Origin: Pseudomonadota bacterium
GTDB lineage: Bacteria > Pseudomonadota > Alphaproteobacteria > Rhizobiales > Aestuariivirgaceae
Direction: 5' to 3'
DNA: 64,000 nucleotides
Assembly (NCBI GenBank): GCA_020161855.1
Contig: JAIUNJ010000001.1
Coordinates: forward strand, 434,001 to 498,000
Positions 1 through 64,000 of the stretch are shown here, piece after piece. The notes beneath the pieces are model-generated. The model worked only from the letters and a program-made list of their open reading frames with translations. It did no database searches and had not been told where the DNA came from. A program made the position numbers and the translations under genes. Numbering within the stretch: the stretch's first letter is position 1; the number at the start of each line of letters is the position of its first letter.

Positions 1-512
1 TCGGAAAAGCTCTCCTCGGCGGCACTTTCGAGTTTGCCCATGACGCCCGGCAGGAGCCGGACGATGGCATCAAGAAGCACCATGGCGGCGGGCTCGCCGC
101 CCGAGAGGATGTAGTCTCCGATCGAAACCTCGCGCAGGCCGCGTGCCGTGATGACGCGTTCGTCCACCCCCTCGAAGCGTCCGCAGACGATCAGAAGCCC
201 GGCCCCGCCTGCCAGCTGGCCCGCCAGCTCCTGGGTCAGGGGTTTGCCCCGGGGGCTCATGAGGAGGCGCGGGCCGTCATGCGGCGTGGTGTCGATGGCC
301 CTGGCGAGAATATCGGGCTTGAGCACCATGCCGACGCCGCCGCCGGCGGGATGGTCGTCGACAGTGCGATGGCGGTCAGCCGCAAAGCTTCGGATATCCC
401 GCGCCTCACACTGCCACAGGCCGTCGCGCAAGGCGCGGCCGGCGAGGGAATGGCCCAAGGGTCCCGGGAACATTTCGGGGAAGAGCGTGAGGATGGTGGC
501 GTTGAAGGCCAT
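1..512 (-). CDS. trmD: tRNA (guanine37-N1)-methyltransferase TrmD, C-terminus outside the window
   Basis: TrmD methylates G37 next to the anticodon of tRNAs reading CNN codons, using S-adenosylmethionine, and prevents +1 frameshifting. The first 170 residues are visible. They hold the SPOUT knot motifs: MSPRGKP near residue 85, [10 protein letters not shown] near 109 and [11 protein letters not shown] near 130. The bacterial protein is usually about 230-255 residues, so the C-terminal tRNA-binding domain is missing only because the window ends. The ATG overlaps the TGA of rimM (ATGA), which implies translational coupling at the end of the ffh-rpsP-rimM-trmD operon. Identification is firm. Confidence 0.96.
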
Positions 513-1057
513 CAATCGGCCTCCCTGTCGCCTGCTGTGGCTTCGGCGGTGAACCCCTCCGGCAGCGTCACGGCGATAAAGTCTGTTGCAGAGTCGACGA
601 AGGCCACGGGAATCAGGAGCCCGCTTTCAAGTTCGATCAGGTCGCCTGCTCCGAAGTTCTGAATACCGGATACGGTGCCGAGTGCCGCCGTGGCATCGCG
701 CACCTCCCTGCCGATGAGATCGGAGAGGTAGAACTCACCGTCTTTGGTGGGCGGCAGCAATGTGCGGTCCACGAAGATATCCTGCCCCCGGAATGATTCG
801 GCGGCGTTCCGGTCGCTAACACCCTGCACAGACGCGATAAATTCGTCCCTGGCGGGCTTCAGCCGCGCGAAGCGGATGGTCCGGCCATCGGCAAGTTGAA
901 GTGCCGCATAGCGTCCGATGTCGGCGGGATTGGCGGCAAAACTTTTGAGCTTCACCTCGCCCCGCACGCCATGGGCACCGAGGATGCGGCCAATGAGGAT
1001 TGGCCGTCTGTCCCCTCCCGCGTGTGGGGAGGGGCGTGAGTGTTGCGGCTCGTTCAT
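512..1057 (-). CDS. rimM: 16S rRNA processing protein RimM
   Basis: RimM helps mature the 30S head and binds S19. The 181-residue protein has the N-terminal RimM barrel ([16 protein letters not shown] near residues 22-37) and a C-terminal PRC-barrel-like half ([11 protein letters not shown], then [11 protein letters not shown]). The start at 1057 is chosen because GGGAGAGG lies just upstream; a longer reading to 1108 has no such support. Residues 7-17 ([11 protein letters not shown]) come from a GC-rich palindrome at 1012-1034 that looks like a REP-type element inserted in frame, so the N-terminus is longer than the family core. Its stop overlaps the trmD ATG. Confidence 0.95.
1012..1034. repeat. 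REP-like palindrome inside the rimM coding region
   Basis: CCCCTCCC (1012-1019) and GGGAGGGG (1027-1034) form a perfect 8-bp stem with a 7-nt loop. The sequence type matches the short GC-rich palindromes scattered through many Hyphomicrobiales genomes, often near the words TCCCC and GGGGA. Here it is read in frame as part of the RimM N-terminus. Whether it belongs to a named repeat family needs a genome-wide search. Confidence 0.5.
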
Positions 1058-1119
1058 GCACACCTCTCCCGGACACTCGCGGATGCGATCTCCGGTTTCC
1101 CTGCGCAAGGCAGGCTGAG

Positions 1120-1134
1120 GTGGGCGATGCCCAC
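1120..1134 (-). promoter_or_regulatory. Hairpin in the rpsP-rimM spacer
   Basis: GTGGGC (1120-1125) pairs with GCCCAC (1129-1134) around a 3-nt loop, immediately after the rpsP stop codon on the minus strand. It has no T-run, so it is not a classical terminator. In E. coli the rpsP-rimM intercistronic mRNA structure lowers rimM relative to rpsP translation; a similar role here is inference. It could also protect the rpsP mRNA 3' end. Confidence 0.4.
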
Positions 1135-1135
1135 G

Positions 1136-1504
1136 TTACGACGCTGGCGTCTCGGCCGGCGCTGCAGCTGCGGCAGCCGCGGCGGCGGCCTTCTCGCGCT
1201 CCTGGCGCTTCTTGCCCGGAAGAGCCTTCTGCGGGTTGTTGCGCGGCTCACGCTTCTTGAGGCCCGAGGCATCAAGGAAACGCAGCACGCGATCGGTCGG
1301 CTGGGCACCCTTCTTCAGCCATTCACCGGCCTTGGCGGCGTCGAGCTTCACGCGGTTCGGATCGTCCTTCTTGAGCAGCGGATTGAAGGCGCCGAGGACG
1401 TCGATGTACTTGCCGTCACGGGGCGAGGTCGCCGCTGCCACCACGATGTGGTAGTAGGGACGCTTCTTGCTGCCCGCACGGGCGAGGCGGATTTTCAGTG
1501 CCAT
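1136..1504 (-). CDS. rpsP: 30S ribosomal protein S16
   Basis: S16 is an assembly protein of the 30S body. The start [20 protein letters not shown] and the central [13 protein letters not shown] are diagnostic. The 122 residues exceed the roughly 80-residue core because of a C-terminal tail from residue 80 that ends in ten consecutive alanines followed by PAETPAS. The alanine codons are mixed, so this is not a simple nucleotide repeat. Such tails are common in alphaproteobacterial S16. It lies between the acetyltransferase gene and rimM in one minus-strand operon. Confidence 0.97.
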
Positions 1505-1534
1505 GTGGTTTCTCCTTGAATTGGCAATTGAAGA

Positions 1535-2035
1535 TCAAAGTTTCTTGTGAAGGTAGATGGTGTGCGGCTTGCCATGGAGCAGGAAGCTCCCGTCTGGCGT
1601 GGCCTCAAGCCTTTCGGCGATCCGCAGGGAAGGCTGGTTGTCCGGCGCGATATAGCTGACAAGCCGCGGGAGCCCGAGGGTGCGGTAGCCATGATCGCGC
1701 GCGGCGCGCGCTGCTTCGAGGGCGTAGCCCTTGCCGCGGAAGGCCGGATGGAGTCCGTATCCCACCTCGACATCAGCGAAGTCTCCGGGAAACCACAGAC
1801 CGGCATAACCGGCGAAACGGCCCGATGATTTTTCTTCCACGGCCCATTGGCCGAAACCACGAAGCGTCCAGTGGCCGATGAATTTTGCAACACCACGCCA
1901 GACTTCGCCATAGGACGCGTCAGGCCCGAAGATCTTTTGCGAAAGAGGGTCCTGGTAGAATGCGAGCAAGGGTTCGACATCGGCCTCGCGGAACTGCCGC
2001 AGGCGCAGCCTCTCGGTTTCGAGTTCGGGAAACAT
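1535..2035 (-). CDS. GNAT-family N-acetyltransferase (RimJ-like)
   Basis: This 166-residue protein opens with LETERLRLRQFREADVEPLL, as in RimJ/RimL-type acetyltransferases, and carries the acetyl-CoA loop in VGYGLHPAFRGKGYALEAARAARD (about residues 92-115). It should transfer acetyl from acetyl-CoA to an amine; the substrate cannot be read from sequence. The ATG at 2035 is one base beyond the ffh stop, so it is translated from the ffh mRNA. Position in a ribosomal operon makes a ribosomal-protein or small-molecule amine target possible, but that is speculation. Confidence 0.88.
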   Translation of the reverse strand: MFPELETERLRLRQFREADVEPLLAFYQDPLSQKIFGPDASYGEVWRGVAKFIGHWTLRGFGQWAVEEKSSGRFAGYAGLWFPGDFADVEVGYGLHPAFRGKGYALEAARAARDHGYRTLGLPRLVSYIAPDNQPSLRIAERLEATPDGSFLLHGKPHTIYLHKKL

Positions 2036-2036
2036 G

Positions 2037-3611
2037 TCATTTCTTCTTTCCCAGACCCGGCAGGCCCTTGAAGCCGCCACCCAGGCCGGGCAGCCCGCCA
2101 AGGCCGGGAAGCTTGGGGCCGCCAGGGCCCATGAGCTTCGAGAGATCAGGCATGGCGCCCGGTGCCGGCAATGCCCCGCCGCCCTGCGTGAGATCGCGGA
2201 GTTCCGGTGGAAGCGCATTGGGATCGAGGCCTGCGAGTTCCTTCTGCATGGCTTCCATCTCGGCTTCGCTCGGTGCGCCCTTGCCGCCGAACATCTTGCC
2301 GAAGAGTCCCTTGCCTGAACCCATCTGCTTCATCATGTCGGCCATCTGCAGATGCATCTTGAGGAGCTTGTTGACGTCCTCGACCTTGGTGCCCGAGCCC
2401 GCGGCGATGCGCTTGCGGCGCTTGCCGTCGATGACTTTTGGACTGGCGCGTTCGCGCTTGGTCATGGAATTGATGATGGCGAGCTGGCGCTTGAAGATCG
2501 TCTTGTCGACGTCCATGCCCTCGATCTGCTTCTGCACCTTGCCCATGCCAGGTAGCATCTTCATGACGCTACCCATGCCGCCCAGCTTTTCCAGCTGCTT
2601 CAACTGGTCGGCCAGATCGTTCATGTCGAAGGCGCCCTTGCGCATGCGCTCGGCGATCTTCTTGGCTTTTTCGGCGTCGATGTCCTGGGCGGCGCGCTCG
2701 ACCAGCGAGACGACGTCACCCATGCCAAGGATTCGCCCGGCGATGCGCTGCGGATGGAAGTCCTCGAGGCCATCGAGCTTTTCGCCCGTACCCATGAGCT
2801 TGATGGGCTTGCCGGTGACGGCGCGCATGGAAAGCGCTGCGCCACCACGGCCATCACCATCGATGCGGGTGAGGACGATGCCGGTGACACCGATCTTCTC
2901 GTCGAAGGCGCGGGCGAGGTTGACGGCATCCTGACCGGTCAGCGCGTCGGCGACGAGCAGCGTTTCCTTAGGCTTGGCGATATCACGGACGGCGGCGGCC
3001 TCCGCCAGCAGCTCTTCATCAATGTGAAGGCGGCCTGCCGTGTCCAGCATGACAATGTCATAGGCACCCTTGCGGGCCTCCGACATGGCGCGCTTGGCAA
3101 TCTCGGTCGGCGACTGGCCCTTGATGATGGGCAGGGTATCGACCTTCACCTGCTTGCCAAGAATCTCAAGCTGCTCCTGGGCCGCAGGCCTGCGCGTATC
3201 GAGCGAGGCCATCAACACCTTGCGCTTCTCGCGCTCGGTGAGGCGGCGGGCGATCTTGGCTGTTGTGGTGGTCTTGCCCGAGCCCTGCAGGCCGACCATC
3301 AGGATCGCAACCGGCGGGCTGGCCCGCAGGTTCAGCGCCGACTGGTCGGAGCCGAGGGTTTCCACGAGCTGGTCATGGACGATCTTGACGACCATCTGGC
3401 CCGGCTTGATCGCCTTGACGATTTCGGCGCCAACGGCCTTTTCGCGCACCTTCTCGGTGAAGGACTTGACAACTTCCAGCGCCACGTCGGCCTCGAGGAG
3501 CGCGCGCCGCACCTCCCGCATGGCCGCATCGACATCAGCCTCCGACAGCGCACCGCGGCCGGTGAGCTGGTCGAAAATGCCTGTCAGGCGTTCTGTCAGT
3601 GTCTCGAACAT
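2037..3611 (-). CDS. ffh: Signal recognition particle protein Ffh (SRP54)
   Basis: Ffh binds signal peptides on ribosomes and, with SRP RNA, docks to FtsY (also in this window, 7780-9381). The N and G domains include GLQGSGKTTTTAKIA (near residue 105), DTAGRLH and TRIDGDGRGG. The M domain (about 300-440) is methionine-rich, with GGMGSVMKMLPGMGK. The tail from 480 is Gly/Pro-rich. Length 524 is slightly long for the family. The start at 3611 (MFETLTERL, preceded by AAGGAAAA) is preferred over an in-frame start at 3695 that reads through a REP-like repeat. Confidence 0.97.
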   Translation of the reverse strand: MFETLTERLTGIFDQLTGRGALSEADVDAAMREVRRALLEADVALEVVKSFTEKVREKAVGAEIVKAIKPGQMVVKIVHDQLVETLGSDQSALNLRASPPVAILMVGLQGSGKTTTTAKIARRLTEREKRKVLMASLDTRRPAAQEQLEILGKQVKVDTLPIIKGQSPTEIAKRAMSEARKGAYDIVMLDTAGRLHIDEELLAEAAAVRDIAKPKETLLVADALTGQDAVNLARAFDEKIGVTGIVLTRIDGDGRGGAALSMRAVTGKPIKLMGTGEKLDGLEDFHPQRIAGRILGMGDVVSLVERAAQDIDAEKAKKIAERMRKGAFDMNDLADQLKQLEKLGGMGSVMKMLPGMGKVQKQIEGMDVDKTIFKRQLAIINSMTKRERASPKVIDGKRRKRIAAGSGTKVEDVNKLLKMHLQMADMMKQMGSGKGLFGKMFGGKGAPSEAEMEAMQKELAGLDPNALPPELRDLTQGGGALPAPGAMPDLSKLMGPGGPKLPGLGGLPGLGGGFKGLPGLGKKK

Positions 3612-3971
3612 TCGTTTTCCTTCTTCTTCTCCCACACATGGCACGGGAGAAGATGCCGCAAGGCGGATGAGGTCCCTCACCTGCCTGTTGGCCACCCTCT
3701 CGCGCGCAGGGCACGGGAGAGGGCAATTGTGTCAACATCCCAAACGTCAATGACACCCGGGGGCGCAACGCGCTGCCGTATGTTTGCCTTGCCACCTCCC
3801 GGAAGCCTCAGGCTCCCATGTGTGGAAAGGACCTCTGACGTTCAAGACGTATCGGAGATCGAGCGGGCCTATAGGGGAAAGGGCCGGACAAGTCAAACAA
3901 CACCCTTTTCCCCTTTCCGGCTGCTGCGGCCTGTGGTTTCAAGGCGTTTCGAGCGAGAACGGAGCCCTTCG
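3612..3971. other. Divergent intergenic region with REP-like repeats
   Basis: This 360-nt gap separates ffh (minus) from a secreted-protein gene (plus) and must hold both promoters. The ffh-proximal part is occupied by two hairpins (see the repeat entry). The distal part has an inverted repeat, AGGGGAAAGGG at 3873-3883 facing CCCTTTTCCCCT at 3903-3914 (one bulged T). No convincing small gene was found; the open frames here are repeat read-through. Confidence 0.6.
3626..3723. repeat. Pair of REP-like hairpins upstream of ffh
   Basis: Hairpin 1 is CTTCTCCC (3626-3633) with GGGAGAAG (3645-3652). Hairpin 2 is CCCTCTC (3695-3701) with GAGAGGG (3717-3723). Both right arms sit in the same decamer GCACGGGAGA (3641-3650 and 3711-3720). 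Between them is a GGATGAGGTCCCTCACC word common in Hyphomicrobiales intergenic repeats. The arrangement resembles a REP doublet. Confidence 0.55.
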
Positions 3972-5207
3972 ATGCCACTTCAAATCCAGCCGGGCCAGTG
4001 GGTGGCCCTCGCCCTGTTCCTGACGATAGCACCACAGGTCCATGCTGCCGACTGGGAAGGCGTTTTCGAGGGGACGCTCGGGAAATCGAAAGTGATCGTG
4101 GAGCTCAATGCCGGGGCCGATGCGTCGGACTACAAGGGCGGCTTCGCTGACGGGTCGCGCTACAGCTACTATCCGAAACTCTATGATCTCAATCTGGTGC
4201 TGGATGGAGGCGGAAGCGGTGCGCCTCTCGCCTTCACGGAAACGACTGCGCGGCACATGGAAGTGCCTGATCTGCCGCCGGGTGACCCCAAGATCACGGG
4301 CCGCTGGTCAATCAGTGTCGATGGCAAGGGCGCCACGGGCACTTGGGCTTCGCCTGACGGCAAGAAGAAGCTGCCGATATCGCTCAGGCGCGTGCCATTG
4401 ATGGCGGCGGACAAGCTGCCGCCACAGAACAGCCAGCTCTCGGCGACCTACAACGGCCTGTGGTTCCGCAGTGTGTCCTTTGAACCGACGGAGAAGACCG
4501 CCGCCTTCGGCGGCATTCTCATGACCTACATGAAGGACTCGGCCTTCGGCCAGGAGGTGCCGGTGTTCAGCCGTTTCCCGGACGGGACCCGCATGGAAAA
4601 GGCCAATGCCGTGCTGATGGACTATTACAAGCAATCGTTGATGGGCTATCGCGACTGCGTGAATGGCGTTCCGGCGGACTGGCGCAGCGACAAGCTGGAA
4701 GTGGAGTATCAGTTCGAGGCGAAATACGCGAGCCCGGCTGCCGTCAGCATCGAGGAGAGTGGCTCGGTTTTCTGCGGCGGGGCGCATCCTTCCAACTATG
4801 CCACACCGTTGACCTTCGATCTCGAAACCATGACCCAGATTGGCGGCACCTATGGCCTCGACCTTTCACCCGATGGCTTCGGCCATGTGCTGAAGCTTGC
4901 CAACAAGGAGGAGCGGGCCGTTTTCGAGAGCTTTGCCCTTGATCGCTGGAATGCAGCGGCCTCGGCCGCCGGCGATAGCGGCGAGGACAGCTGTGCGGGC
5001 CAGAGTTTCCTGGACAGCCAGCCGCCCGGTGAAAGGGAATTCAGCCTCTCCTTCCTGCCCGATGGTCTTGCCGTTCGTCGCACGGATTTCCCGCACGTGG
5101 CGTCCAACTGCCTGTTTGAGGACTACAACCCGACAGTCATTCCCTGGGCGGATCTCAAGCCCTGGCTCAGGCCCGGGCAGACCCTGCTCACGTCCGAAAT
5201 GAAATGA
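3972..5207 (+). CDS. Secreted protein with a DUF3298/RsiV-like C-terminal half
   Basis: The 411-residue product has a signal peptide (hydrophobic residues 9-19, likely cleavage after VHAA near 26). The middle lacks recognised motifs. The C-terminal half has FCGGAHPSNYATPLTFDLETM, the Gly-Gly-Ala-His-Pro loop of DUF3298-type extracytoplasmic domains, and ends with VIPWADLKPWLRPG, resembling that domain's usual 'ipyseLkp' ending. Function is unknown; a periplasmic binding or lysozyme-inhibitor-like role is possible. CGGAG precedes the ATG. It is convergent with the next gene. Confidence 0.75.
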   Translation: MPLQIQPGQWVALALFLTIAPQVHAADWEGVFEGTLGKSKVIVELNAGADASDYKGGFADGSRYSYYPKLYDLNLVLDGGGSGAPLAFTETTARHMEVPDLPPGDPKITGRWSISVDGKGATGTWASPDGKKKLPISLRRVPLMAADKLPPQNSQLSATYNGLWFRSVSFEPTEKTAAFGGILMTYMKDSAFGQEVPVFSRFPDGTRMEKANAVLMDYYKQSLMGYRDCVNGVPADWRSDKLEVEYQFEAKYASPAAVSIEESGSVFCGGAHPSNYATPLTFDLETMTQIGGTYGLDLSPDGFGHVLKLANKEERAVFESFALDRWNAAASAAGDSGEDSCAGQSFLDSQPPGEREFSLSFLPDGLAVRRTDFPHVASNCLFEDYNPTVIPWADLKPWLRPGQTLLTSEMK

Positions 5208-5218
5208 GAGGCTGCGCC

Positions 5219-5584
5219 TCAGCCAGCCAGTGTGATGAGGATGTGGTGCAGGATGCCGAAACAAAAGAGAATCCAGCCTGCCCATGAGGTGACGCTGGCG
5301 AAAAGCCGGTAGCGCGTTTCATTGTTGCGCTTGTCGTAGTGGTCGACGATCACCGAGACCATGTTGGCCGCCATGCAGAGAATGGCGGCAAAGACCAGCC
5401 AGGCGGCGAGCCCCTGCAGATGGACGCCGGTGCTGCGCTTGCCGGGAATGAAGAGATCGTCGATCCAGATGCCGTAGGCGCCATAGGCAATCACGGCCGG
5501 CGAGGCGATGGCATAGAAGCAGCGCCAACCCGCCGAAATGTGGTTGGGTGTATGGGCGGGGACGTGCTTCTCCGTCTGCGCCAT
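5219..5584 (-). CDS. Small membrane protein of unknown function
   Basis: This 121-residue protein has about three membrane segments: WRCFYAIASPAVIAYGAYGIW near residues 20-40, LAAWLVFAAILCMAANMVSVIV near 58-80, and SWAGWILFCFGILHHILITL near 98-118. A short HVPAHTPNH stretch precedes the first. No family was recognised. It is divergent from dapF across about 100 nt. The ATG at 5584 is preferred over a longer reading that would overlap the dapF promoter. Confidence 0.7.
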   Translation of the reverse strand: MAQTEKHVPAHTPNHISAGWRCFYAIASPAVIAYGAYGIWIDDLFIPGKRSTGVHLQGLAAWLVFAAILCMAANMVSVIVDHYDKRNNETRYRLFASVTSWAGWILFCFGILHHILITLAG

Positions 5585-5684
5585 GGCGTGAACTCTTAGC
5601 AGGTCGATGACGCCGGGCCAGAGGTTAACGCCGGCGATGGCGCGCACTAGCTTTCAGGCGGCACTTCCCCATATAAGCCCGGTC

Positions 5685-6536
5685 ATGCAAAGCCCCATCC
5701 CGTTCCGCAAGATGAATGGCCTCGGCAACGATTTCGTCGTGCTGGATGGGCGCGCGCGGCCGCTTGCCATTTCTGATGATCAGGCACGGGCCATTGCCGA
5801 CCGCAAGAGCGGCATCGGTTGCGACCAGCTCATTGTCATGGAGCAGTCTTCTGTTGCCGATGTGAAGATGCGCATCTGGAATGCCGAGGGCGGCGAGGTG
5901 GAAAGCTGCGGCAACGCCTCGCGCTGCATTGCCGATATTGTCATGGCCGAGAAGGGCCAGGACAGTGCCACCATCGACACCAAGGGTGGCTTCCTGTCGG
6001 CACGGGCGGCGGGCAAGCTGCTTGTCACCATCGACCAGGGCCAGCCCCGTTTCGGCTGGAAGGATATCCCGCTCTCGGAGGCCTTTGCGGATACGCGCCA
6101 TATCGAATTGCAGGTCGGCCCCATCGACAAACCGCTGATCCATTCGCCTTCAGTGGTGAATGTCGGCAATCCGCATTGCATCTTCTGGGTCGATGATCTC
6201 GATGTCGTCGATCTCGCCAAGGTCGGGCCGATGATCGAACATCATCCGCTCTTTCCGCAGCGGACCAATGTGGAACTGGCCAGGGTTGTTGCCCGTGATC
6301 ACGTTGTGGTCAATGTCTGGGAGCGCGGTGCCGGCCTGACCAAGGCCTGCGGCACGGCGGCCTGTGCCACCATGGCGGCGGGTTTCCGCCTCAAGCTCAT
6401 TGATGCCAAGGCGCGGATCACGCTTCCGGGCGGCGATCTCTTCATGGCGGTCAACGAGGAGAACGGACATATCCTCATGACCGGGCCTGTTGCCTATGAA
6501 TATGAGGACGTGCTGCCGGGGAGCCTTCTCTCGTGA
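5685..6536 (+). CDS. dapF: Diaminopimelate epimerase
   Basis: DapF converts LL- to meso-diaminopimelate, for lysine and peptidoglycan. The 283-residue protein has the start FRKMNGLGNDFVVLD and both catalytic cysteines: CGNASRC (Cys near 75) and KACGTAACA (Cys near 222). The start at 5685 is chosen because the family begins a few residues before KMNGLGNDF. It heads an operon in which dapF-mtaB, mtaB-ftsY and ftsY-ispZ all overlap by four bases. Confidence 0.97.
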   Translation: MQSPIPFRKMNGLGNDFVVLDGRARPLAISDDQARAIADRKSGIGCDQLIVMEQSSVADVKMRIWNAEGGEVESCGNASRCIADIVMAEKGQDSATIDTKGGFLSARAAGKLLVTIDQGQPRFGWKDIPLSEAFADTRHIELQVGPIDKPLIHSPSVVNVGNPHCIFWVDDLDVVDLAKVGPMIEHHPLFPQRTNVELARVVARDHVVVNVWERGAGLTKACGTAACATMAAGFRLKLIDAKARITLPGGDLFMAVNEENGHILMTGPVAYEYEDVLPGSLLS

Positions 6537-7783
6537 GCGGCACCCGCATTGAAACCTTCGGCTGCCGCCTCAACACTTTCGAATCCGAGATCATGCGTGG
6601 CCATGCCGAGAAGGCCGGCCTGTCCAACGCCATTGTTTTCAATACCTGTGCGGTGACGGCGGAAGCCACGCGCCAGGCCCGCCAGGCCATCCGCAAGGCG
6701 CGCAAGGAAAATCCCGACGCCGAGATCATTGTCACCGGTTGCGCGGCCCAGACGGAAGCCGAAACCTTTGCCGCCATGCCGGAAGTAACCCGCGTCCTCG
6801 GAAACGAGGAAAAGCTGAAGGCGACAAGCTGGCTCAAGGGCAGCAATGCGCCGCGGGTCGATGTCTCCGACATCATGCAGGTGAAGGAAGCCGTTGTGCC
6901 CATGATCGAGCGGCTCTCGGGCCGCACGCGGGCTTTCGCGCAGGTGCAGAATGGCTGTGACCACCGCTGTACCTTCTGCATCATTCCCTTTGGCCGTGGC
7001 AACTCGCGCTCGGTGCCACTGATGGCCGCTGTCGAACAGGTGCGGCGGCTCGTGGCCGAAGGCCACAATGAGGTGGTGCTCTCGGGCGTGGATCTCACGT
7101 CATGGGGTGCCGATCTCGAAGGCAAGCCAAGACTTGGGGCGCTGGTGACGGCGATCCTGAAAGACGTTCCGGATCTGAAACGGCTCCGCCTCTCGTCGAT
7201 TGATTCCATTGAGGCCGACGAGGAATTGATCGAAGTGATTGCCGCAGAAGAGCGGTTGATGCCGCATCTTCACCTGTCATTGCAGTCCGGCGACAACATG
7301 GTGCTCAAGCGCATGAAGCGCCGCCATGCCCGCGAGGATTCCATTGCCTTCTGCGAAACGCTGAGGAGCCGCCGCAAGGATATCGTCTTCGGCGCCGACA
7401 TTATTGCCGGCTTCCCGACCGAGAGCGATGAGATGTTCGAGAACTCTCTGCGCATCGTCGATGAATGCGGCCTCACCTTCCTGCATGTGTTTCCGTTCTC
7501 GCCGCGTCCCGGCACACCGGCGGCGCGCATGCCTGCCGTTGAACAGGCGGTCATCAAGCGCCGTGCTGCCCTGTTGCGCGCCAAGGGCGAAGAGCGGCTC
7601 GCGGCTTTCCTCAATGCGGAAGTGGGAACGACGCGGGATATCCTCGTCGAGACACCAACCGTCGGGCGCACGCCGCATTTTGCCATGGCGCGTTTCAGCC
7701 AGCAGATGATGCCGGGTGCCCTTGTCCGGGCCGTGGTCAAGGCGGCGCGCGACAGCAGTCTTGATGTCAGCGTGGCCGCATGA
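6533..7783 (+). CDS. mtaB: tRNA t6A37 methylthiotransferase MtaB
   Basis: MtaB is a radical-SAM iron-sulfur enzyme that converts t6A37 to ms2t6A37 in tRNA. The 416-residue protein has the N-terminal MTTase domain (FGCRLNTFESE, NTCAVT, TGCAAQTEAE supply three cluster cysteines). The radical-SAM motif CDHRCTFC lies near residue 142. A TRAM-like C-terminus starts after about 355. The GTG start at 6533 overlaps the dapF TGA. The dapF-mtaB-ftsY order is typical of Hyphomicrobiales. Confidence 0.95.
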   Translation: MSGTRIETFGCRLNTFESEIMRGHAEKAGLSNAIVFNTCAVTAEATRQARQAIRKARKENPDAEIIVTGCAAQTEAETFAAMPEVTRVLGNEEKLKATSWLKGSNAPRVDVSDIMQVKEAVVPMIERLSGRTRAFAQVQNGCDHRCTFCIIPFGRGNSRSVPLMAAVEQVRRLVAEGHNEVVLSGVDLTSWGADLEGKPRLGALVTAILKDVPDLKRLRLSSIDSIEADEELIEVIAAEERLMPHLHLSLQSGDNMVLKRMKRRHAREDSIAFCETLRSRRKDIVFGADIIAGFPTESDEMFENSLRIVDECGLTFLHVFPFSPRPGTPAARMPAVEQAVIKRRAALLRAKGEERLAAFLNAEVGTTRDILVETPTVGRTPHFAMARFSQQMMPGALVRAVVKAARDSSLDVSVAA

Positions 7784-9381
7784 GCTTCTTCAAGAAACTC
7801 TTCAACCGCATCATCGGCAAGACGGAAGAACAGGCGCCGCCATCACCGGCGGAAATGGCAGCACTGCCTGCCCCGGAAGTTGAACGTGAAGCTTCACCAG
7901 CACCGCCTGCAGAGGCCGAGGCTCCAGTGCTGGAACCGCTGCGTGACGTGATGGTGGAAGCGCCGCCGCCTGCCGAGCAGGCTGCGCCCGAATCGCCAGC
8001 GAAGGTCAAGCCGAAGCTGGAGGCAAGGCGAAAGGCAGAGCCGCCGCCTGCGCCAAAGAAGAGCGAAAGCAAGCAGGCGGCAGCCAAGCCCGAGCCCGCG
8101 AAGAAGACCGCGCCAAAGGTCGCCGAGGCGAAGAAGAAGGCGTCGCCTCCCCCTCCGCCACCCCCGGAGCCTCCAAAGGTCAAGGCAAAGGCGAAGCCCG
8201 AAGCAAAGCCCGCTCTGCCCGCGGCGGTGGAGAAGAAGCCATCCTCACCGGTAAAACCGAAAAAAACCGCGGCTCCTGCAGAGAAGCCGAAAGCCGAGAT
8301 TGTCGAGCCTGTCACAGCGCCTGTGCTGCCAGAGCCTGTGCCGGTCCCGCCGCCTCCGCCGCCTGCCCCGGAGACGGCACCCGTCGCACCCGAGCCTACT
8401 CCCGCACTTCCCGTGCCCGCCGCACCGCAGGTTCCTGATGCTCAGGACGAGCAACAGCAGCGCCGGGGCTGGTTCTCACGGCTCAAGGATGGCCTTTCCA
8501 AATCGTCGAAATCGATCACCGGATCGATCACGGCAATCTTCACCAAACGCAAGCTCGATGCCTCGACCCTGCAGGACCTGGAAGACACCCTGATCCAGGC
8601 TGATCTCGGCGTTGCGGTTTCGGAGCGCATCATCAAGGCCGTGTCGGCAGGGCGCTATGACAAGGAAATCGATCCCGAAGAGGTGAAGGCGATCCTCGCC
8701 GCGGAGGTTTCCAGCGTGCTGAAGCCGGTCGAGGTGCCGTTTAACTTCGGCGCCGAGAAACCTTTCGTCATCCTTGTCGTGGGCGTCAACGGTTCCGGCA
8801 AGACAACGACCATTGGCAAGCTCGGCGCCATTGCGGCGCGGGAAGATTTCAAGGTCAAGTTTGCGGCCTGTGATACGTTCCGTGCCGCGGCCATTGAACA
8901 GCTCACAGTCTGGGGCAAGCGTATCGGGGCTGAAACGGTGTCGCGGCCACCCGGGGCCGACGCCGCAGGCCTTGCCTTCGACGCCATGAAACTTGCAAAG
9001 GAGGATGGCACCGACATTCTCTTTATCGATACGGCCGGCCGCCTTCACAACAAGGCCTATCTCATGGACGAGCTCGACAAGGTTGTGCGTGTCATCAAAA
9101 AGTATGACGCTGCCGCTCCTCATGCCGTGCTTCTGGTGCTCGACGCTACGACCGGCCAGAATGCGCTGGCCCAGGCGGAAGCTTTCACCAAGGTCGCGGG
9201 CGCTACCGGGCTGATCATGACCAAGCTTGACGGCACGGCGCGCGGCGGCATCCTTGTCGCCATCGCTGAAAAATTCCGACTGCCTATTCACGCCATCGGC
9301 GTCGGCGAATCGATTGACGATCTGCAGGCCTTTGATGCAGAGGCCTTCTCGCGCGCTATTGCAGGATTGGATGAGGCATGA
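7780..9381 (+). CDS. ftsY: SRP receptor FtsY
   Basis: FtsY is the membrane-associated GTPase that receives Ffh-ribosome complexes. The NG core occupies roughly residues 230-533, with GVNGSGKTTT near 334, DTAGRLHN near 416 and TKLDGTARGG near 480. The first 225 residues are a low-complexity Ala/Pro/Lys/Glu region with proline runs, long for the family and probably a flexible membrane-binding A domain. The ATG overlaps the mtaB stop. Confidence 0.96.
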   Translation: MSFFKKLFNRIIGKTEEQAPPSPAEMAALPAPEVEREASPAPPAEAEAPVLEPLRDVMVEAPPPAEQAAPESPAKVKPKLEARRKAEPPPAPKKSESKQAAAKPEPAKKTAPKVAEAKKKASPPPPPPPEPPKVKAKAKPEAKPALPAAVEKKPSSPVKPKKTAAPAEKPKAEIVEPVTAPVLPEPVPVPPPPPPAPETAPVAPEPTPALPVPAAPQVPDAQDEQQQRRGWFSRLKDGLSKSSKSITGSITAIFTKRKLDASTLQDLEDTLIQADLGVAVSERIIKAVSAGRYDKEIDPEEVKAILAAEVSSVLKPVEVPFNFGAEKPFVILVVGVNGSGKTTTIGKLGAIAAREDFKVKFAACDTFRAAAIEQLTVWGKRIGAETVSRPPGADAAGLAFDAMKLAKEDGTDILFIDTAGRLHNKAYLMDELDKVVRVIKKYDAAAPHAVLLVLDATTGQNALAQAEAFTKVAGATGLIMTKLDGTARGGILVAIAEKFRLPIHAIGVGESIDDLQAFDAEAFSRAIAGLDEA

Positions 9382-9941
9382 GTCAGGGACGGAAGCAGCT
9401 CCTCGAGTTCGGGCCGCTGGTCATTTTCTTTCTGGTCAACTGGAAGGCCGGAATTTTCTGGGCGACTGGCGTCTTCATGGTGATCACGCTTGCCGTTCTC
9501 GCCTACACCTTCTTCTCAACCGGCAAGGTTGCGAAGATGCCGTTGTTCACGGCGATTCTGGTCGGCATCTTCGGCGGCCTGACGCTCTATCTTCATGATG
9601 AGACTTTCATCAAGGTGAAGGTGACGCTGGTCAATTGCCTGTTTGCCGGGCTGCTTCTGGGTGGACTCGCCTTTGGCCGCAGCTTCATCAAGGATATCAT
9701 GGGTGAGGCCATCAAGATGCCGGACGCCGCCTGGCGCACCCTGAGTCTGCGCTGGGGCATCTTTTTTGCCGTGCTCGCCATTTTGAATGAAATTGTCTGG
9801 CGCAACTTCACGACAGACGAATGGGTCACCTTCAAGGTCTTCGGCCTTGTCGCCCTCACACTTGTCTTTGCCCTGGCCAACGCGCCCTACATGGCCCGGC
9901 ACATGCAGGAAGAACCGGCAAAACCGTCCGCAGACGGATGA
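9378..9941 (+). CDS. ispZ: Inner membrane protein YciB/IspZ (septation protein A family)
   Basis: This 187-residue polytopic protein starts KQLLEFGPLVIFFLVNWKAGIFWATGVFM. It contains LRWGIFFAVLAILNEIVWRNFTTDEWVTFKVFG, the family's most conserved stretch, near residues 120-152. About five or six membrane segments are visible. Members affect cell-envelope and septation integrity; the molecular function is unsettled. The ATG overlaps the ftsY TGA, closing the operon. Confidence 0.93.
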   Translation: MSQGRKQLLEFGPLVIFFLVNWKAGIFWATGVFMVITLAVLAYTFFSTGKVAKMPLFTAILVGIFGGLTLYLHDETFIKVKVTLVNCLFAGLLLGGLAFGRSFIKDIMGEAIKMPDAAWRTLSLRWGIFFAVLAILNEIVWRNFTTDEWVTFKVFGLVALTLVFALANAPYMARHMQEEPAKPSADG

Positions 9942-10191
9942 TCGGCTGCACATCTTTCAACTGAAGAGTCAAGACTTGTTTGCAGCGTCGCCGCATTTCA
10001 TGGTGACGCTTGAGCGAGGGTCGTTGCGTGAAGCTTTTGAGCCGGATTTTCTCTTGCGGCACCAAGGGACAGAAGCTAGGACTCGCGCGAAGTTTCAAGG
10101 TATGTTTCTCCGGTTGGCTTGACCGGACATGTGCCGCAGCCCCGGATAACTTGAGCGGCCCGGAGGTTGTGGTGGATCTAAAGGGTTGAGG

Positions 10192-10695
10192 ATGTCGGGC
10201 AGCAAAGACGCAAAAACATTTGCGCGGTCTTTCTCTCATTTGCTGAAGCGGGCGGTGCAGTTTTCCGTTCACAGCTATATGTTGGAGTCAGGCAAGTCCG
10301 GGCTTACGCATCGTCAGTACACGGTGCTCTCGGCTGTGGATGCCCATGAAGGCAAGAGCCAGACCGAACTTGTCCGCATCACCGGCATCGACCGTTCGAC
10401 ACTTGCTGATCTTGTCGCCCGCCTGATGGCACAAGGCTATCTGCAGCGCCGCCGCACCAAGGAAGACGCCCGCATGAATGCGGTGAAGCTGACGCCGGTG
10501 GGCAAGAAGGCGCTGAAGACCGCACAATCGGCCGCTGATGACGTGGACAAGAAGCTGCTGCAACTTCTCTCGGCCTCAGACCGCAAGATGATGATGGACG
10601 GTCTGACGCTGATTGCCGGCGAGATGGACAAGATCGATTCCGAACAGCCGGTGAAGCCGTCGAACGGCAAGGTCAAGCTGAAGCGCCGCAGCTGA
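10192..10695 (+). CDS. MarR-family transcriptional regulator
   Basis: This 167-residue winged-helix regulator has the MarR core GLTHRQYTVLSAVDAHEGKSQTELVRITGIDRSTLADLVARLMAQGYLQRRRTKEDAR (about residues 38-95). In that stretch the STLADLVARL helix is the recognition helix and RRRTKEDARMNAV the wing. The C-terminal tail is Lys/Arg-rich. The ATG at 10192 follows AAAGGG; a TTG two codons upstream is the alternative. It stands alone, six bases from the convergent ccmG. The target is unknown. Confidence 0.88.
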   Translation: MSGSKDAKTFARSFSHLLKRAVQFSVHSYMLESGKSGLTHRQYTVLSAVDAHEGKSQTELVRITGIDRSTLADLVARLMAQGYLQRRRTKEDARMNAVKLTPVGKKALKTAQSAADDVDKKLLQLLSASDRKMMMDGLTLIAGEMDKIDSEQPVKPSNGKVKLKRRS

Positions 10696-10701
10696 GGCAG
10701 A

Positions 10702-11253
10702 TCAGCCCGGCGGCTTCTTCGCCTTCTCTATCTCATCTCCAAACTTGCCGATGAGATCATCTGGATAAAGTGCACCAACGTGCTTGTAGCGGATGAGCCC
10801 CGCGCCATCGACGATGAAGCTTTCCGGCACGCCGTAGCCGCCCCAGTCGATGGTGATGCGGCCGTTGCTATCAGCGCCCACGGCCGCAAAGGGATTGCCA
10901 AGGGCGCCAAGGAAGCGCCGGGCATTCTCGGGATTGTCCTTGTTGTTGATGCCGACCAGGCGGATGTCGCTGCGCTTGGCGAGCGCCATCAAGATAGGAT
11001 GCTCCTCGCGGCAAGGACCACACCATGAGGCCCAGATGTTGACGATGGTGACGCCGCCCGTCTTGAGGTCCGCCTCGGACAGGCCAGGCCTGTCGAGGCC
11101 ATCGACAGCCGGCAGGCTGAATGCCGGTACGGGCCGGTTGATGAGGGCAGACGGCAAACGCGAAGGATCTTCGGAAAGGCCGACGAAGAACAGGATGGCG
11201 AGTGCTGCGAAGGCTATGGCCGGGACCAGCAGAAGAAGGCGTTTCCGCGTCAT
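10702..11253 (-). CDS. ccmG: Thiol:disulfide interchange protein CcmG/DsbE
   Basis: CcmG is a membrane-anchored periplasmic thioredoxin that reduces apocytochrome c cysteines for haem attachment. An N-terminal anchor (LLLLVPAIAFAALAILFFVGL, residues 5-25) is followed by a thioredoxin fold with NIWASWCGPCREEHP (WCGPC near 77-81) and the cis-Pro region YGVPESFIVD. Length 183 is typical. The ATG overlaps the ccmD stop. It is the last gene of the ccmABCDG run; ccmE, F and H are not in the window. Confidence 0.95.
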   Translation of the reverse strand: MTRKRLLLLVPAIAFAALAILFFVGLSEDPSRLPSALINRPVPAFSLPAVDGLDRPGLSEADLKTGGVTIVNIWASWCGPCREEHPILMALAKRSDIRLVGINNKDNPENARRFLGALGNPFAAVGADSNGRITIDWGGYGVPESFIVDGAGLIRYKHVGALYPDDLIGKFGDEIEKAKKPPG

Positions 11254-11384
11254 TGCTGATCCGTCTTGTCGCGATGGCGGCGGGCGCGCAGCACGGTGAT
11301 GATGACCATCAGAGCCAGCACGGCCGCCGACAAGGCATAGGCGGTGATCACGAAGCTTGCGTGCTTTGCCGAGAGATCGAGCAT
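11250..11384 (-). CDS. ccmD: Haem exporter protein CcmD
   Basis: This 44-residue protein has one membrane segment (FVITAYALSAAVLALMVIITVL, about residues 11-32) followed by a basic tail (RARRHRDK). That is the classical CcmD layout: a small subunit that helps release haem-loaded CcmE from CcmABC. The ATG overlaps the ccmC TGA, and its stop overlaps the ccmG ATG. Family assignment rests on position, size and topology, since sequence conservation is low. Confidence 0.88.
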   Translation of the reverse strand: MLDLSAKHASFVITAYALSAAVLALMVIITVLRARRHRDKTDQQ

Positions 11385-12106
11385 CAGTGCCGTCCCGCTG
11401 CTTTCAGCCGTTTTGCGCGTGCCTTGCGCATAGCGATCTCGGTGTTGATGGCCATCAGGTGGAGCGCCAGGAACAGCAGCGTATAGGCGATGGCCATGGC
11501 CAGTAGTGGCCAGAGCATGGACGGATCGATGGCCGGGCCCGATACCTTGAAGACGCTTGCGGGCTGATGCAGCGTGTTCCACCAGTCGACGGAAAACTTG
11601 ACGATGGGGATGTTGATGACGCCGACGAGGGCCACGACCCGGGCGAGCCCGGCTGCGCGATGCGGATCCTCGAAAGCCTGCCAGACTGCCATGTAGCCCA
11701 GATAGAGCAGCATGAGCACGAACATGGAGGTGAGGCGGGCATCCCAGACCCACCAGGTGCCCCACATGGGCTTGCCCCAGATCGAGCCCGTGGCGAGCGC
11801 GAGGAAGCAGAACGCGGCGCCGAAGGGGGCTGCCGTCTTGGCCGCCGCATCAGCAAGAGGGTGGCGGAAGATGAGGGCCACAGCGCTTGCCAGAGCCATC
11901 AGTACATAGACGAAGAGCGCCATCCAGGCGGCAGGCACATGCACATACATGATGCGCACCGTCTCGCCTTGCTGGTAGTCGGCGGGGCTGTTGAACAGGG
12001 CGCCATAGAGACCAGCCGCGAAGGCAACGGCCGTCAGGGCCCAGATCCAGGGCAAGGCGGCCCGGCTGAGCGACTGGAAACGGTGAGGATTGGCGAGAAC
12101 CTGCAT
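11384..12106 (-). CDS. ccmC: Haem exporter permease CcmC
   Basis: CcmC presents haem to CcmE on the periplasmic face. The 240-residue protein has six membrane segments and the tryptophan-rich WWD haem-handling motif, here WGTWWVWDARLTS (near residues 115-127). The flanking haem-ligand histidines are in MYVHVPAAWM and WWNTLHQPAS. It is followed by ccmD with a four-base overlap and preceded by ccmB. Confidence 0.96.
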   Translation of the reverse strand: MQVLANPHRFQSLSRAALPWIWALTAVAFAAGLYGALFNSPADYQQGETVRIMYVHVPAAWMALFVYVLMALASAVALIFRHPLADAAAKTAAPFGAAFCFLALATGSIWGKPMWGTWWVWDARLTSMFVLMLLYLGYMAVWQAFEDPHRAAGLARVVALVGVINIPIVKFSVDWWNTLHQPASVFKVSGPAIDPSMLWPLLAMAIAYTLLFLALHLMAINTEIAMRKARAKRLKAAGRH

Positions 12107-12129
12107 GGGCCGAGTTTAGCGAAGGATTG

Positions 12130-12795
12130 TCACCGAAAATAGGCTCTGAGTGCCGCAGCGGAAGCCCAGGGCTGAAGGATGAGGGTCAGCAGGGTGATGG
12201 CGCAGAGCACGATGAGTGCCGGTGCCGCGCCCGATGGCCCTAGTGTGCCGGATGAGGCGGACAGGCCGAAGATCAGCACCGGCACATAAAGCGGCAGTGT
12301 GAGCAAGGGCACGAGCAACCCGCCGCGGCGCAGGCCCGCCGTCACTGCACCTGCAATGGCGGCGATGAAGGACAGTGCCGCCGAACCTGCCAGCATGGCG
12401 AGGAACGTGGGCACAAGACGCGTTGTATCGAGATTGAGTAGGAAGCCCAGAAGCGGTGACAGAATGGCGAGCGGCAGGCCGACCGTCAGCCAGTGCGCCA
12501 GCGCCTTGGCGAGACAGGCCAGTTCCAGAGGAAGCCTTGCCGTGGCGAGCACATCGATCGTGCCATCCTCGAAATCCTGCTGGAAGATGCGCTCGCTGGT
12601 CAGCATCACGGCGAGCAGCAGTGCCAGCCAGAGAAGGCCAGGCGCCAGGCGTGACAGTGTCGCTTGGTCCGGTCCGATGGCGAGTGGCACCAGGACGAGA
12701 AAGGCCAGAATGAAAGCCAGTGCGGATCCGGCGCCGCCGCCCTGGCGGAAGGCCAATTGCACATCGCGGCGCAGCAGCGCCATGAACGCTGTCAT
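12130..12795 (-). CDS. ccmB: Haem exporter permease CcmB
   Basis: CcmB is the membrane subunit of the CcmAB ABC complex, which frees holo-CcmE. The 221-residue protein starts FMALLRRDVQLAFRQGG, typical of the family. It has about six membrane segments, with the signature region LTSERIFQQDFEDGTIDVLATARLPLE near residues 66-92. The ATG at 12795 overlaps the ccmA TGA; a longer in-frame reading overlaps ccmA and is not used. Confidence 0.95.
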   Translation of the reverse strand: MTAFMALLRRDVQLAFRQGGGAGSALAFILAFLVLVPLAIGPDQATLSRLAPGLLWLALLLAVMLTSERIFQQDFEDGTIDVLATARLPLELACLAKALAHWLTVGLPLAILSPLLGFLLNLDTTRLVPTFLAMLAGSAALSFIAAIAGAVTAGLRRGGLLVPLLTLPLYVPVLIFGLSASSGTLGPSGAAPALIVLCAITLLTLILQPWASAAALRAYFR

Positions 12796-13391
12796 GGCGC
12801 CTCTCCCAGATGCAGCGTGCGCGACGGCACGAGGCCCCATTCCGCGTGGGTGGCGGCGATCACAAGCCCGCCCGTTGCCATGTGGCGGGTGGCGAGGCCG
12901 ACGAGTTTCTCGGTGTGAACGGCATCAAGTGCAGTGGCGGGCTCGTCGAGAAGCCAGACGGGCCGCCTGGCGATGGCGAGTCTCGCCAGCGCCAGCCTTC
13001 GCCTCTGGCCGGCCGAGAGAATGGTGGCCTGCTCATCGGCAAGCCTGTCGAGGGAGAAGGCAGCCAGGGCTTCATCCACGGCACCGCCATCCAGGACATG
13101 AGCCCAGAACTCCAGATTCTCGCGCACGGTGAGTGCGCTCTTGAGCGCTTCCTGATGGCCTGCGAAGTGGCACTGTTGCGCGACCGGTGTATCGCCGTCG
13201 CCACCTTCCATCATCAGCACGCCCGCCGTCAGCGGCACGAGCCCGGCAATCAGGCGCAGCAGTGTTGATTTGCCGGCACCATTGGCGCCGCGCAGTTCAA
13301 GGTATTCGCCCTCGCCCACCGCAAAGGAAAGGCCGCGAAAAATTTCGCGGCCATTGCGTTCACAGGTGAGCTTGTCGGCAACGAGGCGCAT
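12792..13391 (-). CDS. ccmA: Haem exporter ATP-binding protein CcmA
   Basis: This is the ABC ATPase of cytochrome c maturation. The 199-residue protein shows Walker A GANGAGKST (near residue 35), the signature LSAGQRRRLALARL, Walker B VWLLDEPATALD and the switch histidine in AATHAEW. Length is normal. It begins 18 nt after the phaB stop on the same strand, so transcription from the phaAB promoter could continue into the ccm genes. Confidence 0.96.
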   Translation of the reverse strand: MRLVADKLTCERNGREIFRGLSFAVGEGEYLELRGANGAGKSTLLRLIAGLVPLTAGVLMMEGGDGDTPVAQQCHFAGHQEALKSALTVRENLEFWAHVLDGGAVDEALAAFSLDRLADEQATILSAGQRRRLALARLAIARRPVWLLDEPATALDAVHTEKLVGLATRHMATGGLVIAATHAEWGLVPSRTLHLGEAP

Positions 13392-13409
13392 ACGCGCCAG
13401 CGATACCGC

Positions 13410-14135
13410 TCACACCATGTACTGTCCACCGTTGATCGAAAGCGTGGCCCCGGTGATGAACCCTGCCTGATCGGCTGCCAGGAAGGCGACGGCGCGGGCG
13501 ATCTCATCCGGCTCGCCCAGGCGCCCCACCGGGATCAGCGGCAGGATGCGCTTGTCGAGCACGTCCTGGGCGATGGCCTTCACCATCTCGGTCCCGATAT
13601 AGCCCGGACAGATGGCATTGACGGTGATGCCCTTGGCAGCGCCTTCCTGAGCCAGCGACTTGATGAAGCCGATCTCGCCTGCCTTGGCGGCGGTATAGTT
13701 GGCCTGGCCCATCTGGCCCTTCTGGCCATTGATGGAGGAGATACAGATGACGCGGCCGAAACCGCGATCACGCATGCCGCCCCAGACAGGCTGTGTCATG
13801 TTGAACAGCGAGTTCAGGTTGGTACCGATCACGGCGTTCCACTGGTCGAGGCTCATCTTGTGAAACATGGCATCGCGAGTGATGCCGGCATTGTTGACCA
13901 GCACCTCGACCGGACCCAGGGCCGACTCTACAGCCTTGATCCCTGCGGCACATGCCTCATGGCTGGAGACGTCCCACTTGAAGACGGGAATGCCCGTCTC
14001 GGCCTTGAAGGCGTTGGCGGCCTCGTCATTCCCCGCATAGTTGGCGGCCACCGTATAGCCTGCCGCCTTCAGGGCTTTCGAAACCGCCGCGCCGATGCCG
14101 CGCGACCCACCCGTCACCAATGCTACCCGTGCCAT
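13410..14135 (-). CDS. phaB: Acetoacetyl-CoA reductase PhaB
   Basis: PhaB reduces acetoacetyl-CoA to (R)-3-hydroxybutyryl-CoA with NADPH, the second step of polyhydroxybutyrate synthesis. The 241-residue SDR has TGGSRGIG (residues 8-15), NNAG (81-84), the catalytic Tyr147/Lys151 in QANYTAAKAG, and the C-terminal FITGATLSINGGQYMV typical of PhaB. It follows phaA with a 43-nt gap. Its product also feeds the ethylmalonyl-CoA pathway through crotonyl-CoA. Confidence 0.96.
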   Translation of the reverse strand: MARVALVTGGSRGIGAAVSKALKAAGYTVAANYAGNDEAANAFKAETGIPVFKWDVSSHEACAAGIKAVESALGPVEVLVNNAGITRDAMFHKMSLDQWNAVIGTNLNSLFNMTQPVWGGMRDRGFGRVICISSINGQKGQMGQANYTAAKAGEIGFIKSLAQEGAAKGITVNAICPGYIGTEMVKAIAQDVLDKRILPLIPVGRLGEPDEIARAVAFLAADQAGFITGATLSINGGQYMV

Positions 14136-14178
14136 GTCATCCTCCCATTTCTATTGTTGTTGTGCGTGTTCTTGTTGT

Positions 14179-15354
14179 TCAGCGTTCAACGCACATGGCA
14201 ATGCCCATGCCGCCGCCAATGCACAGCGTTGACAGACCCTTCTTGGCCTTGGCGCGCTTCATCTCGTGCAGCAATGTGATGAGCACCCGGGCGCCGGAGG
14301 CACCGATGGGATGGCCCAGCGCGATGGCGCCGCCATTGACATTCACCTTGGCCGGGTCCCAGCCCATGTCCTTGTTCACCGCGCAGGCCTGCGCCGCAAA
14401 GGCCTCATTGGCCTCGATGAGATCGAGATCGCCGGCAGACCAGCCCGCCTTCTTGAGGGCAAGGCGCGAGGCCGGAATGGGGCCTGAGCCCATGATAGCC
14501 GGGTCGACACCGGCGGTGGCGTAGGAGGCGATGCGGGCCAAGGGATCGAGGCCGCGCCTGGCTGCTTCCTTGGCGCTCATAAGGATGAGCACGGCGGCGC
14601 CATCATTGATGCCGCTGGCATTGGCGGCCGTCACAGTGCCGTCCTTCTGGAAGGCCGGCTTGAGCTTGGCGATGGAGTCGAGTGTCACGCCCTTCTTGAT
14701 GTATTCGTCTTCGGCGACGACGATGTCGCCCTTGCGGGTGCTGATCGTGACAGGCACGATTTCGTCCTTGAACTTCCCTGCGGCCTGGGCGGCCTCGGCC
14801 TTGTTCTGCGATTTGACGGCGAATTCATCCTGCTGATCACGGGTGATCTGCCACTGCTTGGCGACATTCTCGGCGGTCGTGCCCATGTGATAGCCATTGA
14901 AGGCGTCCCACAATCCATCCCGGATCATCGTGTCGATGAAGCTCCAGTCGCCCATCTTCACGCCATCGCGCAGGTGCGCGGCATGGGTGGACTTGCTCAT
15001 GGATTCCTGTCCGCCGACAGCCACGATGCTGGCATCGCCCGACTGGATCTGCTGGGCGCCGAGCGCCACGGTGCGAAGCCCCGAGCCGCAGACCTGATTG
15101 ATGCCCCAGGCGGTGGCGCTGTTGGGAATGCCGGCGTGGATTGCGGCCTGGCGTGCGGGGTTCTGGCCCTGCGCGGCGGTGAGAACCTGGCCGAGGATCA
15201 CCTCGTTGACATCCGCTGCTTCGATCCCGGCGCGTGCAATGGCGGCCTTGAGGGCGACGGTGCCGAGCTGTGCTGCCGTCTGTGACGCCAGCGCACCGTT
15301 GAAGGAACCGATGGCTGTGCGGGCGGCGGAAACGATGACGATGTCGGAGGACAT
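14179..15354 (-). CDS. phaA: Acetyl-CoA C-acetyltransferase (beta-ketothiolase) PhaA
   Basis: PhaA condenses two acetyl-CoA to acetoacetyl-CoA. The 391-residue thiolase has the nucleophile Cys89 in [21 protein letters not shown] with the catalytic His near 347, and the second Cys in [11 protein letters not shown] near 377. The start at 15354 ([16 protein letters not shown]) is the conventional thiolase start. It is divergent from phaR across 289 nt. Confidence 0.97.
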
Positions 15355-15508
15355 GGAAACTCCCGGAATTGAAGGTTGGTGGTGTCTGCTACACATAGTG
15401 CGTCTTGCGCCATGACGGAACTGTCTTGGCAGCAAAACGGCATGACTGTGTTGCCCTGCTTTCGTTTGCCTTGACGATTGTTGCGCCCCCAAAGCACGGG
15501 CGCATGAA

Positions 15509-15520
15509 TGCTGCAATGCG
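15509..15520 (-). promoter_or_regulatory. Candidate PhaR-type box in the phaA-phaR intergenic region (11 of 12)
   Basis: On the minus strand this reads CGCATTGCAGCA, one mismatch (first base) from TGCRNYGCASMA, the TGC-rich motif I recall for a rhizobial PhaR. It lies between divergent phaA and phaR, where autoregulation would be expected. Binding is inference. Confidence 0.4.
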
Positions 15521-15643
15521 ACATATGTCTCGTGCAGGACAGCCACCTGTTTTTGCGCTTGCAATTGTGCGGTGCGAGGGGCAGGTTTTTATACCGCGCC
15601 GCACCTTTATTCACGTCCGGCGCTTGTCCGGGAGAACAAGTCC

Positions 15644-16282
15644 GTGAGTGAAGACCAGGGCCCAAGCAAACAAGAACAGCCGAAAAATGCTACCGTCATC
15701 AAGAAATATGCGAACCGGCGGCTCTACAACACAGCCACCAGCACCTATGTGACACTCGAAGACCTGTCGCGCATGGTCAAGGAAGGCTCGGACTTCATCG
15801 TCTATGATGCCAAGACCGGCGAAGACATCACCCGCGGCGTGCTCACGCAGATCATCTTCGAGGAAGAGAACAAGGGTGAGAACAACCTTCTCCCGATCAA
15901 TTTCCTGCGCCAGCTCATACGCTTCTATGGCGACAACATGCAGGCCATGGTTCCGGGCTATCTCGAATTCTCCATGGGCAACCTGCTCAAGGAGCAGGAG
16001 AAGCTGCGCAACCAGATGTTCGAGTCCTTCGGCGGCGATGCCTTCAAAGCCGTTGAGGAACAGGCCAAGCGCAACATGCAGCTGTTCCAAGATTCGCTGC
16101 GCATGTTCACGCCCTTCGGCTCGGCCATGCCGAACTTTCCCAATCCCTTCGGTGGTGGCGGTGCTGCTCCACGCGCGGCGGCAAGCGAAAAGCCGTCATC
16201 CGGTCCGAGCAAGGATGAACTGCAATCGCTGAAGGAGCAGCTTGCCGCGATGCAGCAGAAGATCGATCAGCTCAACCGCTAA
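15644..16282 (+). CDS. phaR: Polyhydroxyalkanoate synthesis repressor PhaR
   Basis: PhaR binds DNA and polyhydroxybutyrate and represses phasin and other genes until polymer appears. The 212-residue protein has the PHB/PHA accumulation regulator DNA-binding domain (VIKKYANRRLYNTATSTYVTLEDL, about residues 17-40). The PHB-accumulation regulatory region follows (ILPINFLRQLIRFYGDN-like). The C-terminus (DELQSLKEQLAAMQQKIDQL) is coiled-coil. The GTG at 15644 with GGAG upstream is preferred over an ATG-led extension from 15572. It is also called AniA in some rhizobia. Confidence 0.93.
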   Translation: MSEDQGPSKQEQPKNATVIKKYANRRLYNTATSTYVTLEDLSRMVKEGSDFIVYDAKTGEDITRGVLTQIIFEEENKGENNLLPINFLRQLIRFYGDNMQAMVPGYLEFSMGNLLKEQEKLRNQMFESFGGDAFKAVEEQAKRNMQLFQDSLRMFTPFGSAMPNFPNPFGGGGAAPRAAASEKPSSGPSKDELQSLKEQLAAMQQKIDQLNR

Positions 16283-16284
16283 GA

Positions 16285-18507
16285 TCAGCCCGCCAGGCGC
16301 TGGCTGCCCGTTTCGTGATCCGGCTTCGGACCGAAGTGCAGGGCCAGTTCGTCGAGAGCCTTCTTCAGTTGAGAGAGGCTCTCTTCGGCCTCATCGAAGA
16401 CAGGTGCCTCAGCTTCAAGCACCGGCATTTCGGGCGAATAGTCATCTTCAGCCGCAACTTCATCCTGAATCGTCTCGAGAGCAGGTTCGGCGGGGATCTC
16501 TTCCACAATCTCATTCGACGCGATTGACGTGGTAGCATGGTGGCTGGCGGGCTCGTCGATGAAGGCGGGGGCAGCCGGTTCTTCCGGTGCCGCGACGGTC
16601 GCAGACATCTCAGTGTCCAGTGCTGCAGGGCGCCCGGGCTCCATCGCTGCTTCTGGTGACTCCGGCATGGCACTCGGGATGGCGGCCTCTTCCGCCGTGA
16701 AGGCGAAAGCGGAACTGTCCTCATCTTTCCAGGGAGCTTTCACTTCCGGCCTTCCGAAATGATTGCCCTGCAAATAGTCGATGCCGAGCTCCGTCAGTGC
16801 CTGGGCGTCCTCTGCGGTCTCCACCCATTCGGCCACGGTCTTGATCCCGAAATGCTTCGCCATGTCGATGAGCGACTTGGCGAGGAACTCCGTCTCGGGG
16901 TTGATGGAAACACCGCGGCAGTAGCTGCCGTCGAGCTTGATGATGTCGACTGGCAGTTCACGAAGATTGCGGAACATAGTGAAGCCCGCACCGAAATCAT
17001 CGATCGCCACGCAACAGCCCGCGGCGCGCAGGCGCTTGAAGAACTCGATGGCCACTGGCAGGTCAGCCAGTGCGATGGTTTCCGCGAACTCGACGATAAG
17101 GCGTTCGTTGAGAGGTTCGGCGGCTGCGATCAGCTCGATGAGCTGGCTGTTCCAGCGCTCGTCATTGGCGGTCGTCGCCGAAATGTTGATGGAGATTCTC
17201 GCTTCCGGGAAGCGATGCAGGGTCTCGAGTGCCAACTGCAAAACGGCGCGGTCGATCAGGCGGATGAGGCCGAGGCGCTCGGCGATCGGGATGAGATATC
17301 CTGCGGTCACATATTCCCCGGCGCTGTCGCGCAGCCGGAGCAGCGCCTCGTGAAGCAGCGGCTCACGGGTCTTGGCATCGACCAGCGGCTGGAAGGCTAG
17401 CAGGAAGGTGCCGTTCTTGACGCAATCGATGATCTCGGTGGCGCAGCGTGCATTGAGCATGCGCTGCGTCTGGCGCTGGTCCGAGTGGACATAGACATCA
17501 TAGGTGTCGCTTGTGTTCTGCAGCGCCTTGTTGAGGGCTTCCTCGGCACAGGCCATGGCCGCATTGGCCGTCTCGGCATTGTCGGGAACGGAGACGGCAC
17601 CGATCGATAGCAGGGCCCAGACAGGGCCATGCGATGTCTCGATCACGCTTTCGCGCACGGCGAGAAGATAGCGGTCAAGGGCATAGGCCAGCTCCTGCGG
17701 CGTGCAGCAATTGAGAATGATGCCGAAGCTGCCGCCGGAGTAGCGGGCAATGCCGTCGCCCGAGCGCATCACCTTGCGCAGGCGGTCGACAACGGCAGTG
17801 ATCACCTCGTTGCCCGTCTCGAAGCCATAGGCATCATTGATGACATTGAGGTTGTTGATGGCGGCAACAGCGAAGGCGCAGGGCGTTCCGTCCTGGATGG
17901 ATACCGAGATCGCATCGCCCAGCGCTTCAGTCATGCGTCCACGATTCATGAGGCCGGTGAGTTGGTCGTTGCGCGAGAGATAGCTCAGCTGCTGGTCCTG
18001 CTCGTGCCGGTCCGTGATCGGATGAATGACGCCGAAGACTTCCTTCGGCCGGCCATCGGCATCCGGAATCCAGCACCCCGAGTCCTCAACCCAGATGGAT
18101 GGGGCATCACCGCTGGCCCGCAGGCGGTATTCAATGCGGAACGGCACACTTTCGGCAGAGGCCTCGGCCGCGGCATTCATCACGGTGTCGAAGCGGCTCG
18201 TGAGATTGTCGGAATCAAGGAGGCCGGCAAATTTGCGCCCGGTGTCCATATCGGTGATGGCACGGTGCAGGATACTTGCGGCGTTGCCGCTCCAGGTCAA
18301 TGTGTCAGTGCCGATCGACCAGTGATAGGCGGCCTCGCCAGCCGCTGCGATGGCTTGTGCCAGAAGCTGGTTGGAGACAACCGTTTCCAGGGCCACACCG
18401 ATTGACTGTGTGACTTCAGCGCTTTCCTTTGGCAAGTCTCTCTCCCAGCTCGGACAGGGCCCGGCAGCAGACCTGACGGGCGCGATGATGCCCGAGACTA
18501 GTGACAC
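16285..18507 (-). CDS. PAS-GGDEF-EAL cyclic-di-GMP protein with degenerate GGDEF
   Basis: The 740-residue protein has a PAS-like region (about 50-165), a GGDEF domain (175-340) whose signature is SGGSF instead of GG[D/E]EF, and an EAL domain (about 360-600). EAL residues are largely kept: HEALLRL, INISA, VEFAET, IDDFGAG, IKLDG and AEWVET. That suggests a c-di-GMP phosphodiesterase with a non-catalytic GGDEF. The last 130 residues are acidic and disordered. A TTG at 18435 after GGGAGAGAG is an alternative start. Confidence 0.9.
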   Translation of the reverse strand: MSLVSGIIAPVRSAAGPCPSWERDLPKESAEVTQSIGVALETVVSNQLLAQAIAAAGEAAYHWSIGTDTLTWSGNAASILHRAITDMDTGRKFAGLLDSDNLTSRFDTVMNAAAEASAESVPFRIEYRLRASGDAPSIWVEDSGCWIPDADGRPKEVFGVIHPITDRHEQDQQLSYLSRNDQLTGLMNRGRMTEALGDAISVSIQDGTPCAFAVAAINNLNVINDAYGFETGNEVITAVVDRLRKVMRSGDGIARYSGGSFGIILNCCTPQELAYALDRYLLAVRESVIETSHGPVWALLSIGAVSVPDNAETANAAMACAEEALNKALQNTSDTYDVYVHSDQRQTQRMLNARCATEIIDCVKNGTFLLAFQPLVDAKTREPLLHEALLRLRDSAGEYVTAGYLIPIAERLGLIRLIDRAVLQLALETLHRFPEARISINISATTANDERWNSQLIELIAAAEPLNERLIVEFAETIALADLPVAIEFFKRLRAAGCCVAIDDFGAGFTMFRNLRELPVDIIKLDGSYCRGVSINPETEFLAKSLIDMAKHFGIKTVAEWVETAEDAQALTELGIDYLQGNHFGRPEVKAPWKDEDSSAFAFTAEEAAIPSAMPESPEAAMEPGRPAALDTEMSATVAAPEEPAAPAFIDEPASHHATTSIASNEIVEEIPAEPALETIQDEVAAEDDYSPEMPVLEAEAPVFDEAEESLSQLKKALDELALHFGPKPDHETGSQRLAG

Positions 18508-18560
18508 TCGGTAAATGTTCGCAGAATGTTTATGGCTAATACGCGTTAACCATTGGCGCT

Positions 18561-20141
18561 TCAGAAGCCGGCAGCAAAGCCATCCTTGCGCGGATCGGAG
18601 CCACCCATGAGAAGCCCGCGCTCATGGTCGATGGCAATGATCTGGCCACCGCCCAATGGCTCCTGTGCCGCGATCATGTTGTGGCCGCGGGCAGCGAGAT
18701 CTTTCCTGACGCTTTCCGGGAGGGCACTCTCGTATTCCACTGCTTCGCCGGATGGCACCAGGCGCGGCATGTCGAGGGTCTGTTGCGGGTCCATGCCATA
18801 GGCATAGCGGTTGAGCGTCACGTTCACGTGACCCATGGGCTGGAAGTCGCCGCCCATGACGCCAAAGACCATGTCGGGCTTGCCGCCGCGAAGCGCTATG
18901 GCCGGAATGATAGTGTGCAGCGGGCGCTTCGACGGGGCGATGACATTGGGGTGACGCGGATCGCAGGAGAAACCGCAGCCGCGGTTCTGCAAGGCGATGC
19001 CGGTCTTTTCAGTGACAATGCCTGAGCCGAAATCCCAGTAGATGGAATTGATGAAAGAGACGCAGAGCCTGTTCTGGTCAACGACCGACAGATAGACCGT
19101 GTCGGAGGGTGGCAGGACAATCCGCATGTCACTGGCGCGTTGCGGGTCGATCGAGGCGGCGAGCCGCTGCGTCGTTGCATCTGACAGCAACTCGGCCACC
19201 GGCACTTCGGCAAAGCCGGGATCGGCAATATGGCGGTTGCGCAGGACCCAGGCCCGTTTCAGGGCTTCGATCTCGAGGTGCCGGCGCTGCGGGCCATGCG
19301 GATCGAGCGCAGAGAGCCCGAAGCATTTGAGGATGTTGAGGGCGATCAGTACCGTCAGCCCCTGGCCGCTGGGCGGAATCTCGTTGATCGCGGTGCCGTG
19401 GAAATCGATGGCGATCGGCTTCACCCATTCACAGGCCGCGGAGGCGAAATCGGCTTCGGTGAGGAGGCTGCCCTTTTCTTTTAGTGTGCGGATGATATCG
19501 GCGGCTATGGCTCCTGTGTAGAAGGCATCGCGGCCTTCGCGGGCGATTGCCCGCAGGGTTTCGGCCAATGCCGGATAGCGCATCACATCGCCCGTGGCAG
19601 GTGCGCGGCCGTTCTTGAGATAGTGGCGGGCGCCGCCGGCATCTGCCGCCAGAAGCTCCACGTTTTGCGGCCAGTCGCGGGCGACACGCGGCTGTGTCGG
19701 TACACCGGACTCGGCAAGGGCGATGGCGGGCTGAAGCACCTCGCCCAGCGCCATGCTTCCGTGCTGGCGCAACAGGGCATCCCAGGCGTCGATGGCGCCT
19801 GGCACCGTCACGGCATGAACGGAATGGGGGTCGATTCGGCTCAACTTCGCGGCAGCCAGCCATTCTGCTGTGGCCGCCGCGGCGCTGCGGCCTGCGCCAT
19901 TGAGGCCTGTAAGCTTGCCGTCTGGCGTGGCGATGATGGCAAAACAGTCACCACCGATCCCCGTCATGTGCGGCTCGGTGATGCAGAGCACGGCGGAGGC
20001 CGCCACTGCTGCATCTGCGGCATTGCCGCCAGCTTTCATGATGTCGAGGGCTGCCAGCGTGGCGGCGGGCGAAGAGGTTGCCGCCATGGCCTTTGCTGCA
20101 TAGGCGACGGAACGGCCAGGGCTGGAGAAATCGCGGCTCAT
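18561..20141 (-). CDS. Gamma-glutamyltransferase-family protein (YwrD-like, cytoplasmic)
   Basis: This is an N-terminal-nucleophile hydrolase family member. Conserved parts are GRSVAYAAKAMAATSSPAATLAALDIMKAGGNAADAA and TGIGGDCFAI. The small-subunit start SDTVYLSVVDQ places the presumed autocatalytic Thr near residue 348. Typical periplasmic GGTs have TTHxSVVD and a signal peptide. Neither is seen, so this belongs with the YwrD-like branch of uncertain substrate. Length is about 526. The start is uncertain: 20141 matches the family, 20159 is the alternative. Confidence 0.85.
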   Translation of the reverse strand: MSRDFSSPGRSVAYAAKAMAATSSPAATLAALDIMKAGGNAADAAVAASAVLCITEPHMTGIGGDCFAIIATPDGKLTGLNGAGRSAAAATAEWLAAAKLSRIDPHSVHAVTVPGAIDAWDALLRQHGSMALGEVLQPAIALAESGVPTQPRVARDWPQNVELLAADAGGARHYLKNGRAPATGDVMRYPALAETLRAIAREGRDAFYTGAIAADIIRTLKEKGSLLTEADFASAACEWVKPIAIDFHGTAINEIPPSGQGLTVLIALNILKCFGLSALDPHGPQRRHLEIEALKRAWVLRNRHIADPGFAEVPVAELLSDATTQRLAASIDPQRASDMRIVLPPSDTVYLSVVDQNRLCVSFINSIYWDFGSGIVTEKTGIALQNRGCGFSCDPRHPNVIAPSKRPLHTIIPAIALRGGKPDMVFGVMGGDFQPMGHVNVTLNRYAYGMDPQQTLDMPRLVPSGEAVEYESALPESVRKDLAARGHNMIAAQEPLGGGQIIAIDHERGLLMGGSDPRKDGFAAGF

Positions 20142-20360
20142 GGCCCGCAGCCTTGCCATGCTCCGGATATCACCGGCAAGGGCGGCGCAGTCAGTCCTGT
20201 CGTGCGGTATCTTGTATGCTGCGTTGCCGCATATCATATTGCGATGCAGCGTATTTCTTGGGCCGAACTTGTCCAAATGGCCAGCAAAACACCTTAAGTT
20301 ATGCAACAAGTGTATGACAGGATGATCAAGATGCCCACAATTGCGTCAGAATTGCTAAGG

Positions 20361-20392
20361 TTTGATCACGAGAAGATGGCAATTTGATCACG
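20361..20392. repeat. Tandem TTTGATCACG repeat, possible operator pair
   Basis: Two identical decamers start 22 bp apart, about two helical turns, so both would face the same side of the DNA. Each contains the palindrome TGATCA. The position, 180-210 bp before the first DUF1127 start, suits an operator. It does not fit the FixK/FNR consensus TTGATN4ATCAA. The binding protein is unknown. Confidence 0.4.
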
Positions 20393-20478
20393 TAAGGATT
20401 TGTTAAGTTGTTATAACAGCATAAAAATTTCTCAATCATCATGGAATGAGCGGTATGAGAAATTTGCATTTCACTTTT

Positions 20479-20490
20479 TGCTGCAACGCA
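20479..20490 (-). promoter_or_regulatory. Perfect PhaR-type TGC box upstream of the DUF1127 pair
   Basis: The minus strand reads TGCGTTGCAGCA, a full match to TGCRNYGCASMA and identical to the box before ecm (45005-45016). It lies 79 nt upstream of the first DUF1127 ATG, in an otherwise AT-rich leader. Recognition by PhaR is inference. Confidence 0.5.
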
Positions 20491-20569
20491 CATATCTTTT
20501 GCCTGTTGAAAAAACAAAAGTAGCACTCCGGGACAGGCCCGGTGAGACATTGAAGAGAAGGATATCAAG

Positions 20570-20719
20570 ATGTTCGAAGTTCTGAAGAGCCGCATTTCCG
20601 CTTGGCGCCGTTATAACCGCACCGTTTCCGAGCTCACTGCGCTGACGAACCGCGAGCTTGCCGATCTCGGCATTCTCCGCGCCGACATTCAGCGCGTCGC
20701 TCGCGACTCGGCCCGCTAA
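20570..20719 (+). CDS. DUF1127 small basic protein 1
   Basis: This 49-residue protein (ATG at 20570, AAGGA eight bases upstream) ends with the DUF1127 core: WRRYNRTVSELTALTNRELADLGILRADIQRVARDS. The helix-turn with ELADLGI and the arginines are the hallmark. In other alphaproteobacteria such proteins influence RNA turnover, phosphate and central carbon metabolism, probably by binding RNA; that is family knowledge, not shown here. A second copy of the family follows 18 nt downstream. Confidence 0.9.
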   Translation: MFEVLKSRISAWRRYNRTVSELTALTNRELADLGILRADIQRVARDSAR

Positions 20720-20737
20720 TCCAGAAAGGTTTCGCCC

Positions 20738-20908
20738 ATGTTTGCAAGCCTTTCAGAATTTGGCCGCTTCCTTGAGCGCCGGGCTCGCTACAAGGGCTAT
20801 CAGGCCATGCGCGAGCAGCTCGAGACCCTGTCGGACGCCGATCTCCGCGATATCGGAGCCAAGCGTTACCAGATCAGCGCGATCGCCCGCAGCAAGGCCC
20901 TCAAGTAA
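20738..20908 (+). CDS. DUF1127 small basic protein 2
   Basis: This is a 56-residue protein, ATG at 20738 after AGAAAGG. It has an N-terminal helix (FASLSEFGRFLERRARYKGY) and the DUF1127 core QLETLSDADLRDIGAKRYQISAIARSKA. The tandem copies differ enough (LADLGI versus LRDIGA) that they are not a recent duplication. A Rho-independent terminator follows at 20953, so the two genes form a short bicistron. Confidence 0.9.
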   Translation: MFASLSEFGRFLERRARYKGYQAMREQLETLSDADLRDIGAKRYQISAIARSKALK

Positions 20909-20952
20909 GCGCCATTAACAGTTCCTCCCAGGGGCTCGCTCCCACGCAAGTG

Positions 20953-20971
20953 GGGCGGGCCCCGCCCTTTT
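20953..20971 (+). terminator. Rho-independent terminator of the DUF1127 bicistron
   Basis: GGGCGG (20953-20958) pairs with CCGCCC (20962-20967) around a 3-nt loop and is followed by TTTT. It lies 45 nt after the second DUF1127 stop and just before the convergent dehydrogenase gene. Confidence 0.75.
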
Positions 20972-21001
20972 CAGGCCCTCGCTTAGAGGCCGTGAAGCTG
21001 G

Positions 21002-21976
21002 CTATTTCGGCTCGACATGACCGCCGAACTCAAAGCGCAGGGCCGAAAGCAGCTTTTCCGCAAAAGTGTTGTCACTGCGTGAGCGAAAGCGGGTGAAGAT
21101 CGCCGCCGCCAGCACCTCGGCCGGCACGGCCTGCTCAATTGCGGCCTCGACGGTCCAGCGCCCTTCGCCCGAATCGGCCACGGCACCGGTGAAGCCGGCG
21201 AGCTTGCCGTCCTTGGCCAGGGCGATGGCGGCGAGATCGAGAAGCCAGGATGAGACAACGCTGCCGCGCCGCCAGACTTCAGCGAGATCAGCAACGTCGT
21301 AGTTGAAGCGTTCGGCTTCGGGCAGAGCCTTGTCGTTGCGTGTGGCCAGGATATGGAAGCCTTCGGCATAGGCCTGCATCATGCCGTATTCGATGCCGTT
21401 GTGGACCATCTTGGCGAAATGCCCGGAGCCTGACGGCCCACAGTGCATATAGCCCTGTTCGACGCGTGGATCGCGGCCGTCACGCTGTGGTGTCGCCTCG
21501 ATATCGCCCTTTCCAGGTGCGAGGGCGGCAAAGATCGGATCGAGATGGTGCACGGCCGCCTCATTGCCGCCGATCATCATGCAATAGCCGCGCTCCAGGC
21601 CCCAGACGCCGCCCGAAGTGCCCACATCAATGAAATGGATGCCGCGCGCCGCCAAAGCCCGGCCGCGCGCCACGGTTTCCTTGAAATGGCTGTTGCCGCC
21701 GTCGATCAGGATGTCGCCGGGCGACAAAAGCTCCGCCATCTGTTCGATCATGGCGCCGGTAATGGCGCCCGCCGGCAGCATCAGCCAGATGGCGCGGGGT
21801 GCTGGCAGCGCCGCCAGCAGCGCCTTCACATCGCCAGCCGGTGTGGCGCCATCTTTGGCGAGGGCGGCCGTGGCCTCGGCATTGCGGTCATGGACGACCG
21901 GGGCATGGCCGTGGCGCATCAGGCGCCGTGCGATATTGGCGCCCATCCGGCCCAGGCCGACAATGCCGATTTTCAT
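21002..21976 (-). CDS. gnd: 6-phosphogluconate dehydrogenase, decarboxylating (short NAD-type)
   Basis: It oxidises 6-phosphogluconate to ribulose 5-phosphate and CO2. The 324-residue protein is of the short type (about 300-330, versus 470 for the NADP enzyme). Features are the Rossmann motif [13 protein letters not shown] (near residue 7), DGGNSHFKE, the substrate loop [13 protein letters not shown] and [24 protein letters not shown] with the catalytic Lys. GGAGCGAG precedes the ATG at 21976. It is monocistronic and convergent with the DUF1127 genes. NAD preference is inferred from length class only. Confidence 0.92.
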
Positions 21977-22230
21977 CTTCTCGCTCCTTGCATGTGTGAT
22001 CTTCAAAAGGCTTAGAAGCGGCGGCAGCGAAGGGCAAATAACAATGCGGCGATTGTGCGGAGAATCGCTGTTGCGAGTCCCAAATTCATGTGTTACCCAG
22101 CGCCCGCGGCGAGGCAGCCTCCGTTCCGCAGTGTTTTGCCCTGTGTCAACTTGTGCGAAGCGCTTTCCAGAAAAATCAATGACTTAGGGCGTGGCACCGC
22201 CTCTTCCGAAGTCCTTTTGAAAGATCGATC

Positions 22231-22791
22231 GTGGCGACGACAGATCAAGCCGTTTCCGGGGTTTCGGGCCGTTATGCGCGGGCCCTCTTCGACCTCGCCC
22301 AGGAAAGCAAGGCAGTAGCCGAGGTTGGCAAGGCCCTGCAGTCCTTCCAGGCGCTCATTGATGAATCATCCGACCTGCAGCGCCTGCTGCGTTCGCCGGT
22401 GTTCAAGGCCGAAGACCAGCTTGCCGCCGTCGAGGCCCTTGCCGCCAAGGCCGGCATCGGTGGCCTGACGCTCAATTTCCTCCGCGTGATGGGCCGCAAC
22501 CGCCGGCTCGCCGCAGTTCCCGGCGCCATCGCCGCCTTCGCCACGCTGGTCGCCCAGTCCAAGGGCGAGACTACTGCGGAAGTGACTTCCGCCGAAAAGC
22601 TGACTGCCAAGCAGATCGCCGATCTCAAGGCCGCCCTCAAGGGCGCCACCGGTTCCGATGTTGCGCTGGCAACCAAGGTTGATCCGTCCATCCTCGGCGG
22701 CCTCATCGTCAAGGTGGGCAGCCGCATGATGGACAACTCACTCGCTACGAAACTCAATTCACTCAAAGTCGCCATGAAGGGGGCCCAGTAA
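22231..22791 (+). CDS. atpH: ATP synthase F1 subunit delta
   Basis: This stalk subunit links F1 to the peripheral b subunits. The 186-residue protein has the delta start [16 protein letters not shown] and the C-terminal signature [13 protein letters not shown] followed by [26 protein letters not shown] (about 150-178). The start is GTG at 22231. It is the first gene of atpHAGDC; the last base of its TAA is the first base of the atpA ATG. Confidence 0.96.
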
Positions 22792-24320
22792 TGGACATCC
22801 GCGCCGCAGAAATTTCATCGATCCTCAAGAAGCAGATCAAGGACTTCGGCAAGGACGCCGAAGTGGCCGAGATCGGCCAGGTTCTCTCCGTGGGTGACGG
22901 TATTGCCCGCGTCTACGGCCTCGACAATGTGCAGGCCGGCGAAATGGTCGAGTTCGGCAATGGCATCAAGGGCATGGCCCTGAACCTCGAAAGCGACAAC
23001 GTCGGCGTCGTGGTCTTCGGTTCCGACCGTGACATCAAGGAAGGCGACACCGTCAAGCGTACCGGCGCCATCGTGGAAGTGCCGGTCGGCAAGGAACTTC
23101 TCGGCCGCGTCGTCGATCCGCTCGGCAACCCGATCGATGGCAAGGGCCCGATCAAGACCAAGGCCCGCGCCCGCGTCGACGTGAAAGCGCCCGGCATCAT
23201 TCCGCGTAAGTCAGTGCATGAACCCATGTCGACGGGCCTGAAGGCCATCGACGCGCTGATCCCCATCGGCCGCGGCCAGCGCGAGCTCGTGATCGGTGAC
23301 CGCCAAACCGGCAAGACCGCCATCATTCTCGACACCATCCTCAACCAGAAGCCCATCCACATTGCCGGTCCGGAAAAGGACAAGCTCTATTGCGTGTATG
23401 TCGCTTGCGGCCAGAAGCGCTCGACAGTTGCGCAGTTCGTGAAGGTTCTGGAAGACAACGGTGCCCTTGAATACTCAATCGTGATCGCCGCGACCGCTTC
23501 CGATCCGGCCCCGATGCAGTATCTTGCACCCTTCGCCGGCTGCACCATCGGTGAATATTTCCGCGACAACGGCATGCATGCCCTGATCGCCTATGACGAT
23601 CTCTCGAAGCAGGCTGTGGCCTATCGCCAGATGTCGCTACTCCTCCGCCGTCCGCCGGGCCGCGAAGCCTATCCGGGCGACGTGTTCTATCTGCATTCGC
23701 GTCTGCTCGAGCGCGCCGCCAAGCTCAACGACAGCATGGGTGCGGGTTCTCTCACCGCGCTGCCGGTCATCGAGACCCAGGGCAACGACGTGTCGGCCTT
23801 CATTCCGACCAACGTGATCTCGATCACGGACGGACAGATCTTCCTTGAAACCGATCTTTTCTACCAGGGCATCCGCCCGGCCGTGAACGTCGGTCTCTCG
23901 GTGTCGCGCGTCGGTTCCGCCGCCCAGACCAAGGCGATGAAGCAGGTGGCCGGCAAGATCAAGGGCGAGCTCGCCCAGTATCGTGAAATGGCGGCCTTCG
24001 CCCAGTTCGGTTCCGACCTCGATGCGGCAACGCAGAAGTTGCTCAACCGTGGCGCCCGCCTGACCGAGCTCCTCAAGCAGGCACAGTTTTCGCCGCTCAA
24101 GATGGAAGAGCAGGTGGTGTCGATCTATGCCGGCGTGAACGGCTATCTCGACGCGTTGCCGGTCGCCAAGGTGCGCGCTTTCGAAGACGGCCTGCTGCGT
24201 TTCATGCGCGAGAAGAATGCCGCCGTGCTCGAAGCGATCCGCAGCGAGAAGGCTATTTCGGACGCCACCATGCCGAAGCTCAAGGCGGCGGTTGAAGCCT
24301 TCGCCAAGTCCTTCGCCTGA
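22791..24320 (+). CDS. atpA: ATP synthase F1 subunit alpha
   Basis: This is the regulatory nucleotide-binding subunit of the alpha3beta3 head. The 509-residue protein has the P-loop GDRQTGKTA near residue 169 and the family signature [17 protein letters not shown] near 362. The alpha Arg finger region lies in this last stretch. Length is normal. It overlaps atpH by one base and is followed by atpG after 12 nt. Confidence 0.98.
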
Positions 24321-24332
24321 TAAGAGGGGCCG

Positions 24333-25211
24333 ATGCCGAGCTTAAAGGATCTCCGCAATCGCATCGCCTCGGTGAAGGCGACGCGCAAGATCACCAAGGC
24401 CATGCAGATGGTGGCCGCGGCGAAGCTGCGCCGCGCCCAGGAAGCCGCTGTCGCGGCGCGCCCGTATGCCGAGCGCATGGCGACCGTGCTGTCGAACCTG
24501 GCCTCCGCCATGGAAGGCAAGCCGGGCGCGCCAGTATTGCTCTCCGGCACCGGCAAGGACGACGTCCATCTCCTCGTCGTCGCAACGGCTGAACGCGGCC
24601 TGTGCGGCGGCTTCAACACGTCCATCGTGAAGCTGGCGCGCGAACATGCGGACCGGCTCATCGCCCAAGGCAAGACCGTCAAGATCCTGACGGTCGGCAA
24701 GAAGGGCAATGACGCGCTGAAGCGCCTCTATGGCAAGTATATCATCGAGGCCGTCGACTTCCGCGGCATCAAGGCCGTCGAGTTCGGCCATGCCGGTGGC
24801 GTCGCCCAGAAGATCCTGGCGCTCTTCGAGGCTGGCCAGTTCGATGTCTGCACGCTGTTCTTCTCGGAATTCAAGTCGGTGATCTCGCAGAAGCCGACGG
24901 CGCTGCGTCTCATCCCCGCTTCGATCGACACCAGCAAGGTGCCTGACCTCGGTGGCGCGGTCTATGAGGCCGAGCCCGAGGAAAGCGAAATCCTCGGCGA
25001 TCTTCTGCCGCGCAACATCGCAGTGCAGGTCTTCCGCGGCATGCTTGAGAACGCCGCGTCTGAACAGGGTGCGCGCATGTCCGCCATGGACAACGCGACG
25101 CGCAACGCCGGCGACATGATCAACAAGCTGACGATCCGCTACAACCGGCAGCGCCAGGCGCAGATCACCAAGGAACTCATCGAAATCATTTCGGGCGCGG
25201 AAGCGCTCTAA
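24333..25211 (+). CDS. atpG: ATP synthase F1 subunit gamma
   Basis: Gamma is the rotor shaft. The 292-residue protein begins [36 protein letters not shown] and ends with [45 protein letters not shown], both diagnostic coiled-coil helices. GAGGGG precedes the ATG. Length is usual for alphaproteobacteria. Confidence 0.98.
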
Positions 25212-26693
<1,482 letters not shown>

Positions 26694-26699
26694 CTTTTT

Positions 26700-26731
26700 G
26701 CCCCATCCTGTCCGCATGGGCCGGGTGGGGC
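26700..26731 (+). promoter_or_regulatory. Hairpin in the atpD-atpC spacer
   Basis: GCCCCATCC (26700-26708) pairs with GGGTGGGGC (26723-26731), nine pairs including one G-U, around a 14-nt loop. It begins a few bases after the atpD stop and lacks a T-run, so it is not a normal terminator. It may partly attenuate transcription or stabilise the upstream mRNA, lowering epsilon relative to beta. The role is inferred. Confidence 0.5.
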
Positions 26732-26747
26732 GTCACAAGGATCGGAC

Positions 26748-27137
26748 ATGGCTCTGCATTTCGAACTCGTTTCTCCGTCCCGCCTGCTCTTCTCGGGCGA
26801 GGTGGCGAGTGTCCAGCTTCCGGGCTCGGAAGGCGAGATGACCATTCTCCCGGGCCACGCGCCCGTGCTTTCCACGCTGAAGCCTGGCGTCGTCACCGTT
26901 CAGAAGAGCGATGGCGCCGACAAGATTTTCGTGCGCGGCGGCTTTGCCGAAGTGAATGCCAGCGGCCTCACCGTGCTGGCGGAAACGGCGATCCCGCTTG
27001 CCGATCTCGATGCATCGGCACTCGCCCGCCAGATCAAGAACGCCGAGGAAGACGTGGCTGATGCCACCGATGACGAGAAGAAGCGCAAGGCACTTGAGGC
27101 GCTCGATCATCTGAAGGCGTTGCAAGGCGCGATCTGA
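26748..27137 (+). CDS. atpC: ATP synthase F1 subunit epsilon
   Basis: Epsilon couples and inhibits the rotor. The 129-residue protein starts LHFELVSPSRLLFSGEVASVQLPGSEGEMTILPGHAPVLSTLKPG, the conserved beta-sandwich, and has a short C-terminal helical part (ARQIKNAEEDVADATDDEKKRKALEALDHLKAL). AAGGA precedes the ATG. It is the last gene of the F1 operon; the Fo genes are not in the window, as usual in this group. Confidence 0.97.
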   Translation: MALHFELVSPSRLLFSGEVASVQLPGSEGEMTILPGHAPVLSTLKPGVVTVQKSDGADKIFVRGGFAEVNASGLTVLAETAIPLADLDASALARQIKNAEEDVADATDDEKKRKALEALDHLKALQGAI

Positions 27138-27503
27138 GGTTTTGCACAGTTATGTCATAGCTGAGCGGTCAGAACCTCACCTTCGCGAGTGGGTAAAGTA
27201 TTTCTGGGCGTTTCAGGCTTTTGAGTATGCTCTTAAGCATCGCGTAACTGATTGCGATGGTATTGCTTGCGTGTGCCAATTGCTTACGGGTGAAGGGCGT
27301 GACGGAAGTAGTCTCGGCAGCTCACGTCACATCGGCTGCTTGACGCCTGTCACATAGCCCCTGCCGTGCAATGAAGAAGCCTTGGAAGCAAGATACAATG
27401 CGGTTGGTCATTCATATTTAGACCAGACGCCATTCTTGGAATCTTGGCTCAAGAGGAAAAAGGCCCGCTTGGAACGGGCCTTTTCTAGTTCATGCTATGT
27501 ACG
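27138..27503. other. Intergenic stretch after the ATP synthase operon
   Basis: This is 366 nt of lower GC content. A 71-codon open frame (27142-27357) has no Shine-Dalgarno, no recognisable domain and unusual residues, and I do not call it a gene. The only clear element is the bidirectional terminator at 27458-27484. It marks the left edge of an AT-rich accessory patch that runs to about 28660. Confidence 0.55.
27458..27484. terminator. Bidirectional Rho-independent terminator
   Basis: AAAAGGCCCG (27458-27467) pairs perfectly with CGGGCCTTTT (27475-27484) around a 7-nt loop, with an A-run on the left and T-run on the right. It can end transcription from the atp side and from the minus-strand gene at 27504. 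Confidence 0.85.
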
Positions 27504-27806
27504 CTACATTGGCGCAAAAAGGTCTACTTGAACGAGCGCTTTGCCATTCTCATCCTCAATGTAAATCTTCTTGCCTTTCTTATGAGCCCTTAGAAGTGAG
27601 ATATGGAGTCGTAACGCATTGCGAAACACCTCTGTATCGGTATCTGCGTCTGTTGCCTCTTTGAGTTCTTGAAATGCTTTCGCGGCGGCGGGAGAGAGAG
27701 TGATAGAAAATCTCTCCTTTTCTTGCACGATCGCACCCACATCGCGCCCCACCCCCGAAGTGTCACTGCCTTTGGTGCCGCGACTAGCTTCTTGGATAAG
27801 TGCCAT
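27504..27806 (-). CDS. Hypothetical protein, possible ribbon-helix-helix type
   Basis: This 100-residue protein has a perfect AAGGAG eight bases before its ATG. Residues 33-75 (RFSITLSPAAAKAFQELKEATDADTDTEVFRNALRLH) show the strand-helix-helix pattern of small ribbon-helix-helix DNA-binding proteins. The C-terminus (GKKIYIEDENGKALVQVDLF) looks like a beta-hairpin. No partner toxin is adjacent. Codon usage is more AT-rich than its neighbours, consistent with acquisition. Function is not assigned. Confidence 0.7.
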   Translation of the reverse strand: MALIQEASRGTKGSDTSGVGRDVGAIVQEKERFSITLSPAAAKAFQELKEATDADTDTEVFRNALRLHISLLRAHKKGKKIYIEDENGKALVQVDLFAPM

Positions 27807-28137
27807 TCTTTATTTCTCCTTGAGAAAACCCTCATTTGTAAATCCTAACCAGAGGTGCGGAACCTCTGGATGTCAGGATTTGGCGAGATTTACGCTGATT
27901 TGCTGTCTCAGCGAAGTGATGTGTACACAAACTGGAGCATCTAGTCAAACAAAAAATGCTGAAAACCTACTAAAAACTCTTTCCGCCTATTAAGGCTTGC
28001 ATAGAATGCTCGACAGATGTAACAAAATCTCATCACTCACTCGGATTCGATGGTCGAAGCCGCCGGGGTGACAATCTAGGGGTACGCATATGGTCAGGTA
28101 CAGGAAGGTCGGTAACACATGCTGAAGGAAACGAAAA
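27807..28137. other. AT-rich intergenic region with a large hairpin and a palindrome
   Basis: This 331-nt region separates two divergent small genes. It holds a 42-nt two-tier hairpin (27840-27881) and the perfect palindrome TGTGTACACA (27920-27929). The rest shows no coding potential that I trust. TGAAGGAAACG occurs twice around the start of the next gene. Confidence 0.55.
27840..27881. repeat. Two-tier inverted repeat (hairpin) in the accessory patch
   Basis: The outer arms AAATCCT (27840-27846) and AGGATTT (27875-27881) and the inner arms CCAGAGGT (27849-27856) and ACCTCTGG (27862-27869) are all perfect. They are separated by a 2/5-nt internal loop and a 5-nt apical loop. It could be a folded RNA leader, a terminator for the opposite side or the remnant of a small mobile element. 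Confidence 0.5.
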
Positions 28138-28359
28138 ATGTCATTGAAGGAAACGCCGCCTAAACTGCGGCGCAAAAAGAAGCTGCATCTCACTATTCCG
28201 ACAATTCTCAACTATGTTTTGGATGAGGAGATAGAGGGCATTGAAACAAAACGAGAAGCGTCTGAATTCTTTTTAATCGACACAATGCGACATAATCCGT
28301 GGTTTGTATCTATTGCTTCGGGTTTTGTAGTTTTTATTTTTACATATCCTTTCATTTGA
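28138..28359 (+). CDS. Small hypothetical protein with a C-terminal membrane segment
   Basis: This is a 73-residue protein, ATG preceded by GAAGGAAACG. The N-terminus is strongly basic (LRRKKKLH), the middle acidic (LDEEIEGIETKREASEF), and the end is one hydrophobic segment (WFVSIASGFVVFIFTYPFI), a tail-anchor layout. No family was recognised. A terminator follows at 28376, which supports a real transcription unit. AT-rich codons suggest transfer. Confidence 0.6.
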   Translation: MSLKETPPKLRRKKKLHLTIPTILNYVLDEEIEGIETKREASEFFLIDTMRHNPWFVSIASGFVVFIFTYPFI

Positions 28360-28664
28360 ACTTCCTGCATTGGAGTTGGGGCCTATGGCCCCAATTTCAT
28401 TTTAGCCGACGCATCCGGCTTACCCCCACTATATTTACGTCAACACTCCGAGCTCGTGTCTGTTCGTCTTTGACAGCCGACAATAGAGGAAGGCACACGT
28501 AGTTTCTTGATTGGGGTAGTATTGACCCAGATGTGCATAAAATTCTCTATATAGGACTTTAAATATAGGCTATTTCTGTCGCGCCGCAGTCGGACAATCC
28601 TACAGCTTGCGGAAGACCCCAAACTCCAATAATAGTTATTGGACAAAAGATGAGGAGTTGTTTG
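28360..28664. other. Intergenic region before the ParDE pair
   Basis: These 305 nt are AT-rich. The left end is a terminator (28376-28394). Further right TTGACC (28522-28527) precedes TATATA (28548-28553), but the 20-bp spacing is long for a sigma-70 promoter. The parDE promoter and operator should lie here. No gene was identified. Confidence 0.5.
28376..28394 (+). terminator. Rho-independent terminator
   Basis: TTGGGGCC (28376-28383) pairs with GGCCCCAA (28387-28394) around a 3-nt loop and is followed by TTTCATTTT. It lies 17 nt after the small membrane-anchored protein gene. Confidence 0.75.
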
Positions 28665-28928
28665 ATGCCGATCAGTGCCGATCTTGGTTCAGTGCTCGAA
28701 AATTATGTGTCGGAGCTCGTGGCGTCGGGACGTTATAATTCGAAGAGCGAAGTACTGCGCGAGGGAATTCGTCTTGTGCAGGAGCGCGAATTGCGTCTGG
28801 CGGTTCTTGATGCTGCTGTCACACAAGGTCTTGCCGATGCGCGGGCAGGGCGAGTGATGGACTTTGATGCCGCTTTCGACCGGCTTGAGGCCAAATACAT
28901 GGGCATGACGGGCCGGACCTCCGGATGA
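28665..28928 (+). CDS. parD: ParD-family antitoxin
   Basis: The 87-residue protein has the ParD ribbon-helix-helix N-terminus (MPISADLGSVLENYVSELVASGRYNSKSEVLREGIRLVQERE) and a C-terminal toxin-binding tail (GLADARAGRVMDFDAAFDRLEAKY). The start at 28665 has GAGGAG upstream; an in-frame start at 28650 adds five residues. It overlaps parE by four bases, the usual coupling. It should neutralise ParE and repress the operon. Confidence 0.9.
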   Translation: MPISADLGSVLENYVSELVASGRYNSKSEVLREGIRLVQERELRLAVLDAAVTQGLADARAGRVMDFDAAFDRLEAKYMGMTGRTSG

Positions 28929-29224
28929 AAGTTGTCCTCACTGACTCGGCTCTTGCCGATCTCGAGGCCATCGGCGACTGGATCGCCAGAGACAACCCCC
29001 AGCGGGCCCTTTCCTTTGTGCGTGAACTTCGCGAGGCGTGTTCAAAGCTGTCTGACATGCCGAAAGCCTGGCCACTGGTGCCGCGCTATGAATCCCTGGG
29101 CATCCGCAAAAGAACACATGGGAACTATCTGATCTTTTGCCGTGTGGCCGAACTGCAGGTCGAGATCATCCGTGTTCTTCACGGCGCGCAGGACTATGAA
29201 GATATCCTGTTCCCCAAAACCTGA
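28925..29224 (+). CDS. parE: ParE-family toxin
   Basis: This 99-residue RelE/ParE-fold protein has LTDSALADLEAIGDWIARDNPQRALSFVRELREAC at its N-terminus and NYLIFCRVAELQVEIIRVLHGAQDYEDILF at its C-terminus, the conserved ends of the family. ParE toxins usually poison DNA gyrase, though the RelE fold also includes ribonucleases, so the target is inferred from the ParD partner. The ATG overlaps the parD stop. Confidence 0.9.
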   Translation: MKVVLTDSALADLEAIGDWIARDNPQRALSFVRELREACSKLSDMPKAWPLVPRYESLGIRKRTHGNYLIFCRVAELQVEIIRVLHGAQDYEDILFPKT

Positions 29225-29241
29225 CTCAAAGAAGAAACGAC

Positions 29242-30006
29242 ATGGACCTTAAACTCAAGCAACGCAGCTTCCTCATCACTGGTGCCACGCGTGGCATCGG
29301 CCGGGCCATTGCCGAAACCTTTGCCGCCGAAGGCGCCAATGTCGCGCTCTGTGCCCGCGATGCGGCTGCTGTCCAGGAGACGGTGACGGCACTTGAAGCC
29401 ACGGGCATCAAGGCCTTTGGCCAGGCGCTTGATGTGGCCGATGCTGCCGCTCTTGCGCGCTTTGTCGATGCAACGGCAAAGCATTTCGGCAGGCTCGATG
29501 GCGTGGTCGCCAATGCCAGCGCGCTTGCCGGCGGCCATGATGAGGCGTCCTTCAAGGCCGCCTACGATGTCGACCTGATGCACACGCGCACCCTCGCCGA
29601 ATCCGCCCTTCCCCATCTCGAGAAAAATCCGGGCGCCTCGATCACTGCCATTTCATCCATCTCGGGTTCCGAGGACTATGGCTATGGCAGCGTGTCCTAC
29701 GGCACGATGAAGGCCGCGCTGTTCTTCTATGTGAAGTCGCTGGCGCGCCATGTGGCGTCGCAAGGCATCCGCGCCAATGTCGTTTCGCCGGGCACGACCT
29801 ATTTTGAGGGCGGCTTCTGGGATGATGTGAAGAAGAACGATCCCGCGCGCTTCGCCCGCAACATGGCGGAGAATCCGATGGGCCGCATGGCCACGCCGCA
29901 GGAGATTGCCAATGCCGTGGTGTTCCTTGCCAGCGGCAAGGCGAGTTTTGTCTCGGGCATCAATATGGTGGTGGATGGCACGCTGACCATACGCATTCCG
30001 AATTGA
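29242..30006 (+). CDS. Short-chain dehydrogenase/reductase
   Basis: This 254-residue classical SDR has TGATRGIGRAIAE (near residue 13), the VANASAL loop in place of NNAG, ISSISGSEDYGYGSVSYGTMKAA with Tyr153/Lys157, and the usual C-terminal SGINMVVDGTLT. The substrate is unknown. The absence of the NAG motif and the PGTTYFEGGFWDDV substrate loop set it apart from PhaB-type reductases. It is monocistronic, 17 nt after parE, with a strong terminator behind it. Confidence 0.88.
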   Translation: MDLKLKQRSFLITGATRGIGRAIAETFAAEGANVALCARDAAAVQETVTALEATGIKAFGQALDVADAAALARFVDATAKHFGRLDGVVANASALAGGHDEASFKAAYDVDLMHTRTLAESALPHLEKNPGASITAISSISGSEDYGYGSVSYGTMKAALFFYVKSLARHVASQGIRANVVSPGTTYFEGGFWDDVKKNDPARFARNMAENPMGRMATPQEIANAVVFLASGKASFVSGINMVVDGTLTIRIPN

Positions 30007-30007
30007 G

Positions 30008-30035
30008 GTATCCCCGCCTGTTGAGGCGGGGATAC
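30008..30035. terminator. Terminator hairpin between convergent genes
   Basis: GTATCCCCGCC (30008-30018) and GGCGGGGATAC (30025-30035) form a perfect 11-bp stem with a 6-nt loop between the SDR and the convergent helicase gene. It can serve both strands. The T-tract is short. Confidence 0.7.
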
Positions 30036-30044
30036 AGAATCTGA

Positions 30045-31664
30045 TTACTTGCTGCCGAGTTCGCGCATCCAGTTGCCCGACTTGGCGCCGCCGGGCTTGC
30101 CGCCCGTGCGGGGCTTGCCATAGCCCTGCTTGCCGCCGCCCGTAAACTTGCGGTCACCGAACTTCGGTGGCGCCTTGTGGCCGCCGTGACCCTTGCCGTC
30201 GTGCTGGGTCATGGGACGGGCGCGTTCTGCCGAAGCGGCGCGATCGCCCTCGGGCTTCCTGGCAAACTGGCTCTGGTCGATGGCCTGGGTCGGCATGCCG
30301 ACCGGAGTCCACTCGCGCTTCTGCAAGCGGCCATCTGGGCGCAGGCCCTGGCGAGCCTCTGACTTGCGCTCATGCTGAGCGCCCTGACCAGCGTGTCCAT
30401 GTCCATGCCCATTTGCCTGGCCGCGGTGATGCGGCTTCTTGGCACTGTTCGGCATGTGGCGTCCGCCACCCGACTTGCGCTTTTCATTGACCGGGTTCCA
30501 GCCATGGTTGGGCGCGAGTTCCTTCACGCCCTGCAGGCCCAGCTCATGCTCCTTCACCGGAACAGTCTGGCGGATGGTGCGCTCGATGTCGCGGAGAAGG
30601 CCGCGATCTTCCTGCGTGCAGAAGGCGATCGCCTCACCCGCAGCGCCGGCGCGGGCCGTGCGGCCGATACGATGGACGTAGGCTTCCGGCACGAACGGCA
30701 GATCGTAGTTGAAGACGTGGCTGACGCCGTCGATGTCAATGCCGCGCGCGGCGATGTCGGTTGCAACGAGCGCCAGCACCTTGCCGGACTTGAAGCCGGC
30801 CAGCGCCTTTTCGCGGTTGGCTTGGCTCTTGTTGCCGTGGATCGCCTGCGCCTGCAGGTTGGCCGCGTTCAGAACCTTCACCACCTTGTCGGCACCATGC
30901 TTGGTGCGCGTGAAGATCAGCGCGCGGGTGATTTGCGGATTCTGCAGCAGTGCCACAAGAAGCTTCGACTTGTTGGCCGGGTCCACGTGGATCACCGACT
31001 GGGTCACGCGCTCTGCGGTCGTGGCGACCGGCGTGATCTCGACGCGAGCCGGATCGCGCAGCAGGTTTGCGGCAAGGCCCGCGATCTCCTTCGGCATGGT
31101 GGCCGAGAAGAACAGGTTCTGGCGTTCCTTGGGCAGCATGCCGGTGATCTTGCGGATCGCGTGGATGAAGCCGAGGTCAAGCATCTGGTCCACTTCGTCG
31201 AGGACGAAGATTTCAACCTTGGAAAGTGTCAGCGCGCGACGTTCGATCAGGTCGACGAGGCGGCCCGGCGTGGCGACAAGAATGTCGACGCCGTTTTTCA
31301 TGTTTTCGATCTGGCGGCCGATGCCGACACCGCCGAAGACGACGGCCTTCGACAGTTTCACATTGCGGCCATAGGTCTTGAAGCTTTCGAGGATCTGCGA
31401 GCACAGCTCGCGGGTCGGCGAAAGGATAAGGGCGCGGCAGGTGCCGCGTTCGGCCTTGCGGTTGTCCCTGGCGAGACGCTCAAGAATCGGGAGTGCAAAA
31501 GCGGCGGTCTTGCCGGTGCCGGTCTGGGCGATGCCCAGAAGGTCGCGGCCTTCGAGAAGATAGGGAATGGCCTGGGCCTGGATCGGCGTCGGCGTCTCAT
31601 AGCCCTCGGCCTTCACGGCGTTCAAAATGGGGGCGGAGAGATTCAGGGAATCAAAAGTGGTCAA
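30045..31664 (-). CDS. DEAD-box RNA helicase, RhlE-like, with motif II DEVD
   Basis: This ATP-dependent RNA helicase of 539 residues has the Q motif (TPIQAQAIPYLLEG), Walker A AQTGTGKTAAFALP, VATPGRL, SATMPKEI, TDIAARGIDIDGVSHVFNYDLP and HRIGRTARAGAAG. Motif II near residue 154 reads LDEVDQMLDLGF, with Val in place of the usual Ala. From about 380 the tail is basic, Gly/His/Lys-rich and disordered, as in cold-shock RhlE proteins. The start codon is TTG. The 223-nt leader before the HAD gene may carry its promoter. Confidence 0.93.
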   Translation of the reverse strand: MTTFDSLNLSAPILNAVKAEGYETPTPIQAQAIPYLLEGRDLLGIAQTGTGKTAAFALPILERLARDNRKAERGTCRALILSPTRELCSQILESFKTYGRNVKLSKAVVFGGVGIGRQIENMKNGVDILVATPGRLVDLIERRALTLSKVEIFVLDEVDQMLDLGFIHAIRKITGMLPKERQNLFFSATMPKEIAGLAANLLRDPARVEITPVATTAERVTQSVIHVDPANKSKLLVALLQNPQITRALIFTRTKHGADKVVKVLNAANLQAQAIHGNKSQANREKALAGFKSGKVLALVATDIAARGIDIDGVSHVFNYDLPFVPEAYVHRIGRTARAGAAGEAIAFCTQEDRGLLRDIERTIRQTVPVKEHELGLQGVKELAPNHGWNPVNEKRKSGGGRHMPNSAKKPHHRGQANGHGHGHAGQGAQHERKSEARQGLRPDGRLQKREWTPVGMPTQAIDQSQFARKPEGDRAASAERARPMTQHDGKGHGGHKAPPKFGDRKFTGGGKQGYGKPRTGGKPGGAKSGNWMRELGSK

Positions 31665-31887
31665 GAGAAGTCTCTTTCAAACGTGCAAGCAAAGAGGGAC
31701 GACGCGCCACGCCTGCTTACTTGGCGGGGGCGAAGACAGTCCCACGTGAAAGGAATGTTGGTGAAACCACGGCGGCCTGAACGGTTCAGCGTCGCTTGCG
31801 AACCTCACGTATTCAAGATTGGCCGAATGCGTGGTTGGCAGCCATATGGGCGTGCGGCGCTGCAAAGTCAAGTTGCATCGCGCGCCG

Positions 31888-32547
31888 TCAGGCGATCTGG
31901 CCCGGCAATTCGCTCATATGCTGAATGATGGTGAAGGCGCCATGGGCCTTGAGCACCGCGCCATGCTCCATCTTGTCCGGGTGGGTGCCGACATAGCCGA
32001 TGACGGGGATGCCGGCGGCCATTGCGGCAGAAACGCCGGTGATCGAATCTTCGATCACCACGCAGTCCGCAGGCTGTGCGCCGGCCAGTCTGGCACAGCG
32101 CAGGAAGATGTCCGGGGCGGGCTTTCCTTCGGCCACATGCTCGGGCGAGGAATAATGCGAGAAGAAGGGCGCGATGCCGGTGACCTTGAGGGCAAGCTCG
32201 ATGCGGGCGCTGGGGCTGTTGGAGCCGACCGACATGCCGAGGCCACGATCACGCAGCAGGGCCAGCGTTTCGGAGAGGCCCGGCACGGCGCGAAGCTCCG
32301 TGGGATAGAGCTCTTCCATCATCCGATTCTTGACCTCGTTGAGGCCGGGCGGAAAGGCGATGCCATGCTCGGCTGCCAGTTCATCGAGCATGGCGTTGAA
32401 GGTGCGGCCGACGAAGCGGCGATGGGCTTCCTCCTCGCTGATGACGAGGCCACAACGGGCGAGGATCGTCACGTCCGAGCGCATGGACAGGGTCTCGGAA
32501 TCAACGAGGGTTCCATCGCAGTCGAAGATGACGTGGCGGGTTTTCAC
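31888..32547 (-). CDS. HAD-superfamily phosphatase (beta-phosphoglucomutase-like subfamily)
   Basis: The 219-residue protein has the nucleophile motif FDCDGTLVDSE (residues 8-18), motif II VGSNSPSARIE, the Lys in EGKPAPDIFLRCARLAG and the acidic IEDSITGVSAAMAAG. A helical cap lies between about residues 20 and 85. It probably dephosphorylates a small phosphosugar or nucleotide; the substrate is not predictable. The ATG overlaps the rppH stop, so it is part of the deacetylase-rppH-HAD operon. Confidence 0.9.
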   Translation of the reverse strand: MKTRHVIFDCDGTLVDSETLSMRSDVTILARCGLVISEEEAHRRFVGRTFNAMLDELAAEHGIAFPPGLNEVKNRMMEELYPTELRAVPGLSETLALLRDRGLGMSVGSNSPSARIELALKVTGIAPFFSHYSSPEHVAEGKPAPDIFLRCARLAGAQPADCVVIEDSITGVSAAMAAGIPVIGYVGTHPDKMEHGAVLKAHGAFTIIQHMSELPGQIA

Positions 32548-33044
32548 TTGCCGAGGTGCCGCAGGCTCTTGATGACGTCGCGGTAGACCGGCTGCTTGAA
32601 GGGCACAACCGCTTCCAGCGCCTCATCCATGGTCATCCAGGCCCACTGGTCGAATTCCTGCTTGTGGCCTGGCGGCGTCAGGTTGATCTCGCGGTCGTCG
32701 CCGAGAAACTCCAGGGCAAACCACTTCTGCTTCTGGCCGCGGTACTTGCCGTTCCAGCTCTTGCCGATCAGGTGTTCGGGGAGGTCATACTTGAACCAGC
32801 CGGGCGCCTCGGCGACGAGCCGGGCGGAGGTCACGGCGGTTTCCTCCGCCAGTTCCCGGATCGCTGCGAGCTGCGGGTCTTCGCCTTCGTCGATGCCGCC
32901 CTGGGGCATCTGCCACCACTTGCCGACGCCATCGTCATTGGCCTTTTCGAAGCGCCGTCCCATCCAGACGAGGCCATCGCGGTTGAGGAGCATGACGCCC
33001 ACACACGGCCGGTAGGCCGTGACCTTCGCAGCAGCCTTCGGCAT
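32544..33044 (-). CDS. rppH: RNA pyrophosphohydrolase RppH (Nudix)
   Basis: RppH removes pyrophosphate from 5' triphosphate RNA and starts RNase E-dependent decay. The 166-residue protein has YRPCVGVMLLNRDGLVWMGRR at the N-terminus and a complete Nudix box GGIDEGEDPQLAAIRELAEE (about 49-68). It also has the RppH-typical YDLPEHLIGKSWNGKYRGQKQKWF. Its ATG overlaps the stop of the deacetylase gene, the conserved order in Hyphomicrobiales. Confidence 0.95.
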   Translation of the reverse strand: MPKAAAKVTAYRPCVGVMLLNRDGLVWMGRRFEKANDDGVGKWWQMPQGGIDEGEDPQLAAIRELAEETAVTSARLVAEAPGWFKYDLPEHLIGKSWNGKYRGQKQKWFALEFLGDDREINLTPPGHKQEFDQWAWMTMDEALEAVVPFKQPVYRDVIKSLRHLGK

Positions 33045-34249
33045 CAGCCCAGCCTGCCCTTGAAGCTGCCGGTCGCCGGAATGAGAACGATGCCGCGGTC
33101 GGCGGCGTCCTTTGCCCAGTCGCGCAAAACGTCGATCGTCACTTGCAGTCCTGATCCTGTGCCCACGGCCATGCCGGTGGCTTTGGCCTCCTCTTCGAGG
33201 AGTTTCAAGGCCTGTCTGATCGATTCGGGTGACGGATCCGCGTCGATTACGACCTTGGCGCGGCGGGCCTGGAAATTGGCAGCTTTGGCGGCGCTCTCTG
33301 TGGACGACAGCGCCAGCGAACCGTCCTCGAGGAAGAGTACGCCGCGCGACTTGAATTCATTGAAGACGGGCTTCAGGGCCTTGGGCATGGAGAGGAAGCG
33401 GCCGCCCATGTAGTTCACCACGCCGGCGTAACCGGCAAAGCGGCCAAGGTGCCAGCGCAGGGCGTCGATGTTCTCGGCCTCGCTGGCATCGCCGACGAGG
33501 GTGCGGGGGCCGGGATTGCTGGCCGGATAGCCGATCGGCTCAAGCGGCACCTGCAGGAACACCTCGTGGCCCTTGTCGCGGGCCCGGTCGACCTGGGCCT
33601 GCAGGTCGGAGCCATAGGGCGCGAAGGCCAGGGTGATATCGGCGGGCAGATCGTTGATGGCGCTCTGGGTCAGCTTCCTGTTCAGACCCATGCCGCCCAG
33701 CACGATGGCGATCTTCGGTGAATCGGAATGGAGCGTGTTCAGCGAGACCGAGCGGGCATAGATGCTCGACGGCTTGTCGCCGTTGGCGGAAATCCGGGGC
33801 AGGGGTCCCCAGGTCGACATTTCCATGACGTCCAGCACCGGCGCCTTGATCAGGCTGCGCTTGCCGGAAATGACGGCGACCCTTGAGCCTGAGCTGCCGC
33901 TGTCGAATTCTATCTCGGCGGTAGAAGGGTCGTCGCCGGGCGGGGTTTCAGGCCCCTCGACGATTTCCTCGCTGCCGGAGGTGTTGGGATTATAGGCTTC
34001 GGGGGCCGAATCCTCGCCAGGAGCTGCTGCCGTCGAGGCGGTGGTGATCTCCTGGGCCGGGGGGACCGAAACGGTGACGATCGGCTCTCCGGCAAAGGGC
34101 AGAGGTTGATGCAGGGCCCAGGCGGACAGCCCGGCAAAGCCGGCCGTGGCCAACACATAGGCCATAGGCAGGAGTCCCGGGCGGCGGGCCCAGAGGCGTT
34201 CTGCCAGGCCACGCTGGCGCAGGGGTTGTCTCAGTTCGTCGCGACGCAT
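33044..34249 (-). CDS. Divergent polysaccharide deacetylase family protein
   Basis: This is a 401-residue membrane-anchored protein: a basic N-terminus, one membrane segment near residues 19-35 (LPMAYVLATAGFAGLSAWAL), a Pro/Ser/Glu linker to about 130, and the DUF610 domain (KIAIVLGGMGLNRKLTQSAINDLP to the end). That domain is remote from NodB deacetylases. Its activity is unproven; it usually sits beside ctpA and envC, which suggests an envelope role. No Shine-Dalgarno precedes 34249. A GTG at 34285 would read through a terminator hairpin and is less likely. Confidence 0.88.
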   Translation of the reverse strand: MRRDELRQPLRQRGLAERLWARRPGLLPMAYVLATAGFAGLSAWALHQPLPFAGEPIVTVSVPPAQEITTASTAAAPGEDSAPEAYNPNTSGSEEIVEGPETPPGDDPSTAEIEFDSGSSGSRVAVISGKRSLIKAPVLDVMEMSTWGPLPRISANGDKPSSIYARSVSLNTLHSDSPKIAIVLGGMGLNRKLTQSAINDLPADITLAFAPYGSDLQAQVDRARDKGHEVFLQVPLEPIGYPASNPGPRTLVGDASEAENIDALRWHLGRFAGYAGVVNYMGGRFLSMPKALKPVFNEFKSRGVLFLEDGSLALSSTESAAKAANFQARRAKVVIDADPSPESIRQALKLLEEEAKATGMAVGTGSGLQVTIDVLRDWAKDAADRGIVLIPATGSFKGRLG

Positions 34250-34255
34250 GTAATG

Positions 34256-34282
34256 AAAAAGGCCATCCGATTCGGGATGGCC
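34256..34282 (-). terminator. Terminator directly before the deacetylase start codon
   Basis: On the minus strand GGCCATCC, a 6-nt loop, GGATGGCC and TTTTT make a textbook intrinsic terminator (stem arms 34275-34282 and 34261-34268, T-run 34256-34260). It ends the transglycosylase transcript, yet the deacetylase ATG at 34249 follows only six bases later. Any mRNA entering from upstream would be attenuated here. Confidence 0.8.
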
Positions 34283-34333
34283 CACTGTGGGGGTGCAAGC
34301 GTTAATGCGCTGTTAACCACGCCGTGCCGGGCC

Positions 34334-34804
34334 TCAGAAGACCCGGGCGACATACTCCTTGACCAGCGTACGGCGGGCCAGGCCGCCATTGTGCTTGGAA
34401 GCCGCCATGCGCAGGTCACCGCGCGAGCGCTGAATGGCGATCCGCAGGTGCTTGAGGCCGAAACGCACATTGGTCCAGGCGTTGAGCAGCTGCTTGCAGT
34501 CGCCGCGGAAGCCGATCTGCTCGGCAGTCGAGCACTTGAGCTGGTAAACACCGTATTCACCCGCCGATCCGCGGGCCTTGCGGTTGAAGTCCGATTCGAT
34601 GTCGGCGATGCGCAACGCGAACCAGGTGGGCACGCCATACTGCGGCGCCAAGGCCTGGATGATGTCGATCACCTCGGTTTTTCCGGCGTCGTTTTCATTT
34701 ATCTTGCAATAGGTCTGGCCGGAACATGCGGCATCAGCAAAATCGACAAAGGAAAGAGAATAGAATGCAGAGAGCAGAAGTATAGCTGCAATAAATTTCT
34801 TCAA
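34334..34804 (-). CDS. Small secreted lytic transglycosylase (SLT fold)
   Basis: This 156-residue exported protein has a signal peptide (MKKFIAAILLLSAFYSLSF, cleavage near ADA-ACSG at 26) and a lysozyme-like SLT domain. Glu70 in ALRIADIESDFNRKARGSAGEYGVYQLK is the expected catalytic acid, and AASKHNGGL is the usual C-terminal motif. Paired cysteines (26, 33, 91, 102 region) suggest disulfides. It should cleave peptidoglycan between MurNAc and GlcNAc, perhaps for local remodelling. Confidence 0.85.
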   Translation of the reverse strand: MKKFIAAILLLSAFYSLSFVDFADAACSGQTYCKINENDAGKTEVIDIIQALAPQYGVPTWFALRIADIESDFNRKARGSAGEYGVYQLKCSTAEQIGFRGDCKQLLNAWTNVRFGLKHLRIAIQRSRGDLRMAASKHNGGLARRTLVKEYVARVF

Positions 34805-34964
34805 TTCTTAGTGCCCCCGATAAGAAGCGCAGGAGTTTTCCGCCCTTCGTTAAACATGAAGGGCGCAACTACCCTGCGCCGCTGTTGTGGATGAGCCCTT
34901 TGACTGACCGAATGTGACCAGAATGAGGTTTACGGCCAGGGCCTTATTTTCTCTGGACTGTGTT

Positions 34965-34976
34965 GCTGCAGTGCAA
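34965..34976 (-). promoter_or_regulatory. Perfect PhaR-type TGC box upstream of obgE and the transglycosylase
   Basis: The minus strand reads TGCACTGCAGCA, a full match to TGCRNYGCASMA. It sits inside the 34962-34979 dyad, 161 nt from the transglycosylase start and 187 nt from obgE, so it could act on either. PhaR recognition is inference. Confidence 0.45.
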
Positions 34977-35092
34977 CAATTACGAACCCTGAGGGCTATA
35001 TGGCCGGATTCATCCGGCCGTTCAAGCCAAAATGCCGGGGCTGGCCCTTGGGGTTAATCTGGTCCCGGCGGTGGCCTAAAAGGCCAAAAATG

Positions 35093-35121
35093 GGGCGTTG
35101 CGCACCAAAAGCGCCACGCCC
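35093..35121 (+). promoter_or_regulatory. Strong hairpin in the obgE leader
   Basis: GGGCGT (35093-35098) pairs with ACGCCC (35116-35121) and GCGC (35100-35103) with GCGC (35111-35114), with one internal mismatch and a 7-nt loop. It ends about 40 nt before the obgE ATG and is not followed directly by a T-run, although ACTTTTATG comes nine bases later. A leader attenuator or sRNA 3' end is possible. Confidence 0.4.
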
Positions 35122-35153
35122 GGCGTGACTTTTATGATTCCACTGATCTATGA

Positions 35154-36208
<1,055 letters not shown>

Positions 36209-36209
<1 letters not shown>

Positions 36210-37330
36210 TGGACCGCCTGAAGAAGGCGCGCCGGATCGTCGTCAAGATCGGTTCGGCGCTGCTGGTTGACCAGAAGACGGGGACCATCAAGGCCTCGTG
36301 GCTGGCCTCGCTTGCCGATGACGTGGCCGATCTGCGGGTTTCCGGGGCCGAGGTGATCCTCGTCTCGTCGGGGGCCATCGCCCTCGGGCGGCGCACGCTC
36401 GGCCTGCCCAAGGGAAAGCTCGAACTGGCGCAAAGCCAGGCCGCCGCCGCCGTGGGGCAGATCGCACTGGCGCAGGCCTGGTCGGAAGTGCTGCGGGCCC
36501 GCAATATCGTGGCCGCCCAGGTGCTGGTGACGCTCAACGACACCGAGGAGCGCCGCCGCCATCTCAACGCCCGGGCAACGCTTTCAACCCTGCTGGGGCA
36601 GGGCGCCATTCCGGTCATCAACGAGAATGACACGGTGGCGACGTCGGAGATCCGCTACGGCGACAATGACCGGCTGGCGGCGCGCGTGGCCTCTATGATG
36701 TCGGCGGATTGCCTCGTGCTGCTCTCCGACATCGACGGGCTCTATTCGGCGCCGCCCAACAAGAAGGGCGCCACTTTCATTCCCGAGGTCAAGGCGATCA
36801 CGCCGGAGATCGAGGCCATGGCGGGAAAGCCCGTTTCGGGCGTGGGCTCCGGCGGCATGATCACCAAGATCGATGCCGCCAAGATCGCGCTCGGTGCGGG
36901 CTGCTCCATGGTCATTGCTTCGGGCCATGTGGAACATCCGCTGAAACGCATTCACAACGGCGAGCGTGTCACCTGGTTCCTGGCCGAAGCCTCGCCCCTG
37001 CAGGCACGCAAGCGCTGGATCGCCGGAACGCTGCAGCCCTCGGGCCGCCTCGTTGTCGATGACGGCGCGCGCTCGGCACTGCTCAAGGGCAAGAGCCTTC
37101 TGCCGGCGGGCGTTCGCGGCATTTCCGGCACCTTTGCGCGCGGCGATACGGTGAGTGTGGTGACCGAGGCGGGACTCGAGGTGGCACGCGGGCTTGTGGC
37201 CTATGACAGCGGCGACGCCCGCCGCATCATGGGCAAGAAGACATCGGTCATCGAGAAGGAGCTCGGGCTTGCGGGCCGCGATGAAATCATTCACAGGGAT
37301 GACCTCGTATTGATGACGGGCGAACGCTGA
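36209..37330 (+). CDS. proB: Glutamate 5-kinase
   Basis: ProB phosphorylates glutamate to gamma-glutamyl phosphate, the first and feedback-controlled step of proline synthesis. The 373-residue protein has the kinase domain ([61 protein letters not shown]) and a C-terminal PUA domain from about 280. The start at 36209 gives the TGATG junction with obgE. proA follows with the same junction. Confidence 0.97.
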
Positions 37331-38583
37331 TGCTGGCGGAGATGCAGGAACTGGGACAGAGGGCGCGCAAGGCTGCGGCTGCACTGGCGCTTGCCCCGGC
37401 CTCGGCCAAGAATGCAGCGCTCACAGCCATGGCCCAGGCCATCCGCGCTTCGCAAGCCGAAATCCTTGCCGCCAATGCCACGGACCTGGCGGCGGCTAAG
37501 CGCAACGGCGTCAAATCCTCCTTCATCGACCGCCTGACGCTGACGCCGGAGCGGATCGAGGCGATTGCCCGGGGCATCGAGGATATTGCCGCCCTGCCCG
37601 ATCCCGTCGGCAAGGTACTGGCGACATGGACGCGGCCCAATGGCATGGAGTTCTCGCGCGTTGCCGTTCCCATCGGTGTGATCGGCATCATCTTCGAGAG
37701 CAGGCCCAATGTGACCGCCGATGCCGGAGCACTCTGTCTCAAGTCGGGCAATGCCGCGATCCTGCGTGGCGGCTCCGACTCGTTTGAATCCTCGCGTGCG
37801 ATCGTCACCTGCCTTGCGGCGGGACTGCGTGCAGCGGGGCTCGATGACAATACCATCCAGATGGTGCCGACGGCGGACCGCGCTGCCGTGGGCGACATGC
37901 TGGCGGGGCTGGGCGGAACGATCGACCTGATCGTGCCGCGCGGTGGCAAGAACCTCGTGGCGCGGGTGCAGGCCGAGGCGCGGGTTCCCGTGTTCAGCCA
38001 TCTTGAAGGCATCTGCCATGTCTATGTGGACCGTGATGCCGACATCGAGATGGCGCAGAGCATCATCCTCAATGCCAAGATGCGGCGGACCGGGGTTTGC
38101 GGCTCGGCCGAAACTGTGCTCGTCGACCGCGCCATCTCGGCCAGGGCCCTTGCACCTATCATCCGTACGCTGATGGATGCGGGCTGCGAGATCCGCGGCG
38201 ATGCCGAGACGCAGAAGATCGACAAGGCCGTGAAGCCTGCCAGCGAGGAAGACTGGTCAACGGAATATCTCGACGCCATCATCTCGGTGAAGGTGGTCGA
38301 CGGTGTTGCGGCGGCGATGGACCACATCGGCCACTATGGTTCGCACCACACGGATTCGATCATCACGGGCAATGCGGCTACTGCCGAGAAATTCCTTGCG
38401 GGTGTTGATTCCGCCATTGTCCTGCACAATGCCTCGACGCAGTTCGCCGATGGTGGCGAGTTCGGTTTCGGAGCCGAGATTGGCATCGCCACCGGTAAGC
38501 TCCATGCCCGCGGACCCGTGGGCGTCGAACAGCTCACGACCTTCAAGTACCAGGTCCGGGGCAGCGGGCAGATCAGGCCGTGA
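37330..38583 (+). CDS. proA: Glutamate-5-semialdehyde dehydrogenase (gamma-glutamyl phosphate reductase)
   Basis: ProA reduces gamma-glutamyl phosphate to the semialdehyde with NADPH. The 417-residue ALDH-fold protein has [19 protein letters not shown], the nucleotide loop [12 protein letters not shown], the catalytic Cys in [14 protein letters not shown] (near residue 258), and the family-specific [32 protein letters not shown]. It overlaps proB and nadD. Confidence 0.97.
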
Positions 38584-39215
38584 TGCTGAAACTGCCGCCT
38601 TTCGGTGAAGGCCAGCGCATCGGCCTTTTCGGCGGCTCCTTCAATCCGGCCCATCGCGGCCACTACATGGTGGCGCTCTATGCGCTGAAGCGCCTGCAAC
38701 TTGACTGGGTGTGGTGGCTGGTCTCGCCGCAGAACCCGCTCAAGGACCCGCGCGAGACCGGTGAATATGAAGAACGGCTGGCCTATACGCGGCGGATCGC
38801 CAGGCATCCGCGCTTCGTGGTCAGCGATCTCGAACGGCAGATCGGCGCGCGCTACACCGCCGATACGCTGGAGGCGCTGAAGGTTGCGGCACAGCGGGTT
38901 CATTTTGTCTGGATCATGGGGGCGGACAGCCTTGCCGGCCTGCATCGCTGGCATCACTGGACCGACATCGTGGAAAGCGTGCCGCTCGCCGTGCTGGCGC
39001 GGCCGGGCTATTCCATCCGCGCCCTGCAGGGTGTGGCCGCCATGCGCTATGCCGATTGCCGGGTCAGCAGCGAGCGGCCCGCGGATGTGGTGGCGGCCAA
39101 GCCTCCCGCCTGGACCTTCGTCACCATGCCGTTGCGCAAGGAGAGTTCAACGGCGATCCGCAAGCGGCGCAAGCCAGCGCGCTTGAACCCGGCAGAGCAC
39201 GGCGTTAAGTCTTGA
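38583..39215 (+). CDS. nadD: Nicotinate-nucleotide adenylyltransferase
   Basis: NadD joins nicotinate mononucleotide and ATP to deamido-NAD. The 210-residue protein has GLFGGSFNPAHRGHYMVA (the T/HxGH nucleotidyltransferase motif), WWLVSPQNPLKD, FVWIMGADSLAGLHRWHHW and the SSTAIRKR end motif. The ATG at 38583 overlaps the proA TGA; a GTG one codon earlier is possible. rsfS follows after 25 nt. Confidence 0.94.
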   Translation: MLKLPPFGEGQRIGLFGGSFNPAHRGHYMVALYALKRLQLDWVWWLVSPQNPLKDPRETGEYEERLAYTRRIARHPRFVVSDLERQIGARYTADTLEALKVAAQRVHFVWIMGADSLAGLHRWHHWTDIVESVPLAVLARPGYSIRALQGVAAMRYADCRVSSERPADVVAAKPPAWTFVTMPLRKESSTAIRKRRKPARLNPAEHGVKS

Positions 39216-39240
39216 CCCATTCCGATAGAGGATCACTGCC

Positions 39241-39795
39241 CTGAAGACGCCCGCCAAGAAGAAATCCGCAAAGCCCGCCGCCAAGAAGACCGCGAAGAAG
39301 GCGGTCAAGAAGAAGCTTGCGAAAGCCACGCCTGCGAAGGCGAAGGCTGCAAAAGCCAAAACCGTGGTCAAGGCCAAGAGCAAGGCCCCGGCAAAAGCCA
39401 AGAAGGCCGCGCCGAAGAAAAAGGCCGTCGCCGCCGTTGTTGCCGTGGCAGCGCCACCGCCGAAACCGGTATGGCCGCCGCTGGTGGAAGCCGTTCTGGC
39501 GCAGCTCGATGAAGGCAAGGCCGAACAGATCGTGGCGATCGACCTGAGCCGCCGCTCCTCGGTGACGGACACGATGGTCGTGGCCTCGGGCCGCTCAAAC
39601 CGGCACGTCAACGCCATTGCCGACCAGGTGGTGGAGCGGCTGGAAAGCCTGGGCAAGAAGGGCCTGCGCGTCGATGGCATCCCGCAATGCGATTGGGTGG
39701 TGATCGATGCCGGCGACCTGGTGGTTCATGTCTTCCGCCCGGAAGTGCGAAGCTTCTACAATCTCGAGAAGCTGTGGTCGGACAGCGCGCCCTGA
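39241..39795 (+). CDS. rsfS: Ribosomal silencing factor RsfS with a lysine-rich N-terminal tail, probable CTG start
   Basis: RsfS binds L14 and blocks 50S-30S joining in starvation. The core from about residue 75 (LVEAVLAQLDEGKAEQIVAIDLSRRSSVTDTMVVASGRSNRHVNAIADQVVERL) is diagnostic. Upstream, an Ala/Lys/Pro-rich tail stays open to a TAG at 39226. The only in-frame start-like codon with a good Shine-Dalgarno (AGAGGA, 8 nt away) is CTG at 39241. GTG at 39364 has none and would remove 41 residues of the tail. I favour CTG; length would be 184. Confidence 0.85.
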   Translation: MKTPAKKKSAKPAAKKTAKKAVKKKLAKATPAKAKAAKAKTVVKAKSKAPAKAKKAAPKKKAVAAVVAVAAPPPKPVWPPLVEAVLAQLDEGKAEQIVAIDLSRRSSVTDTMVVASGRSNRHVNAIADQVVERLESLGKKGLRVDGIPQCDWVVIDAGDLVVHVFRPEVRSFYNLEKLWSDSAP

Positions 39796-39813
39796 TGCGC
39801 CGGAGGTGAGCCC

Positions 39814-40296
39814 TTGAAGCTTGCCATTGCCGCCATCGGCCTTCTCAAGACGGGTGCGGAAAAGCAGCTGGCGGAAGACTACAACACGCGCATCCAGGGT
39901 CTCTGCAAGAAGGCGGGTTTCACCTCGCTTGCATTCCACGAGTGGAACGAGTCGCGGCTGCCGGAGGCGGCGTTGCGTGGCGCGGAGGAAGCGCGGCAGC
40001 TCTGGTCGGTGGTGCCGCAGGGCACGCCTGCGGTCGCCATGGATGAGCGTGGCGGCACCATGAGCTCCGAGGCTTTTGCCGCTTTCCTGGCGCGGGAAGC
40101 GCAGGATGGCGCGCGGCAACTCACCTTCCTGATCGGCGGGCCCGACGGCCATGCGCCCGAGACCCGCAAGAAGGCCGCAAGGCTGCTGGCCTTCGGCCCC
40201 ATGACCTGGCCGCACCGGCTCGCGCGCGTCATGTTGCTGGAACAGATTTACCGGGCGGTTACGATTCTCGTTAATCATCCCTACCACCGCAATTAG
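39814..40296 (+). CDS. rlmH: 23S rRNA (pseudouridine1915-N3)-methyltransferase RlmH
   Basis: RlmH methylates pseudouridine 1915 in helix 69. The 160-residue SPOUT protein has DERGGTMSSEAFAAFL, the SAM loop LTFLIGGPDGH, and the knot end GPMTWPHRLARVMLLEQIYRAVTILVNHPYHRN, very close to the family consensus. The start is TTG at 39814 with CGGAGG eight bases upstream. It follows rsfS by 18 nt. Confidence 0.95.
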   Translation: MKLAIAAIGLLKTGAEKQLAEDYNTRIQGLCKKAGFTSLAFHEWNESRLPEAALRGAEEARQLWSVVPQGTPAVAMDERGGTMSSEAFAAFLAREAQDGARQLTFLIGGPDGHAPETRKKAARLLAFGPMTWPHRLARVMLLEQIYRAVTILVNHPYHRN

Positions 40297-40308
40297 GTAA
40301 ACAGGGTC

Positions 40309-40337
40309 TTGACAAGACGACCTATTTCGTCTATTTA
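40309..40337 (+). promoter_or_regulatory. Candidate sigma-70 promoter giving a leaderless envC transcript
   Basis: TTGACA (40309-40314) is a perfect -35 box; after a 17-bp spacer comes TATTTA (40332-40337), a weak -10. Transcription would start about 40344, at or next to the ATG of the next gene (40345), which lacks a Shine-Dalgarno. This would give a leaderless mRNA. The -10 matches the consensus at only three positions. Confidence 0.4.
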
Positions 40338-40344
40338 TTCCTTT

Positions 40345-41619
40345 ATGAAGATAATTTTTGCGATTCTGTTCCTGCTCTTTCTCCCGCTGACGGTGCTCCG
40401 CGCCGCCTCGGCGGAAGATGTGGACCCTTCTGCCTCGCTGCAGCAGGTCCAGCAGGAACTTTCCTCCTCAACGGCGGCACAGGCGCAGCTGGTGCGCGAG
40501 ATGGCGGCTGCCATCCGGGCCCAGGAGGAGCTTTCCGGCCAACTGGTGGATCTGGCGCGGACTGCGGCCAGCCAGGAGAAGGCCCTGACGCGGATCACCG
40601 CCAAGATCGACAAGCTCAAGAAGGACAATGCCGAGGCTTTGCTGGCGCTGGCCCAGAAACGCGAGTCGCTGTCCTCGCTGCTGGCCGGATTGCAGCGCCT
40701 CGAGCAGAACCCGCCGCCTGCCCTGGTGGTGGCGCCGGGCGATGTGCTCAAGGCCCTGCGCGGGGCCATGATGTTTGGCGCCGTCATCCCCGAGGTGCGG
40801 GCCGAAACCGATGCCCTGCGCCAGGCGCTGGCCCATGTGGAAGAACTGCGTGACGCGCTGGCGGCGGAAAAAGGCAAGTCCGAAGAGGCGCTTGCGGCGC
40901 TGGACAAGACCCGCGCCGACATGCGCGGCCTTCTCGACGAGAAGCGCAAGCTTTCCGAGGCGCATACCGCCGACCTGGTGCGCGAGCGGGCCCGCGCCAA
41001 GGCGCTGACGGAAAAGGCCAAGTCGCTGAAGGATCTCGTCTCGGAGCTGGAGAAATCCAAAGCCGAGGAGGCCGCCCGCATGGCCGCCGAGGAACAGGCG
41101 CGGCTTGAGGCGGAGACGGCGGCTGTGGCCGAAGCCGAGCGGCAGCGGCTGGCGGCGCAGGAGCGCCCGCTGCTTGTTTTCTCCATGGCGCGGGGCAAGC
41201 TCGACTATCCCGCACAGGGCAAGATCCTGCGCAATTTCGGCGACGACAACGGCCTTGGCGGCAGCATGGAAGGCCTGCTGCTCGAAACCCCGCAGCAATC
41301 CCAGGTGCTGAGCCCGGTTGACGGCAAGATCGAGTTTGCCGGCACATTCTGGAGCTATGACCAAGTTGTGATCATCGATCCGGGTGAGGGGTATCTTGTG
41401 CTTTTGGCCGGCATGGCCGAAATAACAGCCCATCCCGGGCAGTCCATCAGGGCCGGAGAGCCCATCGGCCGCATGGGTGACCGGCCGGCAGCGATGGCGC
41501 TTGCCGGAGATCTGACACAATTGCAGGCTCCCGTGTTATATGTGGAGTTCCGCAAGAAGAATCGTTCCTTCGACCCGTCCCCCTGGTGGATCGCGGGCAG
41601 AAAAGAGGCCATGAGATGA
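40345..41619 (+). CDS. EnvC-like murein hydrolase activator (degenerate M23 domain)
   Basis: This 424-residue exported protein has a signal peptide (MKIIFAILFLLFLPLTVLRAASA). A long coiled coil (about 30-275) is rich in Ala, Glu, Lys and Arg, and a C-terminal LytM/M23 fold follows. The zinc ligands are absent: the HxH strand reads LYVEFRK and the upstream HxxxD region has no His. As in EnvC, it should activate amidases at division rather than cut peptidoglycan itself. Its stop overlaps the ctpA ATG. Confidence 0.87.
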   Translation: MKIIFAILFLLFLPLTVLRAASAEDVDPSASLQQVQQELSSSTAAQAQLVREMAAAIRAQEELSGQLVDLARTAASQEKALTRITAKIDKLKKDNAEALLALAQKRESLSSLLAGLQRLEQNPPPALVVAPGDVLKALRGAMMFGAVIPEVRAETDALRQALAHVEELRDALAAEKGKSEEALAALDKTRADMRGLLDEKRKLSEAHTADLVRERARAKALTEKAKSLKDLVSELEKSKAEEAARMAAEEQARLEAETAAVAEAERQRLAAQERPLLVFSMARGKLDYPAQGKILRNFGDDNGLGGSMEGLLLETPQQSQVLSPVDGKIEFAGTFWSYDQVVIIDPGEGYLVLLAGMAEITAHPGQSIRAGEPIGRMGDRPAAMALAGDLTQLQAPVLYVEFRKKNRSFDPSPWWIAGRKEAMR

Positions 41620-42947
41620 AGTTCAAGTCGCGTTTCCGTTCCGCAGGCCTTGTGCTGGCCGGGGCCGCATCGGCCATTGTGATGATGCAGGCCTTCAATG
41701 CGGCGACGGCGGCCTCCAACGCCGAGACCTACAAGCTGCTCAACCTGTTCGGCGATGTCTATGACCGGGTGCGCTCCGACTATGTCGAGCCGCCGGATGA
41801 GAAGAAGATGATCGAGGCTGCCATCAACGGCATGCTGACCTCGCTCGATCCGCATTCGAGCTACATGGATGCCGACAGCTACGAGGACATGAGCGTCAAG
41901 ACCAAGGGCGAGTTCGGCGGCCTCGGCATTGAAGTGACCATGGAAAACGGCGTCGTCAAGGTGATGTCGCCCTATGACGGCACGCCTGCCAGCAAGGCCG
42001 GCATCCTTGCCAATGACCTGATCGTCAAGATCAACGGCACCGAAGTGCAGGGCCTGACCCTCAACGAGGCCGTGGACAAGATGCGCGGTGCCGTCGGCAC
42101 GCCGGTGAACCTCACCGTGGTGCGCGAGGGCCGCGAGCCCTTCGACGTCAAGATCGTGCGCGACATCATCAAGGTCGAGTCGGTGAAGTATTCGCTGGAA
42201 GACAATGACGTGGGCCTGATCCGCGTCTCGTCCTTCACCGAGCAGACCGAATCCGGCCTGGAGAAGGCCATCGCCGCCCTCGACAAGCAGTCCGACGGCA
42301 AGGTGAAGGGCTATGTCCTCGACCTGCGCAACAATCCGGGCGGATTGCTGCTGCAGGCGGTGGCTGTCTCCGATGCCTTCCTTGAGCGCGGCGAAGTGGT
42401 TTCGACCCGTGGCCGCAACCCGGATGAGATCGAACGCCACAACGCCACCAAGGGCGACTTCGGCAAGGGCAAACCCCTTGTCGTGCTGATCAATGGCGGC
42501 TCGGCCTCGGCCTCGGAAATCGTGGCCGGCGCCTTGCAGGACCACAAGCGCGCCACGGTGATCGGCACGCGCTCCTTCGGCAAGGGCTCGGTGCAGACCA
42601 TCATTCCGCTGGGCAATGAAGGCGCCATCCGCCTGACGACGCAGCGCTACTACACGCCGGCCGGCCGCTCGATCCAGGCCAAGGGCATCGATGCCGATAT
42701 CGTCATCGAACAGCCGCTTCCGCCGGAACTGCAGGGCAAGGATGTCTCGTCCGAAGGTGAATCGGCGCTGCGCGGCCACCTCTCCAACGAGGGTGGTGGC
42801 GATGAGGGCGGCGGTTCTTCCGTCTATGTGCCGGACGACAAGACCAAGGATGTGCAGCTCAAGGCCGCCATCGACTTCCTGCATGGCGTGAAGGTCGTTA
42901 CCAACGTGAAGCCCGCCGACAAGAAGGACGAGAAGGCGGCGAACTGA
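41616..42947 (+). CDS. ctpA: Carboxy-terminal processing protease CtpA (S41)
   Basis: CtpA is a periplasmic serine protease with a PDZ domain. The 443-residue protein has an N-terminal signal or anchor (GLVLAGAASAIVMMQAFNAATA), PDZ (about 90-170, FGGLGIEVTMENGVVKVMSPYDGTPASKAG), and the S41 core YVLDLRNNPGGLL. The nucleophile Ser lies in LINGGSASASEIVAGAL (near 297) and Lys in GTRSFGKGSVQT (near 322). It often degrades or regulates murein hydrolases, fitting the envC overlap. A strong terminator follows. Confidence 0.96.
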   Translation: MKFKSRFRSAGLVLAGAASAIVMMQAFNAATAASNAETYKLLNLFGDVYDRVRSDYVEPPDEKKMIEAAINGMLTSLDPHSSYMDADSYEDMSVKTKGEFGGLGIEVTMENGVVKVMSPYDGTPASKAGILANDLIVKINGTEVQGLTLNEAVDKMRGAVGTPVNLTVVREGREPFDVKIVRDIIKVESVKYSLEDNDVGLIRVSSFTEQTESGLEKAIAALDKQSDGKVKGYVLDLRNNPGGLLLQAVAVSDAFLERGEVVSTRGRNPDEIERHNATKGDFGKGKPLVVLINGGSASASEIVAGALQDHKRATVIGTRSFGKGSVQTIIPLGNEGAIRLTTQRYYTPAGRSIQAKGIDADIVIEQPLPPELQGKDVSSEGESALRGHLSNEGGGDEGGGSSVYVPDDKTKDVQLKAAIDFLHGVKVVTNVKPADKKDEKAAN

Positions 42948-42978
42948 GCCGTCATTCTCCGGCAAACAGGTTTCTGGG

Positions 42979-43010
42979 ACGGCGGGGTTTTTGCCCCGCC
43001 GTTTTGTTTT
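42979..43010 (+). terminator. Rho-independent terminator of the obgE-ctpA string
   Basis: ACGGCGGGG (42979-42987) and CCCCGCCGT (42994-43002) form a perfect 9-bp stem with a 6-nt loop, followed by TTTGTTTT. It lies 31 nt after the ctpA stop, next to the convergent ecm gene. Confidence 0.9.
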
Positions 43011-43027
43011 CAGGGCGCCGCGGTGCC

Positions 43028-44989
43028 TCAGGAGGCCCGGGCCTTCTCCATCAGGCCGATCACTTCTCCCATGATGGCGTTGAGATCGAAATCCTTCGGC
43101 GTGTAGACAGCGGCAACGCCAAGCTGGCGCAGGACATGGGCATCCTCCTCCGGGATGATGCCGCCGACAACGACCGGCACGGAGATATTCCGTGCACGGA
43201 GTTTCTGCATGACATCGCGGACGAGCGGCACATGGGAGCCCGAAAGGATGGAGAGGCCCAGGGCCTGCACTTTCTCGGCCGAAACCTTGTCGACGAGGGC
43301 CTCCGGCGTCATGCGGATGCCGTCATAGATCACATGGAGGCCGGTTTCGGCGGCCCGGGTGGCGATCTGCTCGGCACCATTGGAGTGGCCATCGAGGCCC
43401 GGCTTGCCGACAAGGAATTTCGGTTTTGAACCAATGTCTTGCGCCAGTGCTTCCACACGCGTGCGAAGGCCTTCAAGCGATATGTCACCGGCATTTCCGG
43501 CGGGACTGAGGGAAACACCGGTGGGGGCCCGGTATTCGCCGAAGACCTGGCGCAGGGTATCGGCCCATTCGCCGGTGGTGACGCCCGCCCGGGCACAGGC
43601 AATGGAAGGCTCCATGATGTTGCGGCCTTCGGCGGCGGCGCGGCGCAGCTCTGCGATCGCGGCGGAAACGGCGGTGTTGTCACGGGTGGCGCGCCAGGCC
43701 CTGAGACGGGCGATCTGCTCATCCTCGACATGATCCTTGACGGTCATGATGGCGTCGCCTGCGGCGAGCGGCGAAGGCTCGCCCGAGGTGTGGATGTTGA
43801 CGCCGACGATCTTCGTCTCACCACTTTCGATGGCGCGCAGCCTTGCGGTGTTGGAGGCCACCAGCGCCTCCTTCATGTAGGCAATGGCGGCAGGTGCCGC
43901 GGCACCACCCAATGCTTCAAGCCGGGCCTGCTCGCTGCGCGCCGCAGCTTTCAGTTCCTCGACCTTGGCGTCGACGACGGGCGAGCCATCGAAGAGATCG
44001 CCATAGTCGAGGAGGTCGGTTTCCAGCGCCATGATCTGCTGCATGCGGAGCGACCATTGCTGATCGAAGGGGCGCGGCAGGCCGAGCGCCTCGTTCCAGG
44101 CGGGAAGCTGCACGGCGCGGGCGCGGGCCTTCTTCGACAGGACGACGCCAAGCATCTCGATCAGGATGCGATAGACATTGTTCTCGGGTTGCTGCTCGGT
44201 GAGGCCCAGCGAATTGACCTGCACGCCATAGCGGAAGCGCCGGAGCTTCGCGTCGCTGACGCCATAGCGCGCGCGCAGCAGCTCGTCCCAGAGATCGACG
44301 AAGGCCCGCATCTTGCACATCTCGGTGACGAAGCGGATTCCGGCATTGACGAAGAAGGAGATGCGGCTGGCAACCTGCGGGAAGGCCTCGGCTGAGATTT
44401 CCGGCGCGGCCCGCGCGGCATCAAGCACGGCTGTGGCGGTGGCCAGCGCGAAGGCGAGTTCCTGCACCGGCGTCGCGCCCGCTTCCTGCAAATGATAAGA
44501 GCAGACGTTGACCGGATTGAACTTCGGCAGTTCGCGCGTGGCGAAGGCAATGGTGTCGGCGGTGAGCCGCAGCGAGGCTTGCGGCGGAAACACATAGGTG
44601 CCGCGGGCCAGATATTCCTTGATGATGTCGTTCTGCGTCGTTCCCTGCAGCTGGGCGCGGGCAGCACCCTGGGTATCGGCGGCGGCGACATAGAGCGCCA
44701 GCAGCCAGGGGGCGGTGGCGTTGATCGTCATCGAGGTGTTCATGGCGGCGAGCGGGATGCCCTCGAAGAGCGTCTGCATGTCGCCCAGGTGGGAAATGGG
44801 AACGCCCACCTTGCCGACCTCGCCACGGGCCAGTGGATGATCGCTGTCGTAACCCGTCTGCGTCGGCAGATCGAAGGCGACCGACAGGCCGGTCTGGCCG
44901 CGCGAGAGATTGGTGCGGAAGAGACGGTTCGATTCGGCTGCCGTGGAATGGCCCGCATAGGTGCGGAAGAGCCAGGGTTGGTCAGTCAT
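43028..44989 (-). CDS. ecm: Ethylmalonyl-CoA mutase (MeaA type)
   Basis: Ecm is a B12 enzyme that converts ethylmalonyl-CoA to methylsuccinyl-CoA in the ethylmalonyl-CoA pathway. The 653-residue protein has the MeaA-type start PWLFRTYAGHSTAAESNRLFRTNL, the barrel motif NTSMTINATAPWLLALY, and KEYLARGTYVFPPQASLRL. The C-terminal cobalamin domain has the His ligand in GLDGHSNGAEQ (near 531) and SGSHVPL. The single-chain form and these stretches match ethylmalonyl- rather than methylmalonyl-CoA mutase. The start at 44989 is 15 nt from a TGC box. Confidence 0.93.
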   Translation of the reverse strand: MTDQPWLFRTYAGHSTAAESNRLFRTNLSRGQTGLSVAFDLPTQTGYDSDHPLARGEVGKVGVPISHLGDMQTLFEGIPLAAMNTSMTINATAPWLLALYVAAADTQGAARAQLQGTTQNDIIKEYLARGTYVFPPQASLRLTADTIAFATRELPKFNPVNVCSYHLQEAGATPVQELAFALATATAVLDAARAAPEISAEAFPQVASRISFFVNAGIRFVTEMCKMRAFVDLWDELLRARYGVSDAKLRRFRYGVQVNSLGLTEQQPENNVYRILIEMLGVVLSKKARARAVQLPAWNEALGLPRPFDQQWSLRMQQIMALETDLLDYGDLFDGSPVVDAKVEELKAAARSEQARLEALGGAAAPAAIAYMKEALVASNTARLRAIESGETKIVGVNIHTSGEPSPLAAGDAIMTVKDHVEDEQIARLRAWRATRDNTAVSAAIAELRRAAAEGRNIMEPSIACARAGVTTGEWADTLRQVFGEYRAPTGVSLSPAGNAGDISLEGLRTRVEALAQDIGSKPKFLVGKPGLDGHSNGAEQIATRAAETGLHVIYDGIRMTPEALVDKVSAEKVQALGLSILSGSHVPLVRDVMQKLRARNISVPVVVGGIIPEEDAHVLRQLGVAAVYTPKDFDLNAIMGEVIGLMEKARAS

Positions 44990-45004
44990 CGGAAAGGCCT
45001 GTTT

Positions 45005-45016
45005 TGCGTTGCAGCA
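45005..45016 (+). promoter_or_regulatory. Perfect PhaR-type TGC box before ecm
   Basis: TGCGTTGCAGCA matches TGCRNYGCASMA at every position. It is identical to the minus-strand box before the DUF1127 genes. It lies 15 nt upstream of the ecm ATG, where a bound repressor would block initiation or early elongation. PhaR recognition is inference. Confidence 0.5.
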
Positions 45017-45070
45017 ATGCAAGCATGGGCCGCGGGGCCGCTGCAACTCTCCTTCCGTCGCAGCAGGCGG

Positions 45071-45436
45071 TCAGCGCGAGCGCGCCTCGGCGGCCTTGAA
45101 GGCGACGAGTAGGAGCATGGCTCCGAGGCCATTGCCTAGCATGGTGAAGACGATGATGCGCTCAAAATCGGTGATGGTGCCGGGCATGAGCCGGGCGGCG
45201 ACACCATTGATGAAGAAACCGAGGACGAGGAAGAGGATGGCGGCGATGGGGGCCGTGAGCAACGGTGGTCCGCCGAGGATGCGCGAGGTGAACCAGGCGG
45301 AGAGCCCGCAGAGCAGGCAGAGCAGGTAAAACTCGTTCTCGGAGGGCTGCCAAAGGGCCGTGAGGTCGAAAAACGCCTCCCAGTCTCCCAATGATATCCC
45401 AAGGCTTTCGAGCACCGCCACAATCCCAATGGCCAC
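45071..45436 (-). CDS. Membrane protein of unknown function, divergent from ccr
   Basis: This 121-residue protein has about three or four membrane segments (FYLLCLLCGLSAWFTSRIL, LLTAPIAAILFLVLGFFINGVAARL, RIIVFTMLGNGLGAMLLLVAF). No family was recognised. The start is GTG at 45436 without a clear Shine-Dalgarno, so it is uncertain. It lies between ecm and ccr and shares the ccr promoter region. A link to C2 metabolism rests only on this position. Confidence 0.65.
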   Translation of the reverse strand: MAIGIVAVLESLGISLGDWEAFFDLTALWQPSENEFYLLCLLCGLSAWFTSRILGGPPLLTAPIAAILFLVLGFFINGVAARLMPGTITDFERIIVFTMLGNGLGAMLLLVAFKAAEARSR

Positions 45437-45451
45437 AAGTCAGGTGGCGAC

Positions 45452-45490
45452 GTCTCACCATGGTATAAAAATCCTTAAGAATGGTGAAAC
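45452..45490. promoter_or_regulatory. Dyad symmetry between ccr and the divergent membrane gene
   Basis: GTCTCACCAT (45452-45461) faces ATGGTGAAAC (45481-45490), a 10-bp inverted repeat with one mismatch and a 19-bp centre that includes TATAAA (45464-45469). The size suits a dimeric regulator. It lies 81-120 nt upstream of the ccr ATG. The regulator is unknown; TetR-type CcrR of methylotrophs is one precedent for ccr control. Confidence 0.45.
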
Positions 45491-45514
45491 GGTTGCGGCA
45501 AATAGGACGAATGG

Positions 45515-45526
45515 TGCAATGCACAA
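45515..45526 (+). promoter_or_regulatory. Perfect PhaR-type TGC box before ccr
   Basis: TGCAATGCACAA fits TGCRNYGCASMA at all positions, 45 nt before the ccr ATG and downstream of the dyad at 45452-45490. The position suits repression or activation of ccr. PhaR recognition is inference. Confidence 0.5.
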
Positions 45527-45571
45527 GAATGCGGTTAGCTGTAGCCTGACGGCAAACTGCGGGAGGAACCC

Positions 45572-46867
45572 ATGCGTGCTGCCCTGAAATCCGTGCCCCT
45601 GACGCCCAAGCCAGAGGGGGCTGAGCTGAAATCCCTCTATGAAATCGGGGAGATCCCGCCGCTCGGCCATGTGCCGGAGAAGATGTATGCGTGGTGCATC
45701 CGGCAGGAGCGCCATGGCGCCCCGGACGAGGCCATGCGGCTTGAGGTGGTGCCCACCTGGGCCATCGGCGAGGATGAATGCCTGATCCTGGTGATGGCGG
45801 CGGGCGTCAACTACAACGGCGTCTGGGCGGCGCTGGGCAAGCCCATCTCGCCCATCGACGGGCACAAGAACCCCTATCATATCGCGGGCTCCGACGCCGC
45901 GGGCGTGGTCTATGCCGTGGGCTCCAAGGTGCGGCGCTGGAAGGTGGGCGACGAAGTCGTGGTCCACTGCAACCAGGATGACGGCGACGACGAGGAGTGC
46001 AATGGCGGCGATCCCATGTTCTCGCCGTCACAGCGCATCTGGGGCTATGAGACGCCGGATGGCTCCTTCGCGCAGTTTGCCCGGGTGCAGGCGCGCCAGC
46101 TTCTGCCCAAGCCGCAGCACCTGACCTGGGAAGAGTCGGGCTGCTACATGCTGTGCCTGGCTACGGCCTATCGCATGCTTTTCGGCCACCGGCCGCATGA
46201 ACTGAGCGCCGGGGAGAGCGTGCTGATCTGGGGCGCCTCGGGCGGGTTAGGCTCCATGGCGACACAGCTTGCCGCGACCACGGGCGCCACCGCAATCGGC
46301 GTTGTCTCCGACGAGGACAAGCGCGACTTCGTGCTGGGGCTTGGCGCGCGCGGGGTTCTCAACCGCAAGGACTTTTCCTGCTGGGGGGCGATGCCCCAGG
46401 TGGGCACCCCGGAATATGCCGCCTGGCTGAAGCAGGCGCGCGAGTTCGGCAAGGCCATCTGGAACATCACTGGCAAGGGCAACAATGTCGACATGGTCTT
46501 CGAGCATCCGGGCGAGCAGACCTTTCCGGTCTCGGTGCTGGTGGTGAAGCGCGGCGGCATGGTCGTGATCTGCGCCGGCACGACCGGCTACAATCTCACC
46601 ATGGATGCGCGTTACCTGTGGATGCACCAGAAGCGCGTGCAGGGTTCGCATTTCGCCAATCTCATGCAAGCCTCCGCCGCCAACAGGCTGGTGCAATCGC
46701 GGCGGATCGACCCGTGCATGTCGGATGTCCATGGCTGGGCCGACATTCCGCAGGCGCACATGAAGATGTGGAAGAACGAGCACCGCCCCGGCAACATGGC
46801 GGTGCTGGTGTCAGCCCCGCGGCCGGGCCTGCGCAGCTTCGAGGATGTGGTGGAAGCGGCGCGCTGA
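45572..46867 (+). CDS. ccr: Crotonyl-CoA carboxylase/reductase
   Basis: Ccr reductively carboxylates crotonyl-CoA to ethylmalonyl-CoA with NADPH, the defining step of the ethylmalonyl-CoA pathway. The 431-residue MDR protein has GVNYNGVWAALGKP, YHIAGSDAAGVVYAVG, the nucleotide motif VLIWGASGGLGSMATQLA (near 215), and the Ccr-specific HCNQDDGDDEECNGGDPMFSPSQRIWGYETPDGSFAQF and FEHPGEQTFPVS. GGGAGGA precedes the ATG. Length and motifs match true carboxylating Ccr. Confidence 0.96.
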   Translation: MRAALKSVPLTPKPEGAELKSLYEIGEIPPLGHVPEKMYAWCIRQERHGAPDEAMRLEVVPTWAIGEDECLILVMAAGVNYNGVWAALGKPISPIDGHKNPYHIAGSDAAGVVYAVGSKVRRWKVGDEVVVHCNQDDGDDEECNGGDPMFSPSQRIWGYETPDGSFAQFARVQARQLLPKPQHLTWEESGCYMLCLATAYRMLFGHRPHELSAGESVLIWGASGGLGSMATQLAATTGATAIGVVSDEDKRDFVLGLGARGVLNRKDFSCWGAMPQVGTPEYAAWLKQAREFGKAIWNITGKGNNVDMVFEHPGEQTFPVSVLVVKRGGMVVICAGTTGYNLTMDARYLWMHQKRVQGSHFANLMQASAANRLVQSRRIDPCMSDVHGWADIPQAHMKMWKNEHRPGNMAVLVSAPRPGLRSFEDVVEAAR

Positions 46868-46884
46868 CGATTGCTTCGCGGGCT

Positions 46885-47781
46885 TCAGCGTTCGCTGCGC
46901 AGGGCTATCATGGCCCGTGCGGCGCGGCGCTGGCGCACGATGTCGATGACGCGGTTCACCTCGCCGCCGAAGATGAGGGCGAGCGCCGAAAGATAGACAA
47001 AGAACATGGCCGCGAAAATGCCGGAGAGCGACGAATAGGTCGAGGCGAAGGTGTTGAAGTGCAGGAGCCAATAGGAAAAGCCGAATGACAGGATGCCCCA
47101 GATCACCACGGTCGTGGTGACGCCGGGGAGGATCATGCGCAGTGGCATGCGTTTTGCCGGCAGGATGATGTGGGCCATGATGACCGAGAAGAAGAGCAGG
47201 GCCACGGCGAGCACGACGCGCATCTGCTCGAGCACGGCGAAGCTTCCGGCAATCTCGATGCCATGGGTCGCGGCGAAGCGCAGCGCCAGCGGCAGGAGCA
47301 CGATGAAGAAGGAAAAGCCTACGAAGAAGATGGCGGCACCGATGACCACGAGGATCTCGATGGCATAGAGATAGGGGGCCGAGCGCAGGTCGCGCAGGTC
47401 ATAGGCACGGTTGAGGCCGACGCGGATTGAATCGACACCGGCCATGGCGCTCCAGATGGTGAGGAGGGCGGCAGCGCTCAGAAGATCGGTGCGCGGCACG
47501 GTGAGGATGGAAATGATCTCGCCCTCAAGCGGGCGGATGATGGCTTCGGGGGCCACCTGCAAAAGGAAATCCACTGCGGCGCGGGCCTGGCCAGTGGTGC
47601 CGAAGAAGCCCGCCAGCGCCGTCAGGAAAATCAGGAAGGGAAACATCGAGAAAAGCGTGCGGAAGGCAATGTTGCCTGCCAGCGGGATCGCCTCGTCGGC
47701 AAAGAGCCGCTTGATGCTCTCGCGCACCAGCGGCAGGACCGCCAGCGTCTCGGGGGCCTCTTCGGTGCCGTTACTCGTCAT
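46885..47781 (-). CDS. YihY/BrkB-family inner membrane protein
   Basis: This 298-residue polytopic protein starts with LVRESIKRLFADEAIPLAGNIAFRTLFSMFPFLIFLTALAGFFG, then has six membrane segments, ILPGVTTTVVIWGILSFGFSYWL and YSSLSGIFAAMFFVYLSALALIFGGEVNRVI. That is the BrkB/YihY signature. Members are often mis-called ribonuclease BN; the transport or structural role is unknown. It is convergent with ccr. Confidence 0.9.
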   Translation of the reverse strand: MTSNGTEEAPETLAVLPLVRESIKRLFADEAIPLAGNIAFRTLFSMFPFLIFLTALAGFFGTTGQARAAVDFLLQVAPEAIIRPLEGEIISILTVPRTDLLSAAALLTIWSAMAGVDSIRVGLNRAYDLRDLRSAPYLYAIEILVVIGAAIFFVGFSFFIVLLPLALRFAATHGIEIAGSFAVLEQMRVVLAVALLFFSVIMAHIILPAKRMPLRMILPGVTTTVVIWGILSFGFSYWLLHFNTFASTYSSLSGIFAAMFFVYLSALALIFGGEVNRVIDIVRQRRAARAMIALRSER

Positions 47782-47807
47782 GGCGGCGGCTTAGCCCGGC
47801 CCGCGGG

Positions 47808-48482
47808 TCAGGCCAAGGCTTTTGCCGCTTCGCTTTCGATGGCCGCCTTGAGTTCCGGCGCCAGTTTCAGGCGGGCGGCCAGCATGGCGAGATAGGCCTG
47901 TTCCGCCGGATCATCCGGATCAATGGCGAGCCTCGAGGCCGCGTAGATCTCGGCAGCGAGCTCGGGCGTCGTCGCGGCGCGGACAACCGCCTCGATATCC
48001 AGCGGCTTCTTCAATTCTTCGGCAAGAAAACTGCGCGCTTCAGGCTCGAGATTGGCTTCCTCGAGCTTGAGGCCGATGCGCTTCTGCTCGGCCTCGTCGA
48101 TATGGCCGTCAGCCTTGGCGGCGGCGATCATGGCGGTGAGAAGGGCAAGGCTCATGGCGTCGCGCTCGGCCTTGGGCGCGGGGAGGAAGGCTGTTCCCTC
48201 AGGATTTGCACCGGCGGCGGGTGTAGCGCTGCCGCCGCGCGAGGCCTGCCACTGGTTCCAGGCCTTATAGGCGAGGCCCGCGACGACGGCCGTGCCGCCG
48301 ACCTTGAGCATGGTTTTGGCCATCTTCTTGGGGCTGCCGCCGCTGAGCAGAATGGTGGCCAGGCTCCCGGCCACGGAACCACCGGCAAGGCCCTTGAGCA
48401 GATCAGGCGATAGCCCCGGCTTGCCGCCCTGCTGGCCCGCACCTCCCAGGAATTGCTCCAGCAGCTTTTGCGGGTCGAACAT
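47808..48482 (-). CDS. DUF533 (YebE-like) protein with TerB-like C-terminal domain
   Basis: The 224-residue protein has a Gly-rich N-terminus with two hydrophobic stretches (LAGGSVAGSLATILL, VGGTAVVAGLAYKAWNQWQ), an Ala-rich linker, and a helical TerB-like region (LLTAMIAAAKADGHIDEAEQKRI, ELAAEIYAASRLAIDPDDPAEQAYLAMLAARLKL). This is DUF533 architecture. GAGGAG precedes the start at 48482. Function is unknown, perhaps envelope stress. It is divergent from the EamA transporter across 60 nt. Confidence 0.87.
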   Translation of the reverse strand: MFDPQKLLEQFLGGAGQQGGKPGLSPDLLKGLAGGSVAGSLATILLSGGSPKKMAKTMLKVGGTAVVAGLAYKAWNQWQASRGGSATPAAGANPEGTAFLPAPKAERDAMSLALLTAMIAAAKADGHIDEAEQKRIGLKLEEANLEPEARSFLAEELKKPLDIEAVVRAATTPELAAEIYAASRLAIDPDDPAEQAYLAMLAARLKLAPELKAAIESEAAKALA

Positions 48483-48542
48483 GGCGGCTCCTCTCAATTG
48501 TCAGTCGTCACAACAGTAAAAGCCGGGCATAGGCCTCGGCCC

Positions 48543-49415
48543 ATGTCCAGCAGATTGATCATCGCGGCGGCACCCGCCCTCTTCGTCATAATGTGGGCGA
48601 CGGGCTTTGTCGTTGCAAGACTTTCAGCGCCACATGTCGATCCTTTCACCTTTCTCGCCATCCGCTTTCCCATTGCCGGTGCGCTCTTTGCGGCCATCGC
48701 GGTGGCGGTGAAGGCGCCATGGCCCGATGGCCGCGCCGCTTTCCATGCGGCGGTGGCGGGGGCACTCATGCATGCCTTCTATCTCGGACCGATCTACTGG
48801 GCCGTGGCCCATGGCCTTCCGGCCGGTGTCTCGGCGCTCATCATCGGACTGCAACCGCTGATCACAGCCTTTCTCGCTGCCGGCATCCTGAAGGAGCCGA
48901 TCGGCATCCGGCACTGGTTCGGGCTTGCGGTCGGCATCCTCGGTGTCGGCCTCGTCATTTCGCCGAAGCTCAGCTTCACCATGCTGGGCGGCATAACGCC
49001 GGTGACCACGGCGGCCTGTGTCTTCGGAGCGGTGGCGATCTCGCTGGGTACGGTCTACCAGAAGCGTTTCGCCACCGGGCTGCACCTGGCGAGTGCCGGT
49101 GTCTGGCAATATGCAGGCGCCAGCATCGTCGTCGGCTTCTGTGCACTGGCCTTCGAGACGCTGCGCTTCGATCACACCTTCGATGCCTGGTTCGCCCTTG
49201 GCTGGTCGGTGATCGTGTTGTCGCTCGGCGCCATCAGCCTGCTCATGCTGCTGATCCGCGAAGGGGCCGTGGCCAAGGTCTCGAGCCTGATCTTCCTCGT
49301 GCCCGCGGTTGCCGCCGCCATGGCCTATGTCATGTTCGGCGAGACGCTCAATCTGATCCAGATTCTCGGCATGGCGGTCTGTGCCGCTGCCGTTCTCGTG
49401 GTGACGCGAAAATAG
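48543..49415 (+). CDS. EamA-family (DMT) transporter
   Basis: This 290-residue protein has ten membrane segments arranged as two EamA repeats (RLIIAAAPALFVIMWATGFVVARL to about 135, then the second from LGGITPVTTAACVFGAVAISLGTVYQKRF). Conserved FLAIRFPIAGALF and the C-terminal LVPAVAAAMAYVMFGETLNLIQILGMAVCAAAVLVV support the family. It probably exports a metabolite; the substrate is unknown. The start at 48543 is chosen over a longer frame that overlaps the divergent gene. Confidence 0.9.
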   Translation: MSSRLIIAAAPALFVIMWATGFVVARLSAPHVDPFTFLAIRFPIAGALFAAIAVAVKAPWPDGRAAFHAAVAGALMHAFYLGPIYWAVAHGLPAGVSALIIGLQPLITAFLAAGILKEPIGIRHWFGLAVGILGVGLVISPKLSFTMLGGITPVTTAACVFGAVAISLGTVYQKRFATGLHLASAGVWQYAGASIVVGFCALAFETLRFDHTFDAWFALGWSVIVLSLGAISLLMLLIREGAVAKVSSLIFLVPAVAAAMAYVMFGETLNLIQILGMAVCAAAVLVVTRK

Positions 49416-49454
49416 GGACGGCGCGGCTGTGCCGCGCTGCCGGTGTTTTGGATC

Positions 49455-50000
49455 TCAGCGGCCATAGGTGACGGTGATGCTGGCCTCGCCGAGGCTGCTG
49501 GCATTGGAGAGGAAGCCCACAAGCGCACCGCTGGCATTGGCTTTCAGGCCGAGCTTTTCGACCTTCAGGGCCTTCACGGTGAAGATGTAGCGATGGGCCG
49601 GTCCGGGTGGCGGACAGGCGCCAAGATAGCCCGCGACATTGGCATCAGCTGTGCTTTGTATGGCACCGGCGGGCAGACTGTTGCCGCCCAGCGCACCGGC
49701 TCCTGCAGGCAGGCCCGAGACCGTTGGCGGAATGTCGAAGGCGACCCAATGCCAGAATCCTGAGCCTGTCGGTGCATCCGGGTCATAGGCCGTGACCACG
49801 AAGCTTTTCGTGCCTTCGGGAATATTGCTCCACAGCAGTTCCGGGGACATGCCGCCGCCGCTGCAGCCAAAGACATTGGCGACCTGTTCCATCTTCAGCG
49901 TGCCGCCTTCGGCGATATCGCGGCTGGTGAGCTCGAAAGCGCCCGCGGGCAGTGCCATCATTACCGATGCTGCGAGGGCAATGGCCAATCTGATCGTCAT
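49455..50000 (-). CDS. Periplasmic YbhB/YbcL-family (PEBP) protein
   Basis: This 181-residue exported PEBP-fold protein has a signal peptide (MTIRLAIALAASVMMALPAGA). The ligand-site motifs are SPELLWSNIPEGTKSFVVTAYDPDAPTGSGFWHWVAFDIP and CPPPGPAHRYIFTVKAL. Bacterial members are called Raf-kinase-inhibitor-like; their biochemical role is unknown. GGAGG precedes the start at 50000. It stands alone between other single genes. Confidence 0.9.
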   Translation of the reverse strand: MTIRLAIALAASVMMALPAGAFELTSRDIAEGGTLKMEQVANVFGCSGGGMSPELLWSNIPEGTKSFVVTAYDPDAPTGSGFWHWVAFDIPPTVSGLPAGAGALGGNSLPAGAIQSTADANVAGYLGACPPPGPAHRYIFTVKALKVEKLGLKANASGALVGFLSNASSLGEASITVTYGR

Positions 50001-50086
50001 GAGAACCTCCATTTGCGAGGCCCCAATCGTTGCACTTCACGTGCGGCAGCGCGCGCCCGCGCCGCGCAAGCTTGCGCCTGTTTCGT

Positions 50087-50914
50087 TCAATCAGCGGGCC
50101 TGCCGCGCAGCCTTGAAGGCGCAACACCAAACCGCTCGCGGAAACGCGCGGCAAAGCGCGACGGCGATTCATAGCCGACGCGGGCAGCGACTGCCGCCAC
50201 ATGGCTGTCGGTCGATTGCAGAAGCGTGAGTGCTGCCGTCAACCGCACATCCTGGAGTACATCCGTCCACGACGTGCGGCGTTCGGCAAGCCTGCGGCGC
50301 AAGGTGGCCTCGCTGACCGCAAGCGCATTGGCGATGGTTGCGCCTGTCCAGCCAAAGGCCGGATCCTGCGCGACGAGAAGACGAATACGCTGCTCGACGG
50401 TCTCCGCGCGCGGCGCCACGAGACTGACGCCGCTTTCATTGAGCCACAACAACAGTTCACCCAGCCGGTGGCGGACGATGCTCAAGGGCAGGCTCACATC
50501 GGTGATGGCCCGGTGCGCCACGTCGAAGGCCATTGCCAGCTCCGGCCCCACGGCTGCGAGGCTTGCGATATCCGCGACCGGCTTCGTTCCCGCCGCAGGC
50601 AGTGGCGGAAGCAGCGGGCTTTCAAAAAAGATGGCCTCGGCACGATAGGGGCCATCTGCAGCCGGGGTGTTCGTGACATCAAAAGCCTTGCCGCCGGCAA
50701 ACAGCGCAATGGCTCCTGCGGGAAACCCGAGACGTTTGCGCCCCACCTTCACGTCCTTGGTGCCAGCCACCACGCGCACAAGGCCCGGCTGCGTGACCGA
50801 AAGATGCGGGGCTGACAAGGCAATATCCTGCATGATCGACGCCGCCATGCCGGCACCCGGCCTGCATTCCAGGTGGCGCCCGCTTGCGCTTGCGGCCGGC
50901 AGTTTCTTCAGCAT
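50087..50914 (-). CDS. AraC-family transcriptional regulator
   Basis: This 275-residue protein has an N-terminal sensor (about 30-165) without recognised ligand motifs. Its C-terminal double helix-turn-helix is GATIANALAVSEATLRRRLAERRTSWTDVLQDVRLTAALTLLQSTDSHVAAVAARVGYESPSRFAARFRERFGVAPSRLR, typical of AraC. The start is uncertain: 50914 lies just after the stop of the upstream DUF1232 gene, while 50833 is a shorter option. The target is unknown; the PEBP gene is adjacent. Confidence 0.87.
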   Translation of the reverse strand: MLKKLPAASASGRHLECRPGAGMAASIMQDIALSAPHLSVTQPGLVRVVAGTKDVKVGRKRLGFPAGAIALFAGGKAFDVTNTPAADGPYRAEAIFFESPLLPPLPAAGTKPVADIASLAAVGPELAMAFDVAHRAITDVSLPLSIVRHRLGELLLWLNESGVSLVAPRAETVEQRIRLLVAQDPAFGWTGATIANALAVSEATLRRRLAERRTSWTDVLQDVRLTAALTLLQSTDSHVAAVAARVGYESPSRFAARFRERFGVAPSRLRGRPAD

Positions 50915-50915
50915 G

Positions 50916-51263
50916 CTAGGCCAAAGGTTGCTTGCCCTTGCGGATGAGGTCAAGCGTCGTGCGGGCCCGGTCGCGGTGATCGCTGGTGATGTGCTTCTTC
51001 ATCAGGGTGAAGGCGGTGATGAGCACGGCCATGTCGTCGCTGAAGCCGAGGCCGAGAATGACATCGGGGATCATGTCGAGCGGCAGGACGAAATAGGCCA
51101 GCGCGCCGAAAAGCGTCGCCTTGACGCGCAGCGGCGTGGCGCTGTCGGTTGCACAATAATAGGCGGCAAGCGCCTCATCCGAAAACGGGATGCGCGCCGC
51201 CGTCGTCGCGATCTTGGGCCAGAAGCCCTCGCGCACCGTCTGTTCGTCAGTCTTGCTCACCAT
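50916..51263 (-). CDS. YkvA-like DUF1232 protein
   Basis: This 115-residue protein has the DUF1232 core: VKATLFGALAYFVLPLDMIPDVILGLGFSDDMAVLITAFTLMKKHI (about 55-100), a hydrophobic hairpin with the conserved P-D-x-I-P-D pattern. GGGAGG precedes the start at 51263. The function of the family is unknown. It may be co-transcribed with the AraC gene that begins one base after its stop. Confidence 0.88.
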   Translation of the reverse strand: MVSKTDEQTVREGFWPKIATTAARIPFSDEALAAYYCATDSATPLRVKATLFGALAYFVLPLDMIPDVILGLGFSDDMAVLITAFTLMKKHITSDHRDRARTTLDLIRKGKQPLA

Positions 51264-51334
51264 GGCGAACCTCCCCAAACGGTTATGCCAGATGGGAAGC
51301 CTCGCCGCGGATTTCAAGGGAGAAACGCGCGGGT

Positions 51335-51529
51335 TCAGGGGCCCCGGCCGGTAAACCAGAGCGTGGCCATCAGCACGATGATGGCAAGAAACTGCAGACC
51401 GACGCGCCAGCGCATGAGATTCTGCGAACGGTTGCCTGAACCGCCGCGCATCATGTTGACGAGACCCATGATCAGGACCAGGGCAACAGCGGCAACGGCG
51501 ATGAAACCAAAGGAATTGCTGAGCGACAT
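51335..51529 (-). CDS. Twin-transmembrane HIG1-domain protein
   Basis: This 64-residue protein has two membrane segments (FGFIAVAAVALVLIMGLVNMM and VGLQFLAIIVLMATLWF) joined by a basic loop with QNLMRWRVGLQ, the HIG1 signature. HIG1 proteins in mitochondria bind cytochrome oxidase supercomplexes; alphaproteobacterial homologues are thought to aid oxidase assembly or stability. That role is inferred here. A start three codons earlier (51538) is equally possible. Confidence 0.82.
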   Translation of the reverse strand: MSLSNSFGFIAVAAVALVLIMGLVNMMRGGSGNRSQNLMRWRVGLQFLAIIVLMATLWFTGRGP

Positions 51530-51599
51530 GGCGCCCATTTAAATCCAATCGGGCCGCCGCGGCAAAGGCGGATTGCCGCAGCGGCCATGTGGTTTTGGA

Positions 51600-52571
51600 C
51601 TAGCGGGCCTGTGCCGGCCTGCGGCCACCGAACATGTCGCGGGCCTTGTCGCCAAGGCTGCGGAACTTGTCCGAGACCTCGGTGAGGCGGCGGTCCCATT
51701 CCGGATCTGGCCTCTGGCCCTCGATGGTGGCGAAGTAGACCTGCATGAGGCACATGATCGAGAAGGGCTCGATCAGGGCCGAGCGGAAGGCCCAGGCAAA
51801 GATGATGGCGGCAATAAAGCCATAGCCGCCCCACTCGCCCGGGAAGGCATAGAGAATGGCGCCGGCGGGCGCGATCATCAGGAAGAACACGATGATGGTC
51901 ACCACCCAGGAGATGACGGCGAGCCAGACAGCATTGCGCACCATGACCCAGCCATTCTGGGCATAGAGGATGAGCGACTCCTTCGACGTGGCATAGGGGT
52001 TCTCGCTGCGCAGGAGCATGTTGCGGGCAAGGATCACTTCATCGACATAGGTGACGGAGATGCGGATCACCGTTGAGATGAAGCCGACGAGACCCTGCAG
52101 GCCGGGAATCGGCAGGATCGCGGAGATGGTTCCGAGCAGGCCGGTGATGGCGCGGACCACGCCCTTGATCAGCTGGTCCAGGCCGAACAGGATGCTCGCT
52201 TCGGCGAAGCGCGCCTTGACGATATCGGCGCCATAGCGGAGCTGGCCCTGGCCGCCGGGAATCTGTTCGCCCGACATGAGCTCGACCATGACGGCAATAT
52301 GGCCGGCTTTGACCATGTAGAGAATGTACTCGCGCAGAAAATAGACGATGCCACCCACCATGCAGAAGCCGATGAAGCCGCCGATGAAGGTGGACTGCGT
52401 CTGGAAGTCATCGCTGCCTGCGAGACCCAGCGTGTAGCCGATGCCGGCACCAGCACCCGTGGCGACGATGTAGGCGAAGGTGATGGAGAAATAGACGAAG
52501 ACACGGAGAAGCAGATAGGGAAGCGTCCGCGCCATGACCCAGAGGCTGCGGCCAATGGAGAAGTCCCACAT
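51600..52571 (-). CDS. Polytopic membrane protein of unknown function
   Basis: This 323-residue protein has six or more hydrophobic segments (TLPYLLLRVFVYFSITFAYIVATGAGAG, STFIGGFIGFCMVGGIVYFL, GLLGTISAILPIPGLQGLVGFISTV, AVWLAVISWVVTIIVFFLMIAPAGAILY, GFIAAIIFAWAFRSALIEPFSIMCLM). A soluble C-terminus (EGQRPDPEWDRRLTEVSDKFRSLGDKARDMFGG) follows. I do not recognise the family. It appears monocistronic. Confidence 0.82.
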   Translation of the reverse strand: MWDFSIGRSLWVMARTLPYLLLRVFVYFSITFAYIVATGAGAGIGYTLGLAGSDDFQTQSTFIGGFIGFCMVGGIVYFLREYILYMVKAGHIAVMVELMSGEQIPGGQGQLRYGADIVKARFAEASILFGLDQLIKGVVRAITGLLGTISAILPIPGLQGLVGFISTVIRISVTYVDEVILARNMLLRSENPYATSKESLILYAQNGWVMVRNAVWLAVISWVVTIIVFFLMIAPAGAILYAFPGEWGGYGFIAAIIFAWAFRSALIEPFSIMCLMQVYFATIEGQRPDPEWDRRLTEVSDKFRSLGDKARDMFGGRRPAQAR

Positions 52572-52625
52572 AGATCGATCTCTTTCTCGCCCCGCGCGCA
52601 GTCTTAATAGAGTCGCTGGTGGCGA

Positions 52626-53456
52626 TCAATTGCTGTAGCGGTGCACGAAGCGGTCGATGAGGCCCTGCGGCAGGAAACGCCGCGCGAGGGCCGCCACATA
52701 GGTCGGTGTCGTCACGTAGTAATGTGCGGCGGGGTTGGGCTTTTCGAGCGCGAGGATGAGTTTGTCCAGCACGGCTTCGGCGGGGAGCTTGAAGCGGTTG
52801 TTGCCGCCGCGCTGGAAGCGCGCGAGCTGCCCTTTATATTCGGCGCTGTAATGCGTGTTGCTGCGATCGACATTGCGCAGGAAAGCGGCATGGGCGTTCT
52901 TGACGAAATCGCTTTCGATGGGGCCGGGATTGATGGTGACGACCCTGATCTGCGTTGGCGCCAGTTCAAGGCGCATCGTGTCGGTCAGACCCTCAAGGGC
53001 AAACTTGGCGGCATTATAAGGCCCGCGCCACTTGAAGGCCATGATGCCCAGCACCGATGAACATTGCACGATGCGGCCCTCGCCCAGCTTCCGCATCATC
53101 GGCAGGCAAAGTGTTGTCAGTTCATGCCAGCCGAAGAAATTGGCGGCGAACTGCTCTTCCATGACCTTGCGCGTGATGTCCTCGACGGCGCCGGGCTGGC
53201 CATAGGCACCGTTGTTGAAGAGGCCGTAGAGCGTTCCGCCGGTGAGGCGCGAGACCTCTGCGGCGCAAGCCTGCACACTGGCGCTGTCGCGATAATCGAG
53301 GGCGATGGCTTCGAGCCCTTCATCGCGGAGGCGCCGCAGGTCCTTCTCCTGCCGCGCCGTGGCGAAGACGCGATAGCCGCGGGCCTTGAGGCCTTGGGCG
53401 CAGACATAGCCGATGCCGGTGGAACAGCCGGTGACGAGAACGCTTCGCTGATTCAT
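52626..53456 (-). CDS. Short-chain dehydrogenase/reductase, YbbO-like
   Basis: This 276-residue SDR has VLVTGCSTGIGYVCAQGL (near residue 6), NNGAYGQPGAVED, CSSVLGIMAFKWRGPYNAAKFALEGL with catalytic Tyr/Lys, and NPGPIESDF. The TGCSTGIG and NNGAYGQPGA forms match the YbbO/retinol-dehydrogenase-like branch that reduces aliphatic or steroid carbonyls. The substrate is unknown. The start at 53456 lies four bases past the mcd stop, so it is likely co-transcribed with mcd. Confidence 0.9.
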   Translation of the reverse strand: MNQRSVLVTGCSTGIGYVCAQGLKARGYRVFATARQEKDLRRLRDEGLEAIALDYRDSASVQACAAEVSRLTGGTLYGLFNNGAYGQPGAVEDITRKVMEEQFAANFFGWHELTTLCLPMMRKLGEGRIVQCSSVLGIMAFKWRGPYNAAKFALEGLTDTMRLELAPTQIRVVTINPGPIESDFVKNAHAAFLRNVDRSNTHYSAEYKGQLARFQRGGNNRFKLPAEAVLDKLILALEKPNPAAHYYVTTPTYVAALARRFLPQGLIDRFVHRYSN

Positions 53457-53460
53457 GCGT

Positions 53461-55092
53461 TCAGTTTGCACTTTCAAGAAGGCGCTTCGCAATCACCTGG
53501 GCCTGTATTTCGGCGGCGCCTTCGAAAATGTTGAGAATGCGGGCATCGCAGAGCACGCGGCTCGCCTCGAACTCCAGGGCAAAGCCGTTGCCGCCGTGGA
53601 TCTGCACGGTGTTATCGGCATTGGCCCAGGCCACGCGGGCGGCCAGAAGCTTTGCCATGCCGGCCTCGACATCGCAGCGGCGGCCCTCATCCTTGGCGCG
53701 CGCGGCACGATAGGTGAGAAGCCGGGCCACCAGCGTTTCGGCCGCCATCAGGGCGATCTTGTCAGCAACGCGCGGGAAATGGATGATCGGCTTGCCGAAT
53801 TGCACACGGTCGCGGGCATATCTGAGCGCAAGGTCGAGGGCGTTCTGCGCCACGCCCACGGCACGGGCCGCGGTCTGGATGCGGGCCGACTCGAAGGTTT
53901 GCATCAACTGCTTGAAGCCTTGCCCCTCGACGCCCCCTAGAAGATTTTCACCGCTCACGGAGAAGCCTTCGAAGCGGATCTCATATTCCTTCATGCCACG
54001 ATAGCCGAGGACGCCGATTTCCGAACCGGTGATGCCGTCATCCGGGAAGGGGTTCTCGTCGCTGCCCCGGGACTTCTCGGCAAGGAACATCGAGAGGCCC
54101 TTGTAGCCTGGCTCATCCGGATTGCTGCGGGCCAGCAGCATCATGAGGTCGGCGCGGACCGGATGGGTGATCCAGGTCTTGTTGCCGGTGATGCGCCAGC
54201 GGTTGCCCTCGCGGCGCGCACGGGTGCGCAAGGCTCCGAGATCGGAGCCGGTGTTGGGCTCGGTGAAGACGGCGGTCGTCAGGATCTCGCCGGAGGCGAT
54301 GCGCGGCAGCCACCTGTTTTTTTGTTCTTCCGTGCCGCCATGGAGGATGAGTTCGCTGGCGATCTCGGCGCGTGTGCCAAGCGAGCCCACCGCGATCCAG
54401 CCGCGCGAAAGCTCCTCGGAGACAAGGCACATGGACTGCTTGGAGAGGCCGAGGCCGCCATGGGCTTCCGGCAAGGTCAGCGAGAAGACACCGAGATCGG
54501 CCAGTTCGGCGATGATCTCCAGCGGCACGTAGCCGTTCTGCAGGTGCCAGGCATGGGCGAAGGGCTTCACCTTGGCGGCAACGAAGCGGTTCATGCTGAG
54601 GCGCATCTCCTCGAGCTCCGGGGCAAGGCCCGATTCGCCGAAGATGATGCCGCCGTCGCTGGCCTGGATCAGGCTGACGAGGGCGGCGCGATTGGCCGCC
54701 GTGTTGCCGCCGGTGATGAGCGGATGGCGGCGGAGTGGCGCCAGGTCTTCCGCGCCGAGGCCCAGTTCATGGGGGCGGATGAACTCCTGCTGGTTGAGCG
54801 GCAGGCCGCCCGCGACCTGATTGAGATATTCTCCGGCGGCGACCGAGGTGATCAGGCATTCGACATCGCCGAAGGCGCCGCGGCTCGCCAGATCGCCTGC
54901 ATAGTCTGCCAGGGCGCGCAGCGCCTCGCGGTAGGTTGCCAGCCAGGACAGGCCATGGGTGAGGTGCTGTTCCCGGTCGAGGGCTGCGGCATCGCGGCCG
55001 CCGCCAGTGCGGGCCCGGGCCTCTGCCAGTGCCCGGCTTTCGAGCAGGGCCACGGTTTCGGCGGCGTCTCGCAATTGGTCAGCAGTGGTCAC
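53461..55092 (-). CDS. mcd: (2S)-methylsuccinyl-CoA dehydrogenase
   Basis: Mcd oxidises methylsuccinyl-CoA to mesaconyl-CoA in the ethylmalonyl-CoA pathway. The 543-residue protein has an acyl-CoA dehydrogenase core (from about 165: TLPEAHGGLGLSKQSM, TAVFTEPNTGSDLGALRT, ITGNKTWITHPVRADLM, FPRVADKIALMAAET, VQIHGGNGF). It also has an extra helical N-terminal domain of about 160 residues (LSWLATYREALRALADYAGDLA) that distinguishes Mcd from ordinary dehydrogenases of about 380 residues. With ecm and ccr nearby, the assignment is strong. Confidence 0.92.
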   Translation of the reverse strand: MTTADQLRDAAETVALLESRALAEARARTGGGRDAAALDREQHLTHGLSWLATYREALRALADYAGDLASRGAFGDVECLITSVAAGEYLNQVAGGLPLNQQEFIRPHELGLGAEDLAPLRRHPLITGGNTAANRAALVSLIQASDGGIIFGESGLAPELEEMRLSMNRFVAAKVKPFAHAWHLQNGYVPLEIIAELADLGVFSLTLPEAHGGLGLSKQSMCLVSEELSRGWIAVGSLGTRAEIASELILHGGTEEQKNRWLPRIASGEILTTAVFTEPNTGSDLGALRTRARREGNRWRITGNKTWITHPVRADLMMLLARSNPDEPGYKGLSMFLAEKSRGSDENPFPDDGITGSEIGVLGYRGMKEYEIRFEGFSVSGENLLGGVEGQGFKQLMQTFESARIQTAARAVGVAQNALDLALRYARDRVQFGKPIIHFPRVADKIALMAAETLVARLLTYRAARAKDEGRRCDVEAGMAKLLAARVAWANADNTVQIHGGNGFALEFEASRVLCDARILNIFEGAAEIQAQVIAKRLLESAN

Positions 55093-55129
55093 GGCATCCT
55101 CCCGGAGCCGAGCCTAGGAGGGCTTCTTT

Positions 55130-55141
55130 TGCGGCGCAACA
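55130..55141 (+). promoter_or_regulatory. Near-perfect PhaR-type TGC box before mcd (11 of 12)
   Basis: TGCGGCGCAACA differs from TGCRNYGCASMA only at the S position (A). It lies 37 nt upstream of the mcd start in the divergent region shared with the IalB-like gene. Supportive of, but weaker than, the boxes before ecm and ccr. Confidence 0.35.
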
Positions 55142-55259
55142 TCGACCAAGGCCCAATCTGCCGCAATGCCAAAATTGAGCCGGAATCATCAGCGAAAGCC
55201 ATGATCCTTGCTGCGGCCCTTTTGAGGATTGTTAAGATTCGGGGCCTTATGGTTAACGG

Positions 55260-55763
55260 ATGATTATGAAGCGTCTTTTTCCGATTCTTGCCGCCCTGAT
55301 TCTCGCCGGAGGCCCCGCCGCCGCCCAGGAGCCGGACCATCTCGGCACCTTCAATGACTGGGACGTGGCCGCCTACAAGGCCCCGAAGTCGAAAGTCTGC
55401 TTTGCCTATTCCCTGCCCAAGAAGAGCGAGGCTTCGCGCAAGGTCGACCGTGGCGAAGTGCGCTTCATCGTGACCAACCAGCCCGGCAACAAGGTGAAGG
55501 GCGAGGTTTCGACCATCATCGGCTATCCCTTCAAGGAAGGCTCGACCGTCAAGCTGACGATCGATGACAAGGAATTCGACCTGTATCCGGACGGCGACAT
55601 GGCCTGGGCCGGCAATACCGACAAGAGCATTGTGGCGGCGATGAAGGCCGGCAAGAACATGAAACTCGAAGGCGTGTCGTGGAAGGGGACGGAGACGGTC
55701 GACACCTATTCGCTCTCCGGCATCACGGCTGCCCTGAAGACGATTGACGACGCCTGCAAGTGA
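55260..55763 (+). CDS. Invasion-associated locus B (IalB)-family exported protein
   Basis: This 167-residue protein has a signal peptide (KRLFPILAALILAGGPAAAQ) and the IalB pattern: FNDWDVAAYKAPKSKVCFAYSLPKK, RGEVRFIVTNQPGNKVKGEVSTIIGYPFKEGSTV, FDLYPDGDMAWAGNTDKSIVAAMKAG, TVDTYSLSGITAALKTIDDAC. The family is periplasmic; its name derives from Bartonella, but in free-living bacteria its role is unknown. The start is 55260 or 55266. It precedes the DUF2233 gene by three bases. Confidence 0.9.
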   Translation: MIMKRLFPILAALILAGGPAAAQEPDHLGTFNDWDVAAYKAPKSKVCFAYSLPKKSEASRKVDRGEVRFIVTNQPGNKVKGEVSTIIGYPFKEGSTVKLTIDDKEFDLYPDGDMAWAGNTDKSIVAAMKAGKNMKLEGVSWKGTETVDTYSLSGITAALKTIDDACK

Positions 55764-55766
55764 CGC

Positions 55767-56504
55767 ATGAGGGGATGGCTTTGTGCAGCAGCATTGATGG
55801 TCTGGGTGGCGCTGTCGGCGCCCGCCTGGGCTGGCTGCGCGCCGGTTGATTTCGAGGGCAAGGCCTATACCTTCTGCGAATATGATCCGGCGCAGACGCG
55901 GATCGAACTGTTCAACCTGGATTCCAGCGGAGCGCCCTTCGCACGCTTCCAGAACCTCGCTTCGCAGCTTGCCAGCGAAGGCAAGCACCTGATCTTCGCC
56001 ACCAATGCCGGGATGTTCGATGACAGCCTGAAGCCCGTCGGCCTCTACATCGAGGATGGCGAGATGATGAAGAAGATCAACCGGCGCAATGGTGCCGGCA
56101 ACTTCCACCTGAAGCCCAACGGCGTGTTCTGGATCGATAACGGCAAGGCCGGGGTTTCCGAAACCGAAGTCTTTGCCAGGTCGGGCCGCAAGCCCGGCTA
56201 TGCCACCCAGTCCGGCCCCATGCTGGTGATCAATGGCCGGATCCATCCCAAGCTGTCACCCGACGGCACCTCGCTCAAGATCCGCAATGGCGTGGGCGTG
56301 ACGGCGGACGGCAAGGTGGTTTTTGCCATCTCCGACCAGGGGGTGACCTTCCATGAATTTGCCCGCCTGTTCCGCGATCACTTCAATTGCGCCAATGCGC
56401 TTTTCCTCGATGGTTCCATTTCCGGCCTCTATTCCGAGGAACTGGGACAGCGCGGCGGCTACCTGCCGCTGGGGCCCATGGTCGGCGCCTATGAAATGAA
56501 GTAA
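55767..56504 (+). CDS. Exported phosphodiester glycosidase-family (DUF2233) protein
   Basis: This 245-residue protein has a signal peptide (MRGWLCAAALMVWVALSAPAWA) and a NAGPA-like domain: FATNAGMFDDSLKPVGLYIEDGE, NFHLKPNGVFWID, YATQSGPMLVINGRIHP, IRNGVGVTADGKVVFAISDQGVTFHEFARLFRD and NALFLDGSISGLY. The family includes enzymes that remove GlcNAc from phosphodiesters; here an extracytoplasmic glycan role is inferred. It follows the IalB-like gene directly, and rlmN follows after 12 nt. Confidence 0.9.
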   Translation: MRGWLCAAALMVWVALSAPAWAGCAPVDFEGKAYTFCEYDPAQTRIELFNLDSSGAPFARFQNLASQLASEGKHLIFATNAGMFDDSLKPVGLYIEDGEMMKKINRRNGAGNFHLKPNGVFWIDNGKAGVSETEVFARSGRKPGYATQSGPMLVINGRIHPKLSPDGTSLKIRNGVGVTADGKVVFAISDQGVTFHEFARLFRDHFNCANALFLDGSISGLYSEELGQRGGYLPLGPMVGAYEMK

Positions 56505-56516
56505 GGGGACGGCATC

Positions 56517-57707
56517 ATGGCCACCCTGATCTCCAGCCTGCCGGAACGCTATATCCAGAACGACACGCGGCCTTCGCTTGTTGGCCTGTCGCGTGAGGCC
56601 CTTGCCGACATGCTCGGCCGCATCGGCGTGCCCGAGAAGCAGCGGCGCATGCGGGCCAACCAGCTGTGGCACTGGATCTACCACAAGGGCGTTACCTCCT
56701 TTGCTGCCATGAGCAATGTCTCTAAGGATCTGCGCGCCAAGCTCGACGAGGCCTTCCAGATCGCACGGCCGGAGATCGTCACCGAGCAGCAATCCAATGA
56801 TGGCACGCGCAAGTGGCTGTTGCGGCTGGCGCCCGATGAGCGCGGTCAGCGCCATGAGATCGAATGCGTCTATATCCCGGAAGAAGATCGCGGCACGCTG
56901 TGCATTTCCAGCCAGGTCGGCTGCACGCTGACCTGCACCTTCTGTCACACCGGCACGCAGACGCTGGTGCGCAATCTCACGGCGGAAGAAATCGTGGGCC
57001 AGTTGATGCTGGCACGAGACCGCATCAAGGACTGGCCGGACGATCTTGCCGCCAATCCGCAGCCGCCGTCGTCGGGCCGCTACATCACCAATGTGGTACT
57101 GATGGGCATGGGCGAGCCGCTCTATAATTTTGACCATGTGAAGGAGGCGATGGAGATTGCCAGCGATGGCGAGGGGCTTTCGCTTTCCAAGCGCCGCATC
57201 ACGCTCTCGACTTCAGGCGTCGTTCCCGAGATCGGCCGGGCCGGTGATGAAATCGGCACCATGCTGGCGATTTCGCTGCATGGCACGACGGATGAGATCC
57301 GCAACAAGCTGGTGCCGCTCAACAAGAAGTATCCGATCGCCGAACTGCTGGATGCCTGCCGCAATTATCCGGGCGTCTCCAATGCACGGCGCATCACCTT
57401 CGAATATGTGATGCTGAAGGATGTGAACGACAGCCTCGCCGATGCCAAGCGGCTGGTGAAGCTGCTCGAAGGCATCCCGGCCAAGGTCAATCTCATTCCC
57501 TTCAATCCCTGGCCCGGCACGCAATACGAGTGTTCGGACTGGGAAACGATCGAGGCCTTTGCCGAGGTCCTGAACCGGGCAGGCTATGCCTCGCCGGTAC
57601 GCACGCCGCGCGGCCGCGATATCATGGCGGCCTGTGGGCAATTGAAGAGCGAGAGTCAGCGCCTGCGGGCCAAGGAGCGCGCGGCCGCCCAGGCCAGCCT
57701 CGCATGA
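56517..57707 (+). CDS. rlmN: Dual-specificity RNA methyltransferase RlmN
   Basis: RlmN methylates C2 of A2503 in 23S rRNA and A37 of some tRNAs. The 396-residue radical-SAM protein has CTLTCTFC (Cys near 136, 140, 143), [43 protein letters not shown]-like [10 protein letters not shown], and the catalytic C-terminal Cys in DIMAACGQL. The N-terminal helical domain has [16 protein letters not shown]. Length is usual. Its TGA overlaps the ATG of the next gene. Confidence 0.96.
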
Positions 57708-58189
57708 TCGCGGCACTTGCCTGGCAAGTGTTCCGCATCGTGCTGGGCTATCTGGCGGCGGTTGCCGCGACGACATTGATCTTCGTCATCCTGGTCTGGC
57801 TGATGGCCATGGTCCTGCCGGAGTCTGGCCTACGCAACGCCCTGACATTCAGTCTTGTTGCGATCCTTGTGTTCCCGGCCGTCATCATCTTCGCCATCTG
57901 TGTCGGGATCGTCGTGTCCTGGATTCCTGCCATCGTGGCGGCGCTGCTTGCGGAGGCCGCGGAACTGACCTCATGGGCATGGCATGTTCTGTTCGCGCTT
58001 GTCGTGGCGGCTGCCTCGATGCTGTCTTTCGATCCGTTCTGGCTGGATGGCTTCTCAACGGAGAACGCGATCCTCGCTGCGTGCCTTCTTTTCTCCAGTG
58101 CCGCAGGAGGCATCATCTACTGGGCCATCGCCGGGCGCAGATCAGGCCAGTGGCGACGCGCAGCACAGCAAGGATCATACGGCATATGA
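57704..58189 (+). CDS. Membrane protein of unknown function, coupled to rlmN
   Basis: This 161-residue protein has about four membrane segments ([107 protein letters not shown]). A short Arg/Gln-rich tail follows. No family was recognised. The ATG overlaps the rlmN stop and its stop overlaps the next ATG, so translation is coupled on both sides. Confidence 0.75.
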
Positions 58190-58686
58190 CCGGGGCAGCA
58201 GAGGCAATGGACTACAGGACAGCCCTCATCGAAGCGATCGAAGGCGAGATTGCGGGCGAGGCCTATTTCGAGGCGCTGGCCGAGAGCCATTCCGGACCTG
58301 CGCGTGAGGCGCTGCTGCTCATGGCGGGGGTTGAACGCGCCGTGACGGCTGCGGTGTGGCCGCTGGTGGGGCGGCATGAGCTGCCGATTGCCGATACCGA
58401 AACGCTGCGTGGGCAGGGCAGGGACTCCGCCCGGAAGGACGGCGCTATGGCATGGCAGGATTTTCTGCGCGACGTTGAAACCGGCTATCAGAAATATGTC
58501 GTGGCCTATGAGCAGATCGCCCTGCAGGCTTCGGCCGGCGATCGTGCGCTGGCGCGCCTTCTGCCCGACCACGAAGTGGCCTTCATCGCATTTGCCAGGG
58601 CCGAAATGCGAGACGGCAGCGGCGCAGACATTCTCCGGGATTTCATCCGCCGGGCTGACGCGCTCCATCGCCCGGAGGCACGCTGA
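58186..58686 (+). CDS. Helical protein of unknown function, ferritin-like pattern
   Basis: This 166-residue all-helical protein begins DYRTALIEAIEGEIAGEAYFEALAESHSGPAREALLLMAGVERAVTAAV, recalling ferritin-like E-(6)-Y helices. A second helical half includes EQIALQASAGDRALARLLPDHEVAFIAFARAE. The E, E and H residues could bind metals, but no full di-iron ExxH pair is evident, so the fold call is tentative. Translation is coupled to the upstream membrane protein. Confidence 0.72.
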   Translation: MTGAAEAMDYRTALIEAIEGEIAGEAYFEALAESHSGPAREALLLMAGVERAVTAAVWPLVGRHELPIADTETLRGQGRDSARKDGAMAWQDFLRDVETGYQKYVVAYEQIALQASAGDRALARLLPDHEVAFIAFARAEMRDGSGADILRDFIRRADALHRPEAR

Positions 58687-58821
58687 ATCCCGCGGATAAG
58701 GGGCATGCCGCCAGCGGGCTTGTGGCCGATGCCACCGGCATGATAGGCGGCTCAGCGATCAGATGAAGTGACCTCGCCCGGTCCTGCCGGTTGAAGAGGT
58801 TCCTTCCTTCAAGGGGTTCAC

Positions 58822-60042
<1,221 letters not shown>

Positions 60043-60051
60043 TAATCTGGT

Positions 60052-61071
60052 TCAGGCGCGCTTGCGGCGCGACTTGGCAAAGGTGTCGAAGGCCACGGCC
60101 AGCACGATGATCACACCAATGATGATCTGCTGGACATAGGACGAGACATTCATCAGCACGAGACCGTTCAGCAGCACGCCGATGAGGATGGTGCCTACGA
60201 CCGTGCCGAAGATCGTGCCGACACCGCCGAACAGGCTGGTGCCGCCAATGACGACCGAGGCGATGACGGTCAACTCATAGCCTGTACCCGCCACGGCTTC
60301 GGCGGAGTTGAGGCGGGCTGCCAGCACGAAGGCGCCGAGCCCGGCGAAGAAGCCCATGATGACATAGACCGCACAGGTGATGGCATTGACATTGAGGCCG
60401 GAGAGGCGGGCGGCTTCCGGGTTTCCGCCTACGGCATAGACCCGCCGCCCGAAGCGCATGTGGCGCAAGACGATATGGGCGATGATGGCGCAGACCAGGA
60501 AGATGATGACGGGCACCGGCACGGGGCCGATCTTGCCCTGGCCCCACCAGGTGAAGGCCTTGTCAAAACCGCTGATCGGTCCGCCTGCGGCAAACAGCAA
60601 AGCCGCGCCACGGAACACCGACATGCCACCCAGCGTGACGACAAAGGGCGGGACCTTAAGCCGCGTGATGGCGAAGCCCTGCAGATAGCCACCCAGCAGG
60701 CCGACCGCGATGGCGGCCAGCGCCGCCAGTTGCCAGCCGTAGCCGACGGCGTCATCGCCCACGGTGAAACGGTCCTGCAATCCACCCTTGGCCACGGCGG
60801 CGGCCACAAGGCCAGCAAAGGCGAGAAGCGAACCGATGGACAGGTCAATGCCCGCGGTGAGGATCACGAACGTCATGCCGATGGCGAGGAGGCCGGTGAT
60901 CGAAACCTGACGCATGACGTTGAAGAGATTGATCGACGACAGGAATCGCGGCTCGAGAATGGCAAAGACAGCCATCAGCACCAGCAGGAAAATCAGGGGC
61001 GCAAAGCGGGCGATGAAGCCGAAGGCATCAAAGGAATCGCTTGCCGTGGTTTTCAAGCCGGTGTCCGTCAT
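60052..61071 (-). CDS. Ribose-type sugar ABC transporter permease (RbsC-like)
   Basis: This 339-residue protein has about ten membrane segments. Its motifs are FNVMRQVSITGLLAIGMTFVILTAGIDLSIGSLLAFAG, VPPFVVTLGGMSVFRGAAL, YAVGGNPEAARLSGLNV, and the coupling region AGTGYELTVIASVVIGGTSLFGGVGTIFGT. These are the BPD_transp_2 signature of carbohydrate uptake permeases. It is the last gene of a three-gene transporter operon with its ATPase 16 nt upstream. Confidence 0.94.
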   Translation of the reverse strand: MTDTGLKTTASDSFDAFGFIARFAPLIFLLVLMAVFAILEPRFLSSINLFNVMRQVSITGLLAIGMTFVILTAGIDLSIGSLLAFAGLVAAAVAKGGLQDRFTVGDDAVGYGWQLAALAAIAVGLLGGYLQGFAITRLKVPPFVVTLGGMSVFRGAALLFAAGGPISGFDKAFTWWGQGKIGPVPVPVIIFLVCAIIAHIVLRHMRFGRRVYAVGGNPEAARLSGLNVNAITCAVYVIMGFFAGLGAFVLAARLNSAEAVAGTGYELTVIASVVIGGTSLFGGVGTIFGTVVGTILIGVLLNGLVLMNVSSYVQQIIIGVIIVLAVAFDTFAKSRRKRA

Positions 61072-61087
61072 GGGGCGCTTTCCTTGT

Positions 61088-62632
61088 TCAAGCCGCTTTC
61101 GGCGTGCTGAGGGTCATCAAAGTCATCAGTTGTTCCTGGCTGGTGCCCGGGCCCGGAACCTCGCCCGTGACGCGGCCTTCGCGCATGGTGACGATGCGGT
61201 CGCTGAGCGCCATGATCTCGGGCAATTCGGATGAAATCACAATGATGGCGATGCCGGATTTCGCCATTTCGATAAGCAGGTTATGCACCTCGACCTTGGC
61301 GCCGACGTCAATGCCGCGTGTCGGCTCGTCGACGATCAGCACACTGGGACGCAGCGCCAGCCAGCGGGCGAGCACGACCTTCTGCTGGTTGCCGCCCGAG
61401 AGATTGCCCACAAGCTGATCGCCCGAGGCCATGCGGATGTTGAGTGCCTTGCGGAAATCCTCGACCAGGGCCTTTTCCTTGCTGGTGCTGATGAAGGAAC
61501 CCCAGCTGCTGATGCGATCATGGGCCGCCATGGACAGATTGGTGCGGATGGCGAGGCCGAGAAAGAGTGCCTGCTGCTTGCGATCCTCGGGCACGAGACC
61601 GATACCGTTGCGGATGGCGTCGGCCGGGCTCTTGATGGAGACAGGCTTGCCGCCGACCAGAACTTCGCCGCTGTCGATGAGGTCGGCCCCGAAGATGGCG
61701 CGCGCCGATTCGGTGCGGCCTGCGCCGACGAGGCCGGCAATGCCGAGGATTTCTCCCTTGTGCACGGTGAACGACACATCGTGCAGCTCGATGGCGCTGG
61801 CGTCGGTTGCCTTGCGGCGCCGAGAGAGTGACCTCGCTTCGAGTGCCACCTCGCCTGTCGCGGTCGAGCCCTGGCGATGGGCGAGAAGTCCCACGTCGCG
61901 CCCCACCATCATGCGGATGATGCCTTCGAGACTGGTATCGGCGACGCGGCCCGCGCCCACATGGCGGCCATCGCGCAGCACCGTGTAGCGGTCGCAGATT
62001 TCGAAAACTTCCTCGAGCCTGTGGGTCACGAAGATCGTCGAAATGCCTTCCGCCTTGAGCGCGCGGACAATGAGATAAAGTTTTTCAACCTCGGAACGGC
62101 TCAAGGCCGAGGTCGGTTCGTCCATGACGATGAGACGCGACTTCATCGAGAGGGCCCGGGCAATTTCCACCATCTGCTGCTCGGCAACCGACAGGTCGCG
62201 CACCCGCGTGGCGGGATCGCGGTCGAGGCCGATGCGTTTGCAGAGATTGCGGGTTTCGTTCTCCATCCGGGCGTGGTTGACGAAGAAGCGCGAGCCCGGC
62301 TCCCGGCCGACGAAGACATTCTCGGCAACCGTCATATCCGGTGCCAGGGTGAATTCCTGGTAGATCGTCACGATGCCATGGCGCTGGGCATCCTGCGGCG
62401 AGGCAAGGACCAGTTGCTGTCCGTTGAACTCGATCGTACCTGTGTCAGGCGGCTGGGCCCCCGACAGAATTTTGAGAAGCGTCGACTTGCCGGCGCCATT
62501 CTCGCCGAGGAAGGCATGGATCTCGGCTGCGCCCACGGCAAAATCCACATTCTCCAGGGCCTTCACGCCCGGGAATGACTTGGAAATCCCGCTCATGCGC
62601 AGGAGTGGCGCGCTTGCTTCTGATGCTGTCAT
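61088..62632 (-). CDS. Sugar ABC transporter ATP-binding protein (RbsA-like, double cassette)
   Basis: The 514-residue protein carries two ABC domains. The first has GENGAGKST (near 43), LSVAEQQMVEIARAL and VMDEPTSALS. The second has a degenerate Walker A GLVGAGRTESARAI (typical of RbsA/MglA), NLSGGNQQKVVLARWL and IVDEPTRGIDVGAK. Length is usual for the family. It energises uptake with the permease at 60052 and the binding protein at 62685. Confidence 0.95.
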   Translation of the reverse strand: MTASEASAPLLRMSGISKSFPGVKALENVDFAVGAAEIHAFLGENGAGKSTLLKILSGAQPPDTGTIEFNGQQLVLASPQDAQRHGIVTIYQEFTLAPDMTVAENVFVGREPGSRFFVNHARMENETRNLCKRIGLDRDPATRVRDLSVAEQQMVEIARALSMKSRLIVMDEPTSALSRSEVEKLYLIVRALKAEGISTIFVTHRLEEVFEICDRYTVLRDGRHVGAGRVADTSLEGIIRMMVGRDVGLLAHRQGSTATGEVALEARSLSRRRKATDASAIELHDVSFTVHKGEILGIAGLVGAGRTESARAIFGADLIDSGEVLVGGKPVSIKSPADAIRNGIGLVPEDRKQQALFLGLAIRTNLSMAAHDRISSWGSFISTSKEKALVEDFRKALNIRMASGDQLVGNLSGGNQQKVVLARWLALRPSVLIVDEPTRGIDVGAKVEVHNLLIEMAKSGIAIIVISSELPEIMALSDRIVTMREGRVTGEVPGPGTSQEQLMTLMTLSTPKAA

Positions 62633-62684
62633 GGCAGGTCAACAACCGGCCGGCGCCAGGCCAGCCGGTTGTTCTCCAGTCGTG

Positions 62685-63635
62685 TTACTTCACTTCGCCA
62701 AGACGTTCGGCGGTGTTGAGGTTGTCCTTGGTGATGGCGACCGGCGTCAGCAGCAGGACCTTTTCGGCCGGCTTGGTGCCATCCTTCAGGAAGGCGGTCA
62801 GCGTTTGTACGCCAAGGGCGCTCTGCTGGCCGGGGAACTGCTCGATCGTGGCGGTGAGGCCACCATCGCGCACCTGGGCCAGAGCCTCGGGGAGGGCGTC
62901 GAAGCCGATGATGACGATGCCGGACAGGCCACGGGCCTTCACAGCTTCCATGGCGCCAAGGGCCATGTCGTCGTTGGCGGCCACGATGACTTTCGGGGCT
63001 TCAGCCAGGCCGGAAAGAGCGGCCTCGGTGACGGAAAGGCCCTTGTCGCGGGCAAAGTTCGCCGTCTGCTCGAAGACGATCTTGTACTTGTCGGCCATGC
63101 CGTCGAGTACGTTGTGCAGGCCCTTGTTGCGGTCGATGGCGGGCGAAGCACCGGGCTGGCCCTGGAGGTTCACGATGGTCGCGCCATCAGGGAAGAGCGA
63201 GACGATCAGGTTGGCCTGAGCTTCGCCGCCCTTGACGTTGTCGGCACCGATATGCGCGAGGATGCCTTCAACAGAAGGCACGCGACGGTCAACGGTGACG
63301 ACCGGAATGCCGGCTTCAACAGCCTGTTCCAGGGCAGGCGCCATGGCATCCACTTCGTTCGGGCTGATGACAATGCCCTTCACGCCCTGCGCGATGGCGG
63401 CTTCGACGTCAGCGGTCTGCTTGGGCGAGGACACCTGGCCGTCGCTTTCGACAGCCTCGTAGCCCTGCTTGGCGATCTCTGCCTTGAAGGCATTCATCAT
63501 GTGCACGAAGAAGGGGAAGCTCAGACCAGGCACGGAGGCCAGGATCTTGTCGGCAGCAAGGGCAATGCGGCTGCCGCCGAAAACAGAAATCACGGCCACG
63601 CTGGCCATGAGTGTACGTCTGGAAATGCGTGTCAT
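62685..63635 (-). CDS. Sugar ABC transporter substrate-binding protein (RbsB-like)
   Basis: This 316-residue periplasmic protein has a signal sequence (MTRISRRTLMASVAVISVFGGSRIALA, with Arg-Arg near the start). The type-I binding fold shows ILASVPGLSFPFFVHMMNAFKAEIAKQGYE, SSPKQTADVEAAIAQGVKGIVISPNEVDAMAPALEQAVEAGIPVVTVDRRV, HIGADNVKGGEAQA, NDDMALGAMEAVKARGL. The TVDR and NDDMA positions contact sugar in RbsB. GGGAGG precedes 63635. The sugar is unknown; the upstream dehydratase suggests a pentose or aldonate pathway. Confidence 0.94.
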   Translation of the reverse strand: MTRISRRTLMASVAVISVFGGSRIALAADKILASVPGLSFPFFVHMMNAFKAEIAKQGYEAVESDGQVSSPKQTADVEAAIAQGVKGIVISPNEVDAMAPALEQAVEAGIPVVTVDRRVPSVEGILAHIGADNVKGGEAQANLIVSLFPDGATIVNLQGQPGASPAIDRNKGLHNVLDGMADKYKIVFEQTANFARDKGLSVTEAALSGLAEAPKVIVAANDDMALGAMEAVKARGLSGIVIIGFDALPEALAQVRDGGLTATIEQFPGQQSALGVQTLTAFLKDGTKPAEKVLLLTPVAITKDNLNTAERLGEVK

Positions 63636-63718
63636 GTTGTTCCTCCCAAATGACTTGGCAACCCCAGAGTGCGCACAGCTGATATAACAGTTCAAGAGGA
63701 AGTTTGACCGGACTGGTA

Positions 63719-63741
63719 TGCACCGCAGCTTTTGCGGTGCA
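63719..63741. promoter_or_regulatory. Hairpin between the dehydratase and the binding-protein gene
   Basis: TGCACCGCA (63719-63727) and TGCGGTGCA (63733-63741) form a perfect 9-bp stem with a 5-nt loop. It lies 44 nt after the dehydratase stop and 84 nt before the binding-protein start on the minus strand. It also contains TGCGGTGCAACA (63733-63744), one mismatch from the PhaR-type motif. It may be a terminator without a T-run, an mRNA-stabilising hairpin or an operator. Confidence 0.45.
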
Positions 63742-63784
63742 ACACCAGACGGCTGGTCAAAAATATAAGGAGATTCGGTGCTGC

Positions 63785-64000
63785 TCAGTGATTGTCGCGC
63801 GGGACCGGCGTCACCTTGCCGACACGCTGGAACTTCACTGCGCCTTTCATCACCATGCCATGGGAGAGCTGGTCCACTTCCTTGCGGAAGATTTCCTGCC
63901 ATGGCGTCTGTGATGGCGGCACCTTGTAGCCGCCGCTCTTCTCAAGCTCGGCGCGGCGCTTGGCGAGTTCCGCTTCCGGCACCAGCATGTTGCAGTCACC
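63785..64000 (-). CDS. IlvD/Edd-family dehydratase, C-terminal 71 residues only
   Basis: The visible end includes VPEAELAKRRAELEKSGGY, SQTPWQEIFRKEVDQLSHGMVMKGAVKFQRV and PVPRDNH. These match the C-terminus of the sugar-acid branch of IlvD/Edd dehydratases (D-xylonate, L-arabonate dehydratases), whose ends read PWQEIqR..V.QL.eGMVLk.AVKYQri...PRDNH. The rest lies beyond the window. It is upstream of the sugar ABC transporter on the same strand, with a 149-nt gap. Branch assignment from the C-terminus alone is moderate. Confidence 0.8.
   Translation of the reverse strand, partial: GDCNMLVPEAELAKRRAELEKSGGYKVPPSQTPWQEIFRKEVDQLSHGMVMKGAVKFQRVGKVTPVPRDNH

Follow-up and report, generated by a model that had tools for sequence, protein, structure and literature searches.

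In many Alphaproteobacteria the ethylmalonyl-CoA (EMC) pathway takes the place of the glyoxylate cycle or runs beside it. The pathway has acetyl-CoA, acetoacetyl-CoA and 3-hydroxybutyryl-CoA in common with PHB synthesis. Its transcriptional control looks largely unexplained so far. In the 64-kb window, by which we mean the whole stretch of DNA analysed here, three EMC genes and the gene for the PHB-responsive regulator PhaR occur together, and each of the three is preceded by a box resembling a PhaR site. The question is whether PhaR acts on these genes; if true, a regulator that senses PHB and sits at ccr would couple storage directly to assimilation, and could be used to engineer the production of PHB and of acids made through the EMC pathway.

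Genes and predicted PhaR-type boxes in the window

The crotonyl-CoA carboxylase/reductase gene, ccr (45572-46867, plus strand), scores 619.8 bits with TIGR01751, whose cut-off is 378.55. Adjoining it is ecm (43028-44989, minus strand), an acyl-CoA mutase family gene that is over the cut-offs of TIGR00641 and TIGR00640 and below that of NF006944, while mcd (53461-55092, minus strand; 543 aa) matches acyl-CoA dehydrogenase models, all below cut-off. We take these two to encode ethylmalonyl-CoA mutase and (2S)-methylsuccinyl-CoA dehydrogenase on account of their size and their position beside ccr or close to it. The presence of phaR in the window, claimed in the preliminary description, is borne out at 15644-16282 (plus strand), with TIGR01848 at 154.2 bits (cut-off 109.45) and PF07879 and PF05233 also over cut-off; PF07879 has one match in the organism's own genome. 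Nearby on the minus strand are phaA (14179-15354; PF00108 and PF02803), an acetyl-CoA acetyltransferase for the first step common to PHB synthesis and the EMC pathway, and phaB (13410-14135; PF13561 and PF00106), a short-chain dehydrogenase family gene named acetoacetyl-CoA reductase by its context, next to phaA and phaR.

The boxes lie where they had first been described: TGCGTTGCAGCA at 45005-45016, 15 nt 5' of the ecm ATG (44989), TGCAATGCACAA at 45515-45526, 45 nt 5' of the ccr ATG (45572), and TGCGGCGCAACA at 55130-55141, 37 nt 5' of the mcd GTG (55092). The 12-mer used to find them, TGCRNYGCASMA, comes from Bradyrhizobium diazoefficiens, where it was derived from the phaP1 and phaP4 footprints plus a promoter alignment and was called relaxed by its authors (PMC6201568). 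It fits exactly at ccr and ecm and with one mismatch at mcd, and all three boxes contain the palindromic core YGCRNYGCR (TGCGTTGCA, TGCAATGCA, TGCGGCGCA). The expected number of 12-mer matches in 64 kb had been put too low, at 0.5-0.6; it is 1.67, against five exact matches at four places, a count reached in 4 of 100 shuffles. With one mismatch allowed, 38 matches compare with 34 expected. Taken alone, the bare 12-mer is weak evidence for PhaR sites; the information lies in the palindrome TGCRNYGCA taken together with its arms. A 17-mer, WTKNTGCRNYGCANMAW, with at most one mismatch finds seven sites in the window, the three EMC boxes included, against 0.91 expected and with none of 100 shuffles as high. 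This pattern was written only after the flanks of ccr boxes had been seen, so that a matrix ranking is the cleaner test.

The matrix, 21 bp long, was built from 24 EMSA-positive PhaR sites of Sinorhizobium meliloti (PMC12542648 Table 3), omitting four exoH sites and repeat listings of one site. Over the 64 kb the boxes at ccr, ecm and mcd come second, fifth and sixth by this matrix, and their arms fit, with scores of 21.2, 17.0 and 16.6 compared with 13.5-27.4 for the training sites. In extended form, and all given on the plus strand, the predicted boxes are ATGGTGCAATGCACAAG at ccr (45511-45527, core 45515-45523; one mismatch to the 17-mer), GTTTTGCGTTGCAGCAA at ecm (45001-45017, core 45005-45013) and CTTTTGCGGCGCAACAT at mcd (55126-55142, core 55130-55138). 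The remaining 17-mer sites start at 34963, 20478, 20216 and 15508. The top-ranked one (34963-34979, plus strand; score 24.6, no mismatches) lies in the gap 5' of obgE, a GTP1_OBG protein gene at 35163-36209, and the one ranked third (15508-15524, plus strand; ATGCTGCAATGCGACAT; score 17.9), with one core mismatch, lies between phaA and phaR. The one ranked fourth (20478-20494, plus strand; score 17.3) precedes a DUF1127 small-protein gene (20570-20719; PF06568).

Some features of the three loci bear on how the boxes might work. The mcd box sits between divergent genes, mcd on the minus strand and an IalB-family gene on the plus strand (55260). Upstream of ecm and on its strand is a 121-aa open reading frame without a family match (45071-45436), so the ecm box could be internal to an operon. 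An inverted-repeat search of 44950-45600 (seed 6, minimum length 12) found none. A sigma-70 promoter scan of 44980-45600 found no promoter, so the box cannot be placed relative to -35 and -10 elements, and its position does not indicate the sign of regulation.

Conservation of the box across Alphaproteobacteria

Conservation in relatives, proposed earlier as a check, is found at ccr. Among PhaR-encoding genomes, 63 of 76 canonical ccr genes, from 38 of 42 families, have a match within 350 bp; the 76 exclude five ccr-family proteins below 60% identity. Also dropped were three second ccr-family copies (G034:C13, G087:C5, G016:C90), G007, which starts late, and L105, which was too short. Scores of at least 14 within 250 bp occur in 58 of the 76, compared with 11 of 336 ccr coding tiles used as a control, and 40 column-permuted palindromic matrices applied to the same upstream regions gave a mean of 0.5 and a maximum of 8 of 76. 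On named contigs the matrix matches before ccr in 44 of 79 cases (0.9 in shuffles) and in 17 of 4293 other tiles of the same contigs. The core YGCRNYGCR lies within 200 bp of ccr in 73 of these 79 contigs, against 5, 8, 9 and 6 for same-length scrambles and 21 and 16 for respaced palindromes. Matches are fewer in Rhodobacterales, as assigned by record title (12 of 32 ccr genes reach a score of 14), than in the others (32 of 47), and four PhaR-encoding families (f132, f39, f97 and f81) showed no match at ccr.

In 102 ccr boxes picked by TGCRNYGCA alone, position -3 is T in a fraction of 0.82, close to the 0.85 of S. meliloti sites and far from the 0.28 seen at 119 matches to the core that lie 3' of ccr starts; position -2 is G or T in 0.43 and 0.41, compared with 0.48 and 0.46 in S. 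meliloti. That the boxes are chance matches to a degenerate pattern draws on the modest 12-mer count in the window and is contradicted by the comparative tests at ccr (PhaR-encoding genomes, named contigs, control tiles and altered palindromes). We regard it as extremely improbable, and for ccr as a class we reject it; the grounds are these comparisons between genomes and not the number of 12-mers. For the mcd box in this genome alone a residual possibility of chance is left.

Of 38 ecm genes at a distance of over 900 bp from the start of ccr, 13 are preceded by a box, against a shuffle mean of 0.2. Close relatives of mcd occur in 116 of 289 genomes of the class, and in the 30 of these 116 that were examined mcd lies directly 3' of ccr at 11 loci. 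None of these 11 has a box before mcd, as opposed to 7 of the 19 loci where mcd is not adjacent to ccr (Fisher p 0.029); a loose pattern blurs this contrast, to 3 of 11 just behind ccr and 11 of 19 non-adjacent. On named contigs the loose pattern occurs upstream of mcd in 11 of 22. The box thus tends to follow the transcription unit, standing before a non-adjacent mcd and not before an mcd just behind ccr. The mcd box is the weakest of the three EMC boxes. Phasin genes are the canonical PhaR target; upstream regions of the best 30 phasin matches have the box in 20, a frequency similar to that at ccr, and those of phaR in 12 of the 28 examined out of 30 loci, with 0.4 expected.

The box in its own genome and in genomes without a PhaR match

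The genome contains 76 extended sites, of which 50 were listed and 35 scored for coding with fetched flanks. An equal frequency in coding and promoter DNA, named in the preliminary description as evidence against PhaR sites, was not found for the extended box: all 18 exact sites scored are noncoding, one of them (L295) lying just below the coding threshold, where coding status is judged by codon usage, on a score that puts 69% of the window tiles in the coding class. Sites with one mismatch are noncoding in 10 of 17 cases, the 17 picked by hand. For the bare 12-mer, with 93 exact matches in the genome (12 for the control), the same expectation failed less clearly, as 21 of the 30 matches scored are noncoding. 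Exact extended boxes precede a phasin gene (L307) and a pdhA-like gene (L291); the genome has a second phasin match besides the boxed one.

The other EMC genes covered, an epimerase and an mch/mcl-like pair named from weak matches, have no good box at either locus: the best score upstream of the epimerase (L330) is only 6.2, and a nearby match of 8.2 at the mcl-like gene (L326) seems to fall on its own start codon. A malyl-CoA lyase was not identified in this genome. An exact box that precedes L329 (L296, ATPase inhibitor zeta subunit) was considered as a further EMC match and rejected, because L328 and L329 fit HpaI-like aldolase models, with matches below cut-off, and not malyl-CoA lyase.

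A box stands before 63 of 76 ccr genes in PhaR-encoding genomes and in 2 of 8 genomes without a PhaR match, the latter few and AT-rich; Fisher p is 0.0014 when genomes are counted and 0.019 when families are. The ccr promoters of these PhaR-negative genomes have a GC content of 0.35 and 0.2 matches expected by chance, so the absence of boxes there says little. The two exceptions at ccr are G064 (68% complete) and G118 (80% complete, the only member of its family covered by the PhaR search), and a box stands at a phasin gene in G064 and in G187 (96% complete), neither with a PhaR match. Either PhaR was missed in these genomes or the box does not strictly track PhaR.

Another acetate regulator, such as a CcrR-like TetR protein, an ScfR protein (PccR, RamB) or an unnamed factor, might instead bind the palindrome. 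The two boxed ccr genes in genomes without a PhaR match speak for this, as does CcrR of Methylorubrum extorquens, a regulator of ccr whose mutation halves Ccr activity (PMC4207312) and which is cited as an activator of an EMC gene (PMC10370305). CcrR differs in being a TetR family activator. RamB of Paracoccus denitrificans ties the EMC pathway, with an acetate-induced ccr, to acetate assimilation; however, it controls the glyoxylate cycle, and the passages covered from that study name no ccr regulator and ascribe a lowering of the EMC pathway to a "yet unknown signal", with no occurrence of "PhaR" (PMC10370305). When genes thought to be homologues of PccR and MccR were deleted in the same organism, neither growth nor pathway expression was altered (PMC10370305). 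Against such a regulator also stand the identity of core and arms with the gel-shift-positive PhaR motif, the boxed phasin and pdhA-like genes, and the boxed phasin promoters across the class, and we consider it quite unlikely.

PhaR as a possible link between PHB storage and C2 assimilation

The S. meliloti regulon of PhaR (AniA) provides the closest comparison. Its motif, WNWD2NYGCRNYGCRNH2WNW, has the same core and AT-rich arms as the boxes described here, and among its targets are phasins, PHB depolymerases and the metabolism of pyruvate and acetyl-CoA (PMC12542648). In contrast, the main text of that paper contains neither "ethylmalonyl" nor "ccr", whereas the boxed assimilation genes here belong to the EMC pathway. 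S. meliloti PhaR did not shift guaB (PMC12542648), so a motif match need not mean binding. In B. diazoefficiens, pdhA and pckA were proposed as further PhaR targets, in agreement with the boxed pdhA-like gene, though the main text is without "ethylmalonyl", "crotonyl" or "methylmalonyl" (PMC6201568). M. extorquens AM1 is itself an EMC-pathway organism, and phaR is said to act there in acetyl-CoA flux partitioning, with Korotkova 2002 and Van Dien 2003 cited for PhaR (PMC6520949); a speculation made there concerns the common thiolase step, and the main text of this phaR-deletion transcriptome study has no "ccr", "ecm" or "crotonyl" and no operator. In the literature searched, no account of an action of PhaR at ccr, ecm or mcd was found.

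The gel-shift-derived matrix, the fit of arms not used for selection, the 38 of 42 families at ccr, the noncoding placement and the boxed phasin and pdhA-like genes together argue for PhaR operators, as first proposed: the candidate before ccr is strongly supported, those before ecm and mcd more weakly. That PhaR sets the flow of C2 units into the EMC pathway, and in which direction, we infer from sequence. The best explanation overall, and one we hold to be highly probable, is that the boxes are PhaR operators and that titration of PhaR by PHB changes EMC gene expression. A PhaR oligomer would bind the palindrome, and PHB granules, which are reported to sequester PhaR in S. meliloti (PMC12542648), would do so here as well. 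At a surplus of acetyl-CoA, PHB would accumulate and PhaR would leave the ccr, ecm and mcd operators; this would change, and most likely raise, transcription of the genes for the dedicated steps from crotonyl-CoA to mesaconyl-CoA, the rise being a derepression by analogy with phasin genes. Repression by PhaR is the likelier sign, with activation a less probable but serious alternative. Storage and C2 assimilation might be set together since both use the same first intermediates.

PhaR might also bind EMC promoters and only trim their expression, the main control lying with another factor. Some central-metabolism effects in S. meliloti are modest and some sites weakly bound (PMC12542648), and the main text on the M. 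extorquens phaR deletion names no ccr or ecm change (PMC6520949). Conservation across so many families, with the information mostly within the box, points to a selected function of the box, and we find mere trimming rather unlikely. More broadly, PhaR may be an ancestral, class-wide regulator of EMC entry, with the PHB level gating ccr (and in many lineages also ecm and mcd) jointly with a second factor that would bind GWMATWWWATTWC upstream, which would answer the matter of EMC control in, for example, Paracoccus and Rhodobacter; we give this proposal an even chance. GWMATWWWATTWC is a second conserved palindrome, found upstream in many ccr promoters, so another factor probably acts there, an observation that also favours both the palindrome-binding acetate regulator and the trimming role considered above. 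By the strict pattern, the two motifs occur together in 20 of 144 ccr promoters.

Predicted PhaR boxes in the window and its genome

The boxes upstream of ecm (45005-45016), ccr (45515-45526) and mcd (55130-55141) match the preliminary description exactly in position and in distance to each gene. The 12-mer was correctly attributed there, being the published Bradyrhizobium PhaR consensus (PMC6201568), and the phaR gene of the window encodes a genuine PhaR. Taken alone, the 12-mer is weak evidence in the window, with five exact matches against 1.67 in shuffles. Gel-shift results are available for S. meliloti PhaR sites, which form a palindrome with AT-rich arms (PMC12542648, available text), and a 21-bp matrix was built from 24 sites marked efficient or weak. 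The highest-scoring site in the window (34963-34979; 24.6) is found in the gap that precedes obgE. It is followed by the sites upstream of ccr (21.2), in the phaA-phaR gap (17.9), and upstream of a DUF1127 gene (17.3), ecm (17.0) and mcd (16.6). The top eleven matrix sites are all noncoding by codon usage, a score that errs near gene ends, since the eleventh site (16246) sits within the 3' part of the phaR open reading frame despite its noncoding score. An IalB-family gene (55260-55763) is divergent from mcd, and the box between them (55126-55142) could serve this gene instead of, or besides, mcd.

The extended 17-mer WTKNTGCRNYGCANMAW occurs 76 times with at most one mismatch in the 3.36-Mb genome (G000), compared with 4 times for the reversed pattern. 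A comparison of coding and promoter DNA, proposed in the preliminary description, favoured a noncoding location for the extended box: all 18 exact copies among the 76 sites score as noncoding by codon usage, as do 10 of 17 one-mismatch sites in a hand-picked sample. Exact boxes precede a phasin gene (L307, G000:C16:48065; PF09361), a pdhA-like gene (L291, G000:C1:258679) whose product is an E1 component with PDH E1 alpha as best model, slightly below cut-off, and, immediately, an isocitrate/isopropylmalate dehydrogenase-family gene (L295, G000:C5:8455). PhaR is known to target genes of the phasin and pyruvate dehydrogenase types, and their presence here connects this organism's box with PhaR. 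Genes of acetyl-CoA supply, storage and possibly oxidation carry the same box. Paired exact boxes were found 87 bp apart (L293/L294, G000:C2:21659 and 21746) and 45 bp apart (L298/L299, G000:C7:378908 and 378953); S. meliloti phasin promoters likewise hold pairs, although more closely spaced (PMC12542648, available text). Before a MaoC-type hydratase gene (L331, G000:C18:216745) lie two PhaR-type sites; they score 16.5 and 12.0, and their distances from the match downstream are 94 and 71 bp.

Conservation at ccr, ecm and mcd

Among 80 named contigs with ccr, the loose core YGCRNYGCR was found within 200 bp of ccr in 73/79 cases and of ecm in 63/68, two counts that are not fully independent, since ccr and ecm are often divergent and then share upstream DNA; scrambled patterns of the same length matched at 5 to 9 of the 79 ccr genes. 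A matrix score of 14 was passed at 44/79 ccr genes, and at 17 of 4293 other 265-bp tiles of these contigs (13 of 1704 when GC-matched). Grouped by record title, 12/32 Rhodobacterales ccr genes passed 14 compared with 32/47 others, and 26/32 compared with 41/47 passed 10. In two Paracoccus ccr genes the box precedes the start codon by about 20 bp; its scores there are 9.0 and 15.5.

Presence and promoter counts were also taken from a draw of 289 alphaproteobacterial genomes, in which PhaR was found in 168 and ccr above cut-off in 88. Conservation in relatives, another check proposed earlier, was upheld for ccr: canonical ccr genes in genomes with PhaR had a match within 250 bp in 58/76 cases and within 350 bp in 63/76, the latter spanning 38/42 families by the labels supplied with the genome collection. 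In a box-anchored alignment with one promoter per family, most of the information fell inside the 21 bp; a weaker, A/T-rich signal preceded the box centre by 14-21 bp. The arms of 102 ccr boxes selected by core alone reproduced the S. meliloti arms. Box position varies, with a median start of -108 (quartiles -154 and -79) relative to the start codon; start codons were extrapolated from tblastn alignments. Where the distance between ecm and the ccr start exceeded 900 bp, 13/38 ecm genes had a match (0.2 in shuffles).

With the matrix, 0/11 mcd genes immediately behind ccr had a match, compared with 7/19 non-adjacent ones (Fisher p 0.029); the loose pattern gave 3/11 and 11/19. Matches preceded 12/28 phaR genes and 20/30 phasin genes (18/28 in genomes with PhaR, 2/2 in those without a PhaR match). 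In a small set with AT-rich promoters, genomes with ccr but lacking a PF07879 match, a box was found at ccr in 2/8, both incomplete (L219 in G118; L184 in G064, which carries phasin genes). These boxes, and that at a phasin locus in a third such genome (L282, G187), point either to assembly gaps or to another binder.

Possible regulation by PhaR

The boxes at ccr, ecm and mcd are predicted operators, all evidence for them coming from sequence. In S. meliloti, PHB sequesters PhaR, relieving repression of phasin and depolymerase genes, and pyruvate dehydrogenase is raised by PhaR (PMC12542648, available text). By analogy, PhaR would probably repress ccr, ecm and mcd as long as PHB is scarce. Its effect may instead be positive: PhaR raises S. 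meliloti pyruvate dehydrogenase, and ccr box positions vary. Neither PhaR sites at these three genes nor PhaR effects on them are reported in the papers examined or among the matches listed in full-text searches of a collection without preprints and most subscription papers, so priority is tentative. The terms "ccr" and "ecm" are absent from the main text on the M. extorquens phaR-deletion transcriptome (PMC6520949), as are "ethylmalonyl" and "ccr" from that of the S. meliloti PhaR paper (PMC12542648) and "PhaR" from the available text of a Paracoccus paper (PMC10370305). In type II methylotrophs, PhaR and Ccr are both widespread, with no link drawn between them in the available text (PMC11237726).

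A second palindrome upstream of ccr

Another palindrome, GWMATWWWATTWC, represented for instance by GACATAAAATTAC, was present in 31/144 ccr promoters (upstream regions of L031-L110 and L141-L230), with a shuffle expectation of 0.0; the pattern was derived by EM from the same promoters in which it was counted. In 13/20 co-occurrences the PhaR box lies downstream of it, 77-83 bp from its centre. A looser form was absent at ccr, ecm and mcd of the window, whose single matrix match to this second motif lies at 20416-20437. The DUF1127 small-protein gene (20570-20719) is preceded by both a PhaR-type box (20478-20494) and a matrix match to this second motif.
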